From Pseudomonadota bacterium (GTDB lineage Bacteria > Pseudomonadota > Gammaproteobacteria > Burkholderiales > Burkholderiaceae_C), in contig JAIUPH010000018.1 of NCBI GenBank assembly GCA_020161065.1, positions 62,001 to 126,000 of the forward strand: a stretch of 64,000 nt of DNA. Direction: 5' to 3'. The notes under the pieces are model-generated. The model was not told where the DNA came from. It worked only from the letters and a program-made list of their open reading frames with translations, and did not search any database. How positions within the stretch are numbered: position 1 is the stretch's first letter; the number at the start of each line of letters is the position of its first letter. A program made the position numbers and the translations under genes. This document shows positions 1-64,000 of this stretch, piece by piece.

Positions 1-2082
1 AAGGCGCTGCTGCAGTCGGGCGTGGCCTACATCGGCGGCTACCAGGGCGCGCCGGTCTCGCACCTGCTGGACGTGATGGTGCAGGCGCGGCCCTACGTCG
101 ACACGCTGGGCGTGCACGTCGAGGCCTGCAGCAACGAGGCCTCGGCCGCCGCGATGCTGGGCGCGTCGATCCACTATCCACTGCGCGGCTGCGTCACCTG
201 GAAGAGCATCGTCGGCACCAACGTGGCGGCCGATGCGCTGAGCAACCTGGCGTCGCCCGGCGTCGTCGGCGGCGCGCTGATCGTCGTCGGCGAAGACTAC
301 GGCGAAGGCGCCAGCGTGATCCAGGAGCGCACGCACGCGTTTGCCATGAAGAGCACGCTGGCGCTCTTCGACCCGCGGCCCGACCTGGCCAAGATGGTCG
401 ACCTCGTCGAGCACGCCTTCGCCTTGAGCGAGGCCAGCAACATGCCGGCGGTGATGGAGCTGCGCATCCGCGCCTGCCACGTGCGCGGCACCTTCACGGC
501 GCGCGACAACGTGGCGCCGCGCTTTTCCACGCGCGACCTGGTCGCCGAGCCGGCCGGCTTCGACTACCTGCGCCTGGCGCACCCGCCGGTGACCTTCCGC
601 CACGAGAAGCTGAAGGTCGAGCAGCGCCTCCCGGCCGCGCAGCGCTACATCGCCGAGCACCGGTTGAACGAAACGCTGCCGGGCGAGCTGGCGACGCTGG
701 GCATCGTCGTGCAAGGCGGCCTGTACCCGGCGCTGGTGCGCGCGCTGCAGCGCGCGGGCCTGGCCGACGCCTTCGGCGACAGCCGCGTGCCGCTGCACGT
801 GTTGAACGTCACCTACCCGCTGGTGCCGGCGGAACTGGCCGCGTTCGCCGCCGGCAAGCCGGCGCTGCTGGTGCTGGAGGAAGGCTACCCCGAATACATC
901 GAGAAAGACCTGCTGCTGGCCTTGCGCCGCCAGGACCTGCAGACCGCCGTGCACGGCAAGGACCTGCTGCCCGCCGCCGGCGAGTACACGGTGGAAGCGA
1001 TGGTGCCGGCGCTGCTGGCCTACCTGGAACGTTACGCGCCACAAGTCGACACCACGGCGGCGCGCGCCTGGCTGGCCGCCACCGCGGCGCGCCGCGCCGA
1101 CGTGGCCCGGGCGCTGGGCCCGCTGCCGGCGCGGCCGCCGGGCTTTTGCATCGGCTGCCCCGAGCGGCCGGTGTTCAGCGCGCTCAAGCTGGCGCAGGCC
1201 GAGGTCGGCCCGGTGCACATTGCCGCCGACATCGGCTGCCACGCGCTGGCCACCTTCGAGCCCTTCAGCAGCGGGCACTCGATCCTCGGCTACGGCATGA
1301 GCCTGGCCAGCCGCGCCGGCGTCAGCCCGATGATGCAGCGGCGCAGCATCGCGGTGATGGGCGACGGCGGCTTCTGGCACAACGGCCTGCTCACCGGCGT
1401 GCAGGCGGCGCTGTTCAACGGCGACGACGCGGTGCTGGTGATCATGAAGAACGGCTACACCTCGGCCACCGGCACGCAGGACATCCTGAGCACGCCCGAC
1501 GACGAGGCCAAGGCCGAGGCCGAGCGCAACGCCGCGCTGCACCAGAGTCTGGCGCACAAGAACCAGACCATCGAAGGCACGCTGAAAGGCATGGGCGTGC
1601 AATGGCTGCGCGTGGTGCACACCTACGAGGTGGCGGCCATGCAGCGCACGCTGCAGGAGGCGCTAACGACATCGTTCAACGGCTTGAAGGTCATCGTCGC
1701 CGAGGGCGAATGCCAGCTCGAACGGCAGCGCCGCATCAAGCCCTGGACCGCGGGACGGCTCAAGCGCGGCGAGCGGGTCGAGCGCGTGAAGTACGGCGTC
1801 GACGAAGACGTCTGCACCGGCGACCACGCCTGCATCCGCCTGTCGGGCTGCCCGACGCTGACCGTCAAGGACAACCCCGACCCGCTGCGCGTGGACCCGG
1901 TGGCCACCGTGATCGACGGCTGCGTGGGCTGCGGCCTGTGCGGCGCCAACGCGCACGCGGCCACGCTGTGCCCCAGCTTTTATCGCGCCGAGGTGGTGAC
2001 GAATCCCAAGTTCGGCGAGCGGCTGCTGGCCGGCTTGCGGCAGACGGTGAGCGGCTGGCTGCGCGGAAAGGCCATCGCGTGA
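1..2082 (+). CDS. iorA: Indolepyruvate ferredoxin oxidoreductase alpha-type subunit (left-truncated by window)
   Basis: Large subunit of a thiamine-diphosphate 2-oxoacid:ferredoxin oxidoreductase of the indolepyruvate type, which oxidatively decarboxylates aryl pyruvates to aryl-acyl-CoA in the cytoplasm. The frame is open from base 1 and the visible N-terminus is already inside the conserved GGYQGAP region, so the true start lies outside the window. Visible parts are the pyrimidine-binding domain, a TPP-binding GDGGFWHNG stretch followed by KNGYTSATG, and a C-terminal ferredoxin-like region with two cysteine clusters (CTGDHACIRLSGCP and CVGCGLC, then a further C-P) for 4Fe-4S centres. It ends in a GTGA overlap with the next gene, so the two subunits are translationally coupled. 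The substrate cannot be read from sequence; aryl pyruvates are the family norm. Confidence 0.88.
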   Translation, partial: KALLQSGVAYIGGYQGAPVSHLLDVMVQARPYVDTLGVHVEACSNEASAAAMLGASIHYPLRGCVTWKSIVGTNVAADALSNLASPGVVGGALIVVGEDYGEGASVIQERTHAFAMKSTLALFDPRPDLAKMVDLVEHAFALSEASNMPAVMELRIRACHVRGTFTARDNVAPRFSTRDLVAEPAGFDYLRLAHPPVTFRHEKLKVEQRLPAAQRYIAEHRLNETLPGELATLGIVVQGGLYPALVRALQRAGLADAFGDSRVPLHVLNVTYPLVPAELAAFAAGKPALLVLEEGYPEYIEKDLLLALRRQDLQTAVHGKDLLPAAGEYTVEAMVPALLAYLERYAPQVDTTAARAWLAATAARRADVARALGPLPARPPGFCIGCPERPVFSALKLAQAEVGPVHIAADIGCHALATFEPFSSGHSILGYGMSLASRAGVSPMMQRRSIAVMGDGGFWHNGLLTGVQAALFNGDDAVLVIMKNGYTSATGTQDILSTPDDEAKAEAERNAALHQSLAHKNQTIEGTLKGMGVQWLRVVHTYEVAAMQRTLQEALTTSFNGLKVIVAEGECQLERQRRIKPWTAGRLKRGERVERVKYGVDEDVCTGDHACIRLSGCPTLTVKDNPDPLRVDPVATVIDGCVGCGLCGANAHAATLCPSFYRAEVVTNPKFGERLLAGLRQTVSGWLRGKAIA

Positions 2083-3587
2083 CCCCGCAGCAGCCCATCT
2101 GCATCCTCATCTGCGCCCTCGGCGGTGAAGGCGGCGGCGTGCTCGCCGAATGGCTGTACCAGGCCGCGGTGCGCGCCGGCCACCATGCGCAGGCCACCTC
2201 GATCCCCGGCGTCGCGCAGCGCACCGGCGCCACCACCTACTACGTCGAAGTGCAGCCGCAGCCCGGCGGCCGCCGCCCGGTGTTCAGCCTCAACCCGGTG
2301 CCTGGCGAGATCGACCTGCTGCTGTCTTCGGAACTGCTGGAGACCGCGCGCCACGTCGGCAACGGCTTGTGCAGCCGCGAGCGTACGCTGCTCATCAGCT
2401 CCACCGCGCGCGCGCTGACGGTGGCCGAGAAGATGCAGATGGGCGACGGCCGCCTCGACGGCGCCGCGCTGGTGGCCGTGCTGCAGCAGCACGCGCGCGC
2501 CGCCGAACTGCTGGACCTGAACGCGCTGGCGCGCCAGGCCGGCACCGCGATCAGCGCCGTGCTGCTGGGCGCCGCTGCCGCCAGCGGCGCCCTGCCCTTC
2601 GCATCGGCGCGCAGCGTCTGCGAGGACGTGATCCGCGCCAGCGGCAAGGGCGTGGAGGCCAGCCTGCGCGGCTTTGCCCTGGCCTTCGACGCGGTGAGCC
2701 GGCGCCGCGCGCAGCAGGCCGTGGTCGAAGCAGCCGTCGCTGCCACGATGAAGGCCGCGCCCGCGCCCGACCTGCGCACCCTGGCCCGCCAGCGGCTGGT
2801 GGACTACCAAGATGCGCGTTATGCCGAGCTGTTCGACCAGCGGCTGGCGCGCATCGAGGCGCTGGACCGCGGCGTCGCCGACGAGCTGGTGCGCTGGCTG
2901 GCGCTGTGGATGGCCTTCGACGACATCGTTCGCGTCGCGGCGGCCAAGCTGGCCGCGTCGCGCCTGCAGCGCGTGCAACGCGAGGTGGGGCTGAAGGACG
3001 GCGAGCTGCTCAAGGTCTACGACCACTTCAAGCCCGGCGTGCCCGAGTTCGCGGCGCTGCTGCCGCAGGCCCAGGCCGACCGCCTGAGCGCCTGGGACCG
3101 CCGCCGCGTCGCCGCCGGCCGCGAGCCCTGGGCGCTGCCGCTGAAGATCGGCACCCACACGGTGGCCGGCACGCTGGCGCTGCGCTTGCTGGCGTCGTTG
3201 AAAGCCTGGCGGCGGCGCGGCAGCCGCTTCGCGCTGGAGCAGCGGCTCATCGAACAGTGGCTGGCCGCCGTCGAGCGCGGCACGCGCACGAGCCCCGCGC
3301 TGGGGCTGGAGCTGGCGCGCTGCGGCCGCCTCGTCAAGGGCTACGGCAGCACCAACGAACGCGGCAAGGCCAACCTGCTGCACATCACCGAGCACCTGTC
3401 GCAAGGCCCGGCCGACGCGGTGCGCGCCGCGCGCGAAGCGGCGCTGGCCGACGACGCCGGCCGCGGGCTGGACGACGCGCTCAGCGCCCACGGCGCGCCC
3501 AGGCGCCCGCCGCGCGAGCAGCCGGTGCGCTGGTTCCAGCGCCGCCCGGCGGCAGGGGCTTCCCCGGCTGTGCGACCGCCGGCCTAG
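2079..3587 (+). CDS. iorB: Indolepyruvate oxidoreductase beta-type subunit, long form
   Basis: Partner subunit of the preceding gene. The GTG start at 2079 overlaps the iorA stop in GTGA. About the first 200 residues are the gamma domain of 2-oxoacid:acceptor oxidoreductases (ALGGEGGGVLAEWLYQAA near the start, then an SIPGVAQRTGATTYY segment). The remaining ~300 residues are a helical extension rich in Arg and Ala. Archaeal IorB is only about 200 residues; the ~500-residue form with the extra helical domain is the version known from beta- and alphaproteobacteria. It lies 44 bp upstream of a TRAP transporter on the same strand, which suggests the complex works on an organic acid brought in by that transporter (inference). 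Confidence 0.82.
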   Translation: MTPQQPICILICALGGEGGGVLAEWLYQAAVRAGHHAQATSIPGVAQRTGATTYYVEVQPQPGGRRPVFSLNPVPGEIDLLLSSELLETARHVGNGLCSRERTLLISSTARALTVAEKMQMGDGRLDGAALVAVLQQHARAAELLDLNALARQAGTAISAVLLGAAAASGALPFASARSVCEDVIRASGKGVEASLRGFALAFDAVSRRRAQQAVVEAAVAATMKAAPAPDLRTLARQRLVDYQDARYAELFDQRLARIEALDRGVADELVRWLALWMAFDDIVRVAAAKLAASRLQRVQREVGLKDGELLKVYDHFKPGVPEFAALLPQAQADRLSAWDRRRVAAGREPWALPLKIGTHTVAGTLALRLLASLKAWRRRGSRFALEQRLIEQWLAAVERGTRTSPALGLELARCGRLVKGYGSTNERGKANLLHITEHLSQGPADAVRAAREAALADDAGRGLDDALSAHGAPRRPPREQPVRWFQRRPAAGASPAVRPPA

Positions 3588-3631
3588 CCCGCAGAATGTT
3601 GAGGACTCAATCAACCGAGGAGACACCATCC

Positions 3632-4666
3632 ATGAGCTTCAAGCCTTCGTTGCGGGTACGCGCCGCCTGCGCCGCGGCCTTGTTGGCCACTGCCGGCAGC
3701 GCCGCGCTGGCGCAGGACAAGCCGGTGACGCTGAAGCTGTCGAGCTGGGTGCCGGCGCAGCATGCGCTGAACCCCGCGCTGCAGGCCTGGGGCGAGAGCC
3801 TGAAGAAGGCCAGCGGCGGCAGCATCAGCTCGACGCTGTTCCCCAGCGAACAGCTCGGCAAGGCCTTCGACCACTACGACATGGCGCGCGACGGCATCGC
3901 CGACTTCGCCTACGTCAACCCGGGCTACCAGCCGGGGCGCTTTCCGATCTTCGCCGCCTCGTCGCTGCCGTTCATGACGGCCAACGCCAAGTCGGGCAGC
4001 GCCGCGGTCGACGCCTGGTACCGCGCCTACGCGGCCAAGGAGATGAAGGACGTCTACTTCTGCTTCGCCTTCGTGCACGACCCCGGCGCGCTGCACTCGC
4101 GCAAGAAGATCGTGCTGCCCGGCGACATCAAGGGCCTGAAGGTACGCCCGGCCACGGCCACCATCGGCCAGATGATCACCACGCTGGGCGGCACCAACGT
4201 GCAAAGCTCGGCGCCCGAGGCGCGCGACATGCTGGAGCGCGGTGTCGCCGACGCCATCACCTTCCCCTGGGGCTCGCTGATGCTGTTCGGCATCGACAAG
4301 GTGGTGACGCACCACCTCGACGTGCCGCTGTACGTGACGCCCTTCGTCTGGGTGATGAACAAGGACAAGTACAACGCCCTGTCGGCGCCGCAGAAGAAGG
4401 CCGTCGACGAGCACTGCACGTCGGAATGGGCCGAGAAGGTGGGCGGCGCCTGGGCCGACTTCGAGTCCGCCGGCCACGCCAAGCTGGCCACGATGCCCGG
4501 GCACGAGCTGGTCAAGCTCAACGCCGAGCAGCTGGATGCCTGGCGCAAGGCGGTGGCGCCGGTGGTCGACCAGTGGGGCAAGGACGTGACGCGCGTCGGC
4601 GCCGACCCCAAGCAGGTGCTGGATGCGCTGAAGGCCAGCCTCACGAAGTACAAGGCCGCTCTTTGA
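3632..4666 (+). CDS. dctP: TRAP transporter substrate-binding protein DctP
   Basis: Periplasmic solute-binding protein of a tripartite ATP-independent transporter, 344 residues. The ATG at 3632 is preceded by GAGGAG about 9 bases upstream. The N-terminus is a Sec signal (Arg-rich start, Ala/Leu core, cleavage after ALAQ near residue 27). The mature part shows the DctP pattern: an LKLSSWVP strand, a FPSEQLGKAFDHYD segment, and a conserved LKVRPATA stretch around the Arg that binds the ligand carboxylate. The family carries dicarboxylates, keto acids or aromatic acids, and the iorAB neighbour favours an aryl or 2-oxo acid (inference). It is separated from dctQ by a C-rich repeat that may uncouple high DctP expression from the membrane subunits. 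Confidence 0.9.
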   Translation: MSFKPSLRVRAACAAALLATAGSAALAQDKPVTLKLSSWVPAQHALNPALQAWGESLKKASGGSISSTLFPSEQLGKAFDHYDMARDGIADFAYVNPGYQPGRFPIFAASSLPFMTANAKSGSAAVDAWYRAYAAKEMKDVYFCFAFVHDPGALHSRKKIVLPGDIKGLKVRPATATIGQMITTLGGTNVQSSAPEARDMLERGVADAITFPWGSLMLFGIDKVVTHHLDVPLYVTPFVWVMNKDKYNALSAPQKKAVDEHCTSEWAEKVGGAWADFESAGHAKLATMPGHELVKLNAEQLDAWRKAVAPVVDQWGKDVTRVGADPKQVLDALKASLTKYKAAL

Positions 4667-4668
4667 CA

Positions 4669-4749
4669 CCCCCCCGAAGCGCCTTCGGCGCCTCCCCCCC
4701 CGGGGGGCGCCGCTGGCGGCCCGGCAAAGCCGGTTCCGCGGCGGCCGCT
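4669..4749 (+). repeat. C-rich intergenic repeat, family A copy 1
   Basis: An 81-bp GC-rich element between dctP and dctQ. It begins with a run of C followed by GAAGCGCC, contains a CCCCCCGGGGGG palindrome core, and ends TTCCGCGGCGGCCGCT. A nearly identical 81-bp element in the same orientation lies at 50066-50146. Both copies are between co-oriented genes. It could act as an RNA structure within the operon mRNA or as a non-autonomous repeat; no coding capacity is evident. Confidence 0.8.
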
Positions 4750-4790
4750 GGGATCGGCCGTGCCACTGCCAGCGACTGGTGCATTTGCCC

Positions 4791-5309
4791 ATGAAGCAAC
4801 CCAATGTCGCCGACCGCATCATCGGCGTCATCGAATGGCTGGCCGCCATCTCGGTGGGCATCGTCGCGGCCAACATCTTCATCTCGGTGCTGCTGCGCAA
4901 GTTCTTCAACACCAGCATCCCCGACAGCTACGACATCGGCCGCCAGCTGCTGGGCATCCTCATCTTCTGGGGCATCGCGGCCACCAGCTACCGCGGCGGC
5001 CACATCACGGTGGACCTGGTGTGGACCAACGCCAGCGCGCGCGGCAAGCGGCTGATCGACGTCTTCGCCACGCTGGTGCTGCTGTTCGTCGTGATCGTGC
5101 AGACCATCATGCTGTTCGACAAGGTGCGCCTCACCTACAACGACAACGTGCTGACCTACGACCTCAACCTGCCCACCTGGCCGCTGGCCGCGGTGGCCTG
5201 GGCGGGCGACGTCTGCGCGGTGGTGCTGATCGCCATCCGCACCTGGCGGCTGGTGTTCCACCCCGAGCTGCTCGAAGACGAGCACGCCGACCAACGCACG
5301 CAGGAGTAG
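4791..5309 (+). CDS. dctQ: TRAP transporter small permease DctQ
   Basis: Small membrane subunit of the TRAP transporter, 172 residues from the ATG at 4791; an in-frame GTG at 4779 would add four residues. Four hydrophobic segments are visible: residues ~10-35, ~50-70 (GILIFWGIAATSYRGG), ~85-110 and ~130-155. The YRGGHITVDL motif after the second helix is characteristic of DctQ. It forms the membrane complex with DctM and receives substrate from DctP. The upstream gap holds a C-rich repeat and there is no clear Shine-Dalgarno sequence, so the start is uncertain. Confidence 0.88.
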   Translation: MKQPNVADRIIGVIEWLAAISVGIVAANIFISVLLRKFFNTSIPDSYDIGRQLLGILIFWGIAATSYRGGHITVDLVWTNASARGKRLIDVFATLVLLFVVIVQTIMLFDKVRLTYNDNVLTYDLNLPTWPLAAVAWAGDVCAVVLIAIRTWRLVFHPELLEDEHADQRTQE

Positions 5310-5315
5310 CCCGCG

Positions 5316-6620
5316 ATGGGACTCAGCAACGACGCCATCGCGGTGCTCGGCTTCGTCAGCCTGTTCGTGCTGATGCTGCTGCGCGTGCCGGTGGGCATGG
5401 CGATGGGCCTGGTCGGCGTGACCGGCTACGCGATGATTGCCGACGTCGGCCCGGCGCTGAAGCTGGTCGGCCAGACCAGCATGCGCACGGTCACCGACTA
5501 CACCTTCGGCGTGATCCCGATGTTCATGCTGATGGGCGCCTTCGTCTCGGTGTCGGGCGTCAGCAAGGAGCTGTTCCGCGCCGCGCACGCCAGCTTCGGC
5601 CACCTGCGCGGCGGCCTGGGCATGGCCACCGTGCTGGCCTGCGGCGGCTTCGCGGCGATCTGCGGCTCCAGCGTGGCCACCGCCGCCACCTTCTCCACCG
5701 TCGCCTACCCCGAGATGCGGCGTTATGGCTACCCGCAGAGCTTCTCGGCCGGCGTCATCGCCGCCGGCGGCACGCTGGGCGCGATGCTGCCGCCGTCCAC
5801 CGTGCTGGCGGTGTATGCGGTGCTCACCCAGCAGGACATCGGCAAGCTCTTCATGGCCGGCGTGCTGCCGGGCCTGCTGGCGATGAGCATGTACGTGCTG
5901 ACCATCGCCGTCATCGTGCTCGTCAAGCCCGGCTGGCTGCCGGCCGGCCAGCCGCGCCCCTGGTCGGAACGGCTGCTGGCGCTGAAGGACGTGTGGCCGT
6001 CGCTGGTGCTGTTCGCCTTCGTCATCGGCGGCCTCTACGGCGGCCTGTTCACGCCGACCGAGGCCGGCGGCATGGGCGCCGGCGGCGCCTTCTTGCTGGG
6101 CGTGCTGCGCCGCAAGCTCGACCGCGAGAAGATCCGCACCGCGCTGCTGCAGGCCACGCGCACCGCGGCCGCGGTGTTCACGGTGCTGATCGGCGCGCTG
6201 CTGTTCGGCTACTTCCTGACCATCACGCAGACGCCGCAGAAGGTGACGGCCTTCCTCACCGGATTGGGCATCGGCCGCTACGGCGTGCTGGCGCTGATCA
6301 TGGTGATGTACCTGATCCTCGGCTGCCTGATGGATGCGATGGCGATGATCATCCTCACCGTGCCCATCATCTTCCCGGTGATCATCCAGCTGGGCTTCGA
6401 CCCCATCTGGTTCGGCGTGATCATCGTGATGACGGTCGAGCTGGGCCTCATCCACCCGCCGGTGGGCATGAACGTCTTCGTCATCAAGAGCGTGGTGCAG
6501 GACTTGAGCTTCACCACCATCTTCAAGGGCGTGATCCCCTTCGTCATCACCGACATCGTGCGGCTGGTGATCCTGATCGCGTTTCCGATGATTGCGTTGT
6601 GGTTGCCGGGGCGGATGTAG
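5316..6620 (+). CDS. dctM: TRAP transporter large permease DctM
   Basis: Sodium-coupled transport subunit of the TRAP system, 434 residues, with about a dozen hydrophobic helices along its length. The ATG at 5316 follows AGGAG at 5302-5306 and lies six bases after the dctQ stop. Typical DctM features are the RVPVGMAMGLVG segment near residue 22, the SSVATAATFSTV stretch that lines the Na+/substrate site, the GGTLGAMLPPS motif and the C-terminal HPPVGMNVFVIK motif. The gene closes the apparent iorAB-dctPQM unit and runs into a hairpin that contains its stop codon. Confidence 0.93.
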   Translation: MGLSNDAIAVLGFVSLFVLMLLRVPVGMAMGLVGVTGYAMIADVGPALKLVGQTSMRTVTDYTFGVIPMFMLMGAFVSVSGVSKELFRAAHASFGHLRGGLGMATVLACGGFAAICGSSVATAATFSTVAYPEMRRYGYPQSFSAGVIAAGGTLGAMLPPSTVLAVYAVLTQQDIGKLFMAGVLPGLLAMSMYVLTIAVIVLVKPGWLPAGQPRPWSERLLALKDVWPSLVLFAFVIGGLYGGLFTPTEAGGMGAGGAFLLGVLRRKLDREKIRTALLQATRTAAAVFTVLIGALLFGYFLTITQTPQKVTAFLTGLGIGRYGVLALIMVMYLILGCLMDAMAMIILTVPIIFPVIIQLGFDPIWFGVIIVMTVELGLIHPPVGMNVFVIKSVVQDLSFTTIFKGVIPFVITDIVRLVILIAFPMIALWLPGRM

Positions 6621-6656
6621 CCGGCGGGCCGCACACGCCTTGCGGCACGCCGGCTA
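6618..6656. terminator. Bidirectional hairpin containing both convergent stop codons
   Basis: A 39-bp inverted repeat between the convergent dctM (+) and DJ-1-like (-) genes. The outer arms TAGCCGGCG (6618-6626) and CGCCGGCTA (6648-6656) are perfectly complementary. After one mismatch, inner arms GCCGCA (6628-6633) and TGCGGC (6641-6646) continue the stem around a 7-base loop. The left arm begins with the dctM TAG and the right arm ends with the opposite gene's stop. There is no U-tract, so termination may depend on structure plus Rho. Confidence 0.6.
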
Positions 6657-7538
6657 CCGCGACAGCAAGCGCGCGAACGTCTTGGCAAAGGTGTGCGCGT
6701 CACCCGGCCAGCGCGCCGAGACGTAGCAGCCGTCGCACACCACCCAGGCCGGTCGCTCGTCGTCCACCGTGTCGCGCGCCAGGCCCAGCGTCTTGCGCAG
6801 GTGGTGCGGCGCGTCGGCCGGCACGTCGATGAAATGCTCGGGGCGCTGCAGCGCGCGCGTCACCTCCTGCTGCACCGACATATAGCCCGGCGGCTGGCCG
6901 GGCGCTTCGAGGTAGGTGCGGTAGTAGTGCGGATCCCAGAAGCGGCCGATGCGCGCCAGCCGGTCGGCGGTGCGCTCCTGCCGCCACGTCAGCGCGGTCG
7001 TGCGGCGGCCGTACAGCACCGAGCGGCCGGCCGCATCGCGGCTGCGCGCGGCCACCAGCACGCCGTGGCAGATGGCGGCCACCGGCCGGTCGGCCGCGAA
7101 GAAGCCGGCCACCAACGCTTGAAGCAACTCGCTTTGCAGGTAGGCGCGCATGCCGCGGGCGCGGTGGCCGCCGGGCAGCAGGATGCCGTCGAACGTTGGT
7201 GACTGTGCATGTGATTGCGCTTGTGCCTGTGCGTGCGCCTGCTGCCAGCTCAGCGGCGCCACGAACGGCGCGGCCTGCGCCATTTGCGCATAGGCGGCGC
7301 GGGCCTCGGCGTTGGCGCGCAGGATCAGCCCGAACCCTTCGAGCCGGCCGAACCCCGGCACGCGGCTCCACGGGTCCAGCCCGCGGCCGCTGAGCATGAT
7401 GGGGTCGGCGGCGGCCGGCTGGCCGTCGGGCGTGGCGAAGCTGACGCGGTGGCCCAGCCGCGACAGCACGCGCCAACTGACGGCCGCCTCGGTGGGGTCG
7501 AAGTCCAGGCTGGGCAGCGGCATGAGGACGTGGGCCAT
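6654..7538 (-). CDS. DJ-1/PfpI superfamily protein (class I glutamine amidotransferase-like)
   Basis: 294 residues from the ATG at 7538; a longer open frame runs upstream through low-complexity GC-rich DNA and is not credible as coding. The fold is recognised from the N-terminal strand-helix pattern (VLMPLPSLDFDPTEAAVSW), a GILLPGGH strand and the nucleophile elbow VAAICHGV with Cys157-His158. Members include proteases, chaperones, glyoxalases and hydratases, so the activity is open. Residues ~101-112 are an Ala/Gln/His low-complexity insertion (AHAQAQAQSHAQ), unusual for the family. At ~290 residues it is longer than minimal DJ-1 proteins, with a C-terminal extension. It is transcribed alone, convergent with dctM. 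Confidence 0.75.
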   Translation of the reverse strand: MAHVLMPLPSLDFDPTEAAVSWRVLSRLGHRVSFATPDGQPAAADPIMLSGRGLDPWSRVPGFGRLEGFGLILRANAEARAAYAQMAQAAPFVAPLSWQQAHAQAQAQSHAQSPTFDGILLPGGHRARGMRAYLQSELLQALVAGFFAADRPVAAICHGVLVAARSRDAAGRSVLYGRRTTALTWRQERTADRLARIGRFWDPHYYRTYLEAPGQPPGYMSVQQEVTRALQRPEHFIDVPADAPHHLRKTLGLARDTVDDERPAWVVCDGCYVSARWPGDAHTFAKTFARLLSR

Positions 7539-7568
7539 CGCCGATTCTCGGTCGCTGCTGCCCAGCGC

Positions 7569-7618
7569 GGCGCGGTGCGGCTCGGCCCGGCGCGGCGCGG
7601 TGCGGCCCGGTGCGGCGC
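7569..7618. repeat. Imperfect 25-bp tandem repeat, two units
   Basis: Two adjacent 25-bp units, each starting GGCGCGGTGCGGC (7569 and 7594), lie in the 100-bp divergent spacer between the DJ-1-like gene and the M23 peptidase gene. The composition is almost pure G/C. It is probably a slippage-prone minisatellite within the promoter spacer; no protein-coding role is apparent. Confidence 0.6.
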
Positions 7619-7638
7619 CACGGCTACCATCCCCGCCC

Positions 7639-8553
7639 ATGCTTCGCCGCCACTGCATCCACGCCGCCGCCCTGCCCTTCGTCGCCCTCGCACCCGTCAC
7701 GCGGCTGGCCGCCGCGGAGCGCGCCGCGGTGCCGTCGCCGTCGCCGTCGCCGTCGCCACTGTCTCCTGCGCTGCCCAACCCCGCGTCGGTGCCGGGCGGC
7801 GTGGCGTTGGTGACGCTGGGCGCGGCTACGGCCGGCCGCCCGCGCGCCACCTACGGCGGACGGCCGGTGATGGTGCGCGAGCAAAGCGCCGACTGGGTGG
7901 CCGTGGTCGGCATCGCGCTGGCGGCGGACGCGGCGCAGCCGCAGGCGCTGGCGGTGACCGATGCCGACGGCCGCCAACGCCGCGTCGACTTCCGGCTGCA
8001 GCGCAAGCGCTACGCCGAGCAGCGGCTGACGGTGGCGCCGGGCCAGGTGGACCTCTCGGCGGCCGACCTGGAACGCTCGCGCCGCGAATCGGCGCACCTG
8101 CGCACGGTGCTCGGCCGCTTCGACGCGGCGCGCGAACCGGCCACGCTGCGCATGCTGCAGCCGGTGGCGGGCCCGCGCTCGTCGAGCTTCGGGCTGCGCC
8201 GCGTCTTCAACGGCCAGGCGCGCAACCCGCACGGCGGCATGGACCTGGCCGCGCCCACCGGCACGCCGGTGCTGGCCGCCGCGGCCGGCGAGGTGGTCGA
8301 CGCCGGCGACTACTTCTTCAGCGGCCGCTGCGTCATCGTCGACCATGGGCAGGGCTTCTTGTCGCTGTACGCGCACCTGTCGGCGATCGACGTCGCCGTC
8401 GGCCAGGCGGTGGACGCCGGCGCGCCGCTGGCCAAGGTGGGCGCCACCGGCCGCGTCACCGGGCCGCACCTGCACTTCAGCGTCTACCTGAACGCGCAGG
8501 CGGTCGACCCGGCGCTGTTCCTGCCCGCCGTGGCCGCCGATCTGGCGCGTTAG
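7639..8553 (+). CDS. M23 family metallopeptidase (LytM-type murein hydrolase)
   Basis: 304 residues. The ATG at 7639 follows a TACCAT box-like stretch closely. The N-terminus is a signal peptide followed by a (Pro-Ser)n tract (residues ~33-40) made by a GTCGCC tandem run. The C-terminal ~140 residues are a LytM/M23 domain: Zn ligands lie in NPHGGMD (HxxxD) and GPHLHFSVY (HxH), with the third His in the SLYAHLS strand. The middle region (VDLSAADLERSRRE) resembles the spacer of beta- and gammaproteobacterial periplasmic peptidases that open peptidoglycan. It cleaves peptidoglycan cross-links or activates amidases in the periplasm; which of these is not decidable here. Its stop codon overlaps that of the convergent AAA gene. 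Confidence 0.88.
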   Translation: MLRRHCIHAAALPFVALAPVTRLAAAERAAVPSPSPSPSPLSPALPNPASVPGGVALVTLGAATAGRPRATYGGRPVMVREQSADWVAVVGIALAADAAQPQALAVTDADGRQRRVDFRLQRKRYAEQRLTVAPGQVDLSAADLERSRRESAHLRTVLGRFDAAREPATLRMLQPVAGPRSSSFGLRRVFNGQARNPHGGMDLAAPTGTPVLAAAAGEVVDAGDYFFSGRCVIVDHGQGFLSLYAHLSAIDVAVGQAVDAGAPLAKVGATGRVTGPHLHFSVYLNAQAVDPALFLPAVAADLAR

Positions 8554-9746
8554 GCGCCGGTGGTTCCGAAGCGCCGCATCAGCTCGGCCTGCGCCTGCGC
8601 CGGCGACAACCCCTCGGGCGCGCGCTCGGCCGCGAAGGCGCGGGCGGCAGCCTCGTCGGGGCGGAACTTCAGGTACAGGCGGCGCAACTGGTCTTCGTCG
8701 CACAGGCCCAGTTCCACGCGCTCGTCGATGCGGCCGGCGCGGATCAGCGCGGCGTCCAGCTGCTCGGCGTGGTTGGTCGTCATGAACAGCACGTTGCCTT
8801 CCTGCGTGGCCACGCCGTCCAGCGCGTTGAGAAAACCCGAGAACGACAGCCGCACCTGCGCATGCGCCGCGTCGCGCTGGCGGAAGAAGGCGTCGACGTC
8901 TTCGATCAGCAGCAGCGAGCGTTGCGGCACGCCGGCCAGCAGCGTGTGGATCTTCTCGTCGGTGACCACCGGCGATGCCAGGCTGAGCGTGCAGACGTTG
9001 AGCCGCAGCTCCGACGCCAGCGCCGTCACCAGCGAGGTCTTGCCGGTGCCCGGCGGGCCGTGCAGCAGGTAGCCGCGCCGCCACGGAATGCCCAGCTCGG
9101 CGTAGCGCTCGCGCGCGCCGTAGAAGCGCTGCAGGTCGGCCAGCAGGCCTTCCGCCTGCCCCGCCTTCAGCACCACCGACGACAGCGGCCGCCGCGAGCC
9201 CAGGCGCGCGCGCATCCAGTCGCCGCCGTGGAAGGGGTTGGGGATGTAGACCGACAGCGTGTCGCTCTCGCGGTTGGCGCGCGCCTCGATGGCGCTTTGC
9301 AGGAACGCCGCCAGCCAGTCGCCCGAGCGCCCGAAGTGCGACAGGCTGATGCGCTCGAACACCGCCTGCCCCACCTGCAGTTCGCGCCGCATCCACAGCA
9401 GCCGGCCGTCGACCCACAGGATGTGCAGGCCCTCGCCGGGCGAGAGCAAGGCGCGCGGCGGCTGGCCGGCGCGCAGGTCTTCCTCCAGGCTTTGGTGCGC
9501 CGTGCCGCGGCGCACGCTGCGCGCGGTGAACTGGTTGATCTGGCGCAGCGCGGGGTGCGCATCCATGTACTCGACCAGCGCCGAGAACAGGAACTCGTCG
9601 CGCGAGTCGACCGTCAGCGTGGAGATCGCGAAGCGCCGCAGCCAGGCGATCACCAGCCCCGGCACGTCGCGCAGCCAGAAGGCGATGGCGCCGGCCACGG
9701 CCAGCAGCGCGGCCTGGGCGATGGGGGAGTGCAGCAGCGAATCCAT
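8550..9746 (-). CDS. BCS1-like AAA+ ATPase with N-terminal membrane segment
   Basis: 398 residues from the ATG at 9746. Residues ~8-28 form one hydrophobic helix, followed by a ~190-residue domain (start VDSRDEFLFSALVEYM) resembling the BCS1 N-terminal domain. The AAA+ core follows: Walker A GPPGTGKT at 230-237, Walker B LLLIEDVDA at 278-286, sensor-1 MTTNH and arginine finger region LIRAGRIDERVEL. The ATPase order and the LIRAGRID motif match mitochondrial BCS1, which folds or translocates the Rieske protein; bacterial homologues are mostly uncharacterised. It is transcribed alone, upstream of the broken GNAT region, with a GACAAT -10-like box at about 9772-9777 on its strand. The client protein is unknown. 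Confidence 0.85.
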   Translation of the reverse strand: MDSLLHSPIAQAALLAVAGAIAFWLRDVPGLVIAWLRRFAISTLTVDSRDEFLFSALVEYMDAHPALRQINQFTARSVRRGTAHQSLEEDLRAGQPPRALLSPGEGLHILWVDGRLLWMRRELQVGQAVFERISLSHFGRSGDWLAAFLQSAIEARANRESDTLSVYIPNPFHGGDWMRARLGSRRPLSSVVLKAGQAEGLLADLQRFYGARERYAELGIPWRRGYLLHGPPGTGKTSLVTALASELRLNVCTLSLASPVVTDEKIHTLLAGVPQRSLLLIEDVDAFFRQRDAAHAQVRLSFSGFLNALDGVATQEGNVLFMTTNHAEQLDAALIRAGRIDERVELGLCDEDQLRRLYLKFRPDEAAARAFAAERAPEGLSPAQAQAELMRRFGTTGA

Positions 9747-9828
9747 TGGCGGCGGCGCGTCGGGCGATGGGGCATTGTCAGGGCGGCGGCGCTTCCGGAA
9801 TGCCGGCCGACGCCGAATGCGCGATGTG

Positions 9829-9966
9829 ATGCCGATCGCCGAACCCCGCACCAGCGCCGACCCGGCGTTCCGCGGCCAGGGGCACGCCGCCGCGATCGCG
9901 CTCTACGAGAAGCCGGGCTTCAGCATGCGCCGTGAGATGAGCTTCTTGGTGCTCAGGCGCGATGGC
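9829..9966 (+). pseudogene. GNAT acetyltransferase remnant
   Basis: The open stretch from the ATG at 9829 reads AFRGQGHAAAIALYEKPGF followed by SMRREMSFLVLRRD. RGQG is the acetyl-CoA pyrophosphate-binding motif A of GNAT enzymes and ALYEKxGF is motif B. In an intact enzyme about 40 residues separate them; here they are joined within a few residues, so the core has been deleted and most of the N-terminus is missing. The frame then runs into a 12-bp tandem repeat. It is the main recognisable content of the 325-bp gap between the AAA gene and vapB; the rest of that gap shows only a -10-like box for the AAA gene. Confidence 0.6.
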
Positions 9967-9991
9967 GCTCGAGCGCCCTACATTGCATCAA

Positions 9992-10027
9992 ACCGCGCAT
10001 CACACCGCGCATCACACCGCGCATCAT
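9992..10027. repeat. 12-bp tandem repeat, three units
   Basis: Three consecutive copies of ACCGCGCATCAC (9992-10003, 10004-10015, 10016-10027, the last ending T) sit between the GNAT remnant and vapB, about 45 bp upstream of the vapB start. They could be slippage products or part of the vapBC control region. Confidence 0.75.
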
Positions 10028-10071
10028 CGGATGCCACGCCGGATGTAGACTGCGGCCGCAAGGAGCTCGTC

Positions 10072-10293
10072 ATGCGCACCACCGTCACGCTCGACGACGA
10101 TCTGCTGGCCCAGGCCAGCGAGGCGATGGGCATCAGCGAGCGCTCGGTGCTGTTGCACGAAGGCCTGAAGCTGATCGTGCAGCGCGAAGCCGCGCGCCGG
10201 CTGGCCGCGCTGGGGGGCATTGCGCCGGCGCTGAAGCTGGCGCCGCGCCGCCGGCCATCGCCGCCGCGGCGTCCGGCACGAAAGACTCGCTAG
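10072..10293 (+). CDS. vapB: VapB-type ribbon-helix-helix antitoxin
   Basis: 73 residues. The ATG at 10072 has AAGGAG about 6 bases upstream. The N-terminal MRTTVTLDDDLLAQA followed by MGISERSVLLHEGLKLIV is a ribbon-helix-helix DNA-binding domain of the type found in short VapB antitoxins, and AARRLAALGG is the usual linker. The last ~25 residues are very Arg/Pro-rich and should form the toxin-binding tail. It lies 25 bp upstream of a PIN-domain toxin on the same strand. The antitoxin should neutralise the toxin and autorepress the operon through its N-terminus (family knowledge). Confidence 0.85.
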   Translation: MRTTVTLDDDLLAQASEAMGISERSVLLHEGLKLIVQREAARRLAALGGIAPALKLAPRRRPSPPRRPARKTR

Positions 10294-10318
10294 CCGGCCG
10301 ACTGGGCCGCCGAGACCG

Positions 10319-10687
10319 ATGCTGCTCGTCGATACCTCCATCTGGTCCGACCATCTTCGCCGCGGCGACGCCGCGTTGGCCCGGCGGCTCGAAGCCGGGG
10401 AGGTGCTCGTCCATGCACTGGTGATCGGCGAGATCGCCTGCGGCGCCTTCCCGCGGCGGCCCGAGGCGCTTGCCTTGCTGACGCAGTTGCCCGCCGCGCC
10501 CGTGCTCGGCCTGGCGGAACTGCTGGACTTCATCGATCGCCAGTCGCTGCAAGGCAAGGGCATCGGCTTCGTCGACGTCCATTTGCTGGCGGCAGCGCGG
10601 GTCAGCGGCGCCGCGCTGTGGACCCGCGACAAGCGCCTGGCGGCCGCGGCGGCGGCACTGGGCTGCTTGCACACGAGTGCCAGCTAA
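10319..10687 (+). CDS. vapC: VapC-type PIN-domain toxin
   Basis: 122 residues, a Mg2+-dependent ribonuclease of the PIN fold and the toxin of the preceding antitoxin. The acidic active-site residues are in place: Asp5 in MLLVDTSIW, Glu38 in VIGEIACG, Asp86 in GFVDVHLLAAA and Asp104 in WTRDKRL. The length is typical of VapC. VapC enzymes usually cut initiator tRNA or the 23S rRNA sarcin-ricin loop; the target here is unknown. Intact motifs suggest an active toxin. Confidence 0.9.
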   Translation: MLLVDTSIWSDHLRRGDAALARRLEAGEVLVHALVIGEIACGAFPRRPEALALLTQLPAAPVLGLAELLDFIDRQSLQGKGIGFVDVHLLAAARVSGAALWTRDKRLAAAAAALGCLHTSAS

Positions 10688-10713
10688 CGGGCGGGGAGGC
10701 CGGGGGCACCACC

Positions 10714-11487
10714 TTAGTCCTCCAACTCCGCCTTCGCCATCTCCACGTCCAGCCTTTCCATCGCGTCCAGCGGCTTGCAGGCCGCGGCGTCGGCGTAGAG
10801 CTTCTCGGCTTCCTTCATCTTCTTGTCGCCTTCCAGCATCACCAGGCCGTTGGCATATTCGATCATCGCGATCGCGCTGGTCGGGTTGAGCTTGAGCGCT
10901 TCCTTGTACATCTTCAGGCCGGTGGCGGTGTCGGCGCCCTGGGTGCGGCCGAGCAGCTTGCCGACCTTGTCGATCACCTCGGCGTGGAAACTGCCTAACG
11001 CGATATGTGCGTCGGCGTGCTTGGGCGCCAGCTTGATCGCCGTCTCCAGCGCGGCCTTGACCTTGCCGCCCAGGCCTTGGGCCAGCGCCTTGGCCACGCT
11101 GATGCCCTGGCTGTAGCGGCCCAGCGCATAGGCCTGCCAGTACCAGGCGTTGGCGTTCTTGGGCTCGGCGGCCTGCTGGGCTTCGGCGCGCTCGGCGGCT
11201 TCCATGAACATCGCGAGCTTGGTCTTCTCGCTCTTTTCCAGGTAGTTGGCGTAGATGCACTGCGCCTTGTTGGCAACGCTGACGCCGGCGGCGCCGGCCT
11301 TCAGCCCCGCCTCGTGCGCCTTGTGGAAGTCGCCGGCATGGAACAGCGCCCAGGCGGCCAGCACCTGCTCGTCCTTCGGGTACGGCTCGGCGTCGCCGGC
11401 GTGCAGCCGGGCCCAGTGCTTCTTCAGCGCCGCGGCGTCGTAGACGTAGTCGGCGTTGTCGTAGGGGAAGGCGGTCCATTTGGCCAT
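10714..11487 (-). CDS. Tetratricopeptide-repeat protein
   Basis: 257 residues, no signal peptide, so probably cytoplasmic. The ATG at 11487 is preceded by AGGAGAC on its strand. The sequence is helix pairs with TPR spacing, for example KNANAWYWQAYALGRYSQG, KHADAHIALGSFHAEV and NPTSAIAMIEYANGLVML, giving roughly four to five repeats across residues 35-245. TPR proteins act as binding scaffolds; no catalytic domain is present. The gene is followed upstream on the same strand by the tetR-family gene 31 bp away, so the two may be co-transcribed. I do not recognise a specific function. Confidence 0.75.
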   Translation of the reverse strand: MAKWTAFPYDNADYVYDAAALKKHWARLHAGDAEPYPKDEQVLAAWALFHAGDFHKAHEAGLKAGAAGVSVANKAQCIYANYLEKSEKTKLAMFMEAAERAEAQQAAEPKNANAWYWQAYALGRYSQGISVAKALAQGLGGKVKAALETAIKLAPKHADAHIALGSFHAEVIDKVGKLLGRTQGADTATGLKMYKEALKLNPTSAIAMIEYANGLVMLEGDKKMKEAEKLYADAAACKPLDAMERLDVEMAKAELED

Positions 11488-11518
11488 CGTGCGTCTCCTG
11501 GGGTGGAAGTTCTCGTCG

Positions 11519-12172
11519 TCACTGATAGGAACCGGCCAGCCGGTGCAGGTGCTGGCGCGACTCGCTTTCCAGGTGCGGCAGCAGCAGCGACAGCACGTGG
11601 AACGCGCCGCGCCCGAGCGCGCGCGCCGCGGTCTCGGGCTCCAGCGCGTGGCGCGGGTCGCCGACGTATTCATAACTCAGCCAGTACGTGGCCAGCACGA
11701 CCATCGAGGTGGCCAGCGGCGCCGCCTCGTTGAGGCCGATGGCCAGCACGCCGCCGCGCTGCAGCCCGTCGATCAGCTGCTGCATCGCGCGGCCCTTGTT
11801 GCGCAGCACGGTCTGGAAATGCGTCTCCAGCCGGCGGTTCTTGCTGAGCAGGTCGTTCAGGTCGCGGTAGAGGAAGCGGCTGTCCCACACCAGCTCGAAC
11901 AGCATGTGCAGGAAGAGCCACGCATCCTCGACGTTGGCCACCTGCTCCGCGGCGGGCAGCAGCTCGTTCAGCGCGCGCTCGTAGCGGTCGAACAAGGCGT
12001 TGATCAGCTCGTCCTTGGCCGGGTAGTGGTAGTACAGGTTGCCGGGGCTGATGCGCAGTTCGGCCGAGATCAGCGTGGTGCTGACGTTGGGCTCGCCGAA
12101 GCGGTTGAACAGGTCCAGCGTCACCTCCAGGATGCGTTCGGCGGTGCGGCGGGGCTTCTTGGGGGGCGCCAT
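11519..12172 (-). CDS. TetR/AcrR family transcriptional regulator
   Basis: 217 residues from the ATG at 12172; the open frame upstream of it overlaps the divergent ABC gene and is not credible. The N-terminal helix-turn-helix is clear: ILEVTLDLFNRFGEPNVSTT followed by ISPGNLYYHYPAKDELINAL, the classic TetR recognition-helix pattern. The rest is the ligand-binding/dimerisation domain, with the LLSKNRRLETHFQTVL segment seen in a subgroup found in Burkholderiales. It is divergent from an ABC-2 exporter gene with 58 bp between starts, so control of that exporter or of itself is plausible but not shown. Confidence 0.88.
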   Translation of the reverse strand: MAPPKKPRRTAERILEVTLDLFNRFGEPNVSTTLISAELRISPGNLYYHYPAKDELINALFDRYERALNELLPAAEQVANVEDAWLFLHMLFELVWDSRFLYRDLNDLLSKNRRLETHFQTVLRNKGRAMQQLIDGLQRGGVLAIGLNEAAPLATSMVVLATYWLSYEYVGDPRHALEPETAARALGRGAFHVLSLLLPHLESESRQHLHRLAGSYQ

Positions 12173-12214
12173 GGTCGCAGGATTCTGGCATCGCGGGCGC
12201 GCGCCAGCTCTGCC

Positions 12215-12220
12215 TAGAAT
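12215..12220 (+). promoter_or_regulatory. Probable -10 box for the ABC-2 exporter operon
   Basis: TAGAAT lies 10 bases before the ATG at 12231, which would give a very short or absent leader. No convincing -35 hexamer is seen 16-18 bases upstream. It sits in the 58-bp spacer shared with the divergent TetR gene. Confidence 0.35.
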
Positions 12221-12230
12221 CCCGCGGCCG

Positions 12231-13145
12231 ATGACCGCCCTGCCCGCCGTTCGATTCGAGTCCGTCGCCAAGACCTTTCGCGGCCCGCGCGGCGGCAGCC
12301 TGCGGGCGCTGGACGGCGTGAGCTTCGAGATCGAGCGCGGCGAGTTCTTCGGCCTGCTGGGCCCCAACGGCGCCGGCAAGACGACGCTGATCTCCATCCT
12401 GGCCGGCCTGGCGCGCGCCAGCAGCGGCCGCGTCGGCGTGCTGGGCCACGACGTGGTGGCCGACTACGCCGCGGCGCGCCGCGCGCTGGGCATCGTGCCG
12501 CAGGAGCTGGTGTTCGACCCCTTCTTCAGCGTGCGCGAGACGCTGCGCATCCAGAGCGGCTACTTCGGCGTGAAGCACAACGACGCCTGGATCGACGAGC
12601 TGCTGGCCGAGCTGGGTCTGGCCGACAAGGCCGGCGCCAACATGCGCCAGCTCTCGGGCGGCATGAAGCGCCGCGTGCTGGTGGCGCAGGCGCTGGTGCA
12701 CCGGCCGCCGGTGATCGTGCTCGACGAGCCGACCGCCGGCGTCGACGTCGAGTTGCGTCAAACGCTGTGGCAGTTCATCGCCCGCCTCAACCGCGAAGGC
12801 CACACGGTGCTGCTGACCACGCATTACCTGGAAGAGGCCGAGGCGCTGTGCAGCCGCATCGCAATGCTCAAGGCCGGCCGCATCGTTGCGCTGGCCAAGA
12901 CCTCGGCGCTGCTGTCGGGCATGGCCAGCACGATGCTGCGCTTCAAGACCGACGACGCGCTGCCGCCGGCCTTGCGCGCCCAGGCGCGCGTGACCGGCCG
13001 CATCGCGCAGCTCAAGGCCCACGACGCCGCCGAGGTGGAACACCTGCTGGCCACGCTGCGCGAGGCCGGCGTTCGCGTCGAAGACCTGGAGATCGGCCGC
13101 GCCGACCTGGAGGACGTGTTCGTGCAGATCATGGGCGAGGCATGA
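12231..13145 (+). CDS. ABC-2 type exporter, ATP-binding protein
   Basis: 304 residues. Walker A GPNGAGKT at 44-51, signature LSGGMKRR, Walker B VIVLDEP with TAGVD, and the switch histidine in LLTTHYLEEAE are all present, followed by a ~90-residue C-terminal extension typical of YadG/DrrA-like subunits. It energises the permease encoded just downstream. In many Burkholderiales (from memory of their gene order) this pair sits directly upstream of bolA-murA-hisG-hisD; here bolA is 24 kb away. The stop overlaps an ATGAGC that may be the ancestral permease start. Confidence 0.92.
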   Translation: MTALPAVRFESVAKTFRGPRGGSLRALDGVSFEIERGEFFGLLGPNGAGKTTLISILAGLARASSGRVGVLGHDVVADYAAARRALGIVPQELVFDPFFSVRETLRIQSGYFGVKHNDAWIDELLAELGLADKAGANMRQLSGGMKRRVLVAQALVHRPPVIVLDEPTAGVDVELRQTLWQFIARLNREGHTVLLTTHYLEEAEALCSRIAMLKAGRIVALAKTSALLSGMASTMLRFKTDDALPPALRAQARVTGRIAQLKAHDAAEVEHLLATLREAGVRVEDLEIGRADLEDVFVQIMGEA

Positions 13146-13173
13146 GCGCGATCCGGGTCTCCAGGTCGCGCTC

Positions 13174-13232
13174 GCTCCCCAGGACCAGTAGGGTCCCCTG
13201 CTGGGACCGGGGGACGGCGCGCAGCGCCCAGG
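13174..13232 (+). repeat. Intergenic repeat, family C copy 1
   Basis: GC-rich element between the ABC ATPase and permease genes with the sequence order CCCCAGGACC, AGTAGGGTCCCC, CTGGGACCGGGGG. GGACC...GGTCC and CCCC...GGGG halves can pair into a hairpin. A second copy in the same orientation lies at 21434-21494. The element is bracketed by a 9-bp direct repeat GGCATGAGC (13139-13147 and 13237-13245), as if inserted at the permease start codon. Confidence 0.7.
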
Positions 13233-13239
13233 GGGCGGC

Positions 13240-14001
13240 ATGAGCTTCAGCGGCACCGGCACGCTGTTCCGCAAGGAGGTTCTGCGCTTCTGGAAGGTGG
13301 CCTTCCAGACCGTGGCCGCGCCGGTGCTGACGGCGGTGATGTACCTGCTGATCTTCGGCCACGTGCTGGAAGAACGCGTGCAGGTCTTCCCCGGCGTCGG
13401 CTACACCAGCTTCCTGATCCCCGGGCTGGTGATGATGAGCGTGCTGCAGAACGCCTTCGCCAACAGCAGCAGCAGCCTCATCCAGAGCAAGATCACCGGC
13501 AACCTGGTGTTCCTGCTGGTCACCCCGCTGTCGCACCGCGCCTGGTACCTGGCCTATGTCGGCGCGGCGATGGTGCGCGGGCTGATGGTCGGCGCCGGCG
13601 TCTTCGTCGTCACCATGTGGTTCGCGCCGCTGCACCTGGCCGAGCCGTGGTGGATCGTCGTCTTCGCGGCGCTCGGCGCGGCCATGCTGGGATCGCTGGG
13701 CCTGGTGGCCGGGCTGTGGGCGGAGAAGTTCGACCAGATGGCGGCCTTCCAGAACTTCATCATCATGCCGATGACGTTCCTGTCGGGCGTGTTCTATTCG
13801 GTGAAGTCGCTGCCGCCGCTGTGGCAGGCCGTCAGCCACCTGAACCCGTTCTTCTACATGATCGACGGCTTCCGCCGCGGTTTCTTCGGCCACAGCGACG
13901 TCTCGCCCTGGCTCAGCCTGGCCGTCGTCGGCGGCAGCTACGTGGTGGTGGCGGCGCTGTGCCTGACGCTGCTGCGCAAGGGGTACAAGATCAGGGCTTG
14001 A
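13240..14001 (+). CDS. ABC-2 type exporter, permease protein
   Basis: 253 residues with about six hydrophobic helices, matching the ABC-2 membrane fold (YadH-like). It contains the ITGNLVFLLVTPLSHRAWY region and the MPMTFLSGVFYSVKSLPP motif before the last helices, with NPFFYMIDGFRRGFFG near the C-terminus. It pairs with the upstream ATPase to export an unidentified, probably lipidic or polysaccharide, substrate. The ATG at 13240 follows a repeat. An alternative ATG at 13142, overlapping the ATPase stop, is in another frame and reads an Arg/Ser-rich repeat translation, so it is no longer a usable start. Confidence 0.9.
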   Translation: MSFSGTGTLFRKEVLRFWKVAFQTVAAPVLTAVMYLLIFGHVLEERVQVFPGVGYTSFLIPGLVMMSVLQNAFANSSSSLIQSKITGNLVFLLVTPLSHRAWYLAYVGAAMVRGLMVGAGVFVVTMWFAPLHLAEPWWIVVFAALGAAMLGSLGLVAGLWAEKFDQMAAFQNFIIMPMTFLSGVFYSVKSLPPLWQAVSHLNPFFYMIDGFRRGFFGHSDVSPWLSLAVVGGSYVVVAALCLTLLRKGYKIRA

Positions 14002-14059
14002 GCTGCGGGCCTGCCGGCGCTTACGCGAAGCGCGCCGAGATGCGCAGCTCCATCACCGC

Positions 14060-14078
14060 GGCCAAGGCGCCCTTGGCC
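14060..14078. terminator. Hairpin between convergent ABC permease and RES genes
   Basis: Perfect 8-bp arms GGCCAAGG (14060-14067) and CCTTGGCC (14071-14078) with a 3-base loop, in the 88-bp convergent gap. No T-run on either side. It could terminate both transcripts. Confidence 0.5.
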
Positions 14079-14089
14079 TCCGCCAGCGG

Positions 14090-14626
14090 CTAGCACGACG
14101 GCCTGCCCAGCTTGTGCGCCGCGCGATCGAAGATCACCACGGCCCTTTGGTTGTTGACGTGCCTGGACATGTAGATGAGCCCATCCAGGCGCTGCGGATG
14201 CCGGTGCAGCGCGCGCGACCAGCGCTGCGGCACGTCGTAGGGCACGATCGTCGACAACTCGCTGGAGCCCACCAGCGTCTTCAACGCCGCGCCGGTCAGG
14301 TCGGCCAGCACCAGCGGCGTGCCGCCGGCGAAGCGCACGCAGTAGCGGCTTTCGAGCTCGGTCGCCGCGATCTCGAAGCGGCCGTTGCGGGGCATCTCGT
14401 CGTGCAGCACCGTTTCGGCGATCGCGACCTCCAGGCTCAGGCCCAGGTAGCAGGTGCCGAAGCGCCTGCGCTGCGGGCGGCCTGGGTCGTCGAAGCGGTT
14501 GGACGCGCTGCGCCCGAAGAAGGGCTCGCCCGAGGGGTGGCGCGAAATGCGCCAGAGCTTGGCCGGCGCCAGTTGAACCGCGCGGATCGCGAAGCGATCC
14601 AGCCGCCGCGGCGGGTCCGGCAGCAT
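14090..14626 (-). CDS. RES-domain toxin (NAD+-degrading type)
   Basis: 178 residues. The RES family is named for conserved Arg, Glu and Ser; here LWRISRHPSGEPF supplies Arg26, FGTCYLGLSLEVAIAETV supplies Tyr60 and Glu71, and the C-terminal half carries candidate Ser residues (for example YMSRHVNN). Characterised members (MbcT, Res) degrade NAD+ by phosphorolysis or hydrolysis and are toxic without their antitoxin. The upstream gene, ending 9 bp before this start, has the matching antitoxin C-terminus. It marks the left edge of the long minus-strand accessory block. Confidence 0.85.
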   Translation of the reverse strand: MLPDPPRRLDRFAIRAVQLAPAKLWRISRHPSGEPFFGRSASNRFDDPGRPQRRRFGTCYLGLSLEVAIAETVLHDEMPRNGRFEIAATELESRYCVRFAGGTPLVLADLTGAALKTLVGSSELSTIVPYDVPQRWSRALHRHPQRLDGLIYMSRHVNNQRAVVIFDRAAHKLGRPSC

Positions 14627-14635
14627 GAGCAGGCT

Positions 14636-15271
14636 TCAGCGTTCCGCGAAGCCCTGCGCCGCGACGCGCACCCGAGAGTACTGGCCGTCGGCCAGCGCTT
14701 CGAGCGGCGTCTTGCCGGCCAGCGATCCTTTGCGGGTGGTAAAGAACTGCAGCTTGCTGGCGCCCGGCAACTCGCCCAGCGCCTGGCTGACCGCTTCGAC
14801 TTGGCGGCGCTCCAGCCGCGAATCGAGGAAGAAGTGCGGCAGGTAGCGCCGGCCCTCGACTTCGACGCTGAAGACGCGATGCGCCTTCAACGCCTTGCTG
14901 AGCGCCTGGCGGGTGATGTGCCTGCGCTGCACGAAGTCGGCGGAAGCCACCAGTTCCTGCTCGTCGACCATTCTCTTCATCGCGGCCACGGCCGCGTCGC
15001 GCTCGCGGGCCGAGACCAGCTTGCCGTCGCGGGCGGCCAGCCGGTTGCGGATCTCGTTGATCTTGTCGCTCAGGGTGGCCAGCTCGGCGGCCAGCTCGCT
15101 GGCCTTGGCCTGGCGCGCGCGCGACCGCGTTCCGGCCTCCACCAGCGCGGCCGGCGTGGCGTTGGCCGCCGCCTTGGCCACGCTGGCGAACTGCTTGGCA
15201 ACCTCCCAGAACCGCTGCGCCGGCGCGGCGCCGGCCGCTGGCTGACGGGGTCGGGCGGCAACGAAGGGCAT
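14636..15271 (-). CDS. Antitoxin of the Xre/MbcA/ParS type, partner of RES toxin
   Basis: 211 residues from the ATG at 15271, which has GGAG at the right distance; an in-frame TTG at 15283 lies upstream. The N-terminal ~110 residues are Ala-rich and helical, with likely coiled coil (AELATLSDKINEIRNRLAAR). Then comes a DNA-binding-like segment (FVQRRHITRQALSKALKAHR). The end, SLAGKTPLEALADGQ followed by RVRVAAQGF, matches the G-x-TPLEAL-x-DG toxin-binding motif of MbcA/Xre antitoxins. It is longer than the usual ~130-residue antitoxin because of the N-terminal extension. A 9-bp-spaced direct-repeat array upstream is a candidate autoregulatory operator. Confidence 0.72.
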   Translation of the reverse strand: MPFVAARPRQPAAGAAPAQRFWEVAKQFASVAKAAANATPAALVEAGTRSRARQAKASELAAELATLSDKINEIRNRLAARDGKLVSARERDAAVAAMKRMVDEQELVASADFVQRRHITRQALSKALKAHRVFSVEVEGRRYLPHFFLDSRLERRQVEAVSQALGELPGASKLQFFTTRKGSLAGKTPLEALADGQYSRVRVAAQGFAER

Positions 15272-15309
15272 GGGTTTCTCCAAGGCGGGAAACCATTCTA
15301 GCCGTGGAC

Positions 15310-15352
15310 GTCAACCAAATAAACCTCGTCAACCAAGTCAACCCCATCAACC
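15310..15352. promoter_or_regulatory. Direct-repeat array upstream of antitoxin gene (possible operator)
   Basis: GTCAACC occurs at 15310-15316, 15328-15334 and 15337-15343, with ATCAACC at 15346-15352. The spacing is 18, 9 and 9 bases, so all four sit on a 9-bp register. The array lies between the antitoxin start (15271) and the stop of the CoA-transferase gene, upstream of the toxin-antitoxin operon. Such iterated sites fit cooperative autoregulation by the antitoxin; this is inference. Confidence 0.5.
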
Positions 15353-16525
15353 CGTGGGTTCGGACCGAACGTCCCCGTCGTGCTGCCCCAGCGCCGGCGC
15401 CGCGAAGGGCTCGGGGCCCGGGGTGCGGCCGAAGACGATGGAGCGGGTGACGCCGCGGTAGGGGCCGATCAGCGCGTGCTCGAAGCCGCCGACGATGCCT
15501 TCGGCCAACACCTGCGGGTGCTCGAACATCGCCTCCACCGGGCGCGCGGCGGCGCAGGGCACCTCGTCGCCGAACAGCGCCTCCCATTCCAGCGCCGTGC
15601 GTTCGGCCAGCGCGGCGTGCAGGCGGGGCACGATCTCGGCGGCGGCGGCGGCGCGCTTCTTCACGCTGTCGTAGCGCGGGTCGGCGGCCAGCTCGGCCAG
15701 CCCGGTCAGCCGGCACAGCGCGGCCCAGAAGCGCGGCGTGTTGGCCGACAGGTAGAGGTGGCCTTCGCGCGCCGGGTGGATGCCGGTGACGCCGCCCGAG
15801 CGCATGTCGCGCCCGATGTCCAGCGGCTCGTTGCCGGCCCACACCAGCCGCGCCGACTGCATGGTCAGCGCGCTGCGCAGCAGCGACACGCCGACGAACT
15901 GGCCGCGGCCGCTTTTCTCGCGCTCGTACAGCGCCGAGGCCACGCCGGCGGCCACCAGCGCCGCGGCGTAGTAGTCGACCACCGATCCGTACAGGATCTC
16001 CGGCGGCCCGCCGCGCGGGCCTTGCAGCGTGCACATGCCGGTCATGGTCTGCAGCACCTGGTCGTAGCCGGCCTTGTCCTTGAGCGGGCCGCCCTCGCCG
16101 TAGCCGGTGACGGCGCAGTAGATCAGCCGCGGGTTCAGCGCTTCGAGCTGGTCGTGCGCGATGCCCAGCCGGCGCGGCACGCCGGGGCGGAAGTTGTGCA
16201 CCAGCACGTCGGCCTCGCGCACCAGGCGCAGCAGCGCGGCCAGGTCGGCCGCCTGCTTGAGGTCGAGCACCACGCCGCGCTTGCTGCGGTTGACGCCGAT
16301 GAAGGCGCGGCTCTCGGCGGCCAGCGTCGACGGGTAGTGCCGCAGGTTGTCGCCGCCGGGCGGCTCGACCTTCAGCACCTCGGCGCCCTGGTCGGCCAGC
16401 AGCGTGCAGCCGTAGGGCCCGGCGATGTAGGCGCTGAGGTCAAGCACGCGCACGCCGCTCAGCGGCCCGGGCGGCCCGCGGCGGGCCGCCGCCGGCGCGG
16501 TCAGGGATGGTTTGGGGCGGGGCAT
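15347..16525 (-). CDS. Class III CoA-transferase (CaiB/BaiF family)
   Basis: 392 residues, close to the family's usual ~400. It moves CoA between carboxylic acids through an aspartyl-CoA thioester. The catalytic Asp is predicted at 155 in KAGYDQVLQTMTG. Other family marks are VRVLDLSAYIAGPY near residue 25, KVEPPGGDNLR, FIGVNRSKRGVVLDLK and LVHNFRPGVPRRLG. It is cytoplasmic; the acid substrate is unknown. A CitE-like lyase gene lies 17 kb upstream on the same strand, and such enzymes can form acid-CoA cleavage pathways together, but the distance makes a joint pathway speculative. Confidence 0.9.
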   Translation of the reverse strand: MPRPKPSLTAPAAARRGPPGPLSGVRVLDLSAYIAGPYGCTLLADQGAEVLKVEPPGGDNLRHYPSTLAAESRAFIGVNRSKRGVVLDLKQAADLAALLRLVREADVLVHNFRPGVPRRLGIAHDQLEALNPRLIYCAVTGYGEGGPLKDKAGYDQVLQTMTGMCTLQGPRGGPPEILYGSVVDYYAAALVAAGVASALYEREKSGRGQFVGVSLLRSALTMQSARLVWAGNEPLDIGRDMRSGGVTGIHPAREGHLYLSANTPRFWAALCRLTGLAELAADPRYDSVKKRAAAAAEIVPRLHAALAERTALEWEALFGDEVPCAAARPVEAMFEHPQVLAEGIVGGFEHALIGPYRGVTRSIVFGRTPGPEPFAAPALGQHDGDVRSEPTG

Positions 16526-16556
16526 CAGTACCGCCCGGCCGTTCCGAAGGTGCTGA

Positions 16557-16600
16557 GAGCCCCCCCGGGGGGCCGCGAACGAAGTGAGCGTGGGGGCTTC
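16557..16600 (+). repeat. Intergenic repeat, family B copy 1
   Basis: A 44-bp element with a CCCCCCCGGGGGG palindrome, then CCGCGAACGAAGTGAGCG, then TGGGGGCTT. A close copy in the opposite orientation lies at 38912-38953 between bolA and hisG. Complementary C-run and G-run ends can pair. It occupies the 144-bp gap between the CoA-transferase and GH127 genes; the rest of that gap shows nothing recognisable. Confidence 0.7.
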
Positions 16601-16669
16601 ATCCCAGCAGTCTGCGGCGCGTGGGGCTGGCGACCAAGGGCGCGCCGGTTTGCTCAGGCATCACGGAAA

Positions 16670-18532
16670 CTACGCTGTCGGCGCGGTTTCCTCGGGCGCG
16701 GTCGACAGCCAGGTGAGCCGCCAGGCGCCGTCGGCGCGGCCGCCGGCGGCGTAGTAAGGCACGAAGTCGAGCGGCGCGCGCCCCGGCGGCGCCATGCGGA
16801 TCAGCGGCAGCGGCGCGGTCTGCACCAGTTGCAGCCAGGGCGCCGGCGCCGCTTCTGCCGCCGCCGGCACGCGCAGCGTCTCGTCGGTCTTGTAGCCGTC
16901 GACCAGGCCGGTGGCATACACCAACGGCCCGCGCGTCAGCGCCAGGTAGCCGAGGTCCAGCACGGTCTGGCGCACGGCGCCGCCGTCGGGCGCGCGCGAT
17001 TCCTGCACGTTGGCGTGGCGCCGGCGGTGCGCGGTGATGGCCATCGGCCAGTCGATCTGCAGCGTGTCGCCGCGCTGCCAGGCGCGGTCGATCGCCAGGT
17101 ACTGGCCGGGCTGCGCCTGCCAGCACTCGCCGCCGCGCCGCACCGTGGCGCCATGCGCCCACGACGGCACGCGCAAGCGCAAGGTGAAGCGCCGCGGCGC
17201 CGCGCCGGGGTCCAGCCGCAGCGTGATCGCGCCATCGAAGGGGTAGGCGGTGTCGATCTCGACGGCCACGCGCGCGCCGCCGCGGCCCAGCCCCAGCGTC
17301 GCCTGCAGCGGTGTCCACAGGTTGACCGTCAGCCCGTCGTCGCCGGCCTGCAGCGCCAGCGGCGGCAGTTCCTCCAGCGCCATCGCGCCGCTGCTCTTGC
17401 AGCAGCGCCAATAGGTGGTGTGCACGCGGCGGCCGTTGGCGAAGCTGTAGTAGCACCAGTCTTCGCCGTTGGGCGCCAGTGCGCCCAGCAGATCGTTGTA
17501 GGCCGAGCGCTCGATCTCCTCGGCGTATTGCGGATCGCCGCCGATGCGCAGCAGCTCGCGGTTGAGCTGCAGCCAGGCCAGCGTGGAGCAGGTCTCGACG
17601 TAGGCCTGCGGAAAGAAGCCGCCCGGCGCATTGAAGACCTCGCGCGAGCGGTGCGCCACGCCGCCCCAGGGGCCGCCGCCCAGCGTGAGGTGATGGTCGC
17701 GAATGGCTTGCCACAGGCGTTGCACCGCCTCGCGCAAATCGGCGCGGCCGGTGGCGCGCTGCAGTTTGGCCAGGCCGACCAGGTTCCAGGCCAGCTGGTA
17801 GGCCTTGCCGGTGGCAATCTCCGACGGGTCGGCGCCGGCCAGCGCGCGTCGCAGCAGCATCAGCGGCGGGTGCTCGTCGGCCTGCTGCAGCACGCGCAGC
17901 GCGAGATCGAGATAACGCTGATCCTGAGTGGCGAAGAACAGCTCGCAGGCCGGGTCCATCAGCACCGTGGCCGACAGGCCGAAGTGGTTGCCCAGGTCGG
18001 TGATGTCGATGGCGCCGGCCTCCAGCGTGCGCGCGCACAGGTCGCCGATGCGGCACGCAGCCTGCAGCCAGCGCGCGTTGCCGCCGAGCTGGCGGTGCGC
18101 TTCCAGCAGGCCCAGGATCAGGTAGCTGTGGGTCCAAATGTCCCAGGTGCGAACGCTGGGCGCACCGTCCCAGTTGGGCGGCGTCGGCGGCTTGGGCGGC
18201 TGCGGCAGCATGAAGCGGCGCGATGGCGCGTAGGTGCCGAGGTAGCCATCGGCCTCCTGCTGGTCGCACAGGAAGTCGGCGACGCGGCCGACGCGCGCGC
18301 GCAGTTCGTCGTCGCCGCTGCGCGCCGCGGCGCGCGCGGCGGCCACCAGCCACTTGCCGGCGTGTTCGCCGTACCAGTCGCCTTCCGTGTTGCCGGCGGC
18401 GATGGCGCGGTCGAACAAGCGGATGGCGGCGCTCTCCGGCCCTTCGATGAAGCGGTGCAGCCGCCCGCGGCGGCTGGCCTCCAGCGCCTCGCCCAGCGGG
18501 CCGCCGAGGCGGATCTCGTCTTGCGCGTTCAT
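16670..18532 (-). CDS. Glycoside hydrolase family 127-like protein (beta-L-arabinofuranosidase type)
   Basis: 620 residues, ATG at 18532 overlapping the stop of the upstream gene (ATGA). It is a DUF1680/GH127-type alpha/alpha-barrel with C-terminal beta domains. The zinc and catalytic residues of the characterised enzyme HypBA1 have counterparts here: Glu313 and Cys315 in YVETCSTLAW, and Cys377-Cys378 in YWRCCKSSG (the first Cys is the nucleophile in HypBA1). HNHFG/LGNHFG and GGVAHRSREVFN segments also fit. No signal peptide is seen, so it probably acts in the cytoplasm on imported oligosaccharides. The specific sugar is not proven: family members act on L-arabinofuranosides or other sugars. 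Confidence 0.82.
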   Translation of the reverse strand: MNAQDEIRLGGPLGEALEASRRGRLHRFIEGPESAAIRLFDRAIAAGNTEGDWYGEHAGKWLVAAARAAARSGDDELRARVGRVADFLCDQQEADGYLGTYAPSRRFMLPQPPKPPTPPNWDGAPSVRTWDIWTHSYLILGLLEAHRQLGGNARWLQAACRIGDLCARTLEAGAIDITDLGNHFGLSATVLMDPACELFFATQDQRYLDLALRVLQQADEHPPLMLLRRALAGADPSEIATGKAYQLAWNLVGLAKLQRATGRADLREAVQRLWQAIRDHHLTLGGGPWGGVAHRSREVFNAPGGFFPQAYVETCSTLAWLQLNRELLRIGGDPQYAEEIERSAYNDLLGALAPNGEDWCYYSFANGRRVHTTYWRCCKSSGAMALEELPPLALQAGDDGLTVNLWTPLQATLGLGRGGARVAVEIDTAYPFDGAITLRLDPGAAPRRFTLRLRVPSWAHGATVRRGGECWQAQPGQYLAIDRAWQRGDTLQIDWPMAITAHRRRHANVQESRAPDGGAVRQTVLDLGYLALTRGPLVYATGLVDGYKTDETLRVPAAAEAAPAPWLQLVQTAPLPLIRMAPPGRAPLDFVPYYAAGGRADGAWRLTWLSTAPEETAPTA

Positions 18533-21333
18533 CGCTTCCTTTCCCCGCCCAGCCAGCGGGCCAGCGCGTCGATCTGCGCCGCGCTCAGGCCGGCGGCCTG
18601 CGGCTGCATCAGGCCGCCCGTCAGCGCGTCGACGATGCGCGCCGGCGGCTGCTGCGCGAGCAGCGCGCGCGGCGGGATGTTGCCTTGCGGCTGGTCGTGG
18701 CAGACGGCACAGCGCTGGGCCCAGATCGTGGCCGGGTCGGCGTTGACCGTCGTGACCGGCGTCGTGACCGGCGCCGCGGCCGGCGCGGCGTCGGCCCCCA
18801 GCCCGAAGGCCTGGATGCGATCGGTGCCGACGATGACCTGGCCGCGCGCGATCAGCGGCTCGTTGTACTTGCCGCTGGTGTGCAACTGGCCGGGCGCGCT
18901 GCGCCACAGCGGTTGCAGCGTCTCGCCGTCGAAGGCGTGCAGCACCGGCGCCGGTGCGCCGGCGCCGGCCAGCGCGGCCGAGCGGCGCGCGTTTTCGTCC
19001 AGCACCCAGACGATGGCGTGGCGCGGCCCGTCGCTGCTGACCACCGGCGACCCCGGGTTGGCCAGCGCCACCGTGGCCTGGCGCTGTTGCACCGCGAGGT
19101 AAGGCGCGGCCCCGGCCTCGTCGACCACCTGCAGCCGCAGCAGCGACGGCGGCACCGATTCCGCCGAACCCAAGGCCGCCCGCGTGTTGCCGGTCATGAA
19201 GACGGCCAGGCGACCTTCGCCGTCGCGCATCGCCGCCGGCACCGAGCGCGCCCGCGCGAGGTCGAGCGCCGCGTCCTGCTCGCTGTAGGGGCCGAAGGCG
19301 TTCAGCGGCCCGCGCCGGCCGCCGAATAGTGGCTGCGACTGCGGCTGCGGCTGCGGCGGCAGCAGCGAGCCGTCGCTCGCCGAATCGTCGCTGCAAGGCG
19401 GCCGGCGGTCCAGCCGGCCGGGCAGCCGGTCGGCGTCCAGCAAATAGGCGTTGCCTTGCTTGCCGCCGATGACGAGCAGCCGCTTACCGCCCGCGGCCAC
19501 CGGCAGCAGCGCCGCGCCGCCGCTGCCCAGGTCGACGTCGTGCTTGGCACTGCTGCAGTGGTTGAACGGCGTGTAGGTGCCCACCAGCCGCAGGCCGCGC
19601 GCATCGTCGTCGACCAGTTGCAGCAGCGACTGCGTCCAATCGTTGGGCTGGTCGACATAACCGTCGAAACCAGTGCCCGCGACGACGTGGATGCGGCCGG
19701 CCGCGTCCAGCGCCGGGCCGCCGGCGCCCCAGATGCCGCCGCTGCCGCGGTGCGGCATGGCCGACGCGGCAAAGGCGCTGGCGATGCGCGCGCTGCGCGT
19801 GTCGATCGAGACCAGCCAGCCGGTCTCGGTCTCGCCGAAGACGACGTACAGCCGCGCGCCGTCGGCGCCGAGGGCCAGCGCGCCGCGCTGCACGCGGAAG
19901 TCGAAGCGGCGGCGCGGCGGCACCGGCGCCGGCCCGGCGTTGCGGTTGACGGCGTTCAGCGCCGCCTCGTCCAGCCGCAGCGGCCAGCCGGGCCGCACGG
20001 CGCCGCTGGCGATGTCCAGCGCATAGGCCTGCCAGCGCTGACGTTCGTCGCAGGCCGTCACGTACAGCGTGCCGCGCTCGCGGTCGATCACCGGCGTCGA
20101 CAGGATGCCGGTGGCCACGCCGTCCAGCGGCGCCGGCTGCAGGCGGCAAGGCGCGGCCAGGCGCGCGCGCCACAGGATGCGGCCCGCCGCCACGTCGCCC
20201 GATGGCGCGGCGTTGATCGCGTAGACATCGGCGTTGCTGGTGGCGGCGATCACGATGGCGAAGCGCTGGCCGCGGTAGGGGCCGGCGCTGAGGGTCACGC
20301 GGTCCAGATACAGCGGCGTGGCGTACAGCCGCGGCGGCGCATCGCCATCGGCGTGCAGCGGTGGCGACTGCCAGCGCAGGCCGAAGCCGGGGCCGGCGAC
20401 GACGGCCGGCGTGAGTCGCGTCTCGCGCCCATGCCAGCCGCTGCGCGCGGCGTCGCGGTGAAAGGTGAGCACGTCGTCGTCGCTCGGCTCGATGGCGGCC
20501 GGCGCCATCGGCCCGTCGTCGGGGCCGAGGCCGGCGGTCCAGCGCACGGCGTTGACCAGCAGCCGCTGCAGCATCGGTTGCGCCAGCGCCTGCGGAAAGT
20601 GCGCGCCGGTGTAGCCGACCGAGCGGCCGCTGGCCGGTCGGGTAACGATCGCGCGGCCGCTGGCCGCGGACCGCCGGTACGCCCAGGCAACGATGGCGCG
20701 CTGCGGCCAGTCGTCGGCCAGCGCGCGGCCGTCGCGGAACTGTACGCTCACTTCGGCCGTCAGCAACGGCAGCACGCCCTCGGCCGCGAAGCGCAGCGTG
20801 GGATAGAACTCGTCGCGCGCGGCGTAGGCCTGCACGCCGCGCGTCACCGGGTGCTCGGCCGCCGGCTCCAGCAGCGCGGTCTGCGTGCTGCGGTCGAAGA
20901 AGCCGACTCGCTCGGCGCCCAGCCAGCGCCGCAGGTCCAGCGCGCCGCCGGCCGGCACGGTGCCGGCCTGGTGCAGCGCGACGAAGCCGGCGCCGCGCTG
21001 CATCAGCGCCTCGAATTCGCGGCGGTGCGCCGGGTCCAGCAGCGGGTGGCGCGCTTCGCCGTCGGCGTACAGCAGCACGGTGGCCGCACCTTGCAGCGCG
21101 CGCGGGTCGGCCGGCCAGCCGTCGGGATAGGCCGCCACCGCCAGATCGGGCTGCGCGCGCAGCCAGCCGGCGATCTGCGCGATGCCTTGCCGGTATTCGT
21201 GCCGCCCCGGGCCTTCGCTGCTGGGGCCGCCGATCAGCACCACCTTCAGCGGCGCCGCGGCGCCGGTGGCCAGCGGCAGCGCGAGAACCAGGCAGGCCAC
21301 CCATCGGGCCGATCGTTGAAGCAACACCCGCAC
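18529..21333 (-). CDS. Exported fusion: ThuA-like domain, PQQ-type beta-propeller, cytochrome c
   Basis: 934 residues from the GTG at 21333, with AAGG six bases upstream; no ATG lies near, so the start is tentative. Order: signal peptide (VACLVLALPLATGAAA, residues ~12-27); ThuA/trehalose-utilisation-like domain (~28-240: VVLIGGPSS, GFVALHQAG, GYTGAHFPQ); beta-propeller region of quinoprotein type (~265-860: YVTACDERQRWQAYALD, GGIWGAGGPALD, VIGGKQGNAYLLDADR); then one haem-binding CAVCH at 875-879 with a downstream Met in GGLMQPQA. It is predicted to be periplasmic and to pass electrons from an oxidised substrate to its own haem. ThuA domains are associated with sugar oxidation or isomerisation. 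Translationally coupled to GH127. I know no characterised protein with this exact order. Confidence 0.72.
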   Translation of the reverse strand: MRVLLQRSARWVACLVLALPLATGAAAPLKVVLIGGPSSEGPGRHEYRQGIAQIAGWLRAQPDLAVAAYPDGWPADPRALQGAATVLLYADGEARHPLLDPAHRREFEALMQRGAGFVALHQAGTVPAGGALDLRRWLGAERVGFFDRSTQTALLEPAAEHPVTRGVQAYAARDEFYPTLRFAAEGVLPLLTAEVSVQFRDGRALADDWPQRAIVAWAYRRSAASGRAIVTRPASGRSVGYTGAHFPQALAQPMLQRLLVNAVRWTAGLGPDDGPMAPAAIEPSDDDVLTFHRDAARSGWHGRETRLTPAVVAGPGFGLRWQSPPLHADGDAPPRLYATPLYLDRVTLSAGPYRGQRFAIVIAATSNADVYAINAAPSGDVAAGRILWRARLAAPCRLQPAPLDGVATGILSTPVIDRERGTLYVTACDERQRWQAYALDIASGAVRPGWPLRLDEAALNAVNRNAGPAPVPPRRRFDFRVQRGALALGADGARLYVVFGETETGWLVSIDTRSARIASAFAASAMPHRGSGGIWGAGGPALDAAGRIHVVAGTGFDGYVDQPNDWTQSLLQLVDDDARGLRLVGTYTPFNHCSSAKHDVDLGSGGAALLPVAAGGKRLLVIGGKQGNAYLLDADRLPGRLDRRPPCSDDSASDGSLLPPQPQPQSQPLFGGRRGPLNAFGPYSEQDAALDLARARSVPAAMRDGEGRLAVFMTGNTRAALGSAESVPPSLLRLQVVDEAGAAPYLAVQQRQATVALANPGSPVVSSDGPRHAIVWVLDENARRSAALAGAGAPAPVLHAFDGETLQPLWRSAPGQLHTSGKYNEPLIARGQVIVGTDRIQAFGLGADAAPAAAPVTTPVTTVNADPATIWAQRCAVCHDQPQGNIPPRALLAQQPPARIVDALTGGLMQPQAAGLSAAQIDALARWLGGERKR

Positions 21334-21400
21334 CGCATGCCTTGGCGTCCCCGGGGACCGGTCGCCGCAGGCGACCAGGGAAACGGCGGTGTTAGCGCGC

Positions 21401-21432
21401 CAAACCCGATCCGGCTCCGCCGGTCGGGTTTG
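21401..21432. terminator. Stem-loop in the 164-bp intergenic gap
   Basis: Arms CAAACCCGA (21401-21409) and TCGGGTTTG (21424-21432) are perfectly complementary, and CCGG...CCGG extends the stem inside. A second small dyad, GTCGCC (21361-21366) with GGCGAC (21370-21375), lies nearby. On the minus strand it follows the FGE-like fusion gene, so it may attenuate or process the operon transcript. Confidence 0.45.
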
Positions 21433-21433
21433 G

Positions 21434-21494
21434 TCGCCCCAGGACCCGTAGGGTCCCCTTCTGGGACTGGGGGCGACCGCCAGGCGGCCGGGGG
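21434..21494 (+). repeat. Intergenic repeat, family C copy 2
   Basis: The same order as copy 1 at 13174: CCCCAGGACC, CGTAGGGTCCCC, CTGGGACTGGGGG, then CGACCGCC and AGGCGG. Same orientation relative to the plus strand, although here the flanking genes are on the minus strand. It sits immediately before the stop codon of the FGE-like fusion gene. Confidence 0.7.
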
Positions 21495-21497
21495 CTG

Positions 21498-23621
21498 TCA
21501 TCCCGCATCCACGACGCAGCGAAAGCCCAGCATCCCCGAACGGTCCTTGCACGGCGCCATCAGCAAATACTTGCCGTGCTGGTCCAGCCGGTAGGCCTGC
21601 GGGAAGTACCAGTGCGAGGTCTGCGGCTGGTAGGCGCTGCCGCCACGCAGCACGGCGGCGCGGGTGTGCTCGTCGTGGAACTCGTCGGTCCACTGCCAGA
21701 CGTTGCCCACCAGGTCGAGCACGCCGAAAGGGCTGGCGCCGCGCGGGTGCGCCGTCACGTCGGCCGGCGGCAGCAGTGTGCGGCCGCGGTGGGGCGGCGG
21801 CACGGCCGACGCATCCCAATCGTTGCCCCAGGGGTAGCGGCGGCCGTCGCCGCCCTGCGCCGCGTACTGCCACTCCCATTCGTGCGGCAGCCGCTTGCCG
21901 GCCCAGGCGGCGTAGGCGCGCGCGTCTTCCAGCGCCACCCAGGTGACGGGCTTGTGTTCCCAGCCGGCGGGCGGCGCGCCGTCGACCCAGTGGCGCAGGA
22001 AGTGGTGCGCATCCTGCGGCCGGTAGCCGCTGGCGTCGACGAAGGCCTTGAACTGCGCGTTGGTGACCGGCGTGCGGTCCATGAAATAACGCGGCATCTG
22101 CAGGCGCCGGCGGTGTTGCCGGCGCGGCACGTCTTCCCAGGGGTATTGCACGTCGAGCCCGGCCCAGGTCTGGCCTTCGATCTCGACGCCGCCGACGATG
22201 AAGTCGAACTCGCCCGCCGCGATCTCGACCATGCCTTCGGGCGCCTGCGCGCACAGCGCGGTGGGGGCGATGGCCACCATCTGCTGCGGCAGCGGCTGCC
22301 AGGCCTTGCTGAACGAGGCCAGCGGCGCGGTCGCCAGCGCGGCCATGCGCTGCAGCAGCGGCGCCAGGTCGTCGGCGCCCTCGCCGGCGGCCAGCACCAG
22401 CAGCGCGCCGAAGCCGCGCGGCTCCAGCGCGGTCTCGAAGCGCGCCTGGCCGCCGATGACCCGCGGCCGCACCTCGCGCCCCTGCCAGAGGTCGAAGTAA
22501 CGGTTGCCGGCGGCGTGCTCGACGGCGAGCTGCTCGCCGTCCACCGCGTATTCGTTGTGGTTGACCAGCGTCCACAGCCGCCGCCGGCCGAGCGGGAAGC
22601 TGCTGGCGAACACGCCGGCCTGCAGCGTGGGCGCGTAGGGCCGCCAGTCGGCGCTGACCAGCAGCGGCGCCAGCGCGCGCCACACGGTGGCCATGCGGCG
22701 CAGCGTCTCGCCGTCGCGCGCGGTGAGGCCGTTCCAGATGCCCCAGACGTTCTCCCAGGCGTTGTAGCCGACGCCGTTGAACCAGCAGTACTGGAAGTCG
22801 TTGTTGCGGTCGCGGCTCCAGCGGTTCTCCACGTTGATCATGTGGCGCGGTTCCAGCCACTTGAACTTGGCGACCACGGGCACCACGTCGTGCGGCACCT
22901 TCTTGCCCCAGCTTTGAACGTTCCAGATGAGCTGCTCTTCGCACGAGATGGTCGACTCGGGCTGCAGCACCACGGCGCGGCCGCGGCGCAGGCAGGCGTC
23001 GAAGAAGGCGCGCGGCACGCCGTTGTAGGTGTCGCCGTTGATGCCGTCGGCGCCCACCGCGTCGACGATGGCGGCGATGGCCTCCCAGTCGCTGTCGGCG
23101 TTCTCGCGCGTGCCGTGGTCCCAGGGCTTGGTCGGCAGGAAGACCTTGACGCCGCGGCGGTGGAAGGCGTCGACCACGCCCTTCAGGCCGGCCAGGCCGC
23201 CGGGCAGGTCGTGCGCCAGCTCGGTCTGGTTGCGGTCGTCGATGCCGATGTTGGGGTAGACGTACCAGACGAGCACGCTGTCGAGCCCGCCGAAGCGCTG
23301 CTCCAGGTCGTCGAGGTAGCGGTCCACCGTGTACTCGCCGGTCTGCGGGTCGAAGAAGAAGCGGTCTTCGACCATCATCTGCGCGTGCACGAAGTTGGAT
23401 TGCGCCCACTGCAGATCGGGCCGGCGGTAGTTGGCGTCGTCCCAGCCGATGCGCACGAGGTGCTCGCGCCGCCAGTCGCGCAGGTCGCGCAGCCAGTCGT
23501 CGGCGTTGGCGTTGGCGTCGATCTGCCAGTGGCCGATCTCGGCGAAAGGCCAGCCCGGGGCCTTGCCCGGCGGCGGCAGGTAGCGCTGCGTGGTGACGTG
23601 GGAGAACTTGTAATCGGCCAT
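21498..23621 (-). CDS. Fusion: glycosidase-like TIM barrel plus C-terminal FGE-like domain
   Basis: 707 residues, ATG at 23621, no signal peptide. Residues ~40-330 look like a glycoside-hydrolase (beta/alpha)8 barrel: FLPTKPWDHG, then GADGINGDTYNGVPRAF (Asp192/Asp197 possible catalytic acids), VVLQPESTIS. Residues ~335-420 are a beta domain. Residues ~455-703 are a formylglycine-generating-enzyme/SUMF1-type fold: MVEIAAGEFDF, MDRTPVTNAQFKAF, KRLPHEWEWQYAAQGGDGRRYPWGN, DLVGNVWQWTDEF, LRGGSAY, LGFRC. The Cys pair that binds copper in true aerobic FGE would follow LRGGS; here that stretch (AYQPQTSHWYFPQAYRL) has no Cys, so sulfatase activation is unlikely. The domain may bind sugar or hold the barrel. 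Located in a glycan operon with a sulfatase. Confidence 0.72.
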   Translation of the reverse strand: MADYKFSHVTTQRYLPPPGKAPGWPFAEIGHWQIDANANADDWLRDLRDWRREHLVRIGWDDANYRRPDLQWAQSNFVHAQMMVEDRFFFDPQTGEYTVDRYLDDLEQRFGGLDSVLVWYVYPNIGIDDRNQTELAHDLPGGLAGLKGVVDAFHRRGVKVFLPTKPWDHGTRENADSDWEAIAAIVDAVGADGINGDTYNGVPRAFFDACLRRGRAVVLQPESTISCEEQLIWNVQSWGKKVPHDVVPVVAKFKWLEPRHMINVENRWSRDRNNDFQYCWFNGVGYNAWENVWGIWNGLTARDGETLRRMATVWRALAPLLVSADWRPYAPTLQAGVFASSFPLGRRRLWTLVNHNEYAVDGEQLAVEHAAGNRYFDLWQGREVRPRVIGGQARFETALEPRGFGALLVLAAGEGADDLAPLLQRMAALATAPLASFSKAWQPLPQQMVAIAPTALCAQAPEGMVEIAAGEFDFIVGGVEIEGQTWAGLDVQYPWEDVPRRQHRRRLQMPRYFMDRTPVTNAQFKAFVDASGYRPQDAHHFLRHWVDGAPPAGWEHKPVTWVALEDARAYAAWAGKRLPHEWEWQYAAQGGDGRRYPWGNDWDASAVPPPHRGRTLLPPADVTAHPRGASPFGVLDLVGNVWQWTDEFHDEHTRAAVLRGGSAYQPQTSHWYFPQAYRLDQHGKYLLMAPCKDRSGMLGFRCVVDAG

Positions 23622-23636
23622 GCGGGAGCGGGCGCC

Positions 23637-24527
23637 TCAGGTCGCCAGGAATTTCAGGACTTCGTCGCGCGTCGGGATGCTGGCTTGCGCGCCCGGCCGC
23701 GTGCAGGCCAGCGCGGCGGCGGCGCTGGCAAAGCGCAGCGCGTTGGGCCAGCCGCTGCCGTGCAGCCGCTCGGCCACCAGCGCGCCGCAGAAGGTGTCGC
23801 CGGCGCCGGTGGTGTCGACCACCGGCACTTCGAACGCCGGCTGGTCCAGCCGCACGCCGTCGCAGCGCGCGCGCAGGCCGCGCGCACCGAGCGTGACGAC
23901 GACGTTGGGCACCGACAGCAGCGACAGCGCGGTGTCCAGGTCGCCGGCGACGCCGGTGATCGCCGCCAGCTCGCCTTCGTTGACGATCAGCAGGTCGAGC
24001 GCCGAGCGCAGCTCGGCCGGCAGCGAGAGCGCCGGCGCGGCGTTGAGCGTCACGCTCAGCCCGGCGGCGCGCGCGGCCAGCGCGTAGGCGGTGACGGTGG
24101 GCAGCGGCGTTTCCAGTTGCAGCAGCAACTGGCCGATGCCGGCCAGCGGCGGCAGGTGGTCGGGCTGCAGCGCGGCGTTGGCGCCGGGCGCGACGGTGAT
24201 GGCGTTCTGGCCATCGTCCGACACGCAGATGAAGGCGCAGCCGGTGGCCGTGCCCTCGGCGCGCTGCAGGTGCAGCGCCACGCCGGCCTGCTGCAGCGAG
24301 GCCAGCAGCGGCGCGGCATGCGCGTCGTCGCCCAGCGCCAGCAGCATCTGCGTGGGCGCGCCGCCGGCGCGCGCGCTGGCCACCGCCTGGTTGGCGCCCT
24401 TGCCGCCCGGCTGGGTGCTGAACTCGCGGCCCAGCACCGTTTCGCCGGGGGCGGGAATGTGCGCGGCGCGCACGACGAAATCGAGGTTGGCCGATCCGGC
24501 GACCAGCACGGCTGCGGGGTTGCTCAT
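23637..24527 (-). CDS. Ribokinase-like PfkB family sugar kinase
   Basis: 296 residues, the usual ribokinase length. The N-terminal signature GGKGANQAVASARAG and the C-terminal DTTGAGDTFCGALVAERL with catalytic Asp in GAGD are intact, along with the VNEGELAAITG segment. It phosphorylates a sugar, by sequence most like D-ribose kinase (RbsK), with ATP in the cytoplasm. Substrate range in the PfkB family is wide; in this locus it could serve the pentose or other sugar released by the glycosidases. The ATG at 24527 overlaps the stop of the upstream serine hydrolase gene (ATGA), showing one operon. Confidence 0.9.
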   Translation of the reverse strand: MSNPAAVLVAGSANLDFVVRAAHIPAPGETVLGREFSTQPGGKGANQAVASARAGGAPTQMLLALGDDAHAAPLLASLQQAGVALHLQRAEGTATGCAFICVSDDGQNAITVAPGANAALQPDHLPPLAGIGQLLLQLETPLPTVTAYALAARAAGLSVTLNAAPALSLPAELRSALDLLIVNEGELAAITGVAGDLDTALSLLSVPNVVVTLGARGLRARCDGVRLDQPAFEVPVVDTTGAGDTFCGALVAERLHGSGWPNALRFASAAAALACTRPGAQASIPTRDEVLKFLAT

Positions 24528-25762
24528 GGTTCGAGGGCCTGGTAGACGAGGTTGATGAACGGGGCCGTGGGCCTGGCCAGGTCGTGCGCGGCGGCGGCCC
24601 GTGGCAGATGTTGCATCAACAGCAGCGCCACCAGGCGCTCTTGCGGATCGACGGTGAAGGTGGTGGTGGCAGCGCCCGGCCAGCCGTAGGCGCCGACCGA
24701 GCCCAGGCGGCCGCGGCGCGCCGGGTCGAGCAGCATCGAAACGCCGAGGCCGAAGCCTTCGCCGGGCCCGAGGCCGGCGACCGGCGCCAGGTGCGCGAGC
24801 TGGTCGCTGCGCAGCAAGGCCACGCTGTGCCGCGCCAGCAGGCGGCGGCCGTCGCCACCGTGAGCGATGCGGCCCTCGTCGAGCAGCATCTGCGCAAAAC
24901 GCGCGTAGTCGGCGGCCGTGGAGTACAGGCCGCCGGCGCCGCTGTCGTAGTCGCGCAGCCGAATCCCGGGCGCCGCGGCGCTGCGGTCTTCGCTGGCCAG
25001 CTCCAGCCGGTTGCCGGCGCCGACCACGCGGGTGGCGCTGAGGTCGGCGATGCGGCGGCGCTGCGCCGCCGGCACCTCGAAGCCGGTGTCGGCCATGCCC
25101 AGCGGGTCGAACAGCCGCTGCTGCAGAAAGCGGCCGAACGGCTGGCCGGCCACCACCTCCACCACGCGGCACAGCACCTCGGTGTGCACGCCGTCGTAGC
25201 GAAAGCGCGTGCCGGGGTCGGCGGCCAGCGGCACCGCGGCCACTGCCTTCGCGAAGCCGGCGAGATCGGCCGCGGCCTGCGGCGCGGCGCGTTCCAGCTC
25301 GGCGAAGGCCGCGTCGGCGGGGTCGACCGCGAAGCCGGCGGTGTGCGTCAGCAGGTGGCGCAGCGTCGGCGCGCGGCCCGGCGTGCGCAGCGGCAGCGCG
25401 GCGAATTCCGGCAAGTGGCGCGCCACCGGGTCGTCCAGCGTCAGCCGGCCCTCTTCCATCAACAGCAGCGCGGCCACGCTGGCGATGGGCTTGCTCATCG
25501 AGTAGATGCGGAAGATGGCGTCGCGCGGCATCGCCTCGCGCCGCGCCAGGTCGCGCTGGCCGTGGGCGCGCCAGTGCAGCACGCGGCCGTCGCGCGCCAG
25601 CAGCACCACGGCGCCCAGGTGGCCGCCGGGCGCGGTGTCGGCGTCGAGAAAATCGCTCAGGCGCTGCAGCCGCGCGGCGTCGAAGCCGGCCGCCGCGGCG
25701 CGCGCCGGCAGCCGCGCCAGCCAGGCGCCGGCTCCGGCCAGCAGCGCGGCGCGCCGTTGCAT
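24524..25762 (-). CDS. Class C beta-lactamase-family serine hydrolase
   Basis: 412 residues. A Tat- or Sec-like signal (RRAALLAGAGAWLARLPARA) suggests export. The catalytic SxxK is SMSK in IFRIYSMSKPIASV at about residue 88-91. The second motif, normally YxN, is in FRYDGVHTEVL (Tyr with Asp-Gly), and the third KTG-type motif is replaced by a GWPG near AYGWPGAATTTF. Those substitutions are common in esterase/peptidase members (EstB-like), so beta-lactam resistance is not implied. A carbohydrate de-esterification role would suit the surrounding glycan locus (inference). Coupled to the downstream kinase gene. Confidence 0.85.
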   Translation of the reverse strand: MQRRAALLAGAGAWLARLPARAAAAGFDAARLQRLSDFLDADTAPGGHLGAVVLLARDGRVLHWRAHGQRDLARREAMPRDAIFRIYSMSKPIASVAALLLMEEGRLTLDDPVARHLPEFAALPLRTPGRAPTLRHLLTHTAGFAVDPADAAFAELERAAPQAAADLAGFAKAVAAVPLAADPGTRFRYDGVHTEVLCRVVEVVAGQPFGRFLQQRLFDPLGMADTGFEVPAAQRRRIADLSATRVVGAGNRLELASEDRSAAAPGIRLRDYDSGAGGLYSTAADYARFAQMLLDEGRIAHGGDGRRLLARHSVALLRSDQLAHLAPVAGLGPGEGFGLGVSMLLDPARRGRLGSVGAYGWPGAATTTFTVDPQERLVALLLMQHLPRAAAAHDLARPTAPFINLVYQALEP

Positions 25763-25793
25763 GCCGATCGCGCGCGCCGCCTGGCCGCCGCGG

Positions 25794-27956
25794 TCAGAAG
25801 GTGACGGTGTGCGTCACCGAGACCACGCGGCCGCGGCCCGACCAGTAGTTGCGGAAGCCCGGCACCTGCGACCAGCTCAGCACGTAGAACTTGTCGGTCA
25901 GGTTCTCGATGCCCAAGGCCGTCTTGCCGCCGCGGCCCCAGTCCCAGCCGGCGCTCAGGTCCATCAGCGTGTAGCCCTTGGTGTGCTCTTCGGCGGTGGT
26001 GCCGATGTTGAGGTCGCGCGAGCGCAGCGTGGTGAAGCCGAAGTTGACGTCGGCCTGCGGCAGCGGCCGCCAGGTGACGCTGCCGGTCAGCTTGTCGGGG
26101 TTGATGTCGGTGGCGCCCATCTGCTTGGTCAGCGGGCCGCCGCTGGTGAACCAGGTCTTGCCTTCGGTGTGGGCGTAGGTGGCGTTGAACTTGAGGCCGG
26201 CCGAGAGGCGCAGCTCGCCCGTCAGCTCATAACCCTTGATGTGGACGGGCGCGCGGTTGAGCAGAAAGTCGTTGGTCACCGGGTCGATCGACAGCGCCTG
26301 CCCGAGGTCGGACTTCGACTGGTAGTACGAGGCGCCGAACGAGGCCATGCGGCCGCGCCAGTTGACGCCGATCTCGTTGTTCTTGACGATCACCGCCTGC
26401 AGGTCGAGGATGCCCGCCACCGACTGCCCGGGGTAGTTGACGTTGCGCAGCGGAATGCCCACGTTGGGCAGCGTGAAGCCCTTGGCCGTGGAGACGAAGG
26501 CCGACCAGCCGGCCGGTAGCTTCCACACCAGGCCCAGGTTGGGCAGGTTGGCGGTGTAGTCCAGCGTGCCGCCCTGCACCGCGACGCGGTTGCGGAAGTA
26601 GGTGGTGGTGTAGTCGTCGACGTGCAGCTTGCCGTCTTCGCGCCGGATGCCGCCGGAGATCGTCAGCGGCCCGATCTCGTAGCTGGCCTGCAGCCACGGC
26701 GCCATGCTGCGGTAGCGCATCGGCGGCACCCACAGGCGGTCGGTCAGCGCCAGCCATTGCGAGGCGGTGTCCTGCGTCAGGTCGACGCCGCCGCGCAGCT
26801 CCAGCCCGCTGACGCCGAACACGTCGCCATGCGCGTAGGCGCTGCGCAGGCCGTGCTTGCGCGAGCGCACTTCCGACTGGTCGACCAGCGTGCCCAGCGG
26901 GGCGATCAGCGGGTCTTGCCGGTCGGCGCCGTTCTCGGCCGGATAACGCATGAACTGGTTGGCATAGTAGGCGTCCAGCGACAGCGCGCCGCCCCACAGG
27001 TTGGCGTGCTTGTACGACAGCGTGGACTGCTCGAAGTCGTTGATCTCCGAGAGCGTGCCGAACAGGCCCGGCTTCTCGGACGTGTTGGTGAGGCCGGTGG
27101 CGCGGTCGCCGTCGACCAGGTGGTAGTTGCCGTTGCCTTCGATCTTGAACTTCGACACCGAGGCCTGCAGGCGCTGCTCGCGCTCGGCGCCGAAGTTGAA
27201 GCCCAGCTTGGCGTAGGCGTTGTCGGCCACCGAGTCGGCCACCGAGCCGCTGGTGTTGAGGCCGATGCGGCGGCCGTTGCCGTCGTAGGTCATGCCGCGG
27301 TCGACGCGCGAAATGGCGCCCAGGAAGTCGAAGGCGTCGGCCTTGTAGGCGTAGTTCAGGCCCAGCTTCCAGCCGGCGCTGTCGTCCTTGAACTGGCTGC
27401 TGTAGCGGGCGGTGGCGGTCAGCTCGCTGCCCGGCTTGGTGGGCGTGCGGCTGATGTAGTTGATGATGCCGCCGGCGGCGCCGATGCCTTCGGCCGCCGA
27501 GGGGCCGTTGATGACCTCGATGCGGCCGACGATGCCCATGTCGGTGAAGGTGGCGTTGCGCGTGCCTTCGCGCAGCGGCGAGCCCTGCGGCACGCCGTCG
27601 AACAGGCGCAGCGCGATGCGGCCGCGCAGGTTCTCGCCGGTGTTGCTCATCGCCTGCGACGATTCGGCATAGCCCGGCACCGTGCGCGCCAGCACCGCGG
27701 TGGCGTCGTCGGTGAGGTTGAGCGTCTGCTGGATTTCCTCGCGGCTGACCAGCGTCACCGCGCCGGGGATCTTGTCCACCGCCTTGGGCACGCGGGTGCC
27801 GGTGACGATGACGCGCTCGTCGTCGCTGCTGCTGCCGGCGCTGGCCTGCGCGAAGGCCGCCGGCGCCGCCAGCAGCGCGCAACCGGCCAGTGCCACCGGG
27901 CGCAGCGTGCGGCCGGGGCGGGTGACGCGCGGCGCGCGGGAGGCTTGTCTCTTCAT
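25794..27956 (-). CDS. TonB-dependent outer-membrane receptor
   Basis: 720 residues with signal peptide (cleavage near AFAQ, residue ~37), a TonB-box-like VIVTGTR at ~50, a plug domain (RIEVINGPSAAEGIGAAGGIINYISR at ~130-160) and a 22-strand-type barrel ending in Phe (VSVTHTVTF). The plug resembles siderophore/FepA-like receptors more than SusC. It imports a large or scarce ligand using TonB energy. Given the neighbours (glycosidases, sulfatase, sugar kinase) the ligand may be a glycan fragment, but a ferric siderophore cannot be excluded. The 139-bp spacer upstream contains no obvious Fur box. Confidence 0.9.
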   Translation of the reverse strand: MKRQASRAPRVTRPGRTLRPVALAGCALLAAPAAFAQASAGSSSDDERVIVTGTRVPKAVDKIPGAVTLVSREEIQQTLNLTDDATAVLARTVPGYAESSQAMSNTGENLRGRIALRLFDGVPQGSPLREGTRNATFTDMGIVGRIEVINGPSAAEGIGAAGGIINYISRTPTKPGSELTATARYSSQFKDDSAGWKLGLNYAYKADAFDFLGAISRVDRGMTYDGNGRRIGLNTSGSVADSVADNAYAKLGFNFGAEREQRLQASVSKFKIEGNGNYHLVDGDRATGLTNTSEKPGLFGTLSEINDFEQSTLSYKHANLWGGALSLDAYYANQFMRYPAENGADRQDPLIAPLGTLVDQSEVRSRKHGLRSAYAHGDVFGVSGLELRGGVDLTQDTASQWLALTDRLWVPPMRYRSMAPWLQASYEIGPLTISGGIRREDGKLHVDDYTTTYFRNRVAVQGGTLDYTANLPNLGLVWKLPAGWSAFVSTAKGFTLPNVGIPLRNVNYPGQSVAGILDLQAVIVKNNEIGVNWRGRMASFGASYYQSKSDLGQALSIDPVTNDFLLNRAPVHIKGYELTGELRLSAGLKFNATYAHTEGKTWFTSGGPLTKQMGATDINPDKLTGSVTWRPLPQADVNFGFTTLRSRDLNIGTTAEEHTKGYTLMDLSAGWDWGRGGKTALGIENLTDKFYVLSWSQVPGFRNYWSGRGRVVSVTHTVTF

Positions 27957-28095
27957 GTTGGTTCTTTCAGGCAGTTGGCGGGCAGCGTGCAGTCTGGTGC
28001 GGCCACCCCCGCACCACCAACCGGCGCTGGCTATGTTCAGGCGCTAGCTTTTGTATGCGATCGCGTCGCAAGCCCCGCGCCGGCGGGCGGCCGGG

Positions 28096-28998
28096 TCAAT
28101 CGGCGGCGCCGGAGCGGCCCGACGCCAGCACGTCGACGGCGGCATGCGCCTCGCGCAGGAAGGCCGTCACCAGCCGGTGGCGCACGGTGGCGCGCGACCA
28201 CACGACGCCGATGCGCCGCGGCTCGCTGGGCAGCGGCAGCGGCAGGCGCACCACGTCCAGCCCCTCGGGCCAGGGGCGCAGCCAGTCGGGCACCAGCGAG
28301 ACGCCGAGCCCGCGGTCGACCATCACCGCGATGGCGTTCAGCGCGTTCAGCTCGAAGCGCTCGGTCGGCTCGATGCCCGACTGGCGCAGGTAGCGCTCGG
28401 CCAGCCGGCCGCCCCATTGCGTGCGGTCGTAGCGGATCAGCGGCTCGCTGGCCAGCAGCTCGTGCGGCTCGCGGCCGGCCCAGCGGCGCGGCGCCAGCAG
28501 CACCAGCGGCTCCTCGCGCAGCAGCTCGAAGCCGCAGGTCTTGGGCAGCGCGAAAGGCGCTTCCAGCACGACGGCGGCGTCGAGGTCGCCGCATTCCACC
28601 GCGCGGTACAGCTCGGGCGAATAGCCGGGCTTGATGAAGACCTTCAGCCGCGGGTGCAGCTCGACCAGGCGCGCCAGGATGTCGGGCACCAGCCCGGTCA
28701 GCGCGTTGGTGCCGGCGCCCAGGCGCAGCTCGCCGGCGGGCGTTTCGTCGGTGGCCACGGCGCGCAGGTCGGCCACGCCGCGCAGCAGCTCGCGGCTGCG
28801 TTCGAGGATGCGCGCGCCGGCCTCGGTGACGTGCACCGAGCGCCCGGCGCGGGCGATCAGCGGCGCGCCGATCTCGCGTTCGAGCGTGCGGATCTGCTGC
28901 GCCACCGCGGCCGGCGTGATGTCGAGCACCCGCGCCGCGGCCGCCATCGAGCCCTGGTCGGCCACGGCAACGAAGGTGTAGAGGAACTGCGTCTCCAC
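28096..28998 (-). CDS. LysR family transcriptional regulator
   Basis: 300 residues from a GTG start at 28998 (METQFLYTF). The N-terminal winged helix-turn-helix is typical: GSMAAAARVLDITPAAVAQQ and IRTLEREIGAPLIARAGR. The C-terminal ~200 residues are the periplasmic-binding-protein-like effector domain, of the CbbR/OxyR-like type. It is on the same strand as the TonB receptor downstream and the sulfatase upstream, in an otherwise co-oriented locus. It is the only regulator within the glycan block, so it is the obvious candidate controller; the inducer is unknown. Confidence 0.92.
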   Translation of the reverse strand: METQFLYTFVAVADQGSMAAAARVLDITPAAVAQQIRTLEREIGAPLIARAGRSVHVTEAGARILERSRELLRGVADLRAVATDETPAGELRLGAGTNALTGLVPDILARLVELHPRLKVFIKPGYSPELYRAVECGDLDAAVVLEAPFALPKTCGFELLREEPLVLLAPRRWAGREPHELLASEPLIRYDRTQWGGRLAERYLRQSGIEPTERFELNALNAIAVMVDRGLGVSLVPDWLRPWPEGLDVVRLPLPLPSEPRRIGVVWSRATVRHRLVTAFLREAHAAVDVLASGRSGAAD

Positions 28999-29130
28999 GG
29001 GCAGTGCGCCTTCGGTGGCGGCTCGGACGGGCCGCCTCGCGGGCGACAGACTAACCCAAGCCCGCCGCCGCGCCGCGCCCTTGTTGCGCCGATGCCGCTG
29101 GGCACGGGCCGACGGCGGCCGGCGGCGACG

Positions 29131-31380
29131 TCAATCCAGCCGCAGCCGCAGCCGCGCCAGCCGCCCGCTGAAGGCGAACGGCAAGGCGTAGTCGTCGCTG
29201 ATCGGCGAGGTGTAGGCGCGGCCGATGCCCAGGCTGCCGAGCACCGGAGCGCCCAGCCGCTCGACGCGGCCGCCGCCGGCGGGCTGGCCGTCGATGGTCA
29301 TCGCCAGCGTCGCCGTGCCGTCGGCGCTGCGCCGCACCTGCAGTTCCAGCCGCGCCGGGCCGGGCGGCAGCGGCCGCTCGGCCAGCACCGTCTGGCGGCG
29401 GCCGTAGACGTTGTTGGCGAACACCAGGCGCCCGTCCTGCACGTACCAGGCAAAGCCGCCGAGCCGGCTGCCGTAGGCCATCAGCATGCCTTGCGGCGGC
29501 AGCGCGCCGGCGTCGACCTCGGCCGTCAGCGTGAAGCTCGTGCGGTTCAGGCGCGGCAGCACCTTGGTCGGCAAGCGCTCCAGCGGCGGCACGAAGTCGA
29601 ACGCGCGGCGGCCGCCGTGCACCGTGGGCATGCCGTGGTCCTGGCCTTCGATGAAGTTCTGCAGCGGCAAGACGCCGTTGCGCTGCGCCTCGGCGTCGAA
29701 CTGCCGGCGCATCGCGGCCAGCCGCTGCGGCTGCTGCGCGGCCAGGTCGTGCGCCTGGCTGAAGTCGTGCGCCAGGTCGTACAGCTCCCAGCGTTCGTCG
29801 TCGAAGCCGCTCGGCGGCGCCAGCCACGGCGTCATGTGGCGGGCGCTGGCCAGCCAGCCGTCGGCATACAGCGCGCGGTTGCCCAGCATCTCGAAGTACT
29901 GCACGCGCGGCGGGGCGCTCAGCGGCCCGGGGCCGAAGGCATCGGCGAAGCTGACGCCGTCCAGCGGCCGCTGCGCGACGCCGTCGACGCGGGCCGGCAG
30001 CGTGGCGCCCAGCAGCTCCAGCAGCGTCGGCACCAGGTCGTTGGCATGCGTGAAGCGGTCGACCTGGCGGCCCGGCCGCGCCAGCCCCGCGGGCCACGAG
30101 GCTGCCATCGCGACGCGCAGGCCGCCCAGGTGCGAGGCCACCTCCTTCATCCAGCGAAACGGCGTGCTGCCGACCCAGGCCCAGGCGGCCGAGTAGTCGT
30201 TGAAGTGCAGCGGCCCGCCCAGCTCGTGCAGGTGCGCGCGCTGGTCTTCGATGCGGCGCGAGCCGTCCAGGTGCCCTTGCAGCCCTTCCATGCCGCTGGC
30301 GCCGTTGTCGCCGGCGATGTAGAAGACCAGCGTGTTGCGGCCGGCCGCGTCGTCGCCCTGCACGACGTCGAGCAGGCGGCCGATCTGCCGGTCGGTGTGC
30401 GCCAGGAAGCCGGCAAAAACCTCGGCCTGCCGCGCGAACACTGCCCGGTCGGCCTCGCCGATCGAGGCCCAGGCCGGGATCTCGGCGGGGCGCGGCGTCA
30501 GCACCGCGTCCGCCGGCACGATGCCCAGCGCGCGCTGGCGCGCGAAGATCTGCTCGCGCAAGCGGTCCCAGCCCTGGTCGAAGCGGCCGCGGTAGTCGGC
30601 GATCCAGCTCGCCGGCACCTGGTGCGGCGCATGCGTGGCGCCGGTGGCCAGGTACAGGAAGTAAGGCCGCTCGGGCGCCACCGCCTGCTGCGTGTGCACC
30701 CAGCGGATGGCGTCGTCGACGAAGTCTTCGGTCAGGTGGTAGGGCTGGCCGGGCCGCGCCGGCGGCTCCACCGGGCTGGTGTTGCGGTACAGGCTGGCCG
30801 GCTCCCACTGGTTGTCGCCGCCGTGGTTCATGATGCCGTAGAAGTAGTCGAAGCCCAGCCCCGTGGGCCAGCGCTCGAAGGGGCCGGCCGGCGACACCTC
30901 CCACTCCGGCGTGTTGTGCCATTTGCCGACCGCCGCGGTGCGGTAGCCCAGGCCGCGCAGCAGCCGGGCGATGGACGCGGCCTCGGGCTTCCACACCGCG
31001 TCGTAGCCGGGCGCGGCGCTGGCCCAGTCGGCCACGCGGCCGAAGCCCACCGCATGGTGGTTGCGGCCGGCCAGCAGCGCGGCGCGCGTCGGCGAGCACA
31101 TGCCCACGGTGTGGAACTGCGTGAAGCGCAGCCCGCCGGCGGCCACGCGGTCGAACACCGGCGTCGCGGCGACGCCGCCGAAGCCGCTGGGGTCGGCGTA
31201 GCCGACGTCGTCGAGCAGGATGACGACGATGTTGGGCCGCGGCGCGGCGCTTGCCGATGCTGCTGCCGGCGCCGATGCCGGCGCCGCATACGCGCCGGCC
31301 AGCAGCAGCAGCGCCAGCACCAGCGCGATGATCAGCGCCAGGTTCGGCAGGATCGCGGCCAGCCGTTCAAAGCGCCGCAT
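29131..31380 (-). CDS. Type I sulfatase, Cys-type
   Basis: 749 residues with an N-terminal signal or membrane anchor (LALIIALVLALLLLAGAYA, ~14-32). The sulfatase signature CSPTRAALLAGR starts at Cys95, the residue that must be converted to formylglycine. Metal-ligand aspartates are in VVILLDDVGYAD (57-58), with a later IAGDNGASG. About 180 C-terminal residues beyond the catalytic core form a beta-rich domain, longer than average. It removes sulfate esters outside the cytoplasm. The start overlaps the 3' end of the symporter gene by 14 bp, so the two are co-expressed. The Cys-type active site can be matured by aerobic FGE or by anSME; neither is evident in this window. Confidence 0.92.
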   Translation of the reverse strand: MRRFERLAAILPNLALIIALVLALLLLAGAYAAPASAPAAASASAAPRPNIVVILLDDVGYADPSGFGGVAATPVFDRVAAGGLRFTQFHTVGMCSPTRAALLAGRNHHAVGFGRVADWASAAPGYDAVWKPEAASIARLLRGLGYRTAAVGKWHNTPEWEVSPAGPFERWPTGLGFDYFYGIMNHGGDNQWEPASLYRNTSPVEPPARPGQPYHLTEDFVDDAIRWVHTQQAVAPERPYFLYLATGATHAPHQVPASWIADYRGRFDQGWDRLREQIFARQRALGIVPADAVLTPRPAEIPAWASIGEADRAVFARQAEVFAGFLAHTDRQIGRLLDVVQGDDAAGRNTLVFYIAGDNGASGMEGLQGHLDGSRRIEDQRAHLHELGGPLHFNDYSAAWAWVGSTPFRWMKEVASHLGGLRVAMAASWPAGLARPGRQVDRFTHANDLVPTLLELLGATLPARVDGVAQRPLDGVSFADAFGPGPLSAPPRVQYFEMLGNRALYADGWLASARHMTPWLAPPSGFDDERWELYDLAHDFSQAHDLAAQQPQRLAAMRRQFDAEAQRNGVLPLQNFIEGQDHGMPTVHGGRRAFDFVPPLERLPTKVLPRLNRTSFTLTAEVDAGALPPQGMLMAYGSRLGGFAWYVQDGRLVFANNVYGRRQTVLAERPLPPGPARLELQVRRSADGTATLAMTIDGQPAGGGRVERLGAPVLGSLGIGRAYTSPISDDYALPFAFSGRLARLRLRLD

Positions 31381-33799
31381 CGCCGACCCCGACCGCGTCC
31401 TGCCGGTAGATGGTCAAGCCCTTCAGCGAGCGCGCCGGCGGCGGAAAGGCCAGGCTCGCGAGGTAGCCGATCACGATGCACAGCATGATCGAGATCGCCA
31501 GGTAGAAATACGGGTGCAGCAGGTTCATCGACCACGCGATGGTGGTCAGCACGATGCTGGCGGCCACGCCGATGGCCACGCCTTGCGAGTTGGCGCGGCG
31601 CGTGAACATGCCCAGCGTGTAGGCGCCGGCGAAGCCGCCGCCGAGCAGGCCGGCCAGCTCGATCGACACGTCGAACAGCGAATGGATGTCGTAGCGCGAC
31701 AGCAGCAGCGCGAAGCCGATGCCCACCAGCCCGGCGGCCACCGTCATCCATTCGGCGAAGCGCACGCTGCGCGCCGGGTCGGGGTGCTCGACGAGCTTCT
31801 CGTAGAAGTCCACCGAGGCCAGCGTCGAGACGCTGTTGATGATGCTGGACAGCGTGGCCATCGCGGCGGCGAAGATGCCGGCGATGATCAGCCCGGTGAG
31901 GCCGCTGGGCAGCTCGGCGGCGATGAACAGCGGAAAGGTCGCGTCGATCGGCAGCAGCGGGTTCATCCGCTCGGGGTGGTGCTGGTAGTAGACGAACAGC
32001 GCGGTGCCGATGCCGTAGAACACGAAGCCGCCGGGGATCATGATGGCCGCGAAGGCCCAGATCGAGCGCCCGGCGTCGCGCGCATTGGGCGTCGACAGCG
32101 TGCGCTGCATCAGCACCTGGTCTTTCGGGAAGGTCAGCACCACGTCGAACAGCACCAGGAACACGAAGCCCCACACCGTGGCCTTGGTGAGGTCGAAGCT
32201 GAAGTCGAACAACTTCGTCTTGTGCTCGGCCGCCGCCGCGCGCACGAACTCGGCCGCGCCGCCGTCGAGCGACCACACCATGAAGGCGATGGCGAACAAG
32301 GCGCCGCCCATCTTGACGACGAGCTGCACGATGTCGGTCCACACCACCGCCTTCATGCCGCCCAAGGCGGTGTAGACGATGGTGAAGCCGCCCATCAGCA
32401 GGATGCTCCACGTCACCGGAATGCCGGTGATGGTGGCAATCGCCAGCGAGGGCAGGAACAGGATCACGCTCATGCGGCTGCCCAGCTGCGTCAGCATGAA
32501 CAGCGCGCTGGCCAGCATGCGGATGGCGGGGTGGAAGCGCGTCTCCAGGTAGCTGAACACGCTCATCAGGTCCAGCCGGCGCAGCAGCGGCACGATCCAC
32601 ACGGCCACGAACATCAGCCCCAGCACGGCGATGAGGTTGTTGGTCATGTACTGCCAGTTGGTCTCGAAGGCCTTGGCCGGGATCGCGATGTAGCTGATGG
32701 AGCTGGTGTTGGCCGCGTACAGGCTGACGCCGGCGGCCCAGAACGGGATGGAGCGGCCGCCGACGAAGAACTCGGCCGTCGACTGGCGTTTCTCGCGCAG
32801 GTAGAAGTACAGCCCGATGCCCAGCATGCCGGCGAGGTAGACCAGGATAACGAGCCAGTCGAGCGTCTTCAGCAGCAGCTTGCCCGACTCGATTTCCAGC
32901 GTGCGCGCGGCGCCGGCGCCGTCCAGCCACAGCCAGCCGTCGCCGTAGGCCGCGGCCTGCGCCAGGCCGGGCATCGCGCCGTCGGGCAGCGGCGCCCAGG
33001 CCTGGGTGATGGTCTGCCAGCTCATCAGCCGCGGCGCCTCGGTGCCGGCCGGCTGCAGCGCGAACAGCGCATGCGCCTGGCCGCTGGCGCGCACGGCGCC
33101 GGCCGCCAGCCGGCCGGGCAAGTCGGCGCGCGGCGGCAGCGGCTGCCAGCCGCCGTCGGCCGTCCAGCGCAGCAGGCGCTGCGGCTGCGCCGCGGTGGCG
33201 CCGGGCAGCACGACGAAGACGGCGCGGCTTTGCGCCAGCAGCGCCAGCGGTGCCTCGTCGCCGGGCCAGCCCGCTTGCGCGCGCCAGGCCGGCGCCGGCG
33301 CGTCCCGCGCCAGTTGCAGCAGCGTGGCGCGGCCGGCGGCGTCCAGGCCGGCCAGCCACAGGCGGTCGGCCGTGGCGGCAAGCCTGGCCTGGCGCAGCGG
33401 CGCCGGCAGCGCGGGCAGCGGCTGCAGCGCCGGGCCGCCGGGCGCCAGCGTTAGCCGCGCGACCTGCTCGGCCTGCTGGGCTTGGCCATCACGGCCCAGC
33501 AGCACGAAGGCGCGGCCGCCTTGCGAGACGGCCGCCAGCAACGGCAGCGGTGGCGCCCAAGGCTTGGGCTGCCACGTGGTGCCGGCGGGCGGCAGCACCC
33601 AGGCCGCATCGGCGCCCAGCGCGATGGCCTGGCCATCGACCACGGCCAGCGCCTGCACCGCGGCGCCGGCGGGCAGGCTGGGCAGCGTGGCGCGGCGCAA
33701 CTGGGCCAGGCTTTCGGCGCGCGCCGCGGTGGCGGCGGCCAGCCCGAAGATCGACGACAACAGCAGCAACGAGACCAGTCGCCGCAGCCCGCCCCGCAT
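31367..33799 (-). CDS. Sodium/solute symporter with N-terminal beta-propeller domain
   Basis: 810 residues. Residues 1-28 are a signal peptide, ~30-300 a periplasmic domain of repeated short blades (for example VVDGQAIALGADAAWVLPP, GGRAFVLLGRDG, RLWLAGLDAAG, RAVFVVLPG), consistent with a kelch/NanM-like propeller. From ~316 the sodium:solute symporter (SSS) core follows, with about 13-14 helices (LDWLVILVYLAGMLGIGLYF onward) and SSS motifs GGRSIPFWAAGVSLYAANTS and IAGIFAAAMATLSSIINS. Similar propeller-SSS fusions occur in bacteria that use sialic acid and other sugars, where the propeller may be a mutarotase. Its stop lies inside the sulfatase start region; its ATG overlaps the lyase stop (TGATG). 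Confidence 0.87.
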   Translation of the reverse strand: MRGGLRRLVSLLLLSSIFGLAAATAARAESLAQLRRATLPSLPAGAAVQALAVVDGQAIALGADAAWVLPPAGTTWQPKPWAPPLPLLAAVSQGGRAFVLLGRDGQAQQAEQVARLTLAPGGPALQPLPALPAPLRQARLAATADRLWLAGLDAAGRATLLQLARDAPAPAWRAQAGWPGDEAPLALLAQSRAVFVVLPGATAAQPQRLLRWTADGGWQPLPPRADLPGRLAAGAVRASGQAHALFALQPAGTEAPRLMSWQTITQAWAPLPDGAMPGLAQAAAYGDGWLWLDGAGAARTLEIESGKLLLKTLDWLVILVYLAGMLGIGLYFYLREKRQSTAEFFVGGRSIPFWAAGVSLYAANTSSISYIAIPAKAFETNWQYMTNNLIAVLGLMFVAVWIVPLLRRLDLMSVFSYLETRFHPAIRMLASALFMLTQLGSRMSVILFLPSLAIATITGIPVTWSILLMGGFTIVYTALGGMKAVVWTDIVQLVVKMGGALFAIAFMVWSLDGGAAEFVRAAAAEHKTKLFDFSFDLTKATVWGFVFLVLFDVVLTFPKDQVLMQRTLSTPNARDAGRSIWAFAAIMIPGGFVFYGIGTALFVYYQHHPERMNPLLPIDATFPLFIAAELPSGLTGLIIAGIFAAAMATLSSIINSVSTLASVDFYEKLVEHPDPARSVRFAEWMTVAAGLVGIGFALLLSRYDIHSLFDVSIELAGLLGGGFAGAYTLGMFTRRANSQGVAIGVAASIVLTTIAWSMNLLHPYFYLAISIMLCIVIGYLASLAFPPPARSLKGLTIYRQDAVGVGDAAL

Positions 33800-34779
33800 C
33801 AGCGCGGCTCCTCGCGCGCGCCGCTGGCGGCCAGGGGCTTGGCGGCCGACAGCAGTGCCTGCGCGCGGCGCACGAAGGGCGCGTCGACCATCAGGCCGTC
33901 GACCGTCAAGGCGCCGCGGCCTTCGCCTTCGGCCTGCGCAGCGGCGTCCAGCACGCGGCGGGCCCAGGCCAGCTCGGCCTCGGTGGCGCTGAACACGGCG
34001 TTGGCCACGCCCACCTGGTTGGGGTGGATGCAGCTCTTGCCGGTGAAGCCGAGGCGGCGCGCCATCAAGGCCTCGACGCGGTAGCCGTCGGGGTCGCTCA
34101 GGTCGGGAAAGGCGCCGTCGTACGCCGGCACGCCGGCGGCACCGGCGGCCAGGCGCAGCGCATGCAGCGTGGCGTGGACGTTGACCGGCTCGCCGCGCGC
34201 GATGCCCAACGGTTCATACAAGTCGGCCAGGCCGAGCTGCAGCCCGGCGACGCGCGCATCGGCAGCGCCGATCTCGGCGCCGCGCAGCAGCGCCGCGGCG
34301 CTTTCGATGTTGACCAGCAGTCCGCGCGGCGCCAGGCCTTCGACCGCGGCTTCGGCGGCCTGCAGCGCGGCGGCGGCGCGGCGCACGTCGGCCGCGCACT
34401 CGGCCTTGGGCAGGTTGATCCAGTCGAGCCCCGGGCGCACGACGGCGTGCATGTCGTCTTCGAACCAGGGCGTGCCGGGCGCGTTGACGCGCACGATGAT
34501 CAGCGGCCGGCGCGCCGCGGCGGCGCGGCCGCCGGCGATGCCGTCGAGCAGCGCGGCCACGTGGGCGCGCGCCGCCGCCTTGGCCGCCGGCGGCACCGCG
34601 TCTTCGAGGTCGAACGACAGCGCGTCGGCGGGGCCGGCCAGCGCCTTGTCGAACAGTTCGGGGCGCGAGCCGGGGACGAACAGCTTGCTGCGAAAACCGC
34701 GCTGGGCGCTGAAGGGTGGTATCGGCACGGGCGGCAGTGTGGGCCAAGCGGGGCGCGGCCGTCCCGCGGGCGCGACCAT
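33799..34779 (-). CDS. HpcH/HpaI-CitE family aldolase/lyase
   Basis: 326 residues from the ATG at 34779; an in-frame TTG at 34785 would add two. It is a TIM-barrel C-C lyase of the citrate-lyase-beta/malyl-CoA lyase type: FRSKLFVPGSRPELFDKAL at the N-terminus, FDLEDAVPP with the metal-site acid, LIIVRVNAPGTPWF, INLPKAE, LLVNIESAAALL and FTGKSCIHPNQV are all classic CitE motifs. The last is normally involved in acyl-CoA binding. It cleaves a CoA-linked or free hydroxy acid to acetyl-CoA or pyruvate-type products; the substrate is not known. Its stop overlaps the symporter start (TGATG). Confidence 0.9.
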   Translation of the reverse strand: MVAPAGRPRPAWPTLPPVPIPPFSAQRGFRSKLFVPGSRPELFDKALAGPADALSFDLEDAVPPAAKAAARAHVAALLDGIAGGRAAAARRPLIIVRVNAPGTPWFEDDMHAVVRPGLDWINLPKAECAADVRRAAAALQAAEAAVEGLAPRGLLVNIESAAALLRGAEIGAADARVAGLQLGLADLYEPLGIARGEPVNVHATLHALRLAAGAAGVPAYDGAFPDLSDPDGYRVEALMARRLGFTGKSCIHPNQVGVANAVFSATEAELAWARRVLDAAAQAEGEGRGALTVDGLMVDAPFVRRAQALLSAAKPLAASGAREEPR

Positions 34780-34819
34780 CTTCAAACGATAGCTTTGCTT
34801 CGCTGCCGGCCGGCGCGGC

Positions 34820-37800
34820 TCAACGCGCCGGATCGCCGAACAGCGCGTACGGCGCCCAGTAGAACGGATGGCTCCAGCGGCCGTCGCCGAGGCCGCCGTC
34901 GATCATCGCCAGCTGCGCCTGGCGCAGGCTGTCGGCGCGCGAGCTGCCGCCGCGCGCGTGCTGGCGGAACGTGCCGGCGCTGAGCTGCGCGGCCGACGCC
35001 GAATCCACCGCCCAGTGCGTGGCCAGCACCGAGCGCGCGCCGGCGAAGAAGAAGCCGCGCACCAGGCCCGACATCGCGGCCCCGCCCTGCTCGCCGGCCG
35101 CGGTGTTGCAGGCCGACAGCAGCACCCACTGTGCGTTCAGGCGCAGCGTCAGCACGTCGTCGAGTTCGAGCAAGGGCGACTCGCCGTCCTGCCCGGTGGC
35201 CGCCATCGCCAGCGCCGGGCGGCTGATGCCGGGCTGCTCGCCGGGCATCAGGCCGTGGGTGGCGAAGGCCAGCACGCGGCGGTCGATCAGCGGCGTGCCC
35301 AGCACCGCGGCGCGCGTGGCCTTGGCACCGAGCAGCAAGTCGGCGGCGGGGTCGGCGCCCAGCGCATCGGCCACGGCGATCAGCTCGGCGCGCGTCTCGG
35401 GCAGCGGCGGAATGTCGGCATAACGAAAACCCCACTCGGCGTCGTAGCGCGTGGCGGTGGCGCCAACGGTGCGACCGCCGGCGGCCGCGGCGGGCCGGCC
35501 GGCGGCAGCGTCGAACTGCGGGTCGCCGAAGCCGAGCAAGGCCTTCGCGGCCGCCGGCGGCGCCGCGCCGCGGCGCAAGGCGAGCAGCGCCGCCGCCGAC
35601 GGCAACTGCGTGACTGGCATGCGCCGCAGCAGCCAGGCCGGCGCGGCGCCGGCGGCCGGCGGCTCGGTCACCAGCACGGCCAGCGGCAGGCTGGCCAGCG
35701 CGCCGTTGCTGGCGACGATCAAGGACTTCACCTCGCGCAGCGCGCCGTCCAGCGGGCCCAGCAGCTCGCGGTAGAAGGCGTGCAGCGCCGCCGGCTGCAG
35801 CGGCGGGCGCTGGGCGGCCGGCTGCTCGCCGATGTCCAGCATGCGGCGCAAGGCGGCCACGCGCTCGCCGAGCGCCGCCGCGCCCAGCGGGCTGATCGCC
35901 ATGCGCAGCGGGCCGTCGGCGGCCAGCAGCCACAGCAGCGTGTGCGTCTCGGCGGGGTGCACGAGCAGCAGCCCCTCGCCCGGCAGCAGCAGCCGGCGCA
36001 GCGCGTCGGCGCGCGGCGTGGTCGGCGTCACCAGGTCGGCGTAGGCCGGAAACTGCGCGGCGATGGCGCCGCGCTGGCCCTCCAGCGCCTGGCGGCCGGC
36101 GGCGGCTTCGGCCTGCAGCGCGCGCGCCTCGTCGCGGGCGCGGCGCCACTGCTCCTGCACGGCCTTGCGCTCGGCTTCGGGCAGCGCCTTGAAGCCTTCG
36201 GCGCGCGTCTCGCGGCCCAGCCGGTCCTGCTCGGCCAGCGCCGCATTCAGGCGGCGAAAGCTCTGCGCGACGGCCTGGCGTTGCGCCTGCTCCTGCTCCA
36301 GCAGGCTGCGCAGCGCCGGCGTGCCGGCCAGCACGCGCGCCGTGCTGTCGGTGATGGCGCGCTGCGTGGCGCCCAGGCTCAGGCGGTCGGCGATCTGCAG
36401 CGCGCGTTCGGCCTGCGCCGGCGGCGGCGGCCGGCCCTGGCGCAGCGCCTCGATCTGCACCTGCAGGTACTCGTCGAAGGCGATGCCGAGCACGAAGCCG
36501 CGCAGGCCGCGCTCGTCGAGGTCGCGCCAGCCGCCGGGGGTGTCCAGCGTGGCGGCGAACAGCGACTCGTAGTCGGCCAGGGCCGCCGCGGTCTCGCCGC
36601 GGCGCAGGCGGACCACGGCGCGCACGCCGGCGGCTTCCTGCGTCAGCGGATGCTCGGCGCCGTACAGGCGGGCGCGGCCGCGGTGCAGCCGCTCGGCCTG
36701 TTCGGCCGCTTCGTCGAGGCGGCCGTTCTTCGCCGCCAGCAACGCCAGCAGGCGGCTGTCGGCCGCGCGGTTGCGCGCCAGCGCATCGGCCGACATCTCG
36801 GCCAGGTAGGCGCGATAGACCTGGTCGGCCTCGGACCAGCGGCGCAGGCCGATCAGCGCGCGCACGACTTCCTGGCGCGCCAGCCAGCGCGTGTGGCTGT
36901 TGACGTCGGAGCCGACGCGCGCGAGCGCCGCGTCGGATTCGCGCGCCGCCGCCAGGCCGGCCTCGTATTGCTGCGTGGCCACCAGGCCGGTGGCCAGCCG
37001 GTACTGCCAGCGCGCGCCCAACGCATCACTCGACTGGCCGTTGCGCCAGGCGGCGAGGTTGCTGCGCGCGATCTCGATCGCCTCCTGCGAACGCCCTTCG
37101 CGCACCAGCGCATAGACCAGCATGCCTTGCGAGCCGTCGAGCCAGCCGATGGCGTCGATCAGCGCCGGCGTGCCCGGCGCGGTGCCGCGCTCGCGCAGCG
37201 CCTGCAGCAGCCGCCGGCTCTGGCCGACGGCCTGGCGCAGCGAGGCGACGGCGCCGGCCAGGTCGCCGCCGTTGGCCTGCACCTCGGACTGCACCTGCAA
37301 GCGCTCGATCGCCAGGTCCGCGGGCGGCGTGCCGCCGGCCGCCTGCATGGCCTCGCGCGACAGCGCATCGGCACGGCCCCACAGCCGCAGCAGCCGCGCG
37401 CGGTCGCGCTGCTGGGCGGCGAAGTAGGTCTGGCGCAGGGCGACCAGCGCGCGCGCGGCCGGCGACAGGCTGCGGTCGTTGACGAAAGGCTCGGCGGCCT
37501 CCATCGCCCGGCCCTGGCTGCCCCAGGTGAACTCGGCGTTGAGGTAGCGGCGCACCCATTCGTCGCCGCCCGGCCGGCCGCGGCCGGCATCGGCCAGGCT
37601 GCGCGCCAGCTCCAGCACGCGCGAGCGCTGCTCCAGCCGCAGCGCGGCGCGGTACTGGCGCTGCAGCAGGGCGTAGCGCGCATCGGCATCGGCCGGCAAG
37701 GCTTGTTCGAGCACGCGCGCGGCTTCGTCGCGCGACAGCCGGGCCGCGTCGGCATCGGGCGGCTCGGCGGCGCTGGTCGCCGCCTCGTCGTCGCCTTCGG

Positions 37801-37912
37801 CCTGCGCGCGCGCCGCCGTGGGGCCGCCCGCCAGGCCCAGCAGCACGGCCAGGACCAGCGCGGTCGACCGCGCCGCTGACATCACCGATGAAGGTCGCAC
37901 CGCGCTCGGCAT
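34820..37912 (-). CDS. Exported CHAT-domain cysteine protease with helical repeat region
   Basis: 1030 residues from the ATG at 37912, which has AGGAGA just upstream; an ATG at 37882 also fits. A signal peptide (TALVLAVLLGLAGGPTAARAQA) implies export. Residues ~60-620 are TPR-like helical repeats, with a coiled-coil-rich stretch near 600-680. The C-terminal ~330 residues are a CHAT domain of the caspase clan: LLPGEGLLLVHPAETHTLLWL opens it, catalytic His is ~886 in VLAFATHGLM and Cys ~935 in VLLSACNTAAG, followed by VRGFFFAGARSVLATHW. TPR-CHAT proteins are known from type III-E CRISPR and other defence systems, but no CRISPR locus is nearby and this one is exported. Target unknown. Confidence 0.87.
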   Translation of the reverse strand: MPSAVRPSSVMSAARSTALVLAVLLGLAGGPTAARAQAEGDDEAATSAAEPPDADAARLSRDEAARVLEQALPADADARYALLQRQYRAALRLEQRSRVLELARSLADAGRGRPGGDEWVRRYLNAEFTWGSQGRAMEAAEPFVNDRSLSPAARALVALRQTYFAAQQRDRARLLRLWGRADALSREAMQAAGGTPPADLAIERLQVQSEVQANGGDLAGAVASLRQAVGQSRRLLQALRERGTAPGTPALIDAIGWLDGSQGMLVYALVREGRSQEAIEIARSNLAAWRNGQSSDALGARWQYRLATGLVATQQYEAGLAAARESDAALARVGSDVNSHTRWLARQEVVRALIGLRRWSEADQVYRAYLAEMSADALARNRAADSRLLALLAAKNGRLDEAAEQAERLHRGRARLYGAEHPLTQEAAGVRAVVRLRRGETAAALADYESLFAATLDTPGGWRDLDERGLRGFVLGIAFDEYLQVQIEALRQGRPPPPAQAERALQIADRLSLGATQRAITDSTARVLAGTPALRSLLEQEQAQRQAVAQSFRRLNAALAEQDRLGRETRAEGFKALPEAERKAVQEQWRRARDEARALQAEAAAGRQALEGQRGAIAAQFPAYADLVTPTTPRADALRRLLLPGEGLLLVHPAETHTLLWLLAADGPLRMAISPLGAAALGERVAALRRMLDIGEQPAAQRPPLQPAALHAFYRELLGPLDGALREVKSLIVASNGALASLPLAVLVTEPPAAGAAPAWLLRRMPVTQLPSAAALLALRRGAAPPAAAKALLGFGDPQFDAAAGRPAAAAGGRTVGATATRYDAEWGFRYADIPPLPETRAELIAVADALGADPAADLLLGAKATRAAVLGTPLIDRRVLAFATHGLMPGEQPGISRPALAMAATGQDGESPLLELDDVLTLRLNAQWVLLSACNTAAGEQGGAAMSGLVRGFFFAGARSVLATHWAVDSASAAQLSAGTFRQHARGGSSRADSLRQAQLAMIDGGLGDGRWSHPFYWAPYALFGDPAR

Positions 37913-37934
37913 GGCTTCTCCTGCAGGCGCCGCA

Positions 37935-37976
37935 TGGTAGCGGTGTGGTAGCGGCATGGTGCGGCGTGGTGCGGCC
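37935..37976. repeat. Degenerate tandem repeat in CHAT/ClpP divergent spacer
   Basis: Four units beginning TGGT: TGGTAGCGGTG, TGGTAGCGGCA, TGGTGCGGCG, TGGTGCGGCC (11, 11, 10, 10 bases). It lies in the 126-bp divergent spacer between the CHAT gene and the ClpP-like gene and could affect promoter spacing. Confidence 0.6.
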
Positions 37977-38010
37977 TGCCCCGCCGGCCGGCGTGGCGGG
38001 CCCCATTTGC

Positions 38011-38016
38011 GACAAT
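38011..38016 (+). promoter_or_regulatory. -10-like box of the clpP-like/bolA transcript
   Basis: GACAAT preceded by TTGC (TTGCGACAAT) lies 23 bases before the clpP-like ATG. TTGCGACAATGC is a frequent -10 context in Burkholderiales promoters by general experience. No clear -35 hexamer is present in the GC-rich DNA upstream. Confidence 0.35.
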
Positions 38017-38038
38017 GCGCGCTGCTCAGGAGTTGCCC

Positions 38039-38665
38039 ATGCCCTTGTCCATGCCCATGTCTCTGCATACCTCAGGCGCCGCCGACGAGGCCCCCGCCAA
38101 GACCGACGCCGCCGACCGCCCCAGCGGCCTGGCCGAACAGCTGGCGTTCAAGTCGCGCTTCGTGCTCGTCTTCGGCGAGATCGACGACCAGCTGGCGCGC
38201 CGCGTCTGCGAGCGGCTGATCCTGCTGTCGCAGGCCAGCGAAGCGCCGATCCAGATGCTGATCTCCAGCCCCGGCGGCCACGTCGAATCGGGCGACGCGA
38301 TCCACGACATGATCCGCTTCGTGCGCGCGCCGGTCACCTGCATCGGCACCGGCTGGGTGGCCAGCGCCGCCACCCACATCTACCTGGCCGCGCCCAAGGA
38401 ACGCCGCGTGTGCCTGCCCAACACGCGCTTCATGATCCACCAGCCCGCGGGCGGCGCCGGCGGCCGCGCCACCGACATCGCGATCCAGGCCAAGGAGATC
38501 ATCAAGACGCGCGAGCGCATCGCCCGCGTGATCGCCGCCGAGACTGGCCACCCGGTGGAAAAGGTGCGCGCCGACATGGAGCGCGACTACTGGATGACGG
38601 CCGACGAAGCCATCGCCTACGGCATTGCCTCGCGCGTGGTGGTGAACCAGAAGGACCTGGCCTGA
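38039..38665 (+). CDS. ClpP-family serine protease subunit
   Basis: 208 residues from the ATG at 38039, preceded by AGGAG with six-base spacing. The catalytic triad of ClpP is conserved: Ser109 in CIGTGWVASAATHIYL (E. coli has GQAASMG), His134 in CLPNTRFMIHQPAGG, Asp183 in ADMERDYW. The oxyanion loop differs from housekeeping ClpP (ASAATH in place of ASMGA) and there is an N-terminal Ala/Asp extension of ~30 residues. No clpX or tig neighbours are present, so this is probably a second, specialised ClpP rather than the core one. It lies 2 bp upstream of bolA and is divergent from the CHAT protease. Confidence 0.87.
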   Translation: MPLSMPMSLHTSGAADEAPAKTDAADRPSGLAEQLAFKSRFVLVFGEIDDQLARRVCERLILLSQASEAPIQMLISSPGGHVESGDAIHDMIRFVRAPVTCIGTGWVASAATHIYLAAPKERRVCLPNTRFMIHQPAGGAGGRATDIAIQAKEIIKTRERIARVIAAETGHPVEKVRADMERDYWMTADEAIAYGIASRVVVNQKDLA

Positions 38666-38667
38666 GC

Positions 38668-38910
38668 ATGGCGACGCCGACCCCGGAACTCGTGCGCCAG
38701 TACATCGCCGCCGGCCTGCGCTGCACCCACCTGGACGTGGAAGGCGACGGCCAGCACTTCTTCGCCACCATCGTGTCGCCGCAGTTCGAGGGGCTGCCGC
38801 GCGTGCGCCGCCACCAGCTGGTCTACGGCGCCTTGGGCGACCGCATGCGCGAGGAGATCCACGCGCTGTCGATGAAGACGCTGACGCCGGCCGAGTACGA
38901 AACGACATGA
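38668..38910 (+). CDS. BolA/IbaG family protein
   Basis: 80 residues. ATG at 38668, two bases after the ClpP-like stop, so co-transcribed. The BolA fold is recognised from [22 protein letters not shown], the [26 protein letters not shown] stretch and the conserved Cys20 (with His residues) that ligates [2Fe-2S] with monothiol glutaredoxin. IbaG-type proteins act in Fe-S trafficking. In most Burkholderiales it is followed by murA then hisG; here only a repeat separates it from hisG. Confidence 0.88.
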
Positions 38911-38911
38911 C

Positions 38912-38953
38912 GACCCCCACGCTCACGCCGTTCGCGGCCCCCCGAGGGGGTGC
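38912..38953 (-). repeat. Intergenic repeat, family B copy 2 (inverted)
   Basis: CCCCCACGCTCACGCCGTTC followed by GCGGCCCCCCGAGGGGG is the reverse complement of the copy at 16557-16600 with a few changes. A further GGACCCTTCGGGCGGCCGGG stretch follows before the hisG start. It sits between bolA and hisG, where murA usually is. Confidence 0.7.
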
Positions 38954-38986
38954 GTCGGACCCTTCGGGCGGCCGGGCGGGCCCGAC

Positions 38987-39634
38987 GTGATCACCCTCGC
39001 CCTCAGCAAGGGCCGCATCTTCGACGACACGCTGCCGCTGCTGCACGCCGCCGGCATCGAGGTGCTGGAAGACCCGGAGAAGAGCCGCAAGCTGATCATC
39101 GGCACCAGCCGGCCGGACCTGCGCGTGGTGCTGGTGCGCGCCTCCGACGTGCCCACCTACGTGCAGCAAGGCGGCGCCGACCTCGGCGTGGCCGGCCTCG
39201 ACGTGCTGCTGGAGCACGACAGCCACGGCCTGTACCGCCCGCTGGACCTGGGCATCGCGCGCTGCCGGCTGAGCGTGGCGACGCGCGCCGACTTCGATTA
39301 CGCCAGCGCCGTGCGCCAGGGCTCGCGCATCCGCGTCGCCACCAAGTACACGCAGCTTGCGCGCCAGCATTTCGCCGCCAAGGGCGTGCACGTGGACCTC
39401 ATCAAGCTCTACGGCAGCATGGAGCTGGCGCCGCTGACCGGGCTGGCCGACGCCATCGTCGACCTGGTGTCGACCGGCAGCACGCTGAAGGCCAACCACC
39501 TGCTGGAGGTCGAGCGCATCATGGACATCAGCGCGCGGCTGGTCGTCAACCAGGCGGCGCTGAAGCTGCAGCGCGAGCCGATCCGCAAGCTGATCGACGC
39601 CTTCGAGGCCGCGGTGGCGGCGCCCGCCGCATGA
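38987..39634 (+). CDS. hisG: ATP phosphoribosyltransferase, short form
   Basis: First enzyme of histidine synthesis; condenses ATP with PRPP. 215 residues without the C-terminal regulatory domain, so this is the HisG_S form that works as a hetero-octamer with HisZ; hisZ is not in the window. The GTG at 38987 begins the invariant [15 protein letters not shown]. Other family motifs are [48 protein letters not shown] and the PRPP-binding [22 protein letters not shown]. No strong Shine-Dalgarno sequence is seen. It is coupled to hisD by ATGA. Confidence 0.96.
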
Positions 39635-40953
39635 CGCTCGGCATGACGCTCGAATTGCGCAGCCTGTCGACGGCCGATGCCGGCTTCGAGGCCGACTTCC
39701 AGCGCGTGCTGCACTGGTCGGCCGAGACCGATGCGGCGATCGAAGGCCGCGTCGCGCAGATCATCGACGACGTGCGCGCGCGCGGCGACGCCGCGCTGCT
39801 GGCGCTGACGGCGCGCTTCGACGCCCTGCAGGCCGCCGACATGGCGGCGCTGGAGATCGGCCCGCCCGAGCTGCGCGCCGCGCTGGCGCGCATCACGCCG
39901 GCGCAGCGCGCGGCGCTGGAGCAGGCCGCCGAGCGCGTGCGCAGCTACCACCAGCGCCAGCTCGACGCCTGCTGCAAGAGCTGGAGCTACCGCGACGAAA
40001 ACGGCACGCTGCTGGGCCAGAAGGTCACGCCGCTCGACCGCGTGGGCATCTACGTGCCCGGCGGCAAGGCGGCCTACCCGTCCAGCGTGCTGATGAACGC
40101 GCTGCCGGCGCAGGTGGCCGGCGTGCCCGAGATCGTGATGGTCGTGCCCACGCCCGGCGGCGAGCGCAACGCGCTGGTGCTGGCCGCGGCGCGCCTGGCT
40201 GGCGCGACGCGCGTCTTCACCATCGGCGGCGCGCAGGCCGTGGCCGCGCTGGCCTACGGCACGCAGACCGTGCCGCGCGTCGACAAGATCACCGGCCCCG
40301 GCAACGCCTACGTCGCCAGCGCCAAGCGGCGCGTGTTCGGCCAGGTCGGCATCGACATGATCGCCGGGCCCAGCGAGATCCTCGTGCTGGCCGACGGCAG
40401 CACGCCGCCCGACTGGGTGGCGATGGATTTGTTCAGCCAGGCCGAGCACGACGAGCTGGCGCAAAGCATCCTGCTCAGCCCCGACGCCGGCTACATCGCC
40501 GCGGTGCGCGAAGCCATCGAGCGGCTGCTGCCCGGCATGCCGCGCCGCGCGGTGATCGCCGCCAGCCTGGCCGGCCGCGGCGCGCTGATCCACACGCGCA
40601 GCATGGAAGAGGCCTGCGAGATCAGCAACCGCATCGCGCCCGAGCACCTGGAAGTCAGCAGCCGCGAGCCGCAGCGCTGGGAACCGCTGCTGCGCCACGC
40701 CGGCGCGATCTTCCTCGGCGCCTTCACCAGCGAGAGCCTGGGCGACTACTGCGCCGGCCCCAACCACGTGCTGCCCACCTCGGGCACCGCGCGCTTCAGC
40801 TCGCCGCTGGGCGTCTACGACTTCGTCAAGCGCAGCAGCCTGATCGAGGTCTCCGAAGCCGGCGCCCAAGTGCTGGGCCCGATCGCCGCCGAACTGGCCG
40901 ACGGCGAAGGCCTGCAGGCCCACGCGCGGGCGGCGCGGCTGCGGTTGGGTTGA
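39631..40953 (+). CDS. hisD: Histidinol dehydrogenase
   Basis: 440 residues; catalyses the last two NAD+-dependent oxidations of histidine synthesis, with Zn2+. The ATG at 39631 overlaps the hisG stop; a second ATG at 39643 is possible. Strong family motifs are [67 protein letters not shown] and the [20 protein letters not shown] region with zinc and catalytic residues. In Burkholderiales the operon normally continues with hisC and hisB; here the next gene is an unrelated doxX, 144 bp away, and the spacer holds nothing recognisable beyond a small GCAGC/GCTGC dyad. Confidence 0.97.
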
Positions 40954-41097
40954 AGGGGAAAGGCAGCGCTTGCTGCACCCCCGCCCCACCGATCACTCAA
41001 CTTTTCCGAACGCTGCCGACAAGCGCGGGCGCTGGCGCGGCGGGGGTGCGGCGTCGACACTGGCGGCCTGACTGATCAACCGCTGGGAAGACCGACC

Positions 41098-41508
41098 ATG
41101 ATCGATTCGTTGAAGAACCCGCTGCTCGTCATCGGCCGCGTGCTGCTGGCGCTGATGTTCGTGCTGGCCGGCTTCGGCAAGCTGACCAACATCGCCGGCA
41201 CCGCCGGCTACATCGCCAGCGGCGGCCTGCCGGCGCCCACGGTGCTGGCGGTGATCGTCGGGCTGTTGGAGCTGTTCGGCGGCCTGGCCATCGCCATCGG
41301 CTTCAAGGCGCGCTGGGCCGGGCTGGCGCTGGGGCTGTTCACGCTGCTGGCCAGCGTGCTGTTCCACCAGTTCTGGACCATGCCGGCCGACAAGGCCATG
41401 ATGCAGCAGCTGATGTTCATGAAGAACCTGTCGGTGGCCGGCGGGCTCTTCATCGTGGCGGCGCTGGGCGCCGGCCCGCTCAGCTGGGACGCGCGGCGCG
41501 CGGCCTGA
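41098..41508 (+). CDS. DoxX family membrane protein
   Basis: 136 residues with four hydrophobic helices (about 9-29, 42-65, 70-90, 105-125). The DoxX pattern is clear: LLVIGRVLLALMFVLAGFGK at the start, TVLAVIVGLLELFGGLAIAI and FHQFWTMPAD before the last helix. Members are small quinone- or thiosulfate-related redox proteins or are of unknown role; many respond to oxidative stress. Its 3' end overlaps the convergent PEP-CTERM gene by 29 bp. Confidence 0.88.
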   Translation: MIDSLKNPLLVIGRVLLALMFVLAGFGKLTNIAGTAGYIASGGLPAPTVLAVIVGLLELFGGLAIAIGFKARWAGLALGLFTLLASVLFHQFWTMPADKAMMQQLMFMKNLSVAGGLFIVAALGAGPLSWDARRAA

Positions 41509-42559
41509 AACGCCGCGCGGCCGGCAGCAGCAGCAAGCCGGCCAGCGCCAGCGCCGCGGTGGCCGGCAACGGCACCGTGGCGGCCGCCGCGGCGTGGAAG
41601 ACCTCCAGGCTCACGAGGTTCGACACCCAGCGCCCGCGCGCGCTGTCGTTGGGCACGATCAGCCGGGCGAAGCCCGAGGTGGTCAAGGCGTTGCCGTTCA
41701 AGTCGAAGGCGATGAAGTCGGGCTGGTTGCCGAACTGCGCGCTCAGCTCGCCCAGCGAGTAGGCGACCTGGTAGCCGTCGCTGCCGGTGGCGACGACGTA
41801 CATGCCCAGCACGTCGTTCTTCACCGCCGCGTCGATGTCGAGGCCGACGATGGCGCTCAGCAGCCCCCACAGGCTGACGCCGCTGTAGGTGTCGCTGCCG
41901 AACGTACGCGTGATGGTCGGCAGCGACAGCGCCTGCAACGCGGCGAGGTCGAAGCTCATCGCGTTCAGCACGTCGCCCGACACGCTGAACTGCGTGGAAG
42001 TGCCGCCGGCACCGGCGGCGGCGGTCGACGCCGTGTGCTGCACGTCGAGGTTGACGAGGTTGGACACGTAGCGCCCGCCGCGGCTGTCCAGCGGCGCGGT
42101 GCTGCGCGCGAAGCCGTCGCCGGCCAGCGGCTGCGCGCTGCCGCCGATCACTTCCGCATAGGCGGCCAGCGCCTGGCTGTTGCCGAAGTTCGGGCTCAGC
42201 TCGCCCATCGAGTAGACGACGCGGTAGCCGTCGGTGCCGGTGGCCACGACGATGCGGTTGAGCGCATCGTTCTTGATCGCCGGGTTGGTGACGACGCCGG
42301 CCTGGCCGACCACGTTCCACAGCGCGGCGCCGACGTAGGTGTGGGTCTGCGTGCCGCTGCCGCTGATGAAGGTGTCGGTCTGCGTGACGGCCGGCAAGGC
42401 CTGCAGCGCCGCGGTGTCGAAGGTGAGCGGCGTCGCGACGGCGCCCGACACGGTGAACTGCGTGGAGACGGCGGCGGCCGAAGCGCCGAAGCTGGCGCAG
42501 GCCAGCGCCAGCACGGCAACGACCTGGCCACGCTGCAGGCGGCAGCGAAGGTGGGACAT
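41480..42559 (-). CDS. PEP-CTERM protein with duplicated molybdopterin-oxidoreductase-like domain
   Basis: 359 residues from the ATG at 42559, which has GAGGAG upstream. Order: signal peptide (to ~28); repeat 1 (~29-175, STQFTVSGAV ... ALWNVVGQAG ... VVATGTDGYRVVYSMGELSPNFGN ... RYVSNLVNLDV); repeat 2 (~190-325, STQFSVSGDV ... SLWGLLSAIVG ... VVATGSDGYQVAYSLGELSAQFGN ... RWVSNLVSLEVF); then a VPLPATAALALAGLLLLP tail with Arg-rich end, the exosortase sorting signal. The repeats look like the sulfite-oxidase-type molybdopterin fold without the cofactor-ligating Cys, so probably binding rather than catalysis. ATACGT occurs twice 10 bp apart (42592, 42602) upstream of the Shine-Dalgarno. Possibly co-transcribed with the haem/flavin genes upstream. 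Confidence 0.75.
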   Translation of the reverse strand: MSHLRCRLQRGQVVAVLALACASFGASAAAVSTQFTVSGAVATPLTFDTAALQALPAVTQTDTFISGSGTQTHTYVGAALWNVVGQAGVVTNPAIKNDALNRIVVATGTDGYRVVYSMGELSPNFGNSQALAAYAEVIGGSAQPLAGDGFARSTAPLDSRGGRYVSNLVNLDVQHTASTAAAGAGGTSTQFSVSGDVLNAMSFDLAALQALSLPTITRTFGSDTYSGVSLWGLLSAIVGLDIDAAVKNDVLGMYVVATGSDGYQVAYSLGELSAQFGNQPDFIAFDLNGNALTTSGFARLIVPNDSARGRWVSNLVSLEVFHAAAAATVPLPATAALALAGLLLLPAARRFRPRAARPS

Positions 42560-42646
42560 GGAAACTCCTCCTGGTGACAGACGATCGAAATATACGTTCG
42601 GATACGTCGATGTCACAAGACGGGGCGAATGGGCCGAACCCCCCGT

Positions 42647-43108
42647 TCAGGGTGGATGGGCGCGCCGCCGCCGCGGCCGGTGCCGATGCCTTCGGCCGCG
42701 CAGCCAATGCCACAAGAAGAGCGGCAGCGCCAGCAGCCCCAGCAGCAGGTGGCCGAGCCCGGCCACCGCGGCCGCCTGCTCGTCGCCCAGGTAGTACACG
42801 CCCAGCGCCGACAGCGCCAGCAGCAGCGCGCCGCCGCCCAGCAGCGCGCCGCTGAAGCGCTGTCGCCGGCTGCGCCAGCCGCTGCGCATGTGCACGGCCC
42901 ACAAGGCGCCCAGGAACAGCAGCAGCGCGAAGCCGGCCGCGGCATGCAGCGCGACCAGCGCCAGCCGGGCGCCGCCGCCGGCGCGCCAGGGCAGCGCCCA
43001 GCCGGCGCGCAGCGCCAGCGTGGTCGGCGCGAGCGCCAGGCCGCTCGCCATCAGCACCGACATAACGGTTAGCAACAACGGCTTGAAGCCGCGCGGATAA
43101 GGCCTCAT
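42647..43108 (-). CDS. Four-helix His-rich membrane protein, probable b-type haem carrier
   Basis: 153 residues, four hydrophobic helices: ~10-28, 40-66, 80-103, 108-133. His residues fall in or at the ends of helices (LVALHAAAGF, LWAVHMRSG, GLGHLLLG, LFLWHWLRG), the arrangement of DUF4405/cytochrome b561-like electron carriers. The ATG at 43108 overlaps the ApbE stop (ATGA). The C-terminus is an Arg/His-rich cytoplasmic tail. I infer that it passes electrons from the quinone pool to the flavinylated or haem proteins of the cluster. No named family match is claimed. Confidence 0.65.
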   Translation of the reverse strand: MRPYPRGFKPLLLTVMSVLMASGLALAPTTLALRAGWALPWRAGGGARLALVALHAAAGFALLLFLGALWAVHMRSGWRSRRQRFSGALLGGGALLLALSALGVYYLGDEQAAAVAGLGHLLLGLLALPLFLWHWLRGRRHRHRPRRRRAHPP

Positions 43109-43908
43109 GCGGCGGCCTCGGCCGGCGCATCGATCCAGCGGCCGCCCAGGCGCCGCACGGCCTCGGCGCGCTGCGCCGCCGGGCTGCAGGCGGCCACCTT
43201 GGTCAGCGCGTCGGCGCGCCAGGCGCTGCGCGCGATCACAGTCCAGACACCCGGCGCGGCCGGCGTCGCGCCGCCCGAGCGGATGCGGGCGGGAAAGTGC
43301 GCCGCGTTCGCTTCGTCGCCGGCGGCCGGCACCCACGAGGTTGCCAGCGCCGCATCGCGCAGGCCGCCCAGCGGCTGCAAGCGGCCATCGGCGCCGCGCC
43401 GCTGCAGCGGCAGCGTCAGGGCGCCGAAGGCGCGCAGGTCGCCGCCGGCGTTGATCCAGCCGGCCTCGGCGCCATGGCGGCGCAGCGCCGCGACGCCCAG
43501 GTCGACCGCGAAGCCCTTGGCGATGCCGTCCAGATCGATCGTTAGCGGCCCGCGCCGCAGCGCCCAGCGCGGGCCGATCAGCAGATCCTCGGCGGAGCCG
43601 CTGCCGCCGCTGCCACCCGTCACGTCGAAGGCACCGGCGCTGGCGCGCATCAAGGCCCGCGCGATCTTCAGCAGCCGCAGCGTCGCGGCCGACAGCGCCA
43701 GCGGCTGCCCCGGCGGCGCGCGGTTCAGCCGCGACAGCTCGCTGGCCGGGTCTTGCACGCTCCACAGCGCTTGCGCGCGCTGCAGCGCAGCGAAGGCGGC
43801 GTCGATCGCCGCGTCGGCCTGCGCCGGCGCCGGCGCCGCGGCGGCCACCTCGACGAAGGTGCCCAGCAACGGGCGCATGCGACGGCGGCAGCGGTCGATT
43901 TGATCCAT
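43105..43908 (-). CDS. apbE: FAD:protein FMN transferase
   Basis: 267 residues from the ATG at 43908. ApbE covalently attaches FMN to a Thr of target proteins, outside the cytoplasmic membrane. Motifs: RPLLGTFVEVAAAAP at the start, SVQDPASELSRLNRAPPG, GAFDVTGG, LTIDLDGIAKGFAVDLG and AGWINAGGDLRAFG, which form the FAD- and Mg2+-binding sites. There is no clear signal peptide from this start, unlike many ApbEs, so the location is uncertain; an upstream in-frame extension exists but looks non-coding. A target carrying the SGAT flavinylation motif is encoded at 46552-47118, and the gene is divergent from its likely partners across a Fur-like site. Confidence 0.9.
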   Translation of the reverse strand: MDQIDRCRRRMRPLLGTFVEVAAAAPAPAQADAAIDAAFAALQRAQALWSVQDPASELSRLNRAPPGQPLALSAATLRLLKIARALMRASAGAFDVTGGSGGSGSAEDLLIGPRWALRRGPLTIDLDGIAKGFAVDLGVAALRRHGAEAGWINAGGDLRAFGALTLPLQRRGADGRLQPLGGLRDAALATSWVPAAGDEANAAHFPARIRSGGATPAAPGVWTVIARSAWRADALTKVAACSPAAQRAEAVRRLGGRWIDAPAEAAA

Positions 43909-43964
43909 GTCGTCCAGCAGGGTCGGCGGCCTTGGCGAAGGGCTTGGTGTTGGAGAAACGCAAT

Positions 43965-43979
43965 TGCGAATCGTTCTCA
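43965..43979. promoter_or_regulatory. Fur-box-like site in the divergent apbE/peroxidase spacer
   Basis: TGCGAATCGTTCTCA matches the 7-1-7 Fur consensus TGATAATNATTATCA at 10 of 14 fixed positions, with the variants typical of GC-rich relatives (GAGAAT/ATTCTC-like halves). It lies centrally in the 113-bp spacer between apbE (start 43908) and the di-haem peroxidase (start 44022) in locally AT-richer DNA, so it could repress both directions under iron sufficiency. Confidence 0.55.
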
Positions 43980-44021
43980 CAATCACTAAACTCGGCCACA
44001 AATTCTATGGGGTTATCGCTC

Positions 44022-45215
<1,194 letters not shown>

Positions 45216-45238
45216 CCTTCGCCCTTCCACCGCCCACC

Positions 45239-46564
45239 ATGAACCAACCTCGTTTTTCCCTGGCCCCGCTCGCGGCCTGCGTGCTAACGGTCTGCGCCAG
45301 CGGCATTGCCTCGGCGCAGACCGCCGCGCCGGCCGCCGCCGGCGTCGAGGCGCTGCAGCGCCGCGTCGAGCAGATGGCCGCCGAGCTGTCGGCGCTGCGC
45401 GCCGAACTCGATGCGCTGAAGAAGCAGCCGCCGCAGCCGCAAGCCCAGGCCGCGGCAGCGCCCGCGCCCACGCCGGCGCCCGCACCCACGTCCGCCGCCG
45501 CCGCGCCGGCCCGCCCCGTCGAGCCCGACACCGTGATCACCGGCTACGGCGAGATCAACTACAACCGCCCGCGCGACGGCAAGAACGCGCAGACCGACCT
45601 GCGCCGCTTCGTGCTGGGCTTCCAGCACCGCTTCGACGACAAGACCAAGCTGGTGACCGAACTCGAGGTCGAGCACGCCATCGCCTCGGCCGACGACGCC
45701 GGCGAGGTGGAGATCGAACAGGCTTACGTCGAACGTCAACTCTCGCCGGCCTGGGCGCTGCGCGCGGGCCTGTTCCTGATGCCCGTCGGCCTGCTCAACG
45801 AGAACCACGAGCCCACCGCCTTCTACGGCGTGGAGCGCAACTTCGTCGAGACCGCGATCATCCCCAGCACCTGGCGCGAAGGCGGGCTGCAGGCGGTGGG
45901 CAGCTTCGGCAACGGCATCACCGTGCAATTCGGCGCCAGCACCGGCTTCGACCTCAACAAGTGGGACGCCGCCGGCACCGAGGGCCGCGAGTCGCCGCTG
46001 GGCGCCATCCATCAAGAGCTGCAGCTCGCGCGCAGCCGCGACGTGGCCGTCTTCGGCGCCGTCAACTGGCGCGGCCTGCCGGGGCTGCTGCTGGGCGGCA
46101 GCGTCTTCAGCGGCGGCGCCACGCAAGGGCAGATGGCCGCCTCGTCGCGCGTGACGCTGTGGGACCTGCATGCGCGCTGGACGCCCGGCGCCTGGGACCT
46201 CTCGGCGCTGTACGCGCGCGGCAGCATCTCCAACACCGCGGCGCTGAACCTGCCGCTGGTGGGCAACCCCACGCTGATCCCGGCCGGCTTCGACGGTGCT
46301 TACCTGCAGGCTGCGTACAAGCTGTGGAGCCAGGGCGACATGGCCTTCTCGCCCTTCGTGCGCTGGGAGCGCTTCAACACCGCGCGCCGCTACGCCGAGC
46401 TGGGCGCCGGCCTGACGCCCGACGCGGCCGCCGCCGAGCGCGTCTACACGCTGGGCGCCAACTTCAATCTCGCGCAAGGCATCGTGCTCAAGGCCGACGT
46501 GCAGAAGTTCAGGTCCAGCCGCGAGCTCGACCGCGTCAACCTTGGACTCGGGTGGTCGTTCTGA
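45239..46564 (+). CDS. Outer-membrane porin-like protein with N-terminal coiled coil
   Basis: 441 residues, ATG at 45239. Order: signal peptide (cleavage near IASAQ); a short coiled coil (VEALQRRVEQMAAELSALRA); a Pro/Ala-rich linker with Pro-Gln and Ala-Pro repeats; then a beta-barrel domain (~100-441) starting TVITGYGEINYNRPRDGKN, with alternating strands and ending in Phe (LGLGWSF), the signal for barrel assembly. It resembles the OprO/OprP-like porin superfamily. Translation begins 23 bp after the peroxidase stop. The ligand is not known; transport of a metal chelate or small anion is conceivable in this context. Confidence 0.82.
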   Translation: MNQPRFSLAPLAACVLTVCASGIASAQTAAPAAAGVEALQRRVEQMAAELSALRAELDALKKQPPQPQAQAAAAPAPTPAPAPTSAAAAPARPVEPDTVITGYGEINYNRPRDGKNAQTDLRRFVLGFQHRFDDKTKLVTELEVEHAIASADDAGEVEIEQAYVERQLSPAWALRAGLFLMPVGLLNENHEPTAFYGVERNFVETAIIPSTWREGGLQAVGSFGNGITVQFGASTGFDLNKWDAAGTEGRESPLGAIHQELQLARSRDVAVFGAVNWRGLPGLLLGGSVFSGGATQGQMAASSRVTLWDLHARWTPGAWDLSALYARGSISNTAALNLPLVGNPTLIPAGFDGAYLQAAYKLWSQGDMAFSPFVRWERFNTARRYAELGAGLTPDAAAAERVYTLGANFNLAQGIVLKADVQKFRSSRELDRVNLGLGWSF

Positions 46565-47118
46565 AACCGCGGCCCGAACTGGCGCTGGTGGCGCTGGTGG
46601 CGCTGGCCGCGGCGCCCAGCGGCGCTTTCGCGGTGGACTATCTCAGCGCCGAGCAGGCCGCGCGGCTGATCTTCCCCGAGGCCGACCGCTTCGAGGCCGC
46701 CGAGCTCACGCTCGACGCCGCGCAGATGCGCCGCCTGGAGCAGCGCTCGGGCGTCAAGGCGCGCAGCGCGCGCTGGCCGCTGCAGGCGGCGCGCAAGGGC
46801 GCGGCCACGCTGGGCTGGGTGGTCGTCGACCACGTGATCGGCAAGTTCGAGCTGATCGACTACGCCGTCGGCCTGGGCAGCGACGGCGCGGTGCGCCAGG
46901 TCGAGATCCTGTCCTACCGCGAAAGCCACGGCGGCGAGATCCGCCTGCCCGCCTGGCGCCGCCAGTTCGCCGGCAAGCAGGGCAGCGACGCGATCGAGCT
47001 GGGCCGCGACATCAGCAACATCAGCGGCGCGACGCTGAGCTGCCGCCACGTCACCGAAGGCGTGCGCCGCATCGTGCAGCTGGTGGCGCTGCTGCGCGAC
47101 GACGGCTTGCTGCGCTGA
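46552..47118 (+). CDS. Exported FMN-binding protein with flavinylation motif
   Basis: 188 residues from a GTG at 46552, overlapping the porin end by 13 bp. Signal peptide ALVALVALAAAPSGAFA (~11-27). The mature protein has the FMN_bind domain pattern (GWVVVDHVIGKFELIDYAVG, VEILSYRESHGGEI), and near the C-terminus RDISNISGATLSCRHVTEG with Ser158-Gly-Ala-Thr161, the motif to which ApbE attaches FMN through Thr. A flavinylated electron carrier in the periplasm is the natural reading, with ApbE supplied from 43105-43908. The Cys (164) just after the motif could be a further redox site. A hairpin follows the stop. Confidence 0.85.
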   Translation: MVVLKPRPELALVALVALAAAPSGAFAVDYLSAEQAARLIFPEADRFEAAELTLDAAQMRRLEQRSGVKARSARWPLQAARKGAATLGWVVVDHVIGKFELIDYAVGLGSDGAVRQVEILSYRESHGGEIRLPAWRRQFAGKQGSDAIELGRDISNISGATLSCRHVTEGVRRIVQLVALLRDDGLLR

Positions 47119-47124
47119 CAAGGC

Positions 47125-47147
47125 GAGCCGGCCGCGCAGGCCGGCTC
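47125..47147. terminator. Bidirectional hairpin between FMN-carrier and VapC genes
   Basis: Arms GAGCCGGCC (47125-47133) and GGCCGGCTC (47139-47147) are perfect, with a 5-base loop, in the 27-bp gap between convergent genes; the right arm runs into the VapC stop codon. No T-tract. Confidence 0.6.
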
Positions 47148-47556
47148 AGCCGCCGGTCGCCAGCAGCTCGACGCCTTCGTGCCTGGCGAGCGCCTTGTCG
47201 AAGGTGACGGTGTGCAGGCAGCCCAGGCGGCGGTTGCGCGCCACGATCAGGCCGTCGGTGAAGCCGGCCTTGCCGCCGTCGCGGAAGACGGCCGCGGCCC
47301 GTTCCAGCGTGGGGCGGTGCTCGAACGCGAAGGTCTTGACCGACAGCAGCAGGTCGATCACGCCGGCCAGCGCCGCCCGGTCGAGCCCGTAGCGGGCCTT
47401 CAGCACCCACAGCGTTTCCGCGATGACCAGGTCGCTGAGGAAGACGGCTTCGGGCGTGTCGTTGACCGGCTCCAGCAACGCGCGGACGGCCCGGCTCTGG
47501 GCGGCGTCGTCATCGACCAGCAGCCGCACCAGCACGTTGGTGTCGAAGCCGATCAT
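47146..47556 (-). CDS. VapC-type PIN-domain toxin
   Basis: 136 residues. Acidic catalytic residues are all present: Asp5 in MIGFDTNVLVRLL, Glu47 in LVIAETLWVL, Asp101 in GFTDGLIVARNRR and Asp120 in TVTFDKAL. It is an endoribonuclease toxin expected to be inactive while bound to the antitoxin encoded just upstream (ATGA overlap at 47553-47556). It belongs to a different VapC subgroup from the one at 10319, with an AbrB- rather than ribbon-helix-helix partner. Confidence 0.9.
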   Translation of the reverse strand: MIGFDTNVLVRLLVDDDAAQSRAVRALLEPVNDTPEAVFLSDLVIAETLWVLKARYGLDRAALAGVIDLLLSVKTFAFEHRPTLERAAAVFRDGGKAGFTDGLIVARNRRLGCLHTVTFDKALARHEGVELLATGG

Positions 47557-47828
47557 GCCGCCTTGCCCTTGGCGCGCCCGGTCGCCCGGACGAACCGGGC
47601 GACGGCCTCGGCTTCGACGGCCTGCTTCATCGCCTGCAGGCTGACCGGCTTGCGGCCCGGCTGGCGCAGAACGCCCAGCAGATCCAGCGCCGTGCGGCTG
47701 ACCGGGCGCGCGCGGATGGCCCCATCGACGATGTCGAAGTCCAGCCGCGTGCCTTCGGTCAGGCCGAGCTGGTCGCGGATGGGCTTGGGCACGGTGATCT
47801 GGCCCTTGCTGGTGATGGTGGCATGCAT
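47553..47828 (-). CDS. AbrB/SpoVT-type antitoxin
   Basis: 91 residues from the ATG at 47828. The N-terminal swapped-hairpin domain is classic: MHATITSKGQITVPKPIRDQ, then LGLTEGTRLDFDIVDG. The C-terminal ~45 residues, Lys/Arg- and Ala-rich, should bind and mask the VapC toxin. Start overlaps are consistent with translational coupling to the toxin. The longer open frame reported upstream is noise. It and the LysR gene upstream are on the same strand with 52 bp between, which contains no distinct promoter that I can identify. Confidence 0.87.
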   Translation of the reverse strand: MHATITSKGQITVPKPIRDQLGLTEGTRLDFDIVDGAIRARPVSRTALDLLGVLRQPGRKPVSLQAMKQAVEAEAVARFVRATGRAKGKAA

Positions 47829-47880
47829 GGCATTCAGACTTTTGCGGATCAGTCGGAACAAGGCGCGGTGGTAAGGAATT

Positions 47881-48804
47881 CTATCGCCCGCCTGGTGCCG
47901 CCGGCGCCGCGAGACCCGCGATCTGCGCCCGCAGCCAGGCCAGCGCCGGGTCGGCCTCGGCGGCGCCGTGCCAGCGCAGCGTTTCCTGCAGCGGCGGAAT
48001 GGCAAAGGGCAGCGGCCACAAGCGGATCGGCAGGCCGCGCTTGACCGCGCGCTCGGCCAGCCGGCGCTGCACGGTGGCCAGCCGCGCGGTGCCGACCACC
48101 ATCTCGGGCAGGCTGATGAAGTCGTCGACGAAGACCTCCACGCGGCGGTCGCCGGCGCCGGGGGGCAGGTGGGCGTCGTCGAAGGCGAAGGGCCGCAGGT
48201 CCTGCTGGCGCGAGACGGCGTGCGGCCACGCGAAGTAGTCCTTCAGCCGCGGCCGCCGCGCCAGTTGCGGGTGGCCGGTCCAGGCGATGCCGACGTATTC
48301 GTCGCTGAACAGCGGCGCGCTCGGGTGGCCGGCCGACGGGAAGTGCTCGGGCACGATCAGCAGGTCGACCTCGCCGCGTTCGAGCTGGTCTTCGGCGCCC
48401 GCGGTGCGGCGCGTGATCGACAACTGCAGCCGCGGCGCGCGCTCGGCCAGGCGCCGCACCACGTCGAACAGCAGCACCTGGGTGACGTAGTCCGACGTGG
48501 CCACCGTGAAGCGCCGCTCGCTGGTGGCGGGGTCGAATCCGGGCTGCAGCTGGATGGTCGCCTGCGCCTGGCGCAGCGTGGCGCGCACCGGCTCCTGCAG
48601 CGAACGGCCGAGCGCCGTCAGCCGCAGCTCGCGCCCGCTGGCCACCAGCAAGTCGTCGCCGAAGTACTCGCGCAGGCGCGCCAGCGCGGCGCTGGCGGCA
48701 CTCTGGCCGATGCTCAGTCGCGCCGCGGCGCGGGTGACGTTGCGCTCGGCCAGCAAGGCGTCCAGCGCGACCAGCAGGTTCAGGTCGAAGCGAAGAAAGC
48801 GCAT
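47881..48804 (-). CDS. LysR family regulator, NahR/NodD-like
   Basis: 307 residues from the ATG at 48804; a GTG at 48807 adds one. The start MRFLRFDLNLLVALDALLAE and the HTH (ERNVTRAAARLSIGQSAASAAL followed by LREYFGDDLLV) resemble NahR/NodD/PcaR-type regulators, which respond to aromatic compounds. The effector domain continues RRFTVATSDYVTQVLLFDVVRRL. It is divergent from a flavin monooxygenase gene across a 117-bp spacer carrying a perfect dyad, the standard arrangement for LysR control of an aromatic catabolic operon. Confidence 0.9.
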   Translation of the reverse strand: MRFLRFDLNLLVALDALLAERNVTRAAARLSIGQSAASAALARLREYFGDDLLVASGRELRLTALGRSLQEPVRATLRQAQATIQLQPGFDPATSERRFTVATSDYVTQVLLFDVVRRLAERAPRLQLSITRRTAGAEDQLERGEVDLLIVPEHFPSAGHPSAPLFSDEYVGIAWTGHPQLARRPRLKDYFAWPHAVSRQQDLRPFAFDDAHLPPGAGDRRVEVFVDDFISLPEMVVGTARLATVQRRLAERAVKRGLPIRLWPLPFAIPPLQETLRWHGAAEADPALAWLRAQIAGLAAPAAPGGR

Positions 48805-48835
48805 CACTGGATCATCGACGACATCGATACCTCAT

Positions 48836-48851
48836 AGCAATCGAAATTGCT
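48836..48851. promoter_or_regulatory. Palindromic site in the LysR/monooxygenase spacer
   Basis: AGCAATCGAAATTGCT, a perfect 6-bp inverted repeat around a 4-base centre, in the AT-richest part of the 117-bp divergent spacer. It sits about 71 bp upstream of the monooxygenase ATG, close to where a LysR activation or repression site is expected. Confidence 0.5.
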
Positions 48852-48921
48852 TCCGTCGATGGCCCGGTTTTCCTATCGTGCGCTCGCGCCGCGGCTTCGC
48901 GGCAGCCAAGGAGACAAGCAC

Positions 48922-50061
48922 ATGGCAGACCAACCCAGCGGCTGCGCGCTCGACCGCGTGCTGATCGTCGGCGGCGGCGTCGCCGGCACGGCGATGGCCA
49001 TCCTGCTGCGCCAGCGCGGCGTCGCGGTCGACCTCGTCGAGATCGACGGCCAGTGGACCGGCCAGGGTGCCGGCATCACCATCACCGGCCCGACGCTGCG
49101 CGCGCTGCGGCCGCTGGGCGTGCTCGACCGCTTCTTCGACTACGGCGCCGGCTGGTCCGGCGGCTGGGTGTTCAACCGCCAGGGCGAGTTGCTCGAAGAA
49201 CTGCACACGCGGCCGCTGGAAGACGGCACGCCGGCCACCGCGGGCATCCACCGCGCCGACCTGCACCGCCTGCTGGTCGAGCGTTGCCAAGCGCTCGACA
49301 CCTCGGTGCGCCTGGGCGTCACGGTCACGCGGCTGCAAGACCTCGGCGGCGAGGTCGAAGCCACGTTCAGCGACGGCGTCGTGCGCCGCTACAGCCTGGC
49401 CATCGCCGCCGACGGCGTGTTCTCCAAGCTGCGCCATTCGATGCTGCCCGACTCCGGCACGCCGCAGTACACGGGGCAGGCCTGCTGGCGCCTCGTCGCC
49501 GACATGCCCAAGGGCATGGACCGCTCGATGATGTACCTGGGCGAGAGCGGCAAGATCGGCTTCAACCCGATCGGCCGCGGCCGCATGTACATGTTCCTGC
49601 TGGAGCATGCGCCCACCGACCCCTGGCGCGACCCCGAGACGCAGGCCCAGGTGCTGTACGAGTTGATGGACGGCTGGGGCGGCATCGTGCCCGAGGTGCG
49701 CGCCGGCGTGCTGCGCAACCCGAGCATCAACTACCGGCCGCTGAAGGGCGGCACCGTGCCGCGGCCGTGGAAGCAGGGGCGCACGGTGTTCGTCGGCGAT
49801 GCGGTGCACGGGCCGACGCCGCACCTGGCCTCCGGCGCCGGCATGGCGGTGGAAGACTGCGTGGTGCTCGACCAGGAACTGCAGCGCCACGCCGACCTGG
49901 CCGCCGCGCTGCAGGCCTACGAAGACCGCCGCCACGGCCGCTGCCACTTCATCGTCTCGACCTCGATCCGCCTCGGCCAGATGGAGATCGCCGGCGCCGA
50001 CCCGGCCGAGCACACGCGGCTGATGCAAAGCGCGATCGACGCGCTGCGCCAGCCGATCTGA
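48922..50061 (+). CDS. FAD-dependent aromatic-ring hydroxylase-like monooxygenase
   Basis: 379 residues. ATG at 48922 with AAGGAGAC upstream. Three family motifs are visible: the Rossmann GxGxxG in VLIVGGGVAGTAMAILL (~13-29), the DG motif in LAIAADGVFSKLR (~155-167), and GD motif in TVFVGDAVHGPTPHLASGAG (~290-310). It is a class A flavoprotein monooxygenase using NAD(P)H and O2 to hydroxylate a phenolic or heteroaromatic ring; substrate unknown. It is followed at 50236 by a VOC dioxygenase gene, so a hydroxylase-then-ring-cleavage pair under LysR control is likely. The two genes are separated by a family A repeat and short tandem repeats. Confidence 0.9.
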   Translation: MADQPSGCALDRVLIVGGGVAGTAMAILLRQRGVAVDLVEIDGQWTGQGAGITITGPTLRALRPLGVLDRFFDYGAGWSGGWVFNRQGELLEELHTRPLEDGTPATAGIHRADLHRLLVERCQALDTSVRLGVTVTRLQDLGGEVEATFSDGVVRRYSLAIAADGVFSKLRHSMLPDSGTPQYTGQACWRLVADMPKGMDRSMMYLGESGKIGFNPIGRGRMYMFLLEHAPTDPWRDPETQAQVLYELMDGWGGIVPEVRAGVLRNPSINYRPLKGGTVPRPWKQGRTVFVGDAVHGPTPHLASGAGMAVEDCVVLDQELQRHADLAAALQAYEDRRHGRCHFIVSTSIRLGQMEIAGADPAEHTRLMQSAIDALRQPI

Positions 50062-50065
50062 CCCG

Positions 50066-50146
50066 CCCCCCCGAAGCGCCTGCGGCGCCTCCCCCCCAGG
50101 GGGGCGCCGCCAGCGGCCCGGCGGAGCCGGTTCCGCGGCGGCCGCT
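50066..50146 (+). repeat. C-rich intergenic repeat, family A copy 2
   Basis: 81 bp, nearly identical to 4669-4749, with the CCCCCCC and GAAGCGCC start, AGGGGGG core and TTCCGCGGCGGCCGCT end. A few differences are compensatory within self-complementary stretches (for example GCTGGC versus GCCAGC), consistent with selection for structure. It sits between the monooxygenase and dioxygenase genes. Confidence 0.8.
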
Positions 50147-50191
50147 TGGTGGTCGCTGATTCATGCGACGCCGGTGCCGCAAGGCGGTATC

Positions 50192-50224
50192 AGCAACCGA
50201 GAAGCAACCGAGAAGCAACCGAGA
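50192..50224 (+). repeat. 11-bp tandem repeat overlapping the dioxygenase ribosome-binding site
   Basis: AGCAACCGAGA is repeated three times (50192, 50203, 50214) and a fourth degenerate unit (AGGAATCGACC) runs to the ATG at 50236. The GAGAAGGA Shine-Dalgarno sequence is made by the last unit junction. Copy-number change would alter the leader but not the start codon spacing, as long as the last unit is kept. Confidence 0.8.
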
Positions 50225-50235
50225 AGGAATCGACC

Positions 50236-51252
50236 ATGGCCATCCTCGGCATCGAAGCCGTCGTCTACGGCGCCAAAGACCTCGACACCAACTTCCGCTT
50301 CTGGCGCGACTTCGGCCTGCAGCCGCTGGCCGACGGGCCGGAAGAAAAAGTGCTGGCCTGCCAGAACGGCGCGCGGCTGGTGCTGCGCCACCACGGCGAC
50401 CCGCGGCTGCCCACGGCCTACGCGCACCAGGCCAGCGTGCACGAAAGCATCTGGGGCGTTGACACGCCGGCCGCCTTCGACACGCTGGTGGCCGACCTGC
50501 GCCGCGACCGCGAGGTGACGATCGACAGCGACGGCGTGGCGCACTTCATCGCCGAAGGCGGCATCCCGATGGGGCTGAAGGTCTGGCAGCCCAAGCCCTT
50601 CGTCTCCTGCCCCGACGAGGTGAACGCGCCGGGCCGCATCCGCCGCCTCAACCAGCACCGCAAGTGGCGGCTGGCGTGCCGGCCCAAGTGCATCAACCAC
50701 ATCGTCTTCTTCGTGCCCGACTACGTGGCCGCCTACGAGTTCTTCCGCGACCGGCTGGGCTTTCGCTACACCGACCACTCGCGCGGCATCGGCATCTTCG
50801 TGCGCGCCGACGGCGCCTTCGAGCACCACAACATCTTCTTCGTCTCCATGGACCTGCCGATCTCACCCGAGAAGCCCGGCTTCATGCACCTGTCGTTCGG
50901 GCTGGAAGACATCGACGAGCTGATGCTCGGCGTGCAGCGCATGCAGCAGGCCGGCTGGCAGCAGGACGGCTACAACACCAAGTACGGGCTGTGCCGGCAC
51001 CGCATCTCGTCGGCGATCTACTACTACCACGACATCCCGTCGGGCGGCGAGGCCGAGTACAACGTCGACACCGACTACGTCGACGACAACTGGATCCCGC
51101 GCGCCTGGGAGTTCAAGTTCGGCTCGCTGCTGTGGGCCACCCAGGTGCACGAGCTGTGGCAGGGCCCGGTCGAGATGGACATGCAGTTCGACCCCGACGG
51201 CGCCTCGATCGCCGCGGTCAAGGCAGCGTCTGCTCGCAGTTGCAGTTGTTGA
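50236..51252 (+). CDS. Two-domain VOC extradiol-type dioxygenase
   Basis: 338 residues, ATG at 50236. Two glyoxalase/VOC modules: residues ~1-140 (lacking a full metal site) and ~150-290. The 2-His-1-Glu iron site of extradiol dioxygenases is recognisable: His155 in CINHIVFFV, His218 in GFMHLSFGLED, and Glu272 or Glu274 in GGEAEYN. Such enzymes cleave catechol-type rings next to the hydroxyls using O2, with Fe(II). The order of motifs and length fit the type I bicupin-like class. It would act on the product of the upstream monooxygenase. The 3' end overlaps the convergent NTF2-like gene by 35 bp. Confidence 0.88.
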   Translation: MAILGIEAVVYGAKDLDTNFRFWRDFGLQPLADGPEEKVLACQNGARLVLRHHGDPRLPTAYAHQASVHESIWGVDTPAAFDTLVADLRRDREVTIDSDGVAHFIAEGGIPMGLKVWQPKPFVSCPDEVNAPGRIRRLNQHRKWRLACRPKCINHIVFFVPDYVAAYEFFRDRLGFRYTDHSRGIGIFVRADGAFEHHNIFFVSMDLPISPEKPGFMHLSFGLEDIDELMLGVQRMQQAGWQQDGYNTKYGLCRHRISSAIYYYHDIPSGGEAEYNVDTDYVDDNWIPRAWEFKFGSLLWATQVHELWQGPVEMDMQFDPDGASIAAVKAASARSCSC

Positions 51253-52111
51253 AGGTTTCCTTGAACGTGCGATACGGCTGCGGCAGCTTGGGCCAGATGA
51301 CCGCCGGCCGCTGCGGGCTGTAGGCCGGGTAGCTGTACAGCGGCTTGCGAAAGCCCGCCGGGAAGCCGGCGCGTTCGCCGGCCTCGCCGCCCTGCGACGC
51401 GAACTTGCCCTTGAACGCCAGTTCGCCGAGCCGGTCGTTGAGCTGGCTGAGCATCGACTCGGGCACGTTGGGCACGAAGTCGTAGGCCATCTGCAGGTGC
51501 CAGATCTTCCAGCGGCCGTTCTCCTTGACGAAGTCGGCGCCGTACTTCTCGAAGAAGAACATCGACTGCAGGTGGATCTTGCCGTCGACGTAGAACGGCA
51601 TCACGCCGACGCCGGGCGAGTACCAGGCGCCCTGCGCCGTCTGGCCGTCGTCGGCCACCTCGATCACCGGCGTGGTGCTGGTGTGCATCACCCATTCGGC
51701 GCCGGCGCCGAAGGAAGCCTCGTCGTCCTTCACCGTGCGGTCGATCGCCGCCAGCTTGGTCAAAGCTTCCTTGGCATCCTGGCGGCTTTTCAGGCCGTAG
51801 GCGTTGCGGATGGTCTCCAGCCCGTACATCACCCAGGCCGGGCTGCCGAAGGTGGCGGTGGCGGCGAACCGGCCGTCGCGCGCCACCCACATCGAGTCCA
51901 GCTCTTCCAGGTTGCGGCCTGCGGCGTGCATGTACTCGTGCCGGCTCATCAGGTTCTGCACCGCGATGGTGGCGGCCGCGCGCTCGCCGTCGGCGATGCG
52001 GCGTGCCTTGGCCGGCGGCGCGGCCGCCGCCGTCGTGGCCGCTGCGGCGGCCACGGCCGTCAACACCAGGCCCAGCATCGCGGGCTTGCAGCGTGCAAGA
52101 TGGTCGTTCAA
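51218..52111 (-). CDS. Exported NTF2/SnoaL-like protein
   Basis: 297 residues from a TTG at 52111 with AAGGAG well placed; the first ATG (52078) is inside the signal peptide. Signal region MLGLVLTAVAAAAATTAAA. The domain with IAVQNLMSRHEYMHAAGRNLEELDSMW, then the FEKYGADFVKENGRWKIWHLQM strand pattern, is an NTF2-like (SnoaL_4) cone, and the C-terminal ~80 residues (YSPQRPAVIWPKLPQPY) form an extension. Members bind or isomerise hydrophobic ring compounds (steroid isomerase, polyketide cyclase fold) and others have no known activity; the catalytic residues cannot be assigned. Unusual in being exported. It is 10 bp downstream of the SDR stop. Confidence 0.72.
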   Translation of the reverse strand: MNDHLARCKPAMLGLVLTAVAAAAATTAAAAPPAKARRIADGERAAATIAVQNLMSRHEYMHAAGRNLEELDSMWVARDGRFAATATFGSPAWVMYGLETIRNAYGLKSRQDAKEALTKLAAIDRTVKDDEASFGAGAEWVMHTSTTPVIEVADDGQTAQGAWYSPGVGVMPFYVDGKIHLQSMFFFEKYGADFVKENGRWKIWHLQMAYDFVPNVPESMLSQLNDRLGELAFKGKFASQGGEAGERAGFPAGFRKPLYSYPAYSPQRPAVIWPKLPQPYRTFKETFNNCNCEQTLP

Positions 52112-52121
52112 GAAAGCTCCT

Positions 52122-52925
52122 TCACCAGGCGGTGGCGCCTGCGTCGATGTTGAAATCAGCCGCCGTCACCCAGCTCGATTCGTCAGAACCCAGGTAGATG
52201 GCGAGCCAGCCGATGTCCTCGGGCTGGCCGGTGCGCTTGATCATGAATTTCGTCATCACCTGCTCGCGAAAGCCGGGGATGTTCTCCAGCGGGAACTTGG
52301 TGGCCGCCGTCTCCACCAGCGCCGGACTGATGGTGTTGACGCGGATGCCCAGCGGCCCGCCTTCCATCGCCAGCTGGCGGCTCATGGCCAGCACCGCGCC
52401 CTTGCCGGCGCAATGCGCCAGCGCCGGCGACAGCGGCAGCGCCATGCGCGCATTGGCGCTGGCGAAGTTGATGACGCTGGCGCCGCGGTGCTTGAGGTGC
52501 GGCCACGCCGCCTGGCAGGCGAGGAAGACGACGTCCACCTCGCCGGCCATCGTGCGCTTCCAGTCGCGCTCGAAGTCCATCTCTTCCAGCCACGCGAAGG
52601 CGCCGAAGGCGGCGGCGTTGACCAGGATGTCGATGCCGCCGTGGCGGTCGGCCGCATGCGCCATCAAGCGGCGCGACGCGGCCGGGTCGGTGAGGTCCAG
52701 CGGGTGCAGGCTGTCGATCGCCAGCCCTTGCGCGGCGGCGGCGTCGGCCGTGGCCTGGGCACCGGCGGCGTCGATGTCGCAGCCGATGACGGCGGCGCCC
52801 TGCTGCGCATACATCAGCGCAATGCCGCGGCCGATGCCGGCGCCGATGCCGGTGACCACCGCCACCTTGCCGGCCAGCCGGTCGCCGCGCCGGCCGGGCA
52901 GCGCCGGCTTGATCGTGTTGCTCAT
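52122..52925 (-). CDS. SDR-family oxidoreductase with altered active site
   Basis: 267 residues, ATG at 52925. Rossmann NAD(P)-binding GIGAGIGRG (TGxxxGxG type) at ~26-34 and the NNAG-equivalent NAAAF at ~103. The catalytic Ser is near 156 (NFASAN), Lys is 175, but the position four before Lys, which must be Tyr in active classical SDRs, is His171 in ALAHCAGKGAV. So it lacks the usual proton donor: either His acts instead or the protein is not a dehydrogenase. Proximity to the receptor (stop/ATG spacing of 2 bp) suggests co-translation. Role in the ligand pathway is inferred only from position. Confidence 0.85.
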   Translation of the reverse strand: MSNTIKPALPGRRGDRLAGKVAVVTGIGAGIGRGIALMYAQQGAAVIGCDIDAAGAQATADAAAAQGLAIDSLHPLDLTDPAASRRLMAHAADRHGGIDILVNAAAFGAFAWLEEMDFERDWKRTMAGEVDVVFLACQAAWPHLKHRGASVINFASANARMALPLSPALAHCAGKGAVLAMSRQLAMEGGPLGIRVNTISPALVETAATKFPLENIPGFREQVMTKFMIKRTGQPEDIGWLAIYLGSDESSWVTAADFNIDAGATAW

Positions 52926-52927
52926 GG

Positions 52928-55396
52928 CTAGAACTTCACGCCGACGTTGACGCCCAAGGTGCGCGGATCGGTGATCTGCACGCGGCCGAAAGGCAGCACC
53001 TGCGTGGTCTGCGCGTCGTTTTCCAGGTTGCGCAGCCACAGCGCCAGGTTCCAGCGCTCGCTGCCCGGGGCGTACGACAGGCGCAGGTCGGTCTTGTGGA
53101 AGCGGCCCTGCAGGGCGTTGAGGTTGCCGCCCGGCATCGCGTCGTTCAGCGAGACGGTGTAGCCGTCGGAGAACTTGGTGCTGAAGCCGGCCGTCAGCGT
53201 GCCGCCGGCCACGTCCCACACCTGCTCGGCGCCCAGCGTCAGCGTCCAGCGCGGCGTGCCAACCACGCGCGCGCCGTTCATGTTCTGCAGCGCGGCCACC
53301 GCGAAGTCGCCGTAGCGCGCGTCGGTGTAGGTGGCGGCGGCGCGCAGCTCGGTGTCGGGCAGCACGCGCCAGCGGCTTTCCAGGTCCAGCCCGTTGATGC
53401 GGCCGGCGCCGGCGTTCACCACGTACTGCATGAACGAGCCGGTGCTGTCGCCCGGAATCGGCGACGGCGCCGCCGTATCCGCGTACATGACCTGGTAGTT
53501 GCGGTAACGGTAGGCGAACAGCTCGCCGTTGAGCTGCAGCCGGTTGTCCAGGAAGCGGTTCTTGCTGCCCAGCTCGAAGGCGGTGAGGCGCTCGGGCTCG
53601 AAAGGCTGCGGCGGCACGCTGATGCCGAAGCCACCCGCCTTGTAGCCGGTGGCCAGCTGGGCGTAGAGCATGGACTGGCGCGCCACGTCGTACTCGAGCC
53701 CCAGCTTGCCGGTGACGGCGCTGTAGGCATTGCTCACCGACAGCAAACCGCTGTCGTAGGGCGCGCCGGTCCAGCTGCTGCTGCTGCGCACGCCGTAGCG
53801 CGTGAGCTTCTCGTCGCGCGTGTAGCGCAGCCCCGCGGTGCCGCGCAGGCCGGTGGCCAGCGGCGCCGTCAACTGGCCGAACACGGCCTTCGACTGGTTG
53901 GGCACCTGGGTGCCGTAGCTCTCCCAGGTGGGCGGCGGGAACGACGGCGGCACGCCCGTCTGCTCGTTCGCGGCGTCGAACCAGTAGGCGCCGACGACCC
54001 ATTGCGTGGCCGCGCGCGCCGGCGAGGCCAGGCGCACTTCCAGCGTCTTCTGCGTTTCCTGCCACACCGATTCGGGCAGCGGCAGCGTGGTGCCCGGCAC
54101 CGCCAGCCCGGCCACCAGGTCGGTCTGCGTCAGGCGGCGGCTTTTCACGTAGGCCGGCTGCACGGTCAGCAGGCCGAAGCCGAGGTTGAGGTCGAGCTGC
54201 AGCGAATACGTCGTGAAGCGCGTGCGCTGCACGTCGGCGGGGTGCAGGTCGTCCACCTGCCAGGGGTCGCTGTAGTCGGTGCGCCAGTTGAAGAACGGCG
54301 GCCCGCCGGCAAAGGCGCGCGGCACGGTGGTGGCGCCGGCGCCCTGGCTTTCGAAGCTGTCGATGGTGCCCAGCAGCGAGACGTCGGCATTGGGCTTGAA
54401 CAGCAGCTTGACGCGGCCGGCCGTCAGGTCCGACGCGCGGCCGCCGTTGCTGAAGTAGCCGTCGCGCTTTTCGCGCATGGCCGCCACGCGCAGCGCGAAC
54501 ATCTCGCCCAGCGGCACGTTGACGAAGCCGTCCACGTGCGCGAGCTGGTAGTTGCCAACCTGCGCGTTGACGCCGCCTTCGAGCCGCGTGCCCGGGTTGT
54601 TGGTCAGCACGTTGACGCTGCCGCCGGTGGAGTTGCGGCCGTACAGGGTGCCCTGCGGGCCGCGCAGCACCTCCACGCGGTTGACGTCGTACATGCTGGA
54701 GAACACGCGCTCGGCGCGGCCGCTGTACACCCCGTCGAGATTCAGCGACACGGCCGGGTCGACGTAGTTGCTGTCGCCCTGCGAGCCGACGCCGCGCACG
54801 TAGACCTGGCCGCCCTGCGGCGTGGCCAGCACGGTGACGGCGGGCGTGTCCGACAGCACCGCTTCCAGCGTGGTCTGGCCCTTGGCGCGGATTTCCTCGC
54901 CGGTCTCGGTGGCGATCGAGATCGCCGTCTTCTGCACGTTCGCGCTGCGCCGCTCGGCGGTGACCACGATCTCCTGCAGCGTGCCGGCGGCCGGCTTGGC
55001 GGCGGCGGTAGCAGCGGACGTAGCGGCGGCGGCAGAGGCGGCGGCGGCGGCCGCCATCAGCGGCGCCATCTTCTTGTCGAAGGCCTTCATCTTGGCCAGC
55101 GTGAGGCGGCCGTCGCCGTTGGTGTCGATGCCGTCGGGCGCGGGCACCTTGCTCATCGCCTCGACGGTGACGCAGCCGCGCGCGTCCTTCAGCATCTCGT
55201 AGCTCGACATCGGCGCGCCGGCGCGCTGCCACTCTTCGCGCGTGGCGCAACCGTCGCCGTCGAGGTCGACTTCGCTGAAGAAGGGGCGCACGTCCATGGT
55301 CTTGCCGGCCGGCTGCGCCGCGGCCGCCGTGGCAGCGAACAAGGCCAGCCACAACGGGGCGCGGGCCAGCGGGGGGATGCGGGTGGATGCAGACAT
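52928..55396 (-). CDS. TonB-dependent receptor with N-terminal EF-hand domain
   Basis: 822 residues from the ATG at 55396. Signal peptide (to ~27). A loop DLDGDGCATREE starts at Asp44: ligands 1, 3, 5, 6 and 12 are Asp44, Asp46, Asp48, Gly49 and Glu55, a canonical EF-hand. A second loop starts at Asp91 (DTNGDGRLTLAK) but ends in Lys, so is weaker. An Ala-rich linker (~114-137), TonB box-like TLQEIVVTAERR (~139), plug (NRVEVLRGPQGTLYGRNSTGG) and barrel ending NVGVKF follow. No STN signalling domain is present. EF-hand fused to a TonB-dependent receptor is not an architecture I know; calcium sensing or stabilisation is possible. The same gene arrangement (HxlR upstream) occurs only here in the window. 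Confidence 0.85.
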   Translation of the reverse strand: MSASTRIPPLARAPLWLALFAATAAAAQPAGKTMDVRPFFSEVDLDGDGCATREEWQRAGAPMSSYEMLKDARGCVTVEAMSKVPAPDGIDTNGDGRLTLAKMKAFDKKMAPLMAAAAAASAAAATSAATAAAKPAAGTLQEIVVTAERRSANVQKTAISIATETGEEIRAKGQTTLEAVLSDTPAVTVLATPQGGQVYVRGVGSQGDSNYVDPAVSLNLDGVYSGRAERVFSSMYDVNRVEVLRGPQGTLYGRNSTGGSVNVLTNNPGTRLEGGVNAQVGNYQLAHVDGFVNVPLGEMFALRVAAMREKRDGYFSNGGRASDLTAGRVKLLFKPNADVSLLGTIDSFESQGAGATTVPRAFAGGPPFFNWRTDYSDPWQVDDLHPADVQRTRFTTYSLQLDLNLGFGLLTVQPAYVKSRRLTQTDLVAGLAVPGTTLPLPESVWQETQKTLEVRLASPARAATQWVVGAYWFDAANEQTGVPPSFPPPTWESYGTQVPNQSKAVFGQLTAPLATGLRGTAGLRYTRDEKLTRYGVRSSSSWTGAPYDSGLLSVSNAYSAVTGKLGLEYDVARQSMLYAQLATGYKAGGFGISVPPQPFEPERLTAFELGSKNRFLDNRLQLNGELFAYRYRNYQVMYADTAAPSPIPGDSTGSFMQYVVNAGAGRINGLDLESRWRVLPDTELRAAATYTDARYGDFAVAALQNMNGARVVGTPRWTLTLGAEQVWDVAGGTLTAGFSTKFSDGYTVSLNDAMPGGNLNALQGRFHKTDLRLSYAPGSERWNLALWLRNLENDAQTTQVLPFGRVQITDPRTLGVNVGVKF

Positions 55397-55446
55397 GCGC
55401 CAAGCGTAGGCAGCGCCCGCCGGCGCGCCAACGGGACTCGCCATGA

Positions 55447-55460
55447 GCACATTTTTGTGC
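55447..55460. promoter_or_regulatory. Palindrome in the promoter region of the EF-hand receptor gene
   Basis: GCACATTTTTGTGC, perfect 5-bp arms around TTTT, lies about 50 bp upstream of the receptor start in otherwise very GC-rich sequence. The HxlR gene upstream is on the same strand, so this may be an operator for HxlR or another regulator. Confidence 0.4.
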
Positions 55461-55502
55461 CCGCGTCGGAGGCGCCCCAGTCCCGCGCTGAAGTCCTGCG
55501 CC

Positions 55503-56030
55503 TCAGTCCCGCGCCTCAGCCTCCTGCCCCTGCGCGCCGGCAAACTCCGGGTGCTTGCGATCGAACGCCTCGCGGGCGGCGCGCACGGCCGGGGTGGCGC
55601 GCTCGGCCCAGCGCACCAGGGCGATGAAGTGGGCGTAGACCTCCTGCCCCATCGCGGTGAGCTGGTACTCCACGCGCGGCGGCACGTCGGCGGTGGCCTG
55701 GCGCAGCACGAGGCCGTCGCGTTCCAGTACGCGCAGTTTGAGCGTCAGCATGCGCTGCGAGATGTCCTGCTCGGCCGAGACCAGCGCGATCAGCTTCTTC
55801 AGCTCGGCATGGCGCAGCATGCCGCCGCTGAGCAGGTGCATCACCAGCGAACTCCAGCGGTCGCCCAGGTAGGCCGGCGTCGTGCGCACCGGGTCGTCGC
55901 GCCGGTTGCCGTGCAGCGCCATGTTGCCCAGCAGCACGCTGATGTTGTCCAGGTGGCGCCGGCGCTCGTCGGCCGGGCGGTCGGCACCGATGCAGGCCAG
56001 GGCCTCGGCGGTCTTGTCGGCTGAAGACAT
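55503..56030 (-). CDS. HxlR-type winged-helix regulator
   Basis: 175 residues, ATG at 56030, longer at the N-terminus than the usual ~110. The HxlR winged helix covers ~55-150: YLGDRWSSLVMHLLSGGMLR, ELKKLIALVSAEQDISQRML, TLKLRVLERDGLVLR and ADVPPRVEYQLTAMGQEV. HxlR proteins sense reactive electrophiles, aldehydes or redox state. Its only Cys is Cys13 in the N-terminal arm. It lies between the two receptor operons, both on the same strand, and is the natural regulator of one or both. Confidence 0.87.
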   Translation of the reverse strand: MSSADKTAEALACIGADRPADERRRHLDNISVLLGNMALHGNRRDDPVRTTPAYLGDRWSSLVMHLLSGGMLRHAELKKLIALVSAEQDISQRMLTLKLRVLERDGLVLRQATADVPPRVEYQLTAMGQEVYAHFIALVRWAERATPAVRAAREAFDRKHPEFAGAQGQEAEARD

Positions 56031-56094
56031 GGGGGCGGGCGGCGGGTGGTGCCGGTCGGGCTGCTGCTCAAGCCTAACCGATCCCCGCGCCGCA

Positions 56095-56138
56095 GGCGCT
56101 GCGTCACGATCCCCGGTGACGCCGGCGCTGCGTCACGA
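56095..56138. repeat. 15-bp direct repeat with hairpin, downstream of the hotdog operon
   Basis: GGCGCTGCGTCACGA occurs at 56095-56109 and 56124-56138. Inside, GTGACGC (56116-56122) and GCGTCAC (56130-56136) form a stem of 7 bp with a 7-base loop. On the minus strand it follows the last gene of the four-gene operon and precedes HxlR, so it is a candidate terminator or processing site; no T-run. Confidence 0.45.
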
Positions 56139-56161
56139 CGCCTGCTGCCCGCCCCCGCTCG

Positions 56162-57667
56162 TCACGGCGCCACCAGGCGCCCGCCGCTGGCCAGCCGCTG
56201 CTCGCCGGCCGGCAGCGTGCCCACGCCGTTCTTCACGCTGATGGTGACCCCGGGCAGCGCGTCGATCTGCGCCGCCGTCGTGCCGGGGGCCAGCGTGACG
56301 CTGGAATCGGCCGTGGCCGTCCAGCGGCTGGCGCCGTCGAGCGCCAGCTCCACGCCCTGGATGCGGCCGCGCAAGCTGCTGCCTTCCAGCCGCACGCGCA
56401 TCGCGCGGTCGCCGTCCAGGTGCACCAGGTTGCCTTGCAGCCGGCTGCCGCGGATCACGGCGCGGATGCCCGGCACCGCGGCGCCTTGCGTCTTGGTCGC
56501 GAAGCCGTCGTCGTTGACCACGCCCAGCAGCAGGTCGCCGTTGCCGGCGCTGATGGCCGCGCGGTCGATCGTGATGTCGGCGTTGGCGCTCTTGACGACG
56601 ATCGCGGCGTTGCGGCTGCGCAGCTCGCCGCCGCTGATCGTGAGCGTGCCCACCTCCTGCGGCTGGCCCATCACGCTGTGAATCATCACCGCGTTGCCTT
56701 GCGACTTCAGCTTCAGCGCGTCGAAGCTCAGCGCGGCCTGGCCGGCGATCACGCCGCCGAAGGTCGGCACGTCCATCGTCGAGTGGCGGATCACCGCGCT
56801 GGCGCCGTTGTCGGCGTAGACGCCGTAGCCGCTGCGCCGCACGACGATCGTGCAGCGCTCGGCTTCCAGTTGCGCGCCGCGCGCGGCGTCGGTCGACAGC
56901 GCGCCCCAGCCTTCGGCGATGAGGGTCGAATCGGCATAGTAGGCCTTGGCGCTGCCCATCGTCAGCGTGGTGCGCGCGGTGCCGCTGATGCCCAGCGGCG
57001 TGGGCGGCTCCATCATGCCGGGGCCGATGCGGCGCGTGTAGCCGCTGGGCAGCGGCCCGCCTTCGGCGACCAGCGTCGAGCGCAGCACGCGCAGCGTGGC
57101 CTGGTCGGTGGCGGTGACCGCCGAGGCCACGACGCCGCGCGTGACGATGCGCGCGCCGCGCAGTTCCAGCGTGGCGCCGTCCTTCACCAGCACGCCGGCG
57201 GCGATGCCGTCGAAGTCGCTCTTGCCGCGGCCGTTGATCTCGATGGCCGCACCCTGCAGCGCGGTGCGGCCCTGGCCGCGCACGATCAGGCCGTTGACGC
57301 GGTCGCGCGTGGAGACGATCTTCAGCGCGCGCCGGGCCGCGGCGCCGGCGCCTTGCACCTGGGCCTGCGCGGCGGCGTCGGCGGGCAGCCAGCGGCCGTC
57401 GACGATCTCGGCGGCGGCGACGTAGACCACCGGCTCCTGCGGCGGCATCGGCGGCATGCCGGGCGGCAGCGGCGGGCCGCCGCCGGGCATGCCGGGCGGC
57501 GCGCCGGGCGGTGCCCCTTGCGGCGCTCCCGGTGCAGCACCCGGTGGCGCACCCGGCGGCGGCCCGCCGGCCGGTTGCGCGAAGGCGGTGGCCGCCAGCA
57601 GCGCGGCGGCAGCAAGGGCCGCAAGCGTGCGGCGGGGCAGGCGATTCATGCGAAGAGGCATCTTCAT
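56162..57667 (-). CDS. Exported beta-helix-like protein, Pro/Gly-rich N-terminus
   Basis: 501 residues, ATG at 57667 overlapping the upstream stop (ATGA). Signal peptide (TLAALAAAALLAATAFAQ), then a Pro/Gly/Ala-rich stretch (~28-75). The rest consists of short repeated strands with Gly, Asp, Asn and Thr turns (GVLVKDGATLELRGARIVTRG, LRVLRSTLVAEGG, AYYADSTLIAEGWGALSTDA), the look of a right-handed beta-helix. It is a paralogue of the first beta-helix gene at 59235: both contain GWG(A/V)LS(T/V)DA, then a SGYG segment and MDVPTFGG/IDVPTHGI. No lyase motif is evident. Function unknown; it may bind or process polysaccharide or a surface ligand. Confidence 0.7.
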   Translation of the reverse strand: MKMPLRMNRLPRRTLAALAAAALLAATAFAQPAGGPPPGAPPGAAPGAPQGAPPGAPPGMPGGGPPLPPGMPPMPPQEPVVYVAAAEIVDGRWLPADAAAQAQVQGAGAAARRALKIVSTRDRVNGLIVRGQGRTALQGAAIEINGRGKSDFDGIAAGVLVKDGATLELRGARIVTRGVVASAVTATDQATLRVLRSTLVAEGGPLPSGYTRRIGPGMMEPPTPLGISGTARTTLTMGSAKAYYADSTLIAEGWGALSTDAARGAQLEAERCTIVVRRSGYGVYADNGASAVIRHSTMDVPTFGGVIAGQAALSFDALKLKSQGNAVMIHSVMGQPQEVGTLTISGGELRSRNAAIVVKSANADITIDRAAISAGNGDLLLGVVNDDGFATKTQGAAVPGIRAVIRGSRLQGNLVHLDGDRAMRVRLEGSSLRGRIQGVELALDGASRWTATADSSVTLAPGTTAAQIDALPGVTISVKNGVGTLPAGEQRLASGGRLVAP

Positions 57668-59238
57668 TGCGGCTTGAGCGGCAGGCGGACCGTGGCGCCG
57701 CCTTCTTCCCAGATCTGTCCGTCCAGGGTTTCGATCCACCAGACCAGGTCGACCAGCGGCTGGCCGTCGACGATGGCCTTGGCGACCACGCGCGACTGCA
57801 CCAGCGCCACGTCCTGCGTCAGGCCGTGGGCGTCGACGTAGCGGCCCTTCATCTCCGGCAGCCAGGGCACCAGCTGCTCCAGGTAGCGTTGGGCGCGCGG
57901 GTTGGTCGGCACCGGCTTGCCCTGCGCCGCGTGGCCGCGCGGGTCCATGATCGACCAGCGGATGTTCTGCAACCAGCCGGCGTCGCCCATCCAGTTGTCG
58001 AGGTGGCGGATCGCCAGGTCGCGGCCCATGTAGTTGACGAGCGGGCTGCGCTGCTCGCCGTCCTTGTGGATGTCGGTGGTGGTGATGGCGCCGGCATCCG
58101 GCGGCGGCGGCGGCGCGCCGCCGGCGGCAGCGGGCTGCGGCGGCGGCGCCGGCACATAACCGCTGCGTTCGGCGGTGCGCCAAATGCCGTCGCGCGCGCC
58201 GCGGACCAGCGTGGCGCGCGTCGCGTCGTCGAGGATCTCGCGCTTGAGCGTGCGGCTGCCGCCCGACCCCATGCCCCAGGGCGGCACCGGCGAGACCGAG
58301 GCGAGGATGGGCCCGTCCAGCGTGGGCAGCGGCGCGCTGCCGGGTTGCACGTCGTCCCAGTAGCGCGGCGTGGCGCCCTGGCGGCGCTCGGCCTGCCAGA
58401 GGGCGCGGATGCGCGCCCAGTCGGCATCGGTGTACACGCGGGCCGGGCGGGCCAGCCAGTCGGGCGCCTCCCACATGTCGAAGAAGCCAGGGTTCTTCGG
58501 CGCGTCGGCCGGGTCGCGGTAGAGCTTGATGCTCTCGGTGACGCGGAAGATCACCTCGTTGACCTTCTCGGCGCGCTGGTTGTAGATGCTGCCGCGCGTG
58601 TTGATCGCCAGCGTGCGGTAGATCGACCCGGCCGCCGGCGTCAGGTCGATCAGCTCGCGCTCGTCGGCCACCAGGTACAGCGTGTCGCCCGGGTGGATGG
58701 GCCTGAGCGCGGTGACGCTGTGGTTGAGGTCGCTGACCAGCAGCGTGTCGCGCGCCGCCGGCGGGTACGGCAGCATGAAGGTGTCGTCGTGCGCGCCGAA
58801 GGTGGCGAAGGCCAGGATGTCGGCATAACCCGCACGTCGCGCGTAGTCGCGGTCGTGGCGCAGCGGGTTCTCGGGGTCGATGCGGCGGTTCTGGTAGCGC
58901 ACCCAGTCTTCGGTGACGCGGATCACCGGGCCCAGGCCCGGCGTGCCGGGCGCCAGCTCGCCCTTCACCAGCCGCGCGGCGTCGATCGGCCCGCGCGCCT
59001 TCAGCGCCGCGTTGTCGGCCAGGTACTGCTGCACCAGCGCCTGCTCGCGCGCCGTGTAGCGGCCGGGGTACAGGCGCTGGAACTTCTCGGCCACCACCGC
59101 CTTGACCGGCGGCGCCGTCATCGACGGGTTGAGTTGCGCGGCGGCGTCGATCGACAGCGCGGCCAGCAGCGATGCCAGCAACGACGGCAGCACCGCGGCC
59201 CGCAACGGCCGCGGCATCGAAGCGCGCCGCGTCGTCAC
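57664..59238 (-). CDS. Exported double-hotdog (MaoC-like) protein
   Basis: 524 residues from a GTG at 59238, overlapping the upstream stop in GTGA, the same coupling as the next junction; ATG at 59217 is an alternative. Signal peptide PSLLASLLAALSIDAAAQ (to ~35). Residues ~95-240 form the first hotdog (MaoC-like): GYADILAFATFGAHDD, LNHSVTALRPIHPGDTLYL, GSIYNQRAEKVNEVIFRVTES. Residues ~430-520 form the second: YLEQLVPWLPEMKGRY, GLTQDVALVQSRVVAKAIVD, LVDLVWWIETLDGQIWEEGG, VRLPL. A Pro-rich middle joins them. MaoC/hydratase-type hotdogs are cytoplasmic CoA or ACP enzymes; the Asp/His pair is only partly evident (HDD). Export signal and the secreted neighbours make this very unusual. Confidence 0.72.
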   Translation of the reverse strand: MTTRRASMPRPLRAAVLPSLLASLLAALSIDAAAQLNPSMTAPPVKAVVAEKFQRLYPGRYTAREQALVQQYLADNAALKARGPIDAARLVKGELAPGTPGLGPVIRVTEDWVRYQNRRIDPENPLRHDRDYARRAGYADILAFATFGAHDDTFMLPYPPAARDTLLVSDLNHSVTALRPIHPGDTLYLVADERELIDLTPAAGSIYRTLAINTRGSIYNQRAEKVNEVIFRVTESIKLYRDPADAPKNPGFFDMWEAPDWLARPARVYTDADWARIRALWQAERRQGATPRYWDDVQPGSAPLPTLDGPILASVSPVPPWGMGSGGSRTLKREILDDATRATLVRGARDGIWRTAERSGYVPAPPPQPAAAGGAPPPPPDAGAITTTDIHKDGEQRSPLVNYMGRDLAIRHLDNWMGDAGWLQNIRWSIMDPRGHAAQGKPVPTNPRAQRYLEQLVPWLPEMKGRYVDAHGLTQDVALVQSRVVAKAIVDGQPLVDLVWWIETLDGQIWEEGGATVRLPLKPQ

Positions 59239-61193
59239 GACGCCGCCTCCGGCCGCAGCACGATGCGACCACGGTAGCGCGCGCCGGGGGCGATCGCCGT
59301 CGGCACGCCGTCGACCGTCATCGTCAGGCGCTGGCCATCGGGCGCGCGCAGCTCGGCGCCGTCGCCCAGCTCCAGCGCCGTCAGGTACGACGCGCCGGTG
59401 ACGGTCCAGCGCGAACGCAGCAGCGAGACGATCACGCCGTTGTTCACGGCCGGCGCCGGCGTGTTGTTCACGCGGCCCAGCCACGCGTAGTCGGCGGCGC
59501 CGATCTCGGGCTTCAGGTGGCGCGCCTGCGCGGCCGTCACCACGCCGCGCAGCTGGCTGTCTTCCAGCGTCAGCACCAGGTTGGCGCCGGTGACGCGCGG
59601 CGGCTCGCGGCTCGGGCCCTGCGGGCCGAAGCCGCCGCCGACCATGCGCGAACGCATGGCGTTGAAGAAGTCGCCGACCAGCGCGGTCTTGATGAAGCGC
59701 AGCGTGGTGTCGGTCGGGTGCCGCGCCGCGAGGTCGAAGCCGGGCACCGGCGCCGGCGGCCCTTCGGGCTCGCGCCAGACGCCGACGTTGGCCATCAAGC
59801 CATCGCGCATCACCGGGCCCGGGTCGTCGTTGTCGATGGCCTGCAGGATCACGCCGTTGCGCGGCATGAACTGCGCGCCGCGCGAGCCGTCGACCGTGAC
59901 CGCCAGCGTCGCGCCCTTGTTGAGGAACACCGCCTCGCCGGTCTCGAACACGGTGGCATCGTCGACCTTGACGGTGGCGTCGCCCCAGCTCATCACCGCG
60001 TGGCGGCCGGCGCGCACCACGGTCTGCTGCTGCGGCACGGCGGCCAGTTCGGCGTTGCTCAGGCCCCAGGCCAGCTCGGCGTTCAGCCGCGCCAGCACGT
60101 CGGGCCGGCTGGCGCCGAACACCGCGTGGCCGCCGGTGATGATGATGCCGTGCGTCGGCACGTCGATCGTGCTGCCGAGGAAGCGGTTGGTCGAGTTGCC
60201 GATCGCGTACGAGCCGTAGCCGCTGTCGCCGCGCAGCTCGATGCGGCTGTTCACGGCGCTGAGCTGCGCGTTCTCGCTGGCGTCGACCGACAGCACGCCC
60301 CAGCCGTCGGCCTTGAGCGTGGCGTTCAGGTAGGTCGCCACCGTGCCGTTGCCCAGCAAATTGGTGGCGCGGTTGTTGCCGCGGATGCCCAGCATCCACG
60401 GCGCGTCCTTCATCTCGCCCGGCGTCACGTTGCTGACGTAGTCGTCGCCCAGCGTGCCGCCGCGGGCGTCGATCTCGCTGTTGGCCACCAGCAGGTGGCT
60501 GCCGCCCGCGGCCACCACCGCGGTGCGCACGGCGCCGTGGGTGACGATGCGCGCGCCGTCCAGCACCAGCCGCGTCGCCGCGCCGTCGGACATCACGCCG
60601 GCGCCATAACCCGCGAAATCATTGCCCCCATTGCCGCTGAACGACAGCGCCAGCCCACGCACCCGCCATTGGCCGCCGGCGGCCAGCAGGCCGTTGAAGT
60701 TCTCGCCGGCCGAGCGGATGTCCGCGCCGTCGAGCACGCCGCCGGCGACCTTCGGCGCGCCGGCCGCCGCCAGCACCGACTTCGCCGCGACGATGCCGGT
60801 GGCGTCCAGGAACAGCGCCTGCCGGAACGGGTGCACCAGCAGCGGCGAGAAAGCGACCGGATGGCGCTCGGTCACGCTGAGCACGACGCGGCCGCGGTAG
60901 CGGCCCGGGCGCATCGTGGTCTCGACGCCGTCGACCGTCATCGTCAGGCTCATGCCCGGCGGCGCGGCGATGGCGGCGCCGGGCGCGATCTGCAGGCTTT
61001 GCAGCTCGGTCGTGCGGTCGACGATCCATTGCTCGCCGGCCCCGACGCGCGGGTTCAGCCGCGCCGCGGCCACCGCTTCGGGCGGCACCGGCCCGGGCAT
61101 CTGCGCGTGGGCGCCGGTGGCGGCAATCAGCAGCAGCAGGCAGGTCGCAGCCGCCAGCGCGGCCGGCGTCCATCGCAATCTCGGAAACTGCAT
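59235..61193 (-). CDS. Exported beta-helix-like protein, longer paralogue
   Basis: 652 residues, ATG at 61193 one base past the TonB receptor stop. Signal peptide ALAAATCLLLLIAATGAHAQ. From ~50 the sequence is repeated Gly/Asn-rich strands (LALSFSGNGGNDFAGYGAG, LVLDGARIVTHGAVRTAVVA, HLLVANSEIDARGG, NRFLGSTIDVPTHGIIITGG), consistent with a beta-helix. Two related ends: LTMTVDGVETTMRPGRYRGR near residue 85-104 and LTMTVDGVPTAIAPGARYRGR near the C-terminus, an internal repeat. It is homologous to the 501-residue protein at 56162. No known enzymatic motif; catalytic role unproven. Confidence 0.7.
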   Translation of the reverse strand: MQFPRLRWTPAALAAATCLLLLIAATGAHAQMPGPVPPEAVAAARLNPRVGAGEQWIVDRTTELQSLQIAPGAAIAAPPGMSLTMTVDGVETTMRPGRYRGRVVLSVTERHPVAFSPLLVHPFRQALFLDATGIVAAKSVLAAAGAPKVAGGVLDGADIRSAGENFNGLLAAGGQWRVRGLALSFSGNGGNDFAGYGAGVMSDGAATRLVLDGARIVTHGAVRTAVVAAGGSHLLVANSEIDARGGTLGDDYVSNVTPGEMKDAPWMLGIRGNNRATNLLGNGTVATYLNATLKADGWGVLSVDASENAQLSAVNSRIELRGDSGYGSYAIGNSTNRFLGSTIDVPTHGIIITGGHAVFGASRPDVLARLNAELAWGLSNAELAAVPQQQTVVRAGRHAVMSWGDATVKVDDATVFETGEAVFLNKGATLAVTVDGSRGAQFMPRNGVILQAIDNDDPGPVMRDGLMANVGVWREPEGPPAPVPGFDLAARHPTDTTLRFIKTALVGDFFNAMRSRMVGGGFGPQGPSREPPRVTGANLVLTLEDSQLRGVVTAAQARHLKPEIGAADYAWLGRVNNTPAPAVNNGVIVSLLRSRWTVTGASYLTALELGDGAELRAPDGQRLTMTVDGVPTAIAPGARYRGRIVLRPEAAS

Positions 61194-61194
61194 G

Positions 61195-63303
61195 TCAGAA
61201 GCGGGTGTTCACGACGACGCCATAGGTGCGCGGCGCGCCGACCATCGTCGAGCCGACGAAGTTGGCCACCTTGGGCACGTAGTCGGTCACGTTCTTGACG
61301 TAGAAGTTGATGCCCCACTTGTCGTCGGGGCTGCGGTAGTTGGCCAACAGGTCGATCTGCGTGTACGCCGGCTGCAGCGTGTCGGCGTTCTCGGTGATCG
61401 ACACGTACTGCTTGGTGGTGTGGCGCACGTCGCCGCGCAGCGTCAGGCTGGAGCCGCTGGCGAAGTCGATCGGCAGCTCGTAGCCGGCCTTGACCGTGAG
61501 CTTGGGCGCGTGCGGCAGCGGGTTGCCCTTCAGCGTGGCCTTTGTGAGGTCGAAGTTGGTCTGCGTCAGGTCGCCCAGCGTCGCGTCCAGGTAGGTGAAG
61601 CTGGCGCGCAGCTTGCCGGCGCTGCCGGGCAGCAGCAGCTGGGTCTCGGCCTCGACGCCCTGGATGGTCTGCTTGGGCACGTTGAGGAACTGCGCGTAGA
61701 GCCCGGCGCTGGTGAAGGCGAAGTCGATCGCCTGGTAGTCGCGGTAGTCGTAGCGGAAGACCGCGCCGTTGAACTGCAAGCGGTTGTCCATCCAGCGGCT
61801 CTTGATGCCCAGCTCCAGCGACTTCAGCTTCTCGGCGTCGAAGGTGCCGCTGTTGCCGGGCAGCGTGTTAAAGCCGCCCGGGCGGTAGGCCGTGGCGTAG
61901 GTCAGGTAGAGCATCGCCGCGGGGCCGAGGTCGTACTCGACGCCGACCTTGCCGTCGGTGCTGCTCCAGTCGCCGACCGAGCCGTCGACCGCCGTCTTGT
62001 GGTCCTTGGTGTGGCGCAGCCCGCCGACCAGTCGCGTGCCCGCGGCCACCGGCACGCTGACCTGCCCGAACGCCGCCTTCGACACCGTGGTGTCGCGCGT
62101 GCCCAGCGAGCCGGCGCAGGCCTCGGCGCTGAGCAGGCAGCTCTGCTCGTTGAGCATGTCGTACCAGTAGGCGCCCACCACCCACTGCACGGCCGAACTG
62201 CCCGGCGCGGCCAGCCGCACCTCGGCGCTCTTCTGGCGCGCGTTCTTCGGGTCGGCGTTGTACTGTTCCTCCGAGCCCGCGGGGCGCGAGGCGTCCCACT
62301 TGCGGTAGACGATGCCCTCGCCGCTTTGGTACGCGGGCAGCACCGTCAGCACGCCGAAGCCGAGGTTCCAGTCGGCCTGCGCCCACAGCTTGGTGGCGTC
62401 GTAGCTCTGGTACCCCACCTTCTCCAGCCCCGGCGTCGTCGGGTTGACGGCCGACTGCAGCCGCGTGTCTTCGTCGTTCCAGTTGGCCTGCGGGATGAAG
62501 CCCGGCCCCTTGCCGCCGAGGTGGATGCGCTCGCCGCCGACCAGCAGCCGGAAGTCGCCGTTCGGCTTGAACAGCACCTTCACGCGCGCGCCGCTGGCCT
62601 GCGCGTCGTTGAAGCCGTCGCTCAGGTAGCCGTCGCGGCTGATGGCCGCGCCCGAGACGCGCAGCGCCACGGTCTCGCCGAGCGGCAGGTTGAAGCCCGC
62701 TTCGCCGCGCACCAGGCGCTGGCTGCCCAGCTCCAGCGAAGCGCGGCCGTCGCTGCGGCCGAGCACGGGGTCGCGCGTCACGTAGTTGACGGCGCCGGCC
62801 GCGGCGTTGCGGCCGTACAGCGTGCCCTGCGGGCCGCGCAGCACTTCCACGCGGTCGAGGTCGAACAGCCCCAGCGTGTTCATCTCGGCGCGGAAGTTGT
62901 AAACGCCGTCGTAGTTGGTCGACACCGCCGACTCGCCCATGCCCGGCGGCAGGTCGGAGCCGATGCCGCGGATGGCGATCACGTTGCCGCGCGCCGCGCC
63001 CTGCACCTCGACGTTGGAGACGTTCTTCAGGATCTCGGCGCCGCTGCTCAGGCCTTGCTCGGTGATCTCGGCGCCGCTCACGGCCTGCATCGAGATGCCG
63101 GTCTTCTGGATGTTGGCCGCGCGGCGTTCGGCGGTGACGGTCACGGTCTGCAGCTGGCCGCTCTTCTTCTCGGCGGCGGGGCTCGGCTCGGCCGCCGGCG
63201 CGGGCTCGGCGGCGGTCTGCGCAAGGGCTTGCAGGCTGCTCAGCGGCAGCAGCGCGACGAGCGCTGCGGCGGCAAGCGGAGTCAGGGCGGGACGCTGTTT
63301 CAT
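61195..63303 (-). CDS. TonB-dependent outer-membrane receptor, second copy
   Basis: 702 residues, ATG at 63303. Signal peptide ending LQALAQ; an Ala/Pro/Glu-rich stretch; TonB-box-like TVTVTAERR (~52); plug motif DRVEVLRGPQGTLYGRNAA; barrel ending GVVVNTRF (terminal Phe). The plug start AERRAANIQKTGISMQAVSG resembles the EF-hand receptor (AERRSANVQKTAISIATETG), so the two are likely paralogues serving related ligands. It leads the four-gene operon with the exported hotdog and beta-helix proteins. The 135-bp upstream spacer has small dyads (CGGCA/TGCCG, GTCA/TGAC) but no recognised operator. Confidence 0.92.
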   Translation of the reverse strand: MKQRPALTPLAAAALVALLPLSSLQALAQTAAEPAPAAEPSPAAEKKSGQLQTVTVTAERRAANIQKTGISMQAVSGAEITEQGLSSGAEILKNVSNVEVQGAARGNVIAIRGIGSDLPPGMGESAVSTNYDGVYNFRAEMNTLGLFDLDRVEVLRGPQGTLYGRNAAAGAVNYVTRDPVLGRSDGRASLELGSQRLVRGEAGFNLPLGETVALRVSGAAISRDGYLSDGFNDAQASGARVKVLFKPNGDFRLLVGGERIHLGGKGPGFIPQANWNDEDTRLQSAVNPTTPGLEKVGYQSYDATKLWAQADWNLGFGVLTVLPAYQSGEGIVYRKWDASRPAGSEEQYNADPKNARQKSAEVRLAAPGSSAVQWVVGAYWYDMLNEQSCLLSAEACAGSLGTRDTTVSKAAFGQVSVPVAAGTRLVGGLRHTKDHKTAVDGSVGDWSSTDGKVGVEYDLGPAAMLYLTYATAYRPGGFNTLPGNSGTFDAEKLKSLELGIKSRWMDNRLQFNGAVFRYDYRDYQAIDFAFTSAGLYAQFLNVPKQTIQGVEAETQLLLPGSAGKLRASFTYLDATLGDLTQTNFDLTKATLKGNPLPHAPKLTVKAGYELPIDFASGSSLTLRGDVRHTTKQYVSITENADTLQPAYTQIDLLANYRSPDDKWGINFYVKNVTDYVPKVANFVGSTMVGAPRTYGVVVNTRF

Positions 63304-63438
63304 GATGCTTGGAAGGTGTTGTGTCGATCGAGCGTGGCGGCGGCGGCCCGCAGCAGCGGCAAGCGCTGCCGTGGAGCCTGGCGGTCATGTTCGGCGGCGG
63401 CCGTGGCCGCGTCATCCGGGTGACTCCGGCTGTTTGCG

Positions 63439-64000
63439 TTAAGGGCGGTAAAGGTCGCCGGCGCCGGCCGCGGCCAGCGGCAGCGCGAAGCGCAGTTCGA
63501 GCCCGCCGCCGGCGCGCGCCGCCGCGGCGATGCTGCCGCCGTGCGCTTCCACCGCGCGCCGCGCGATGGCCAGGCCGAGGCCGAAGCCTTCGGTGTGGGT
63601 GCCGCCTTCGACGCGCACGAAAGGCTCGAAGATGCGCTGCAGCGCGCCGGCCGGCAGACCGGGCCCGCGGTCGGCCACGCTGACGCGCAACATGCGCGCA
63701 TCGACCTCGGCGCGCACGTCGACGCAGCTGCCTTCGGCGGTGAACTTGACGGCGTTGCGGATGACGTTCTCGAAGGCGCGCAACAGCAGCTCGCCATGCG
63801 CGCGCAGCGTGATCGAGCGCAGGCTCGAATCGAAGCGCAGGTCGCGCCCTTTGGAACGCGCCTCGAAGCGCGCGTCCTCGGCCACCGATTCGAGCAGGCC
63901 GATGGCGTCGATGTCGCCCGGCGTGCCCGGCGGCGTGCCCGATTCCAGCCGCGCCAGCGTCAGCACCTCGTCGACCAGGCGGTCCAGGCGCTCGACCTCG
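63439..64000 (-). CDS. Sensor histidine kinase, C-terminal part (truncated by window)
   Basis: The frame continues off the right edge; the visible C-terminal ~187 residues include the end of the dimerisation domain ([10 protein letters not shown] at the window edge) and the catalytic ATP-binding domain: N box [13 protein letters not shown]1 [10 protein letters not shown] box [11 protein letters not shown] and G2 [19 protein letters not shown] regulated response-regulator partner should lie outside the window. Position next to the TonB receptor operon hints at a link but does not show it. It is transcribed toward the operon, with the 135-bp spacer between. Confidence 0.9.

Follow-up and report, generated by a model that had tools for sequence, protein, structure and literature searches.

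A compact operon of four genes, here called A, B, C, and D, combines a TonB-dependent receptor with two paralogous proteins of predicted beta-helix type and a predicted double-hotdog protein in the window, i.e., the whole 64,000-nucleotide stretch of DNA analyzed. We give a probability of about 0.5 to the reading that this operon serves a plant polyphenol imported by a TonB-dependent route, processed in the periplasm by cofactor-free proteins, and then hydroxylated and ring-cleaved in the cytoplasm. The reading draws directly on the gene layout, the predicted folds of B and C, the signal-like N-termini, the cluster context in three other proteobacteria, and the way helix, SnoaL, and hotdog genes are distributed together in an Oscillospiraceae-family sample.

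Organization of the Operon and Its Neighborhood

Genes A-B-C-D form a single tight unit on the minus strand: A and B are 1 base apart, B and C share a GTGA overlap, and C and D an ATGA overlap. This layout confirms the operon described in an earlier note on this DNA, and A is the TonB receptor that the note took it for, matching the Pfam models TonB_dep_Rec_b-barrel (3.1e-40) and Plug (5.2e-17). The unit and the genes beside it are as follows:

61195..63303, minus strand: A, TonB-dependent receptor, 702 aa, first in the unit, signal-like N-terminus
59235..61193, minus strand: B, predicted right-handed beta-helix protein, 652 aa, signal-like N-terminus
57664..59238, minus strand: C, predicted double-hotdog protein, 524 aa from GTG, signal-like N-terminus
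56162..57667, minus strand: D, paralogue of B, 501 aa, Pro/Gly-rich linker behind the signal
55503..56030, minus strand: HxlR-type regulator adjoining the unit (Pfam HxlR, 4e-21)
52928..55402, minus strand: second TonB-dependent receptor, 824 aa (Pfam, 2.2e-37)
52122..52910, minus strand: SDR oxidoreductase (Pfam, 1.9e-49)
51218..52111, minus strand: SnoaL_4-type protein, 297 aa, signal-like N-terminus (Pfam SnoaL_4, 6.4e-10)
50236..51252, plus strand: VOC-family ring-cleavage-type dioxygenase (Pfam Glyoxalase, 3.2e-11)
48859..50061, plus strand: FAD aromatic hydroxylase (FMO) of the PRK06847 type (NCBIfam NF005313, 5.2e-125, over the cut-off)
47881..48804, minus strand: LysR regulator (Pfam HTH_1, 1.4e-13; LysR_substrate, 1.2e-15)

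A caller based on GC content by codon position recovered all four frames of the unit, giving D a shorter start at 57490. C has an alternative in-frame ATG start at 59217, from which its signal is also retained. The second receptor is 35% identical to A. Judged by its gene families, the unit is part of a larger catabolic neighborhood of plant-aromatic type that includes the SnoaL protein with its predicted export. A further cluster (L032), lying some 5-21 kb upstream in this contig, carries HisD-like, FAH, and alpha/beta-hydrolase genes; compared with their homologues in Rhizobium paknamense (L024), identities are 66% for the HisD-like protein, 49% for FAH, 50% for the alpha/beta hydrolase, and 42% for an epimerase.

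Relatives in Proteobacteria and Flavonoid-Type Clusters

Co-occurrence beyond the source genome was found in the form of subsets, i.e., a TonB receptor with C and D, a TonB receptor with D and B, and C without B or D; the complete A-B-C-D order was seen in its own genome only. In an Aquabacterium MAG (L021), which has C and D and lacks B, a receptor 68-69% identical to A lies directly before C. A Novosphingobium plasmid (L038) carries TonB receptor-D-B homologues in a similar catabolic cluster, with C absent from the plasmid, the only replicon covered. In Pseudooceanicola endophyticus CBS1P-1 (L023) and R. paknamense DSM 100301, both culturable, C lies inside flavonoid-type clusters and adjoins FMO, VOC, HisD-like, FAH, epimerase, and alpha/beta-hydrolase genes, and neither of these genomes holds B or D. 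The surroundings of C in L021 and L022 showed no FMO/VOC and no FAH/HisD/epimerase/hydrolase genes. VOC and FMO homologues are both present in L023, L024, and L038, and an FMO homologue also in the upstream cluster L032. A 46% homologue of the HxlR regulator adjoins the C cluster of R. paknamense, and the SDR has a 55% copy in the same locus and a 72% copy directly before a C paralogue of its own genome. No member of the window's SnoaL family turned up in the L021, L022, L023, or L024 genomes, and on the Novosphingobium plasmid the family occurs only ~195 kb away from B/D.

Searches with C in 370 genomes of the class and with D in 250 genomes of the family returned the own genome only, for D at convincing scores, and among 297 genomes of the order of R. 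paknamense the sole C match was the known holder. A B/D search of 385 genomes from the class of R. paknamense gave nothing at E <= 1e-20, a result of low weight because the set held no positive genome. A plasmid search with C yielded one distant match (24%), a Comamonas protein annotated as a MaoC N-terminal-domain protein.

FMO and a VOC-type dioxygenase stand together in one cluster both in the window (48859-51252) and in L032. This core is shared with the naringenin cluster fde of Herbaspirillum and the isoflavone cluster ifc of Variovorax, a likeness at the level of gene families. The 2,6-dihydroxypseudooxynicotine-hydrolase-like alpha/beta hydrolase of fde/ifc is likewise matched by L032:10232-11395, whose best PDB match is 2JBW (4.4e-24). 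Unlike fde/ifc, the window also has TonB receptors and a module of hotdog, beta-helix, and SnoaL proteins that carry signal-like N-termini; the described flavonoid pathways are not known to include periplasmic enzymes. In the ifc study, the FMO IfcA and the glyoxalase-type IfcB act in isoflavone breakdown, a likeness to 2JBW is also reported for the ifc alpha/beta hydrolase, disruption of this hydrolase in Variovorax leaves daidzein degradation unaffected, and there is no mention of TonB or MaoC (PMC11069340).

Multiplied Relatives in Oscillospiraceae

One genome (G621) of the Oscillospiraceae, a family typical of guts, has the helix in 28 places, together with 13 hotdogs and 20-22 SnoaL matches that are kin of the SnoaL protein at 51218. 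Across the Oscillospiraceae-family sample, SnoaL accompanies the helix in 8 of the 9 genomes with strong helix matches, and 0 of the 31 others tested have it. Two genomes from the family of G621 (G676 and G715) both show the order of three SnoaL genes, an OYE gene, and a helix gene; a hotdog-OYE pair occurs in G668, and OYE-hotdog and SnoaL-hotdog neighbors occur in G621. Many helix genes of G621 lie amid unrelated or housekeeping-type genes, with no OYE, SnoaL, FAD-type, or aromatic oxygenase genes beside them, so the linkage in this genome is mostly by genome and not by neighborhood. The sole OYE examined (L106:5797-8037) is similar to the models for BaiCD and bilirubin reductase, reaching 214.7 bits against the former, far below its cut-off of 825. 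In pairing SnoaL-family proteins with OYE flavoenzymes, the Bacillota operons are like the bai-type bile acid dehydroxylation toolkit, which is not known to have a beta-helix counterpart.

Predicted Export Signals

Export was judged by a home-made Sec-like signal score. A, B, C, and D score 4.0-4.4 and the SnoaL protein at 51218 scores 3.7, compared with 1.25 for VOC, 0.35 for FMO, and -0.85 for HxlR; taken from the caller's shorter start, D scores 1.05. The SDR, which we take to be cytoplasmic, is a counterexample at 4.02, level with the putatively exported proteins. Since the SDR scores high and the VOC protein is non-exported though it needs no soluble cofactor, the notion that cofactor-free means exported is a loose one. 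Signal-like N-termini recur in close proteobacterial relatives, namely in 4 of 5 for C (complete N-termini only, the exception being the own-genome paralogue), 2 of 2 for B, and 3 of 3 for D (two of the D starts hand-chosen). By this crude score, the export signals that the earlier note had seen in all four proteins hold, and export of A, B, C, and D is likely.

Predicted Fold and Possible Roles of the Beta-Helix Proteins

B is modeled as a right-handed beta-helix (AlphaFold pLDDT 85.8), with a short cap module repeated close to both ends. D is its paralogue (42% over ~200 aa, E = 3.6e-30) and would be a beta-helix by homology to B, the member of the pair whose fold was predicted, in agreement with the earlier description of two paralogous beta-helix proteins. 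D homologues occur in L021, L038, and G621, and the D-type forms a clade of its own in the tree. Against Pfam Beta_helix, B reaches 10.8 bits (cut-off 25.9) and D has no match; of 18 aligned B/D rows, 5 pass E <= 0.01, the strongest at 1.2e-10. The predicted fold of B is common to the right-handed beta-helix enzymes of the pectate-lyase-like superfamily and to pertactin; unlike these, B and D have their own conserved residue set, with R275, W298, D304, Y326, K426, and D457 (B numbering) invariant across 16 rows, and their catabolic neighbors, where present, are aromatic or redox enzymes.

Foldseek matches of the B model are weak, the best being pertactin (7.9e-4, TM 0.26/0.32). This match and the apparent export of all four gene products would suit B and D as surface or periplasmic binding or scaffold proteins that capture a ligand for A, leaving C as the sole enzyme, as would a signal in one aligned G621 helix, an SLH domain in one aligned row, and three more G621 helices that by eye start with signal-like stretches. 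We consider such a role doubtful. The signal-like stretch is missing in 6 of 7 B-type and 6 of 6 D-type rows of the G621 alignment (12 of 13 together), two helices of related genomes belong to OYE and SnoaL operons, an unlikely setting for a surface binder, the six residues above are invariant, and Pfam found no C-terminal autotransporter barrel in B or D. Because most Bacillota relatives examined have no export signal and some sit in reductase operons, an enzyme is likelier than an adhesin or mere binding. The adhesin or autotransporter reading was downgraded on the signal-free relatives and the two helices in redox operons.

Among the other Foldseek matches of B, all weak, many are beta-helix enzymes that act on carbohydrates (GH110, DFA-IIIase, and fucoidan and alginate lyases), as expected if the operon imports and modifies a polysaccharide or glycoconjugate, with B and D as glycosidases or lyases and the hotdog incidental. 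This is improbable and was downgraded, since neither B nor D matches a carbohydrate-enzyme family in Pfam or NCBIfam; moreover, the B/D profile has no match among PDB sequences at E <= 1, and the catabolic neighbors of helices are aromatic oxygenases (the window and L038) or OYE/SnoaL/FAD-type proteins, many G621 copies having neither. A step that cleaves the sugar off a flavonoid glycoside might still take place.

The Predicted Double-Hotdog Protein

The AlphaFold model of C is a double hotdog (pLDDT 83.1), as the earlier note had proposed, and its best Foldseek match is MeaC (8hgn; E = 1.5e-10, TM 0.38/0.53); identity among its double-hotdog matches is 9-14%, and the TM-scores are modest. 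A profile of the C family finds 5i7n in the PDB (1.4e-13). Against Pfam FAS1_DH_region (PF13452), C scores 13.3 bits (E = 0.095; curated cut-off 22), and 16 of the 19 rows of the C alignment, C not among them, match it at E <= 0.01. In the model, C has its overall fold in common with MeaC and the MaoC/hydratase-2 double hotdogs, from which it differs in bearing a signal and an NWMGD motif in place of the canonical one. D185, NWMGD, and further columns are shared with dehydratases of ~370-410 aa annotated as FAS1_DH_region or 'MaoC N-terminal domain' (L020, L026-L028), which form a clade apart from C (100/100) and have no signal-like stretch; several adjoin CaiB-like CoA-transferase genes, recognized by eye.

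The fold and the nearest solved relatives, which are CoA/ACP hydratases, also fit an ordinary MaoC-type acyl-thioester dehydratase with an N-terminal hydrophobic stretch, working on CoA esters as a cytoplasmic or membrane-associated enzyme, and the own genome carries a signal-free paralogue 62% identical to C. We consider this quite unlikely, since 4 of the 5 close members from proteobacteria have a signal-like N-terminus even as the sequences in that region differ. The motif [GS]Dx-N-P-x-H, which we take to be the canonical catalytic motif of (R)-specific hydratase-2, occurs in 0 of 19 rows of the C alignment, a weak argument against a CoA-ester role because cytoplasmic-type relatives lack it as well. 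A literature search found no paper on periplasmic MaoC-type hotdog proteins with a signal peptide. We know of no activity for close relatives of B, C, and D, and a search for relatives of tested function found none for B, D, or NWMGD-type hotdogs.

A Proposed Route for Plant Polyphenols

In the periplasmic-processing scheme that we favor, receptor A would import a plant-type aromatic, for which a flavonoid-like polyphenol or some larger conjugate is the likeliest candidate. B, D, C, and probably the SnoaL protein at 51218 would process it in the periplasm, cofactor-free, by non-redox chemistry of the lyase, dehydratase, or isomerase type, i.e., elimination or hydration, isomerization, or C-C or C-O lysis. 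Given periplasmic processing, C would probably act on a free substrate and not on a CoA or ACP ester. The product would pass to the cytoplasm for the SDR, hydroxylation by FMO, and ring cleavage by the VOC dioxygenase, and the HisD-like, FAH, and alpha/beta-hydrolase proteins of L032 may help complete the breakdown. Export itself, the substrate class, CoA-independence, the reactions, and the order of steps are what we infer here.

The evidence supports the earlier suggestion of an extracytoplasmic system whose ligand is unknown, which stood on all three points checked (the fold of C, the export signals, and co-occurrence in other genomes). The accompanying statement that no such system has been described holds within the literature covered, mostly titles and abstract openings: none joined a TonB-dependent receptor, a beta-helix, and a flavonoid degradation gene cluster, no title or abstract opening described the helix/hotdog/SnoaL set, and the parts of the lignin and lignan-dimer degradation literature covered do not mention its terms.

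Tentatively, B/D-type helices, C-type hotdogs, and the SnoaL family might be one undescribed cofactor-free kit against plant polycyclics and polyphenols. Anaerobic gut-type bacteria might have dozens of copies of its parts and use them in the cytoplasm, beside OYE and FAD reductases, and a few Proteobacteria might have acquired it, gained signal peptides, and moved it to the periplasm, behind a TonB receptor and ahead of oxygenase pathways. In such a kit, C could be a hotdog acting on free ketones, e.g., in flavanone-type ring opening or closing via hydratase-like beta-elimination, and B/D could be a new class of beta-helix catalyst.

Polyphenol-degrading bacteria shape both rhizospheres and guts. 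With 28 places in one genome and similar SnoaL/OYE operons in two relatives, the helix family is a large pool of probable enzymes without a function. The window operon is small, with four genes, one receptor, and an interpretable catabolic pathway adjoining it, which makes substrate screening practical.

Organization of the gene unit

Three unrelated protein families recur together across two phyla: a beta-helix-type family (helix), a double-hotdog family (hotdog) and kin of a SnoaL_4-type protein encoded at 51218 of the window (SnoaL). Helix and hotdog genes meet in a single unit, as the earlier note claimed; its four genes lie on the minus strand and are joined by a 1-base gap, a GTGA and an ATGA.

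61195-63303, minus: A, TonB receptor; first gene, 1 base before B
59235-61193, minus: B, helix protein; GTGA overlap with C
57664-59238, minus: C, hotdog protein; ATGA overlap with D
56162-57667, minus: D, helix protein; last gene of the unit

All four frames were recovered by an independent GC-by-codon-position caller, which gave D a shorter start. B and D are 42% identical across ~200 residues, and neither they nor C matched a Pfam or NCBIfam family above cut-off. Among the loci examined, drawn from pattern-limited catalogue scans and sampled genomes, the full A-B-C-D order occurs only in the window genome, and no function-tested relative was found for any member of the set. D is followed by genes for an HxlR regulator and a second TonB receptor and then by those for an SDR and the SnoaL_4 protein. 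Oriented divergently from this group are genes for a VOC (ring-cleavage-type dioxygenase) protein and an FAD aromatic hydroxylase (FMO), and a LysR gene comes after them.

A second catabolic set lies upstream on the same contig (C4:126001-146000, locus L032). Family models identify an FMO of the same PRK06847 subfamily as the window's and a HisD-like gene; SMP-30 and LysR are family matches, and the VOC is 32% identical to that of the window. An FAH gene and an epimerase are assigned through Pfam-labelled genes of locus L024 (49% and 42%, respectively). The set also holds the end of a TonB receptor (partial gene), a small iron-sulphur-type protein recognized by eye, and an alpha/beta hydrolase for which the PDB search ranks 2,6-dihydroxypseudooxynicotine hydrolase first (2JBW, 4.4e-24). 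PMC11069340 describes, in the Variovorax isoflavone cluster ifc, a hydrolase with likeness to that same enzyme, disruption of which left daidzein degradation unaffected, together with IfcA, an FMO for daidzein 8-hydroxylation, and the glyoxalase-type IfcB. The ifc FMO and glyoxalase-type genes are there related to the naringenin genes (fde) of Herbaspirillum (for fdeE, see also PMC11303751). By description, ifc and L032 have in common an alpha/beta hydrolase with 2JBW-type likeness, an FMO and a glyoxalase/VOC-type gene. The label flavonoid-type rests on this likeness to the ifc/fde make-up as published.

Relatives in Proteobacteria

A catalogue scan with C, which works on short peptide patterns and is limited by them, returned eight loci, five of them with near-full-length relatives: an Aquabacterium MAG (L021, 78%), a near-identical Burkholderiaceae MAG (L022, 79%, gene cut), Pseudooceanicola endophyticus (L023, 50%), Rhizobium paknamense (L024, 49%) and an Oscillospiraceae MAG (L025, 33%). 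The other three encode distant, signal-less dehydratase-type proteins at 24–26% to C. C is rare in the genomes sampled: at E <= 1e-20 it was found only in its own genome among 370 of the class. In the order of R. paknamense, one of 297 genomes had it. Ten of 150 family genomes matched at E <= 1e-3, the nine non-self matches reaching only 22–42 bits. For D, 250 family genomes gave a convincing match only in its own, with three others at 18–23 bits.

The own genome carries a second copy of C (62%) directly 3' of an SDR 72% identical to that of the window. Judged by its sequence, this paralogue lacks a signal and gives the cell another use of the hotdog. Near it (L029 14594 to L030 5386) are a LysR gene, a siderophore-interacting-type flavoprotein, a TonB receptor and two FAD_binding_2 proteins.

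The Aquabacterium locus has the order TonB receptor (68–69%)-C-D; B was not found there, and FMO/VOC or FAH/HisD/epimerase/hydrolase homologues were found neither there nor in L022. In L023 and L024, C lies amid VOC, FMO, FAH, epimerase, HisD-like, SDR and alpha/beta-hydrolase genes, and neither genome gave a B/D match. The gene right after C in these two alphaproteobacteria (L023 11669-12778; L024 11719-12822) encodes a protein of ~368 aa, 53% alike between them, with a signal-like start by eye and no match in a Pfam search; it is possibly a porin standing in for the TonB receptor. The RoxA family includes exported double-bond-cleaving members, and a RoxA-like cytochrome c protein near the R. 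paknamense hotdog (L024 13129-14910, 7.7e-18) fits periplasmic chemistry beside C.

A tblastn search with B against 72,556 plasmid records found a single one, Novosphingobium sp. ES2-1 plasmid p1 (L038). It carries a TonB receptor (36% to A), then a D homologue (44%), then a B homologue (34%), followed by an FMO and a TonB receptor in pieces, an epimerase gene (43% to the L032 epimerase), LysR and SDR; C was not found on the plasmid. It also holds a VOC (51% to the window's), an FMO (39%) and L032-like alpha/beta hydrolase (45%), HisD-like (65–67%, two pieces) and FAH (44%) genes. An FMO, a TonB receptor and the HisD-like gene are each in two pieces (19695-23432 and 34514-35774), and the B homologue diverges from its family toward its end; either decay or sequencing errors would account for this.

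Recurrence in Oscillospiraceae-type genomes

The B/D alignment was searched in seven genomes or records. In G621, the 2.4-Mb MAG containing L025, it matched 35 stretches at E <= 0.001 (best 6.2e-98), or 28 separate places, some short, after merging neighbouring pieces; in the same genome, near-full-length hotdogs number 13, and SnoaL matches 22 at E <= 1e-3 or 20 at E <= 1e-8. Across 120 genomes of its family, nine have strong helix matches (best E <= 1e-90), excluding G700 with only a short match (7.0e-13), and five have near-full-length hotdogs, excluding seven genomes with short single-hotdog matches. Four genomes have both (hypergeometric 7.4e-5; 7.9e-4 with G621, chosen for having C, left out; relatedness not controlled in either). 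The window SnoaL was searched in 40 of the 120, namely the nine helix-strong genomes, G700, the hotdog-only G659 and 29 helix-negative genomes in list order, and was found in 8/9 helix-strong genomes vs 0/31 others (Fisher ~1e-7 by hand, relatedness not controlled). In G675 the helix occurs with neither SnoaL nor hotdog, and in G659 the hotdog with neither helix nor SnoaL. Our label 'gut-type' for these genomes comes from the family name Oscillospiraceae, not from a sample record.

A one-strand array SnoaL-SnoaL-SnoaL-OYE-helix, OYE being a flavoenzyme family, occurs in both G715 and G676. In G668, an OYE directly follows a hotdog 41–42% identical to C, which the tree places as sister of the proteobacterial C clade (100/99). 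G621 has a divergent hotdog and helix (L104) and, at L106, two hotdogs directly preceded by an OYE and a SnoaL, respectively; numerous G621 helix genes lie amid unrelated or housekeeping-type genes. Ten neighbours tested comprised one OYE, three FAD_binding_2, two extracellular solute-binding and one SnoaL_4 protein, and three without a family. The OYE shows likeness to the models for mycofactocin-associated OYE, bilirubin reductase and BaiCD, scoring far under each cut-off. One of the FAD proteins is similar to vinyl phenol reductase, again under cut-off.

B-type and D-type helices separate at 100/100. Since each type spans Proteobacteria and G621, the tree places the split before the operon.

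Predicted folds and conserved residues

The predicted model of C (19-row alignment; pLDDT 83.1, pTM 0.85) has double hotdogs as its top Foldseek matches, namely the mesaconyl-CoA hydratase MeaC (8hgn, 1.5e-10), 4e3e and 5i7n, with hydratase-2 domains (1pn2, 1s9c) ranked lower. TM-scores are only modest, for MeaC 0.38 when taken by query and 0.53 when taken by target. From sequence alone, the C alignment profile matched 5i7n at 1.4e-13, and also HadA, ChsH2 and others. The canonical hydratase-2 motif is present in 0/19 hotdog rows, and N[WY]xGDxG in 18/19.

B is predicted to be almost entirely beta (16 rows; pLDDT 85.8, pTM 0.87); in Foldseek it comes closest to right-handed beta-helices, every match being weak (pertactin 7.9e-4, GH110 2.0e-3, DFA-IIIase 7.6e-3; TM 0.17–0.33). 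A short cap module lies near both its N- and C-terminal ends: compared with the C-terminal half, the N-terminal copy reaches a score of 132, the best of 200 shuffles 57, and the repeat recurs at z > 5 in six of eight other B-type rows (2.2 and 3.1 in the remaining two). The 16 positions invariant in the 16-row helix alignment include R275, W298, D304, Y326, K426 and D457 (B numbering). The conserved polar residues of B and D would suit catalysis, though the proteins are not known to catalyse any reaction.

Export signals

Signals were scored with a home-made measure that weighs a hydrophobic stretch, a positively charged N-terminus and small cleavage-site residues; it has false positives and serves as a guide only; gene starts in fetched loci are simple-script calls. 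A, B, C and D score 4.0–4.4 (with the shorter start of the caller, D gets only 1.05), the second TonB receptor 3.9 and the SnoaL protein 3.7; VOC (1.25), FMO (0.35) and HxlR (-0.85) are low, and the SDR, though presumably cytoplasmic, still reaches 4.0.

C of Aquabacterium, Pseudooceanicola and Rhizobium scores 3.9–4.1, the own-genome paralogue 0.3 and the Oscillospiraceae C -2.1; L022, its 5' end cut, was excluded. Novosphingobium B scores 4.6. D scores 3.1 in Aquabacterium from an upstream start (L021:5235; the script-called start was later) and 3.4–4.0 in Novosphingobium when begun upstream of the deposited start. Among close proteobacterial members with complete N-termini, 4/5 C, 2/2 B and 3/3 D thus look exported. 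In the tree, the six close proteobacterial C group as a single clade (100/100), and since the signal-less paralogue nests within it, export is probably ancestral there, with one loss.

In G621, signal-like stretches are absent from the eight hotdogs aligned of 13 and from 12/13 aligned helices; three further helices have them by eye. Pro/Gly-rich (GGPGGP-like) stretches precede several signal-less G621 helix proteins and occur in some G621 hotdogs (L066-L071, L104-L122); by eye, they resemble that of the exported D in the window.

A proposed mode of action

Where their neighbours are catabolic, the helix, hotdog and SnoaL families sit next to enzymes for aromatic or polycyclic small molecules; these are oxygenases in aerobes, and OYE and FAD proteins in genomes of the Oscillospiraceae type. 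Window members of the three families have signal-like N-termini, and FMO and VOC have none. Having a TonB receptor points to a ligand that is bulky or scarce. We know of no CoA or ACP in the periplasm, so C, if periplasmic, would probably act on free substrate. Hotdog hydratases carry out reversible beta-elimination/addition; speculatively, C might open or close the ring of a flavanone-like beta-oxy ketone.

Other features of the window

The second TonB receptor (52928-55402) has an EF-hand-like calcium-binding stretch ahead of its plug (residues 41–61; EF-hand_1, E 1.2e-4, 21.8 bits vs a cut-off of 25.4), which is, to our knowledge, unusual in this receptor class. At 47146-47828, tandem small PIN-type and AbrB-type genes resemble, by eye, a toxin-antitoxin pair.
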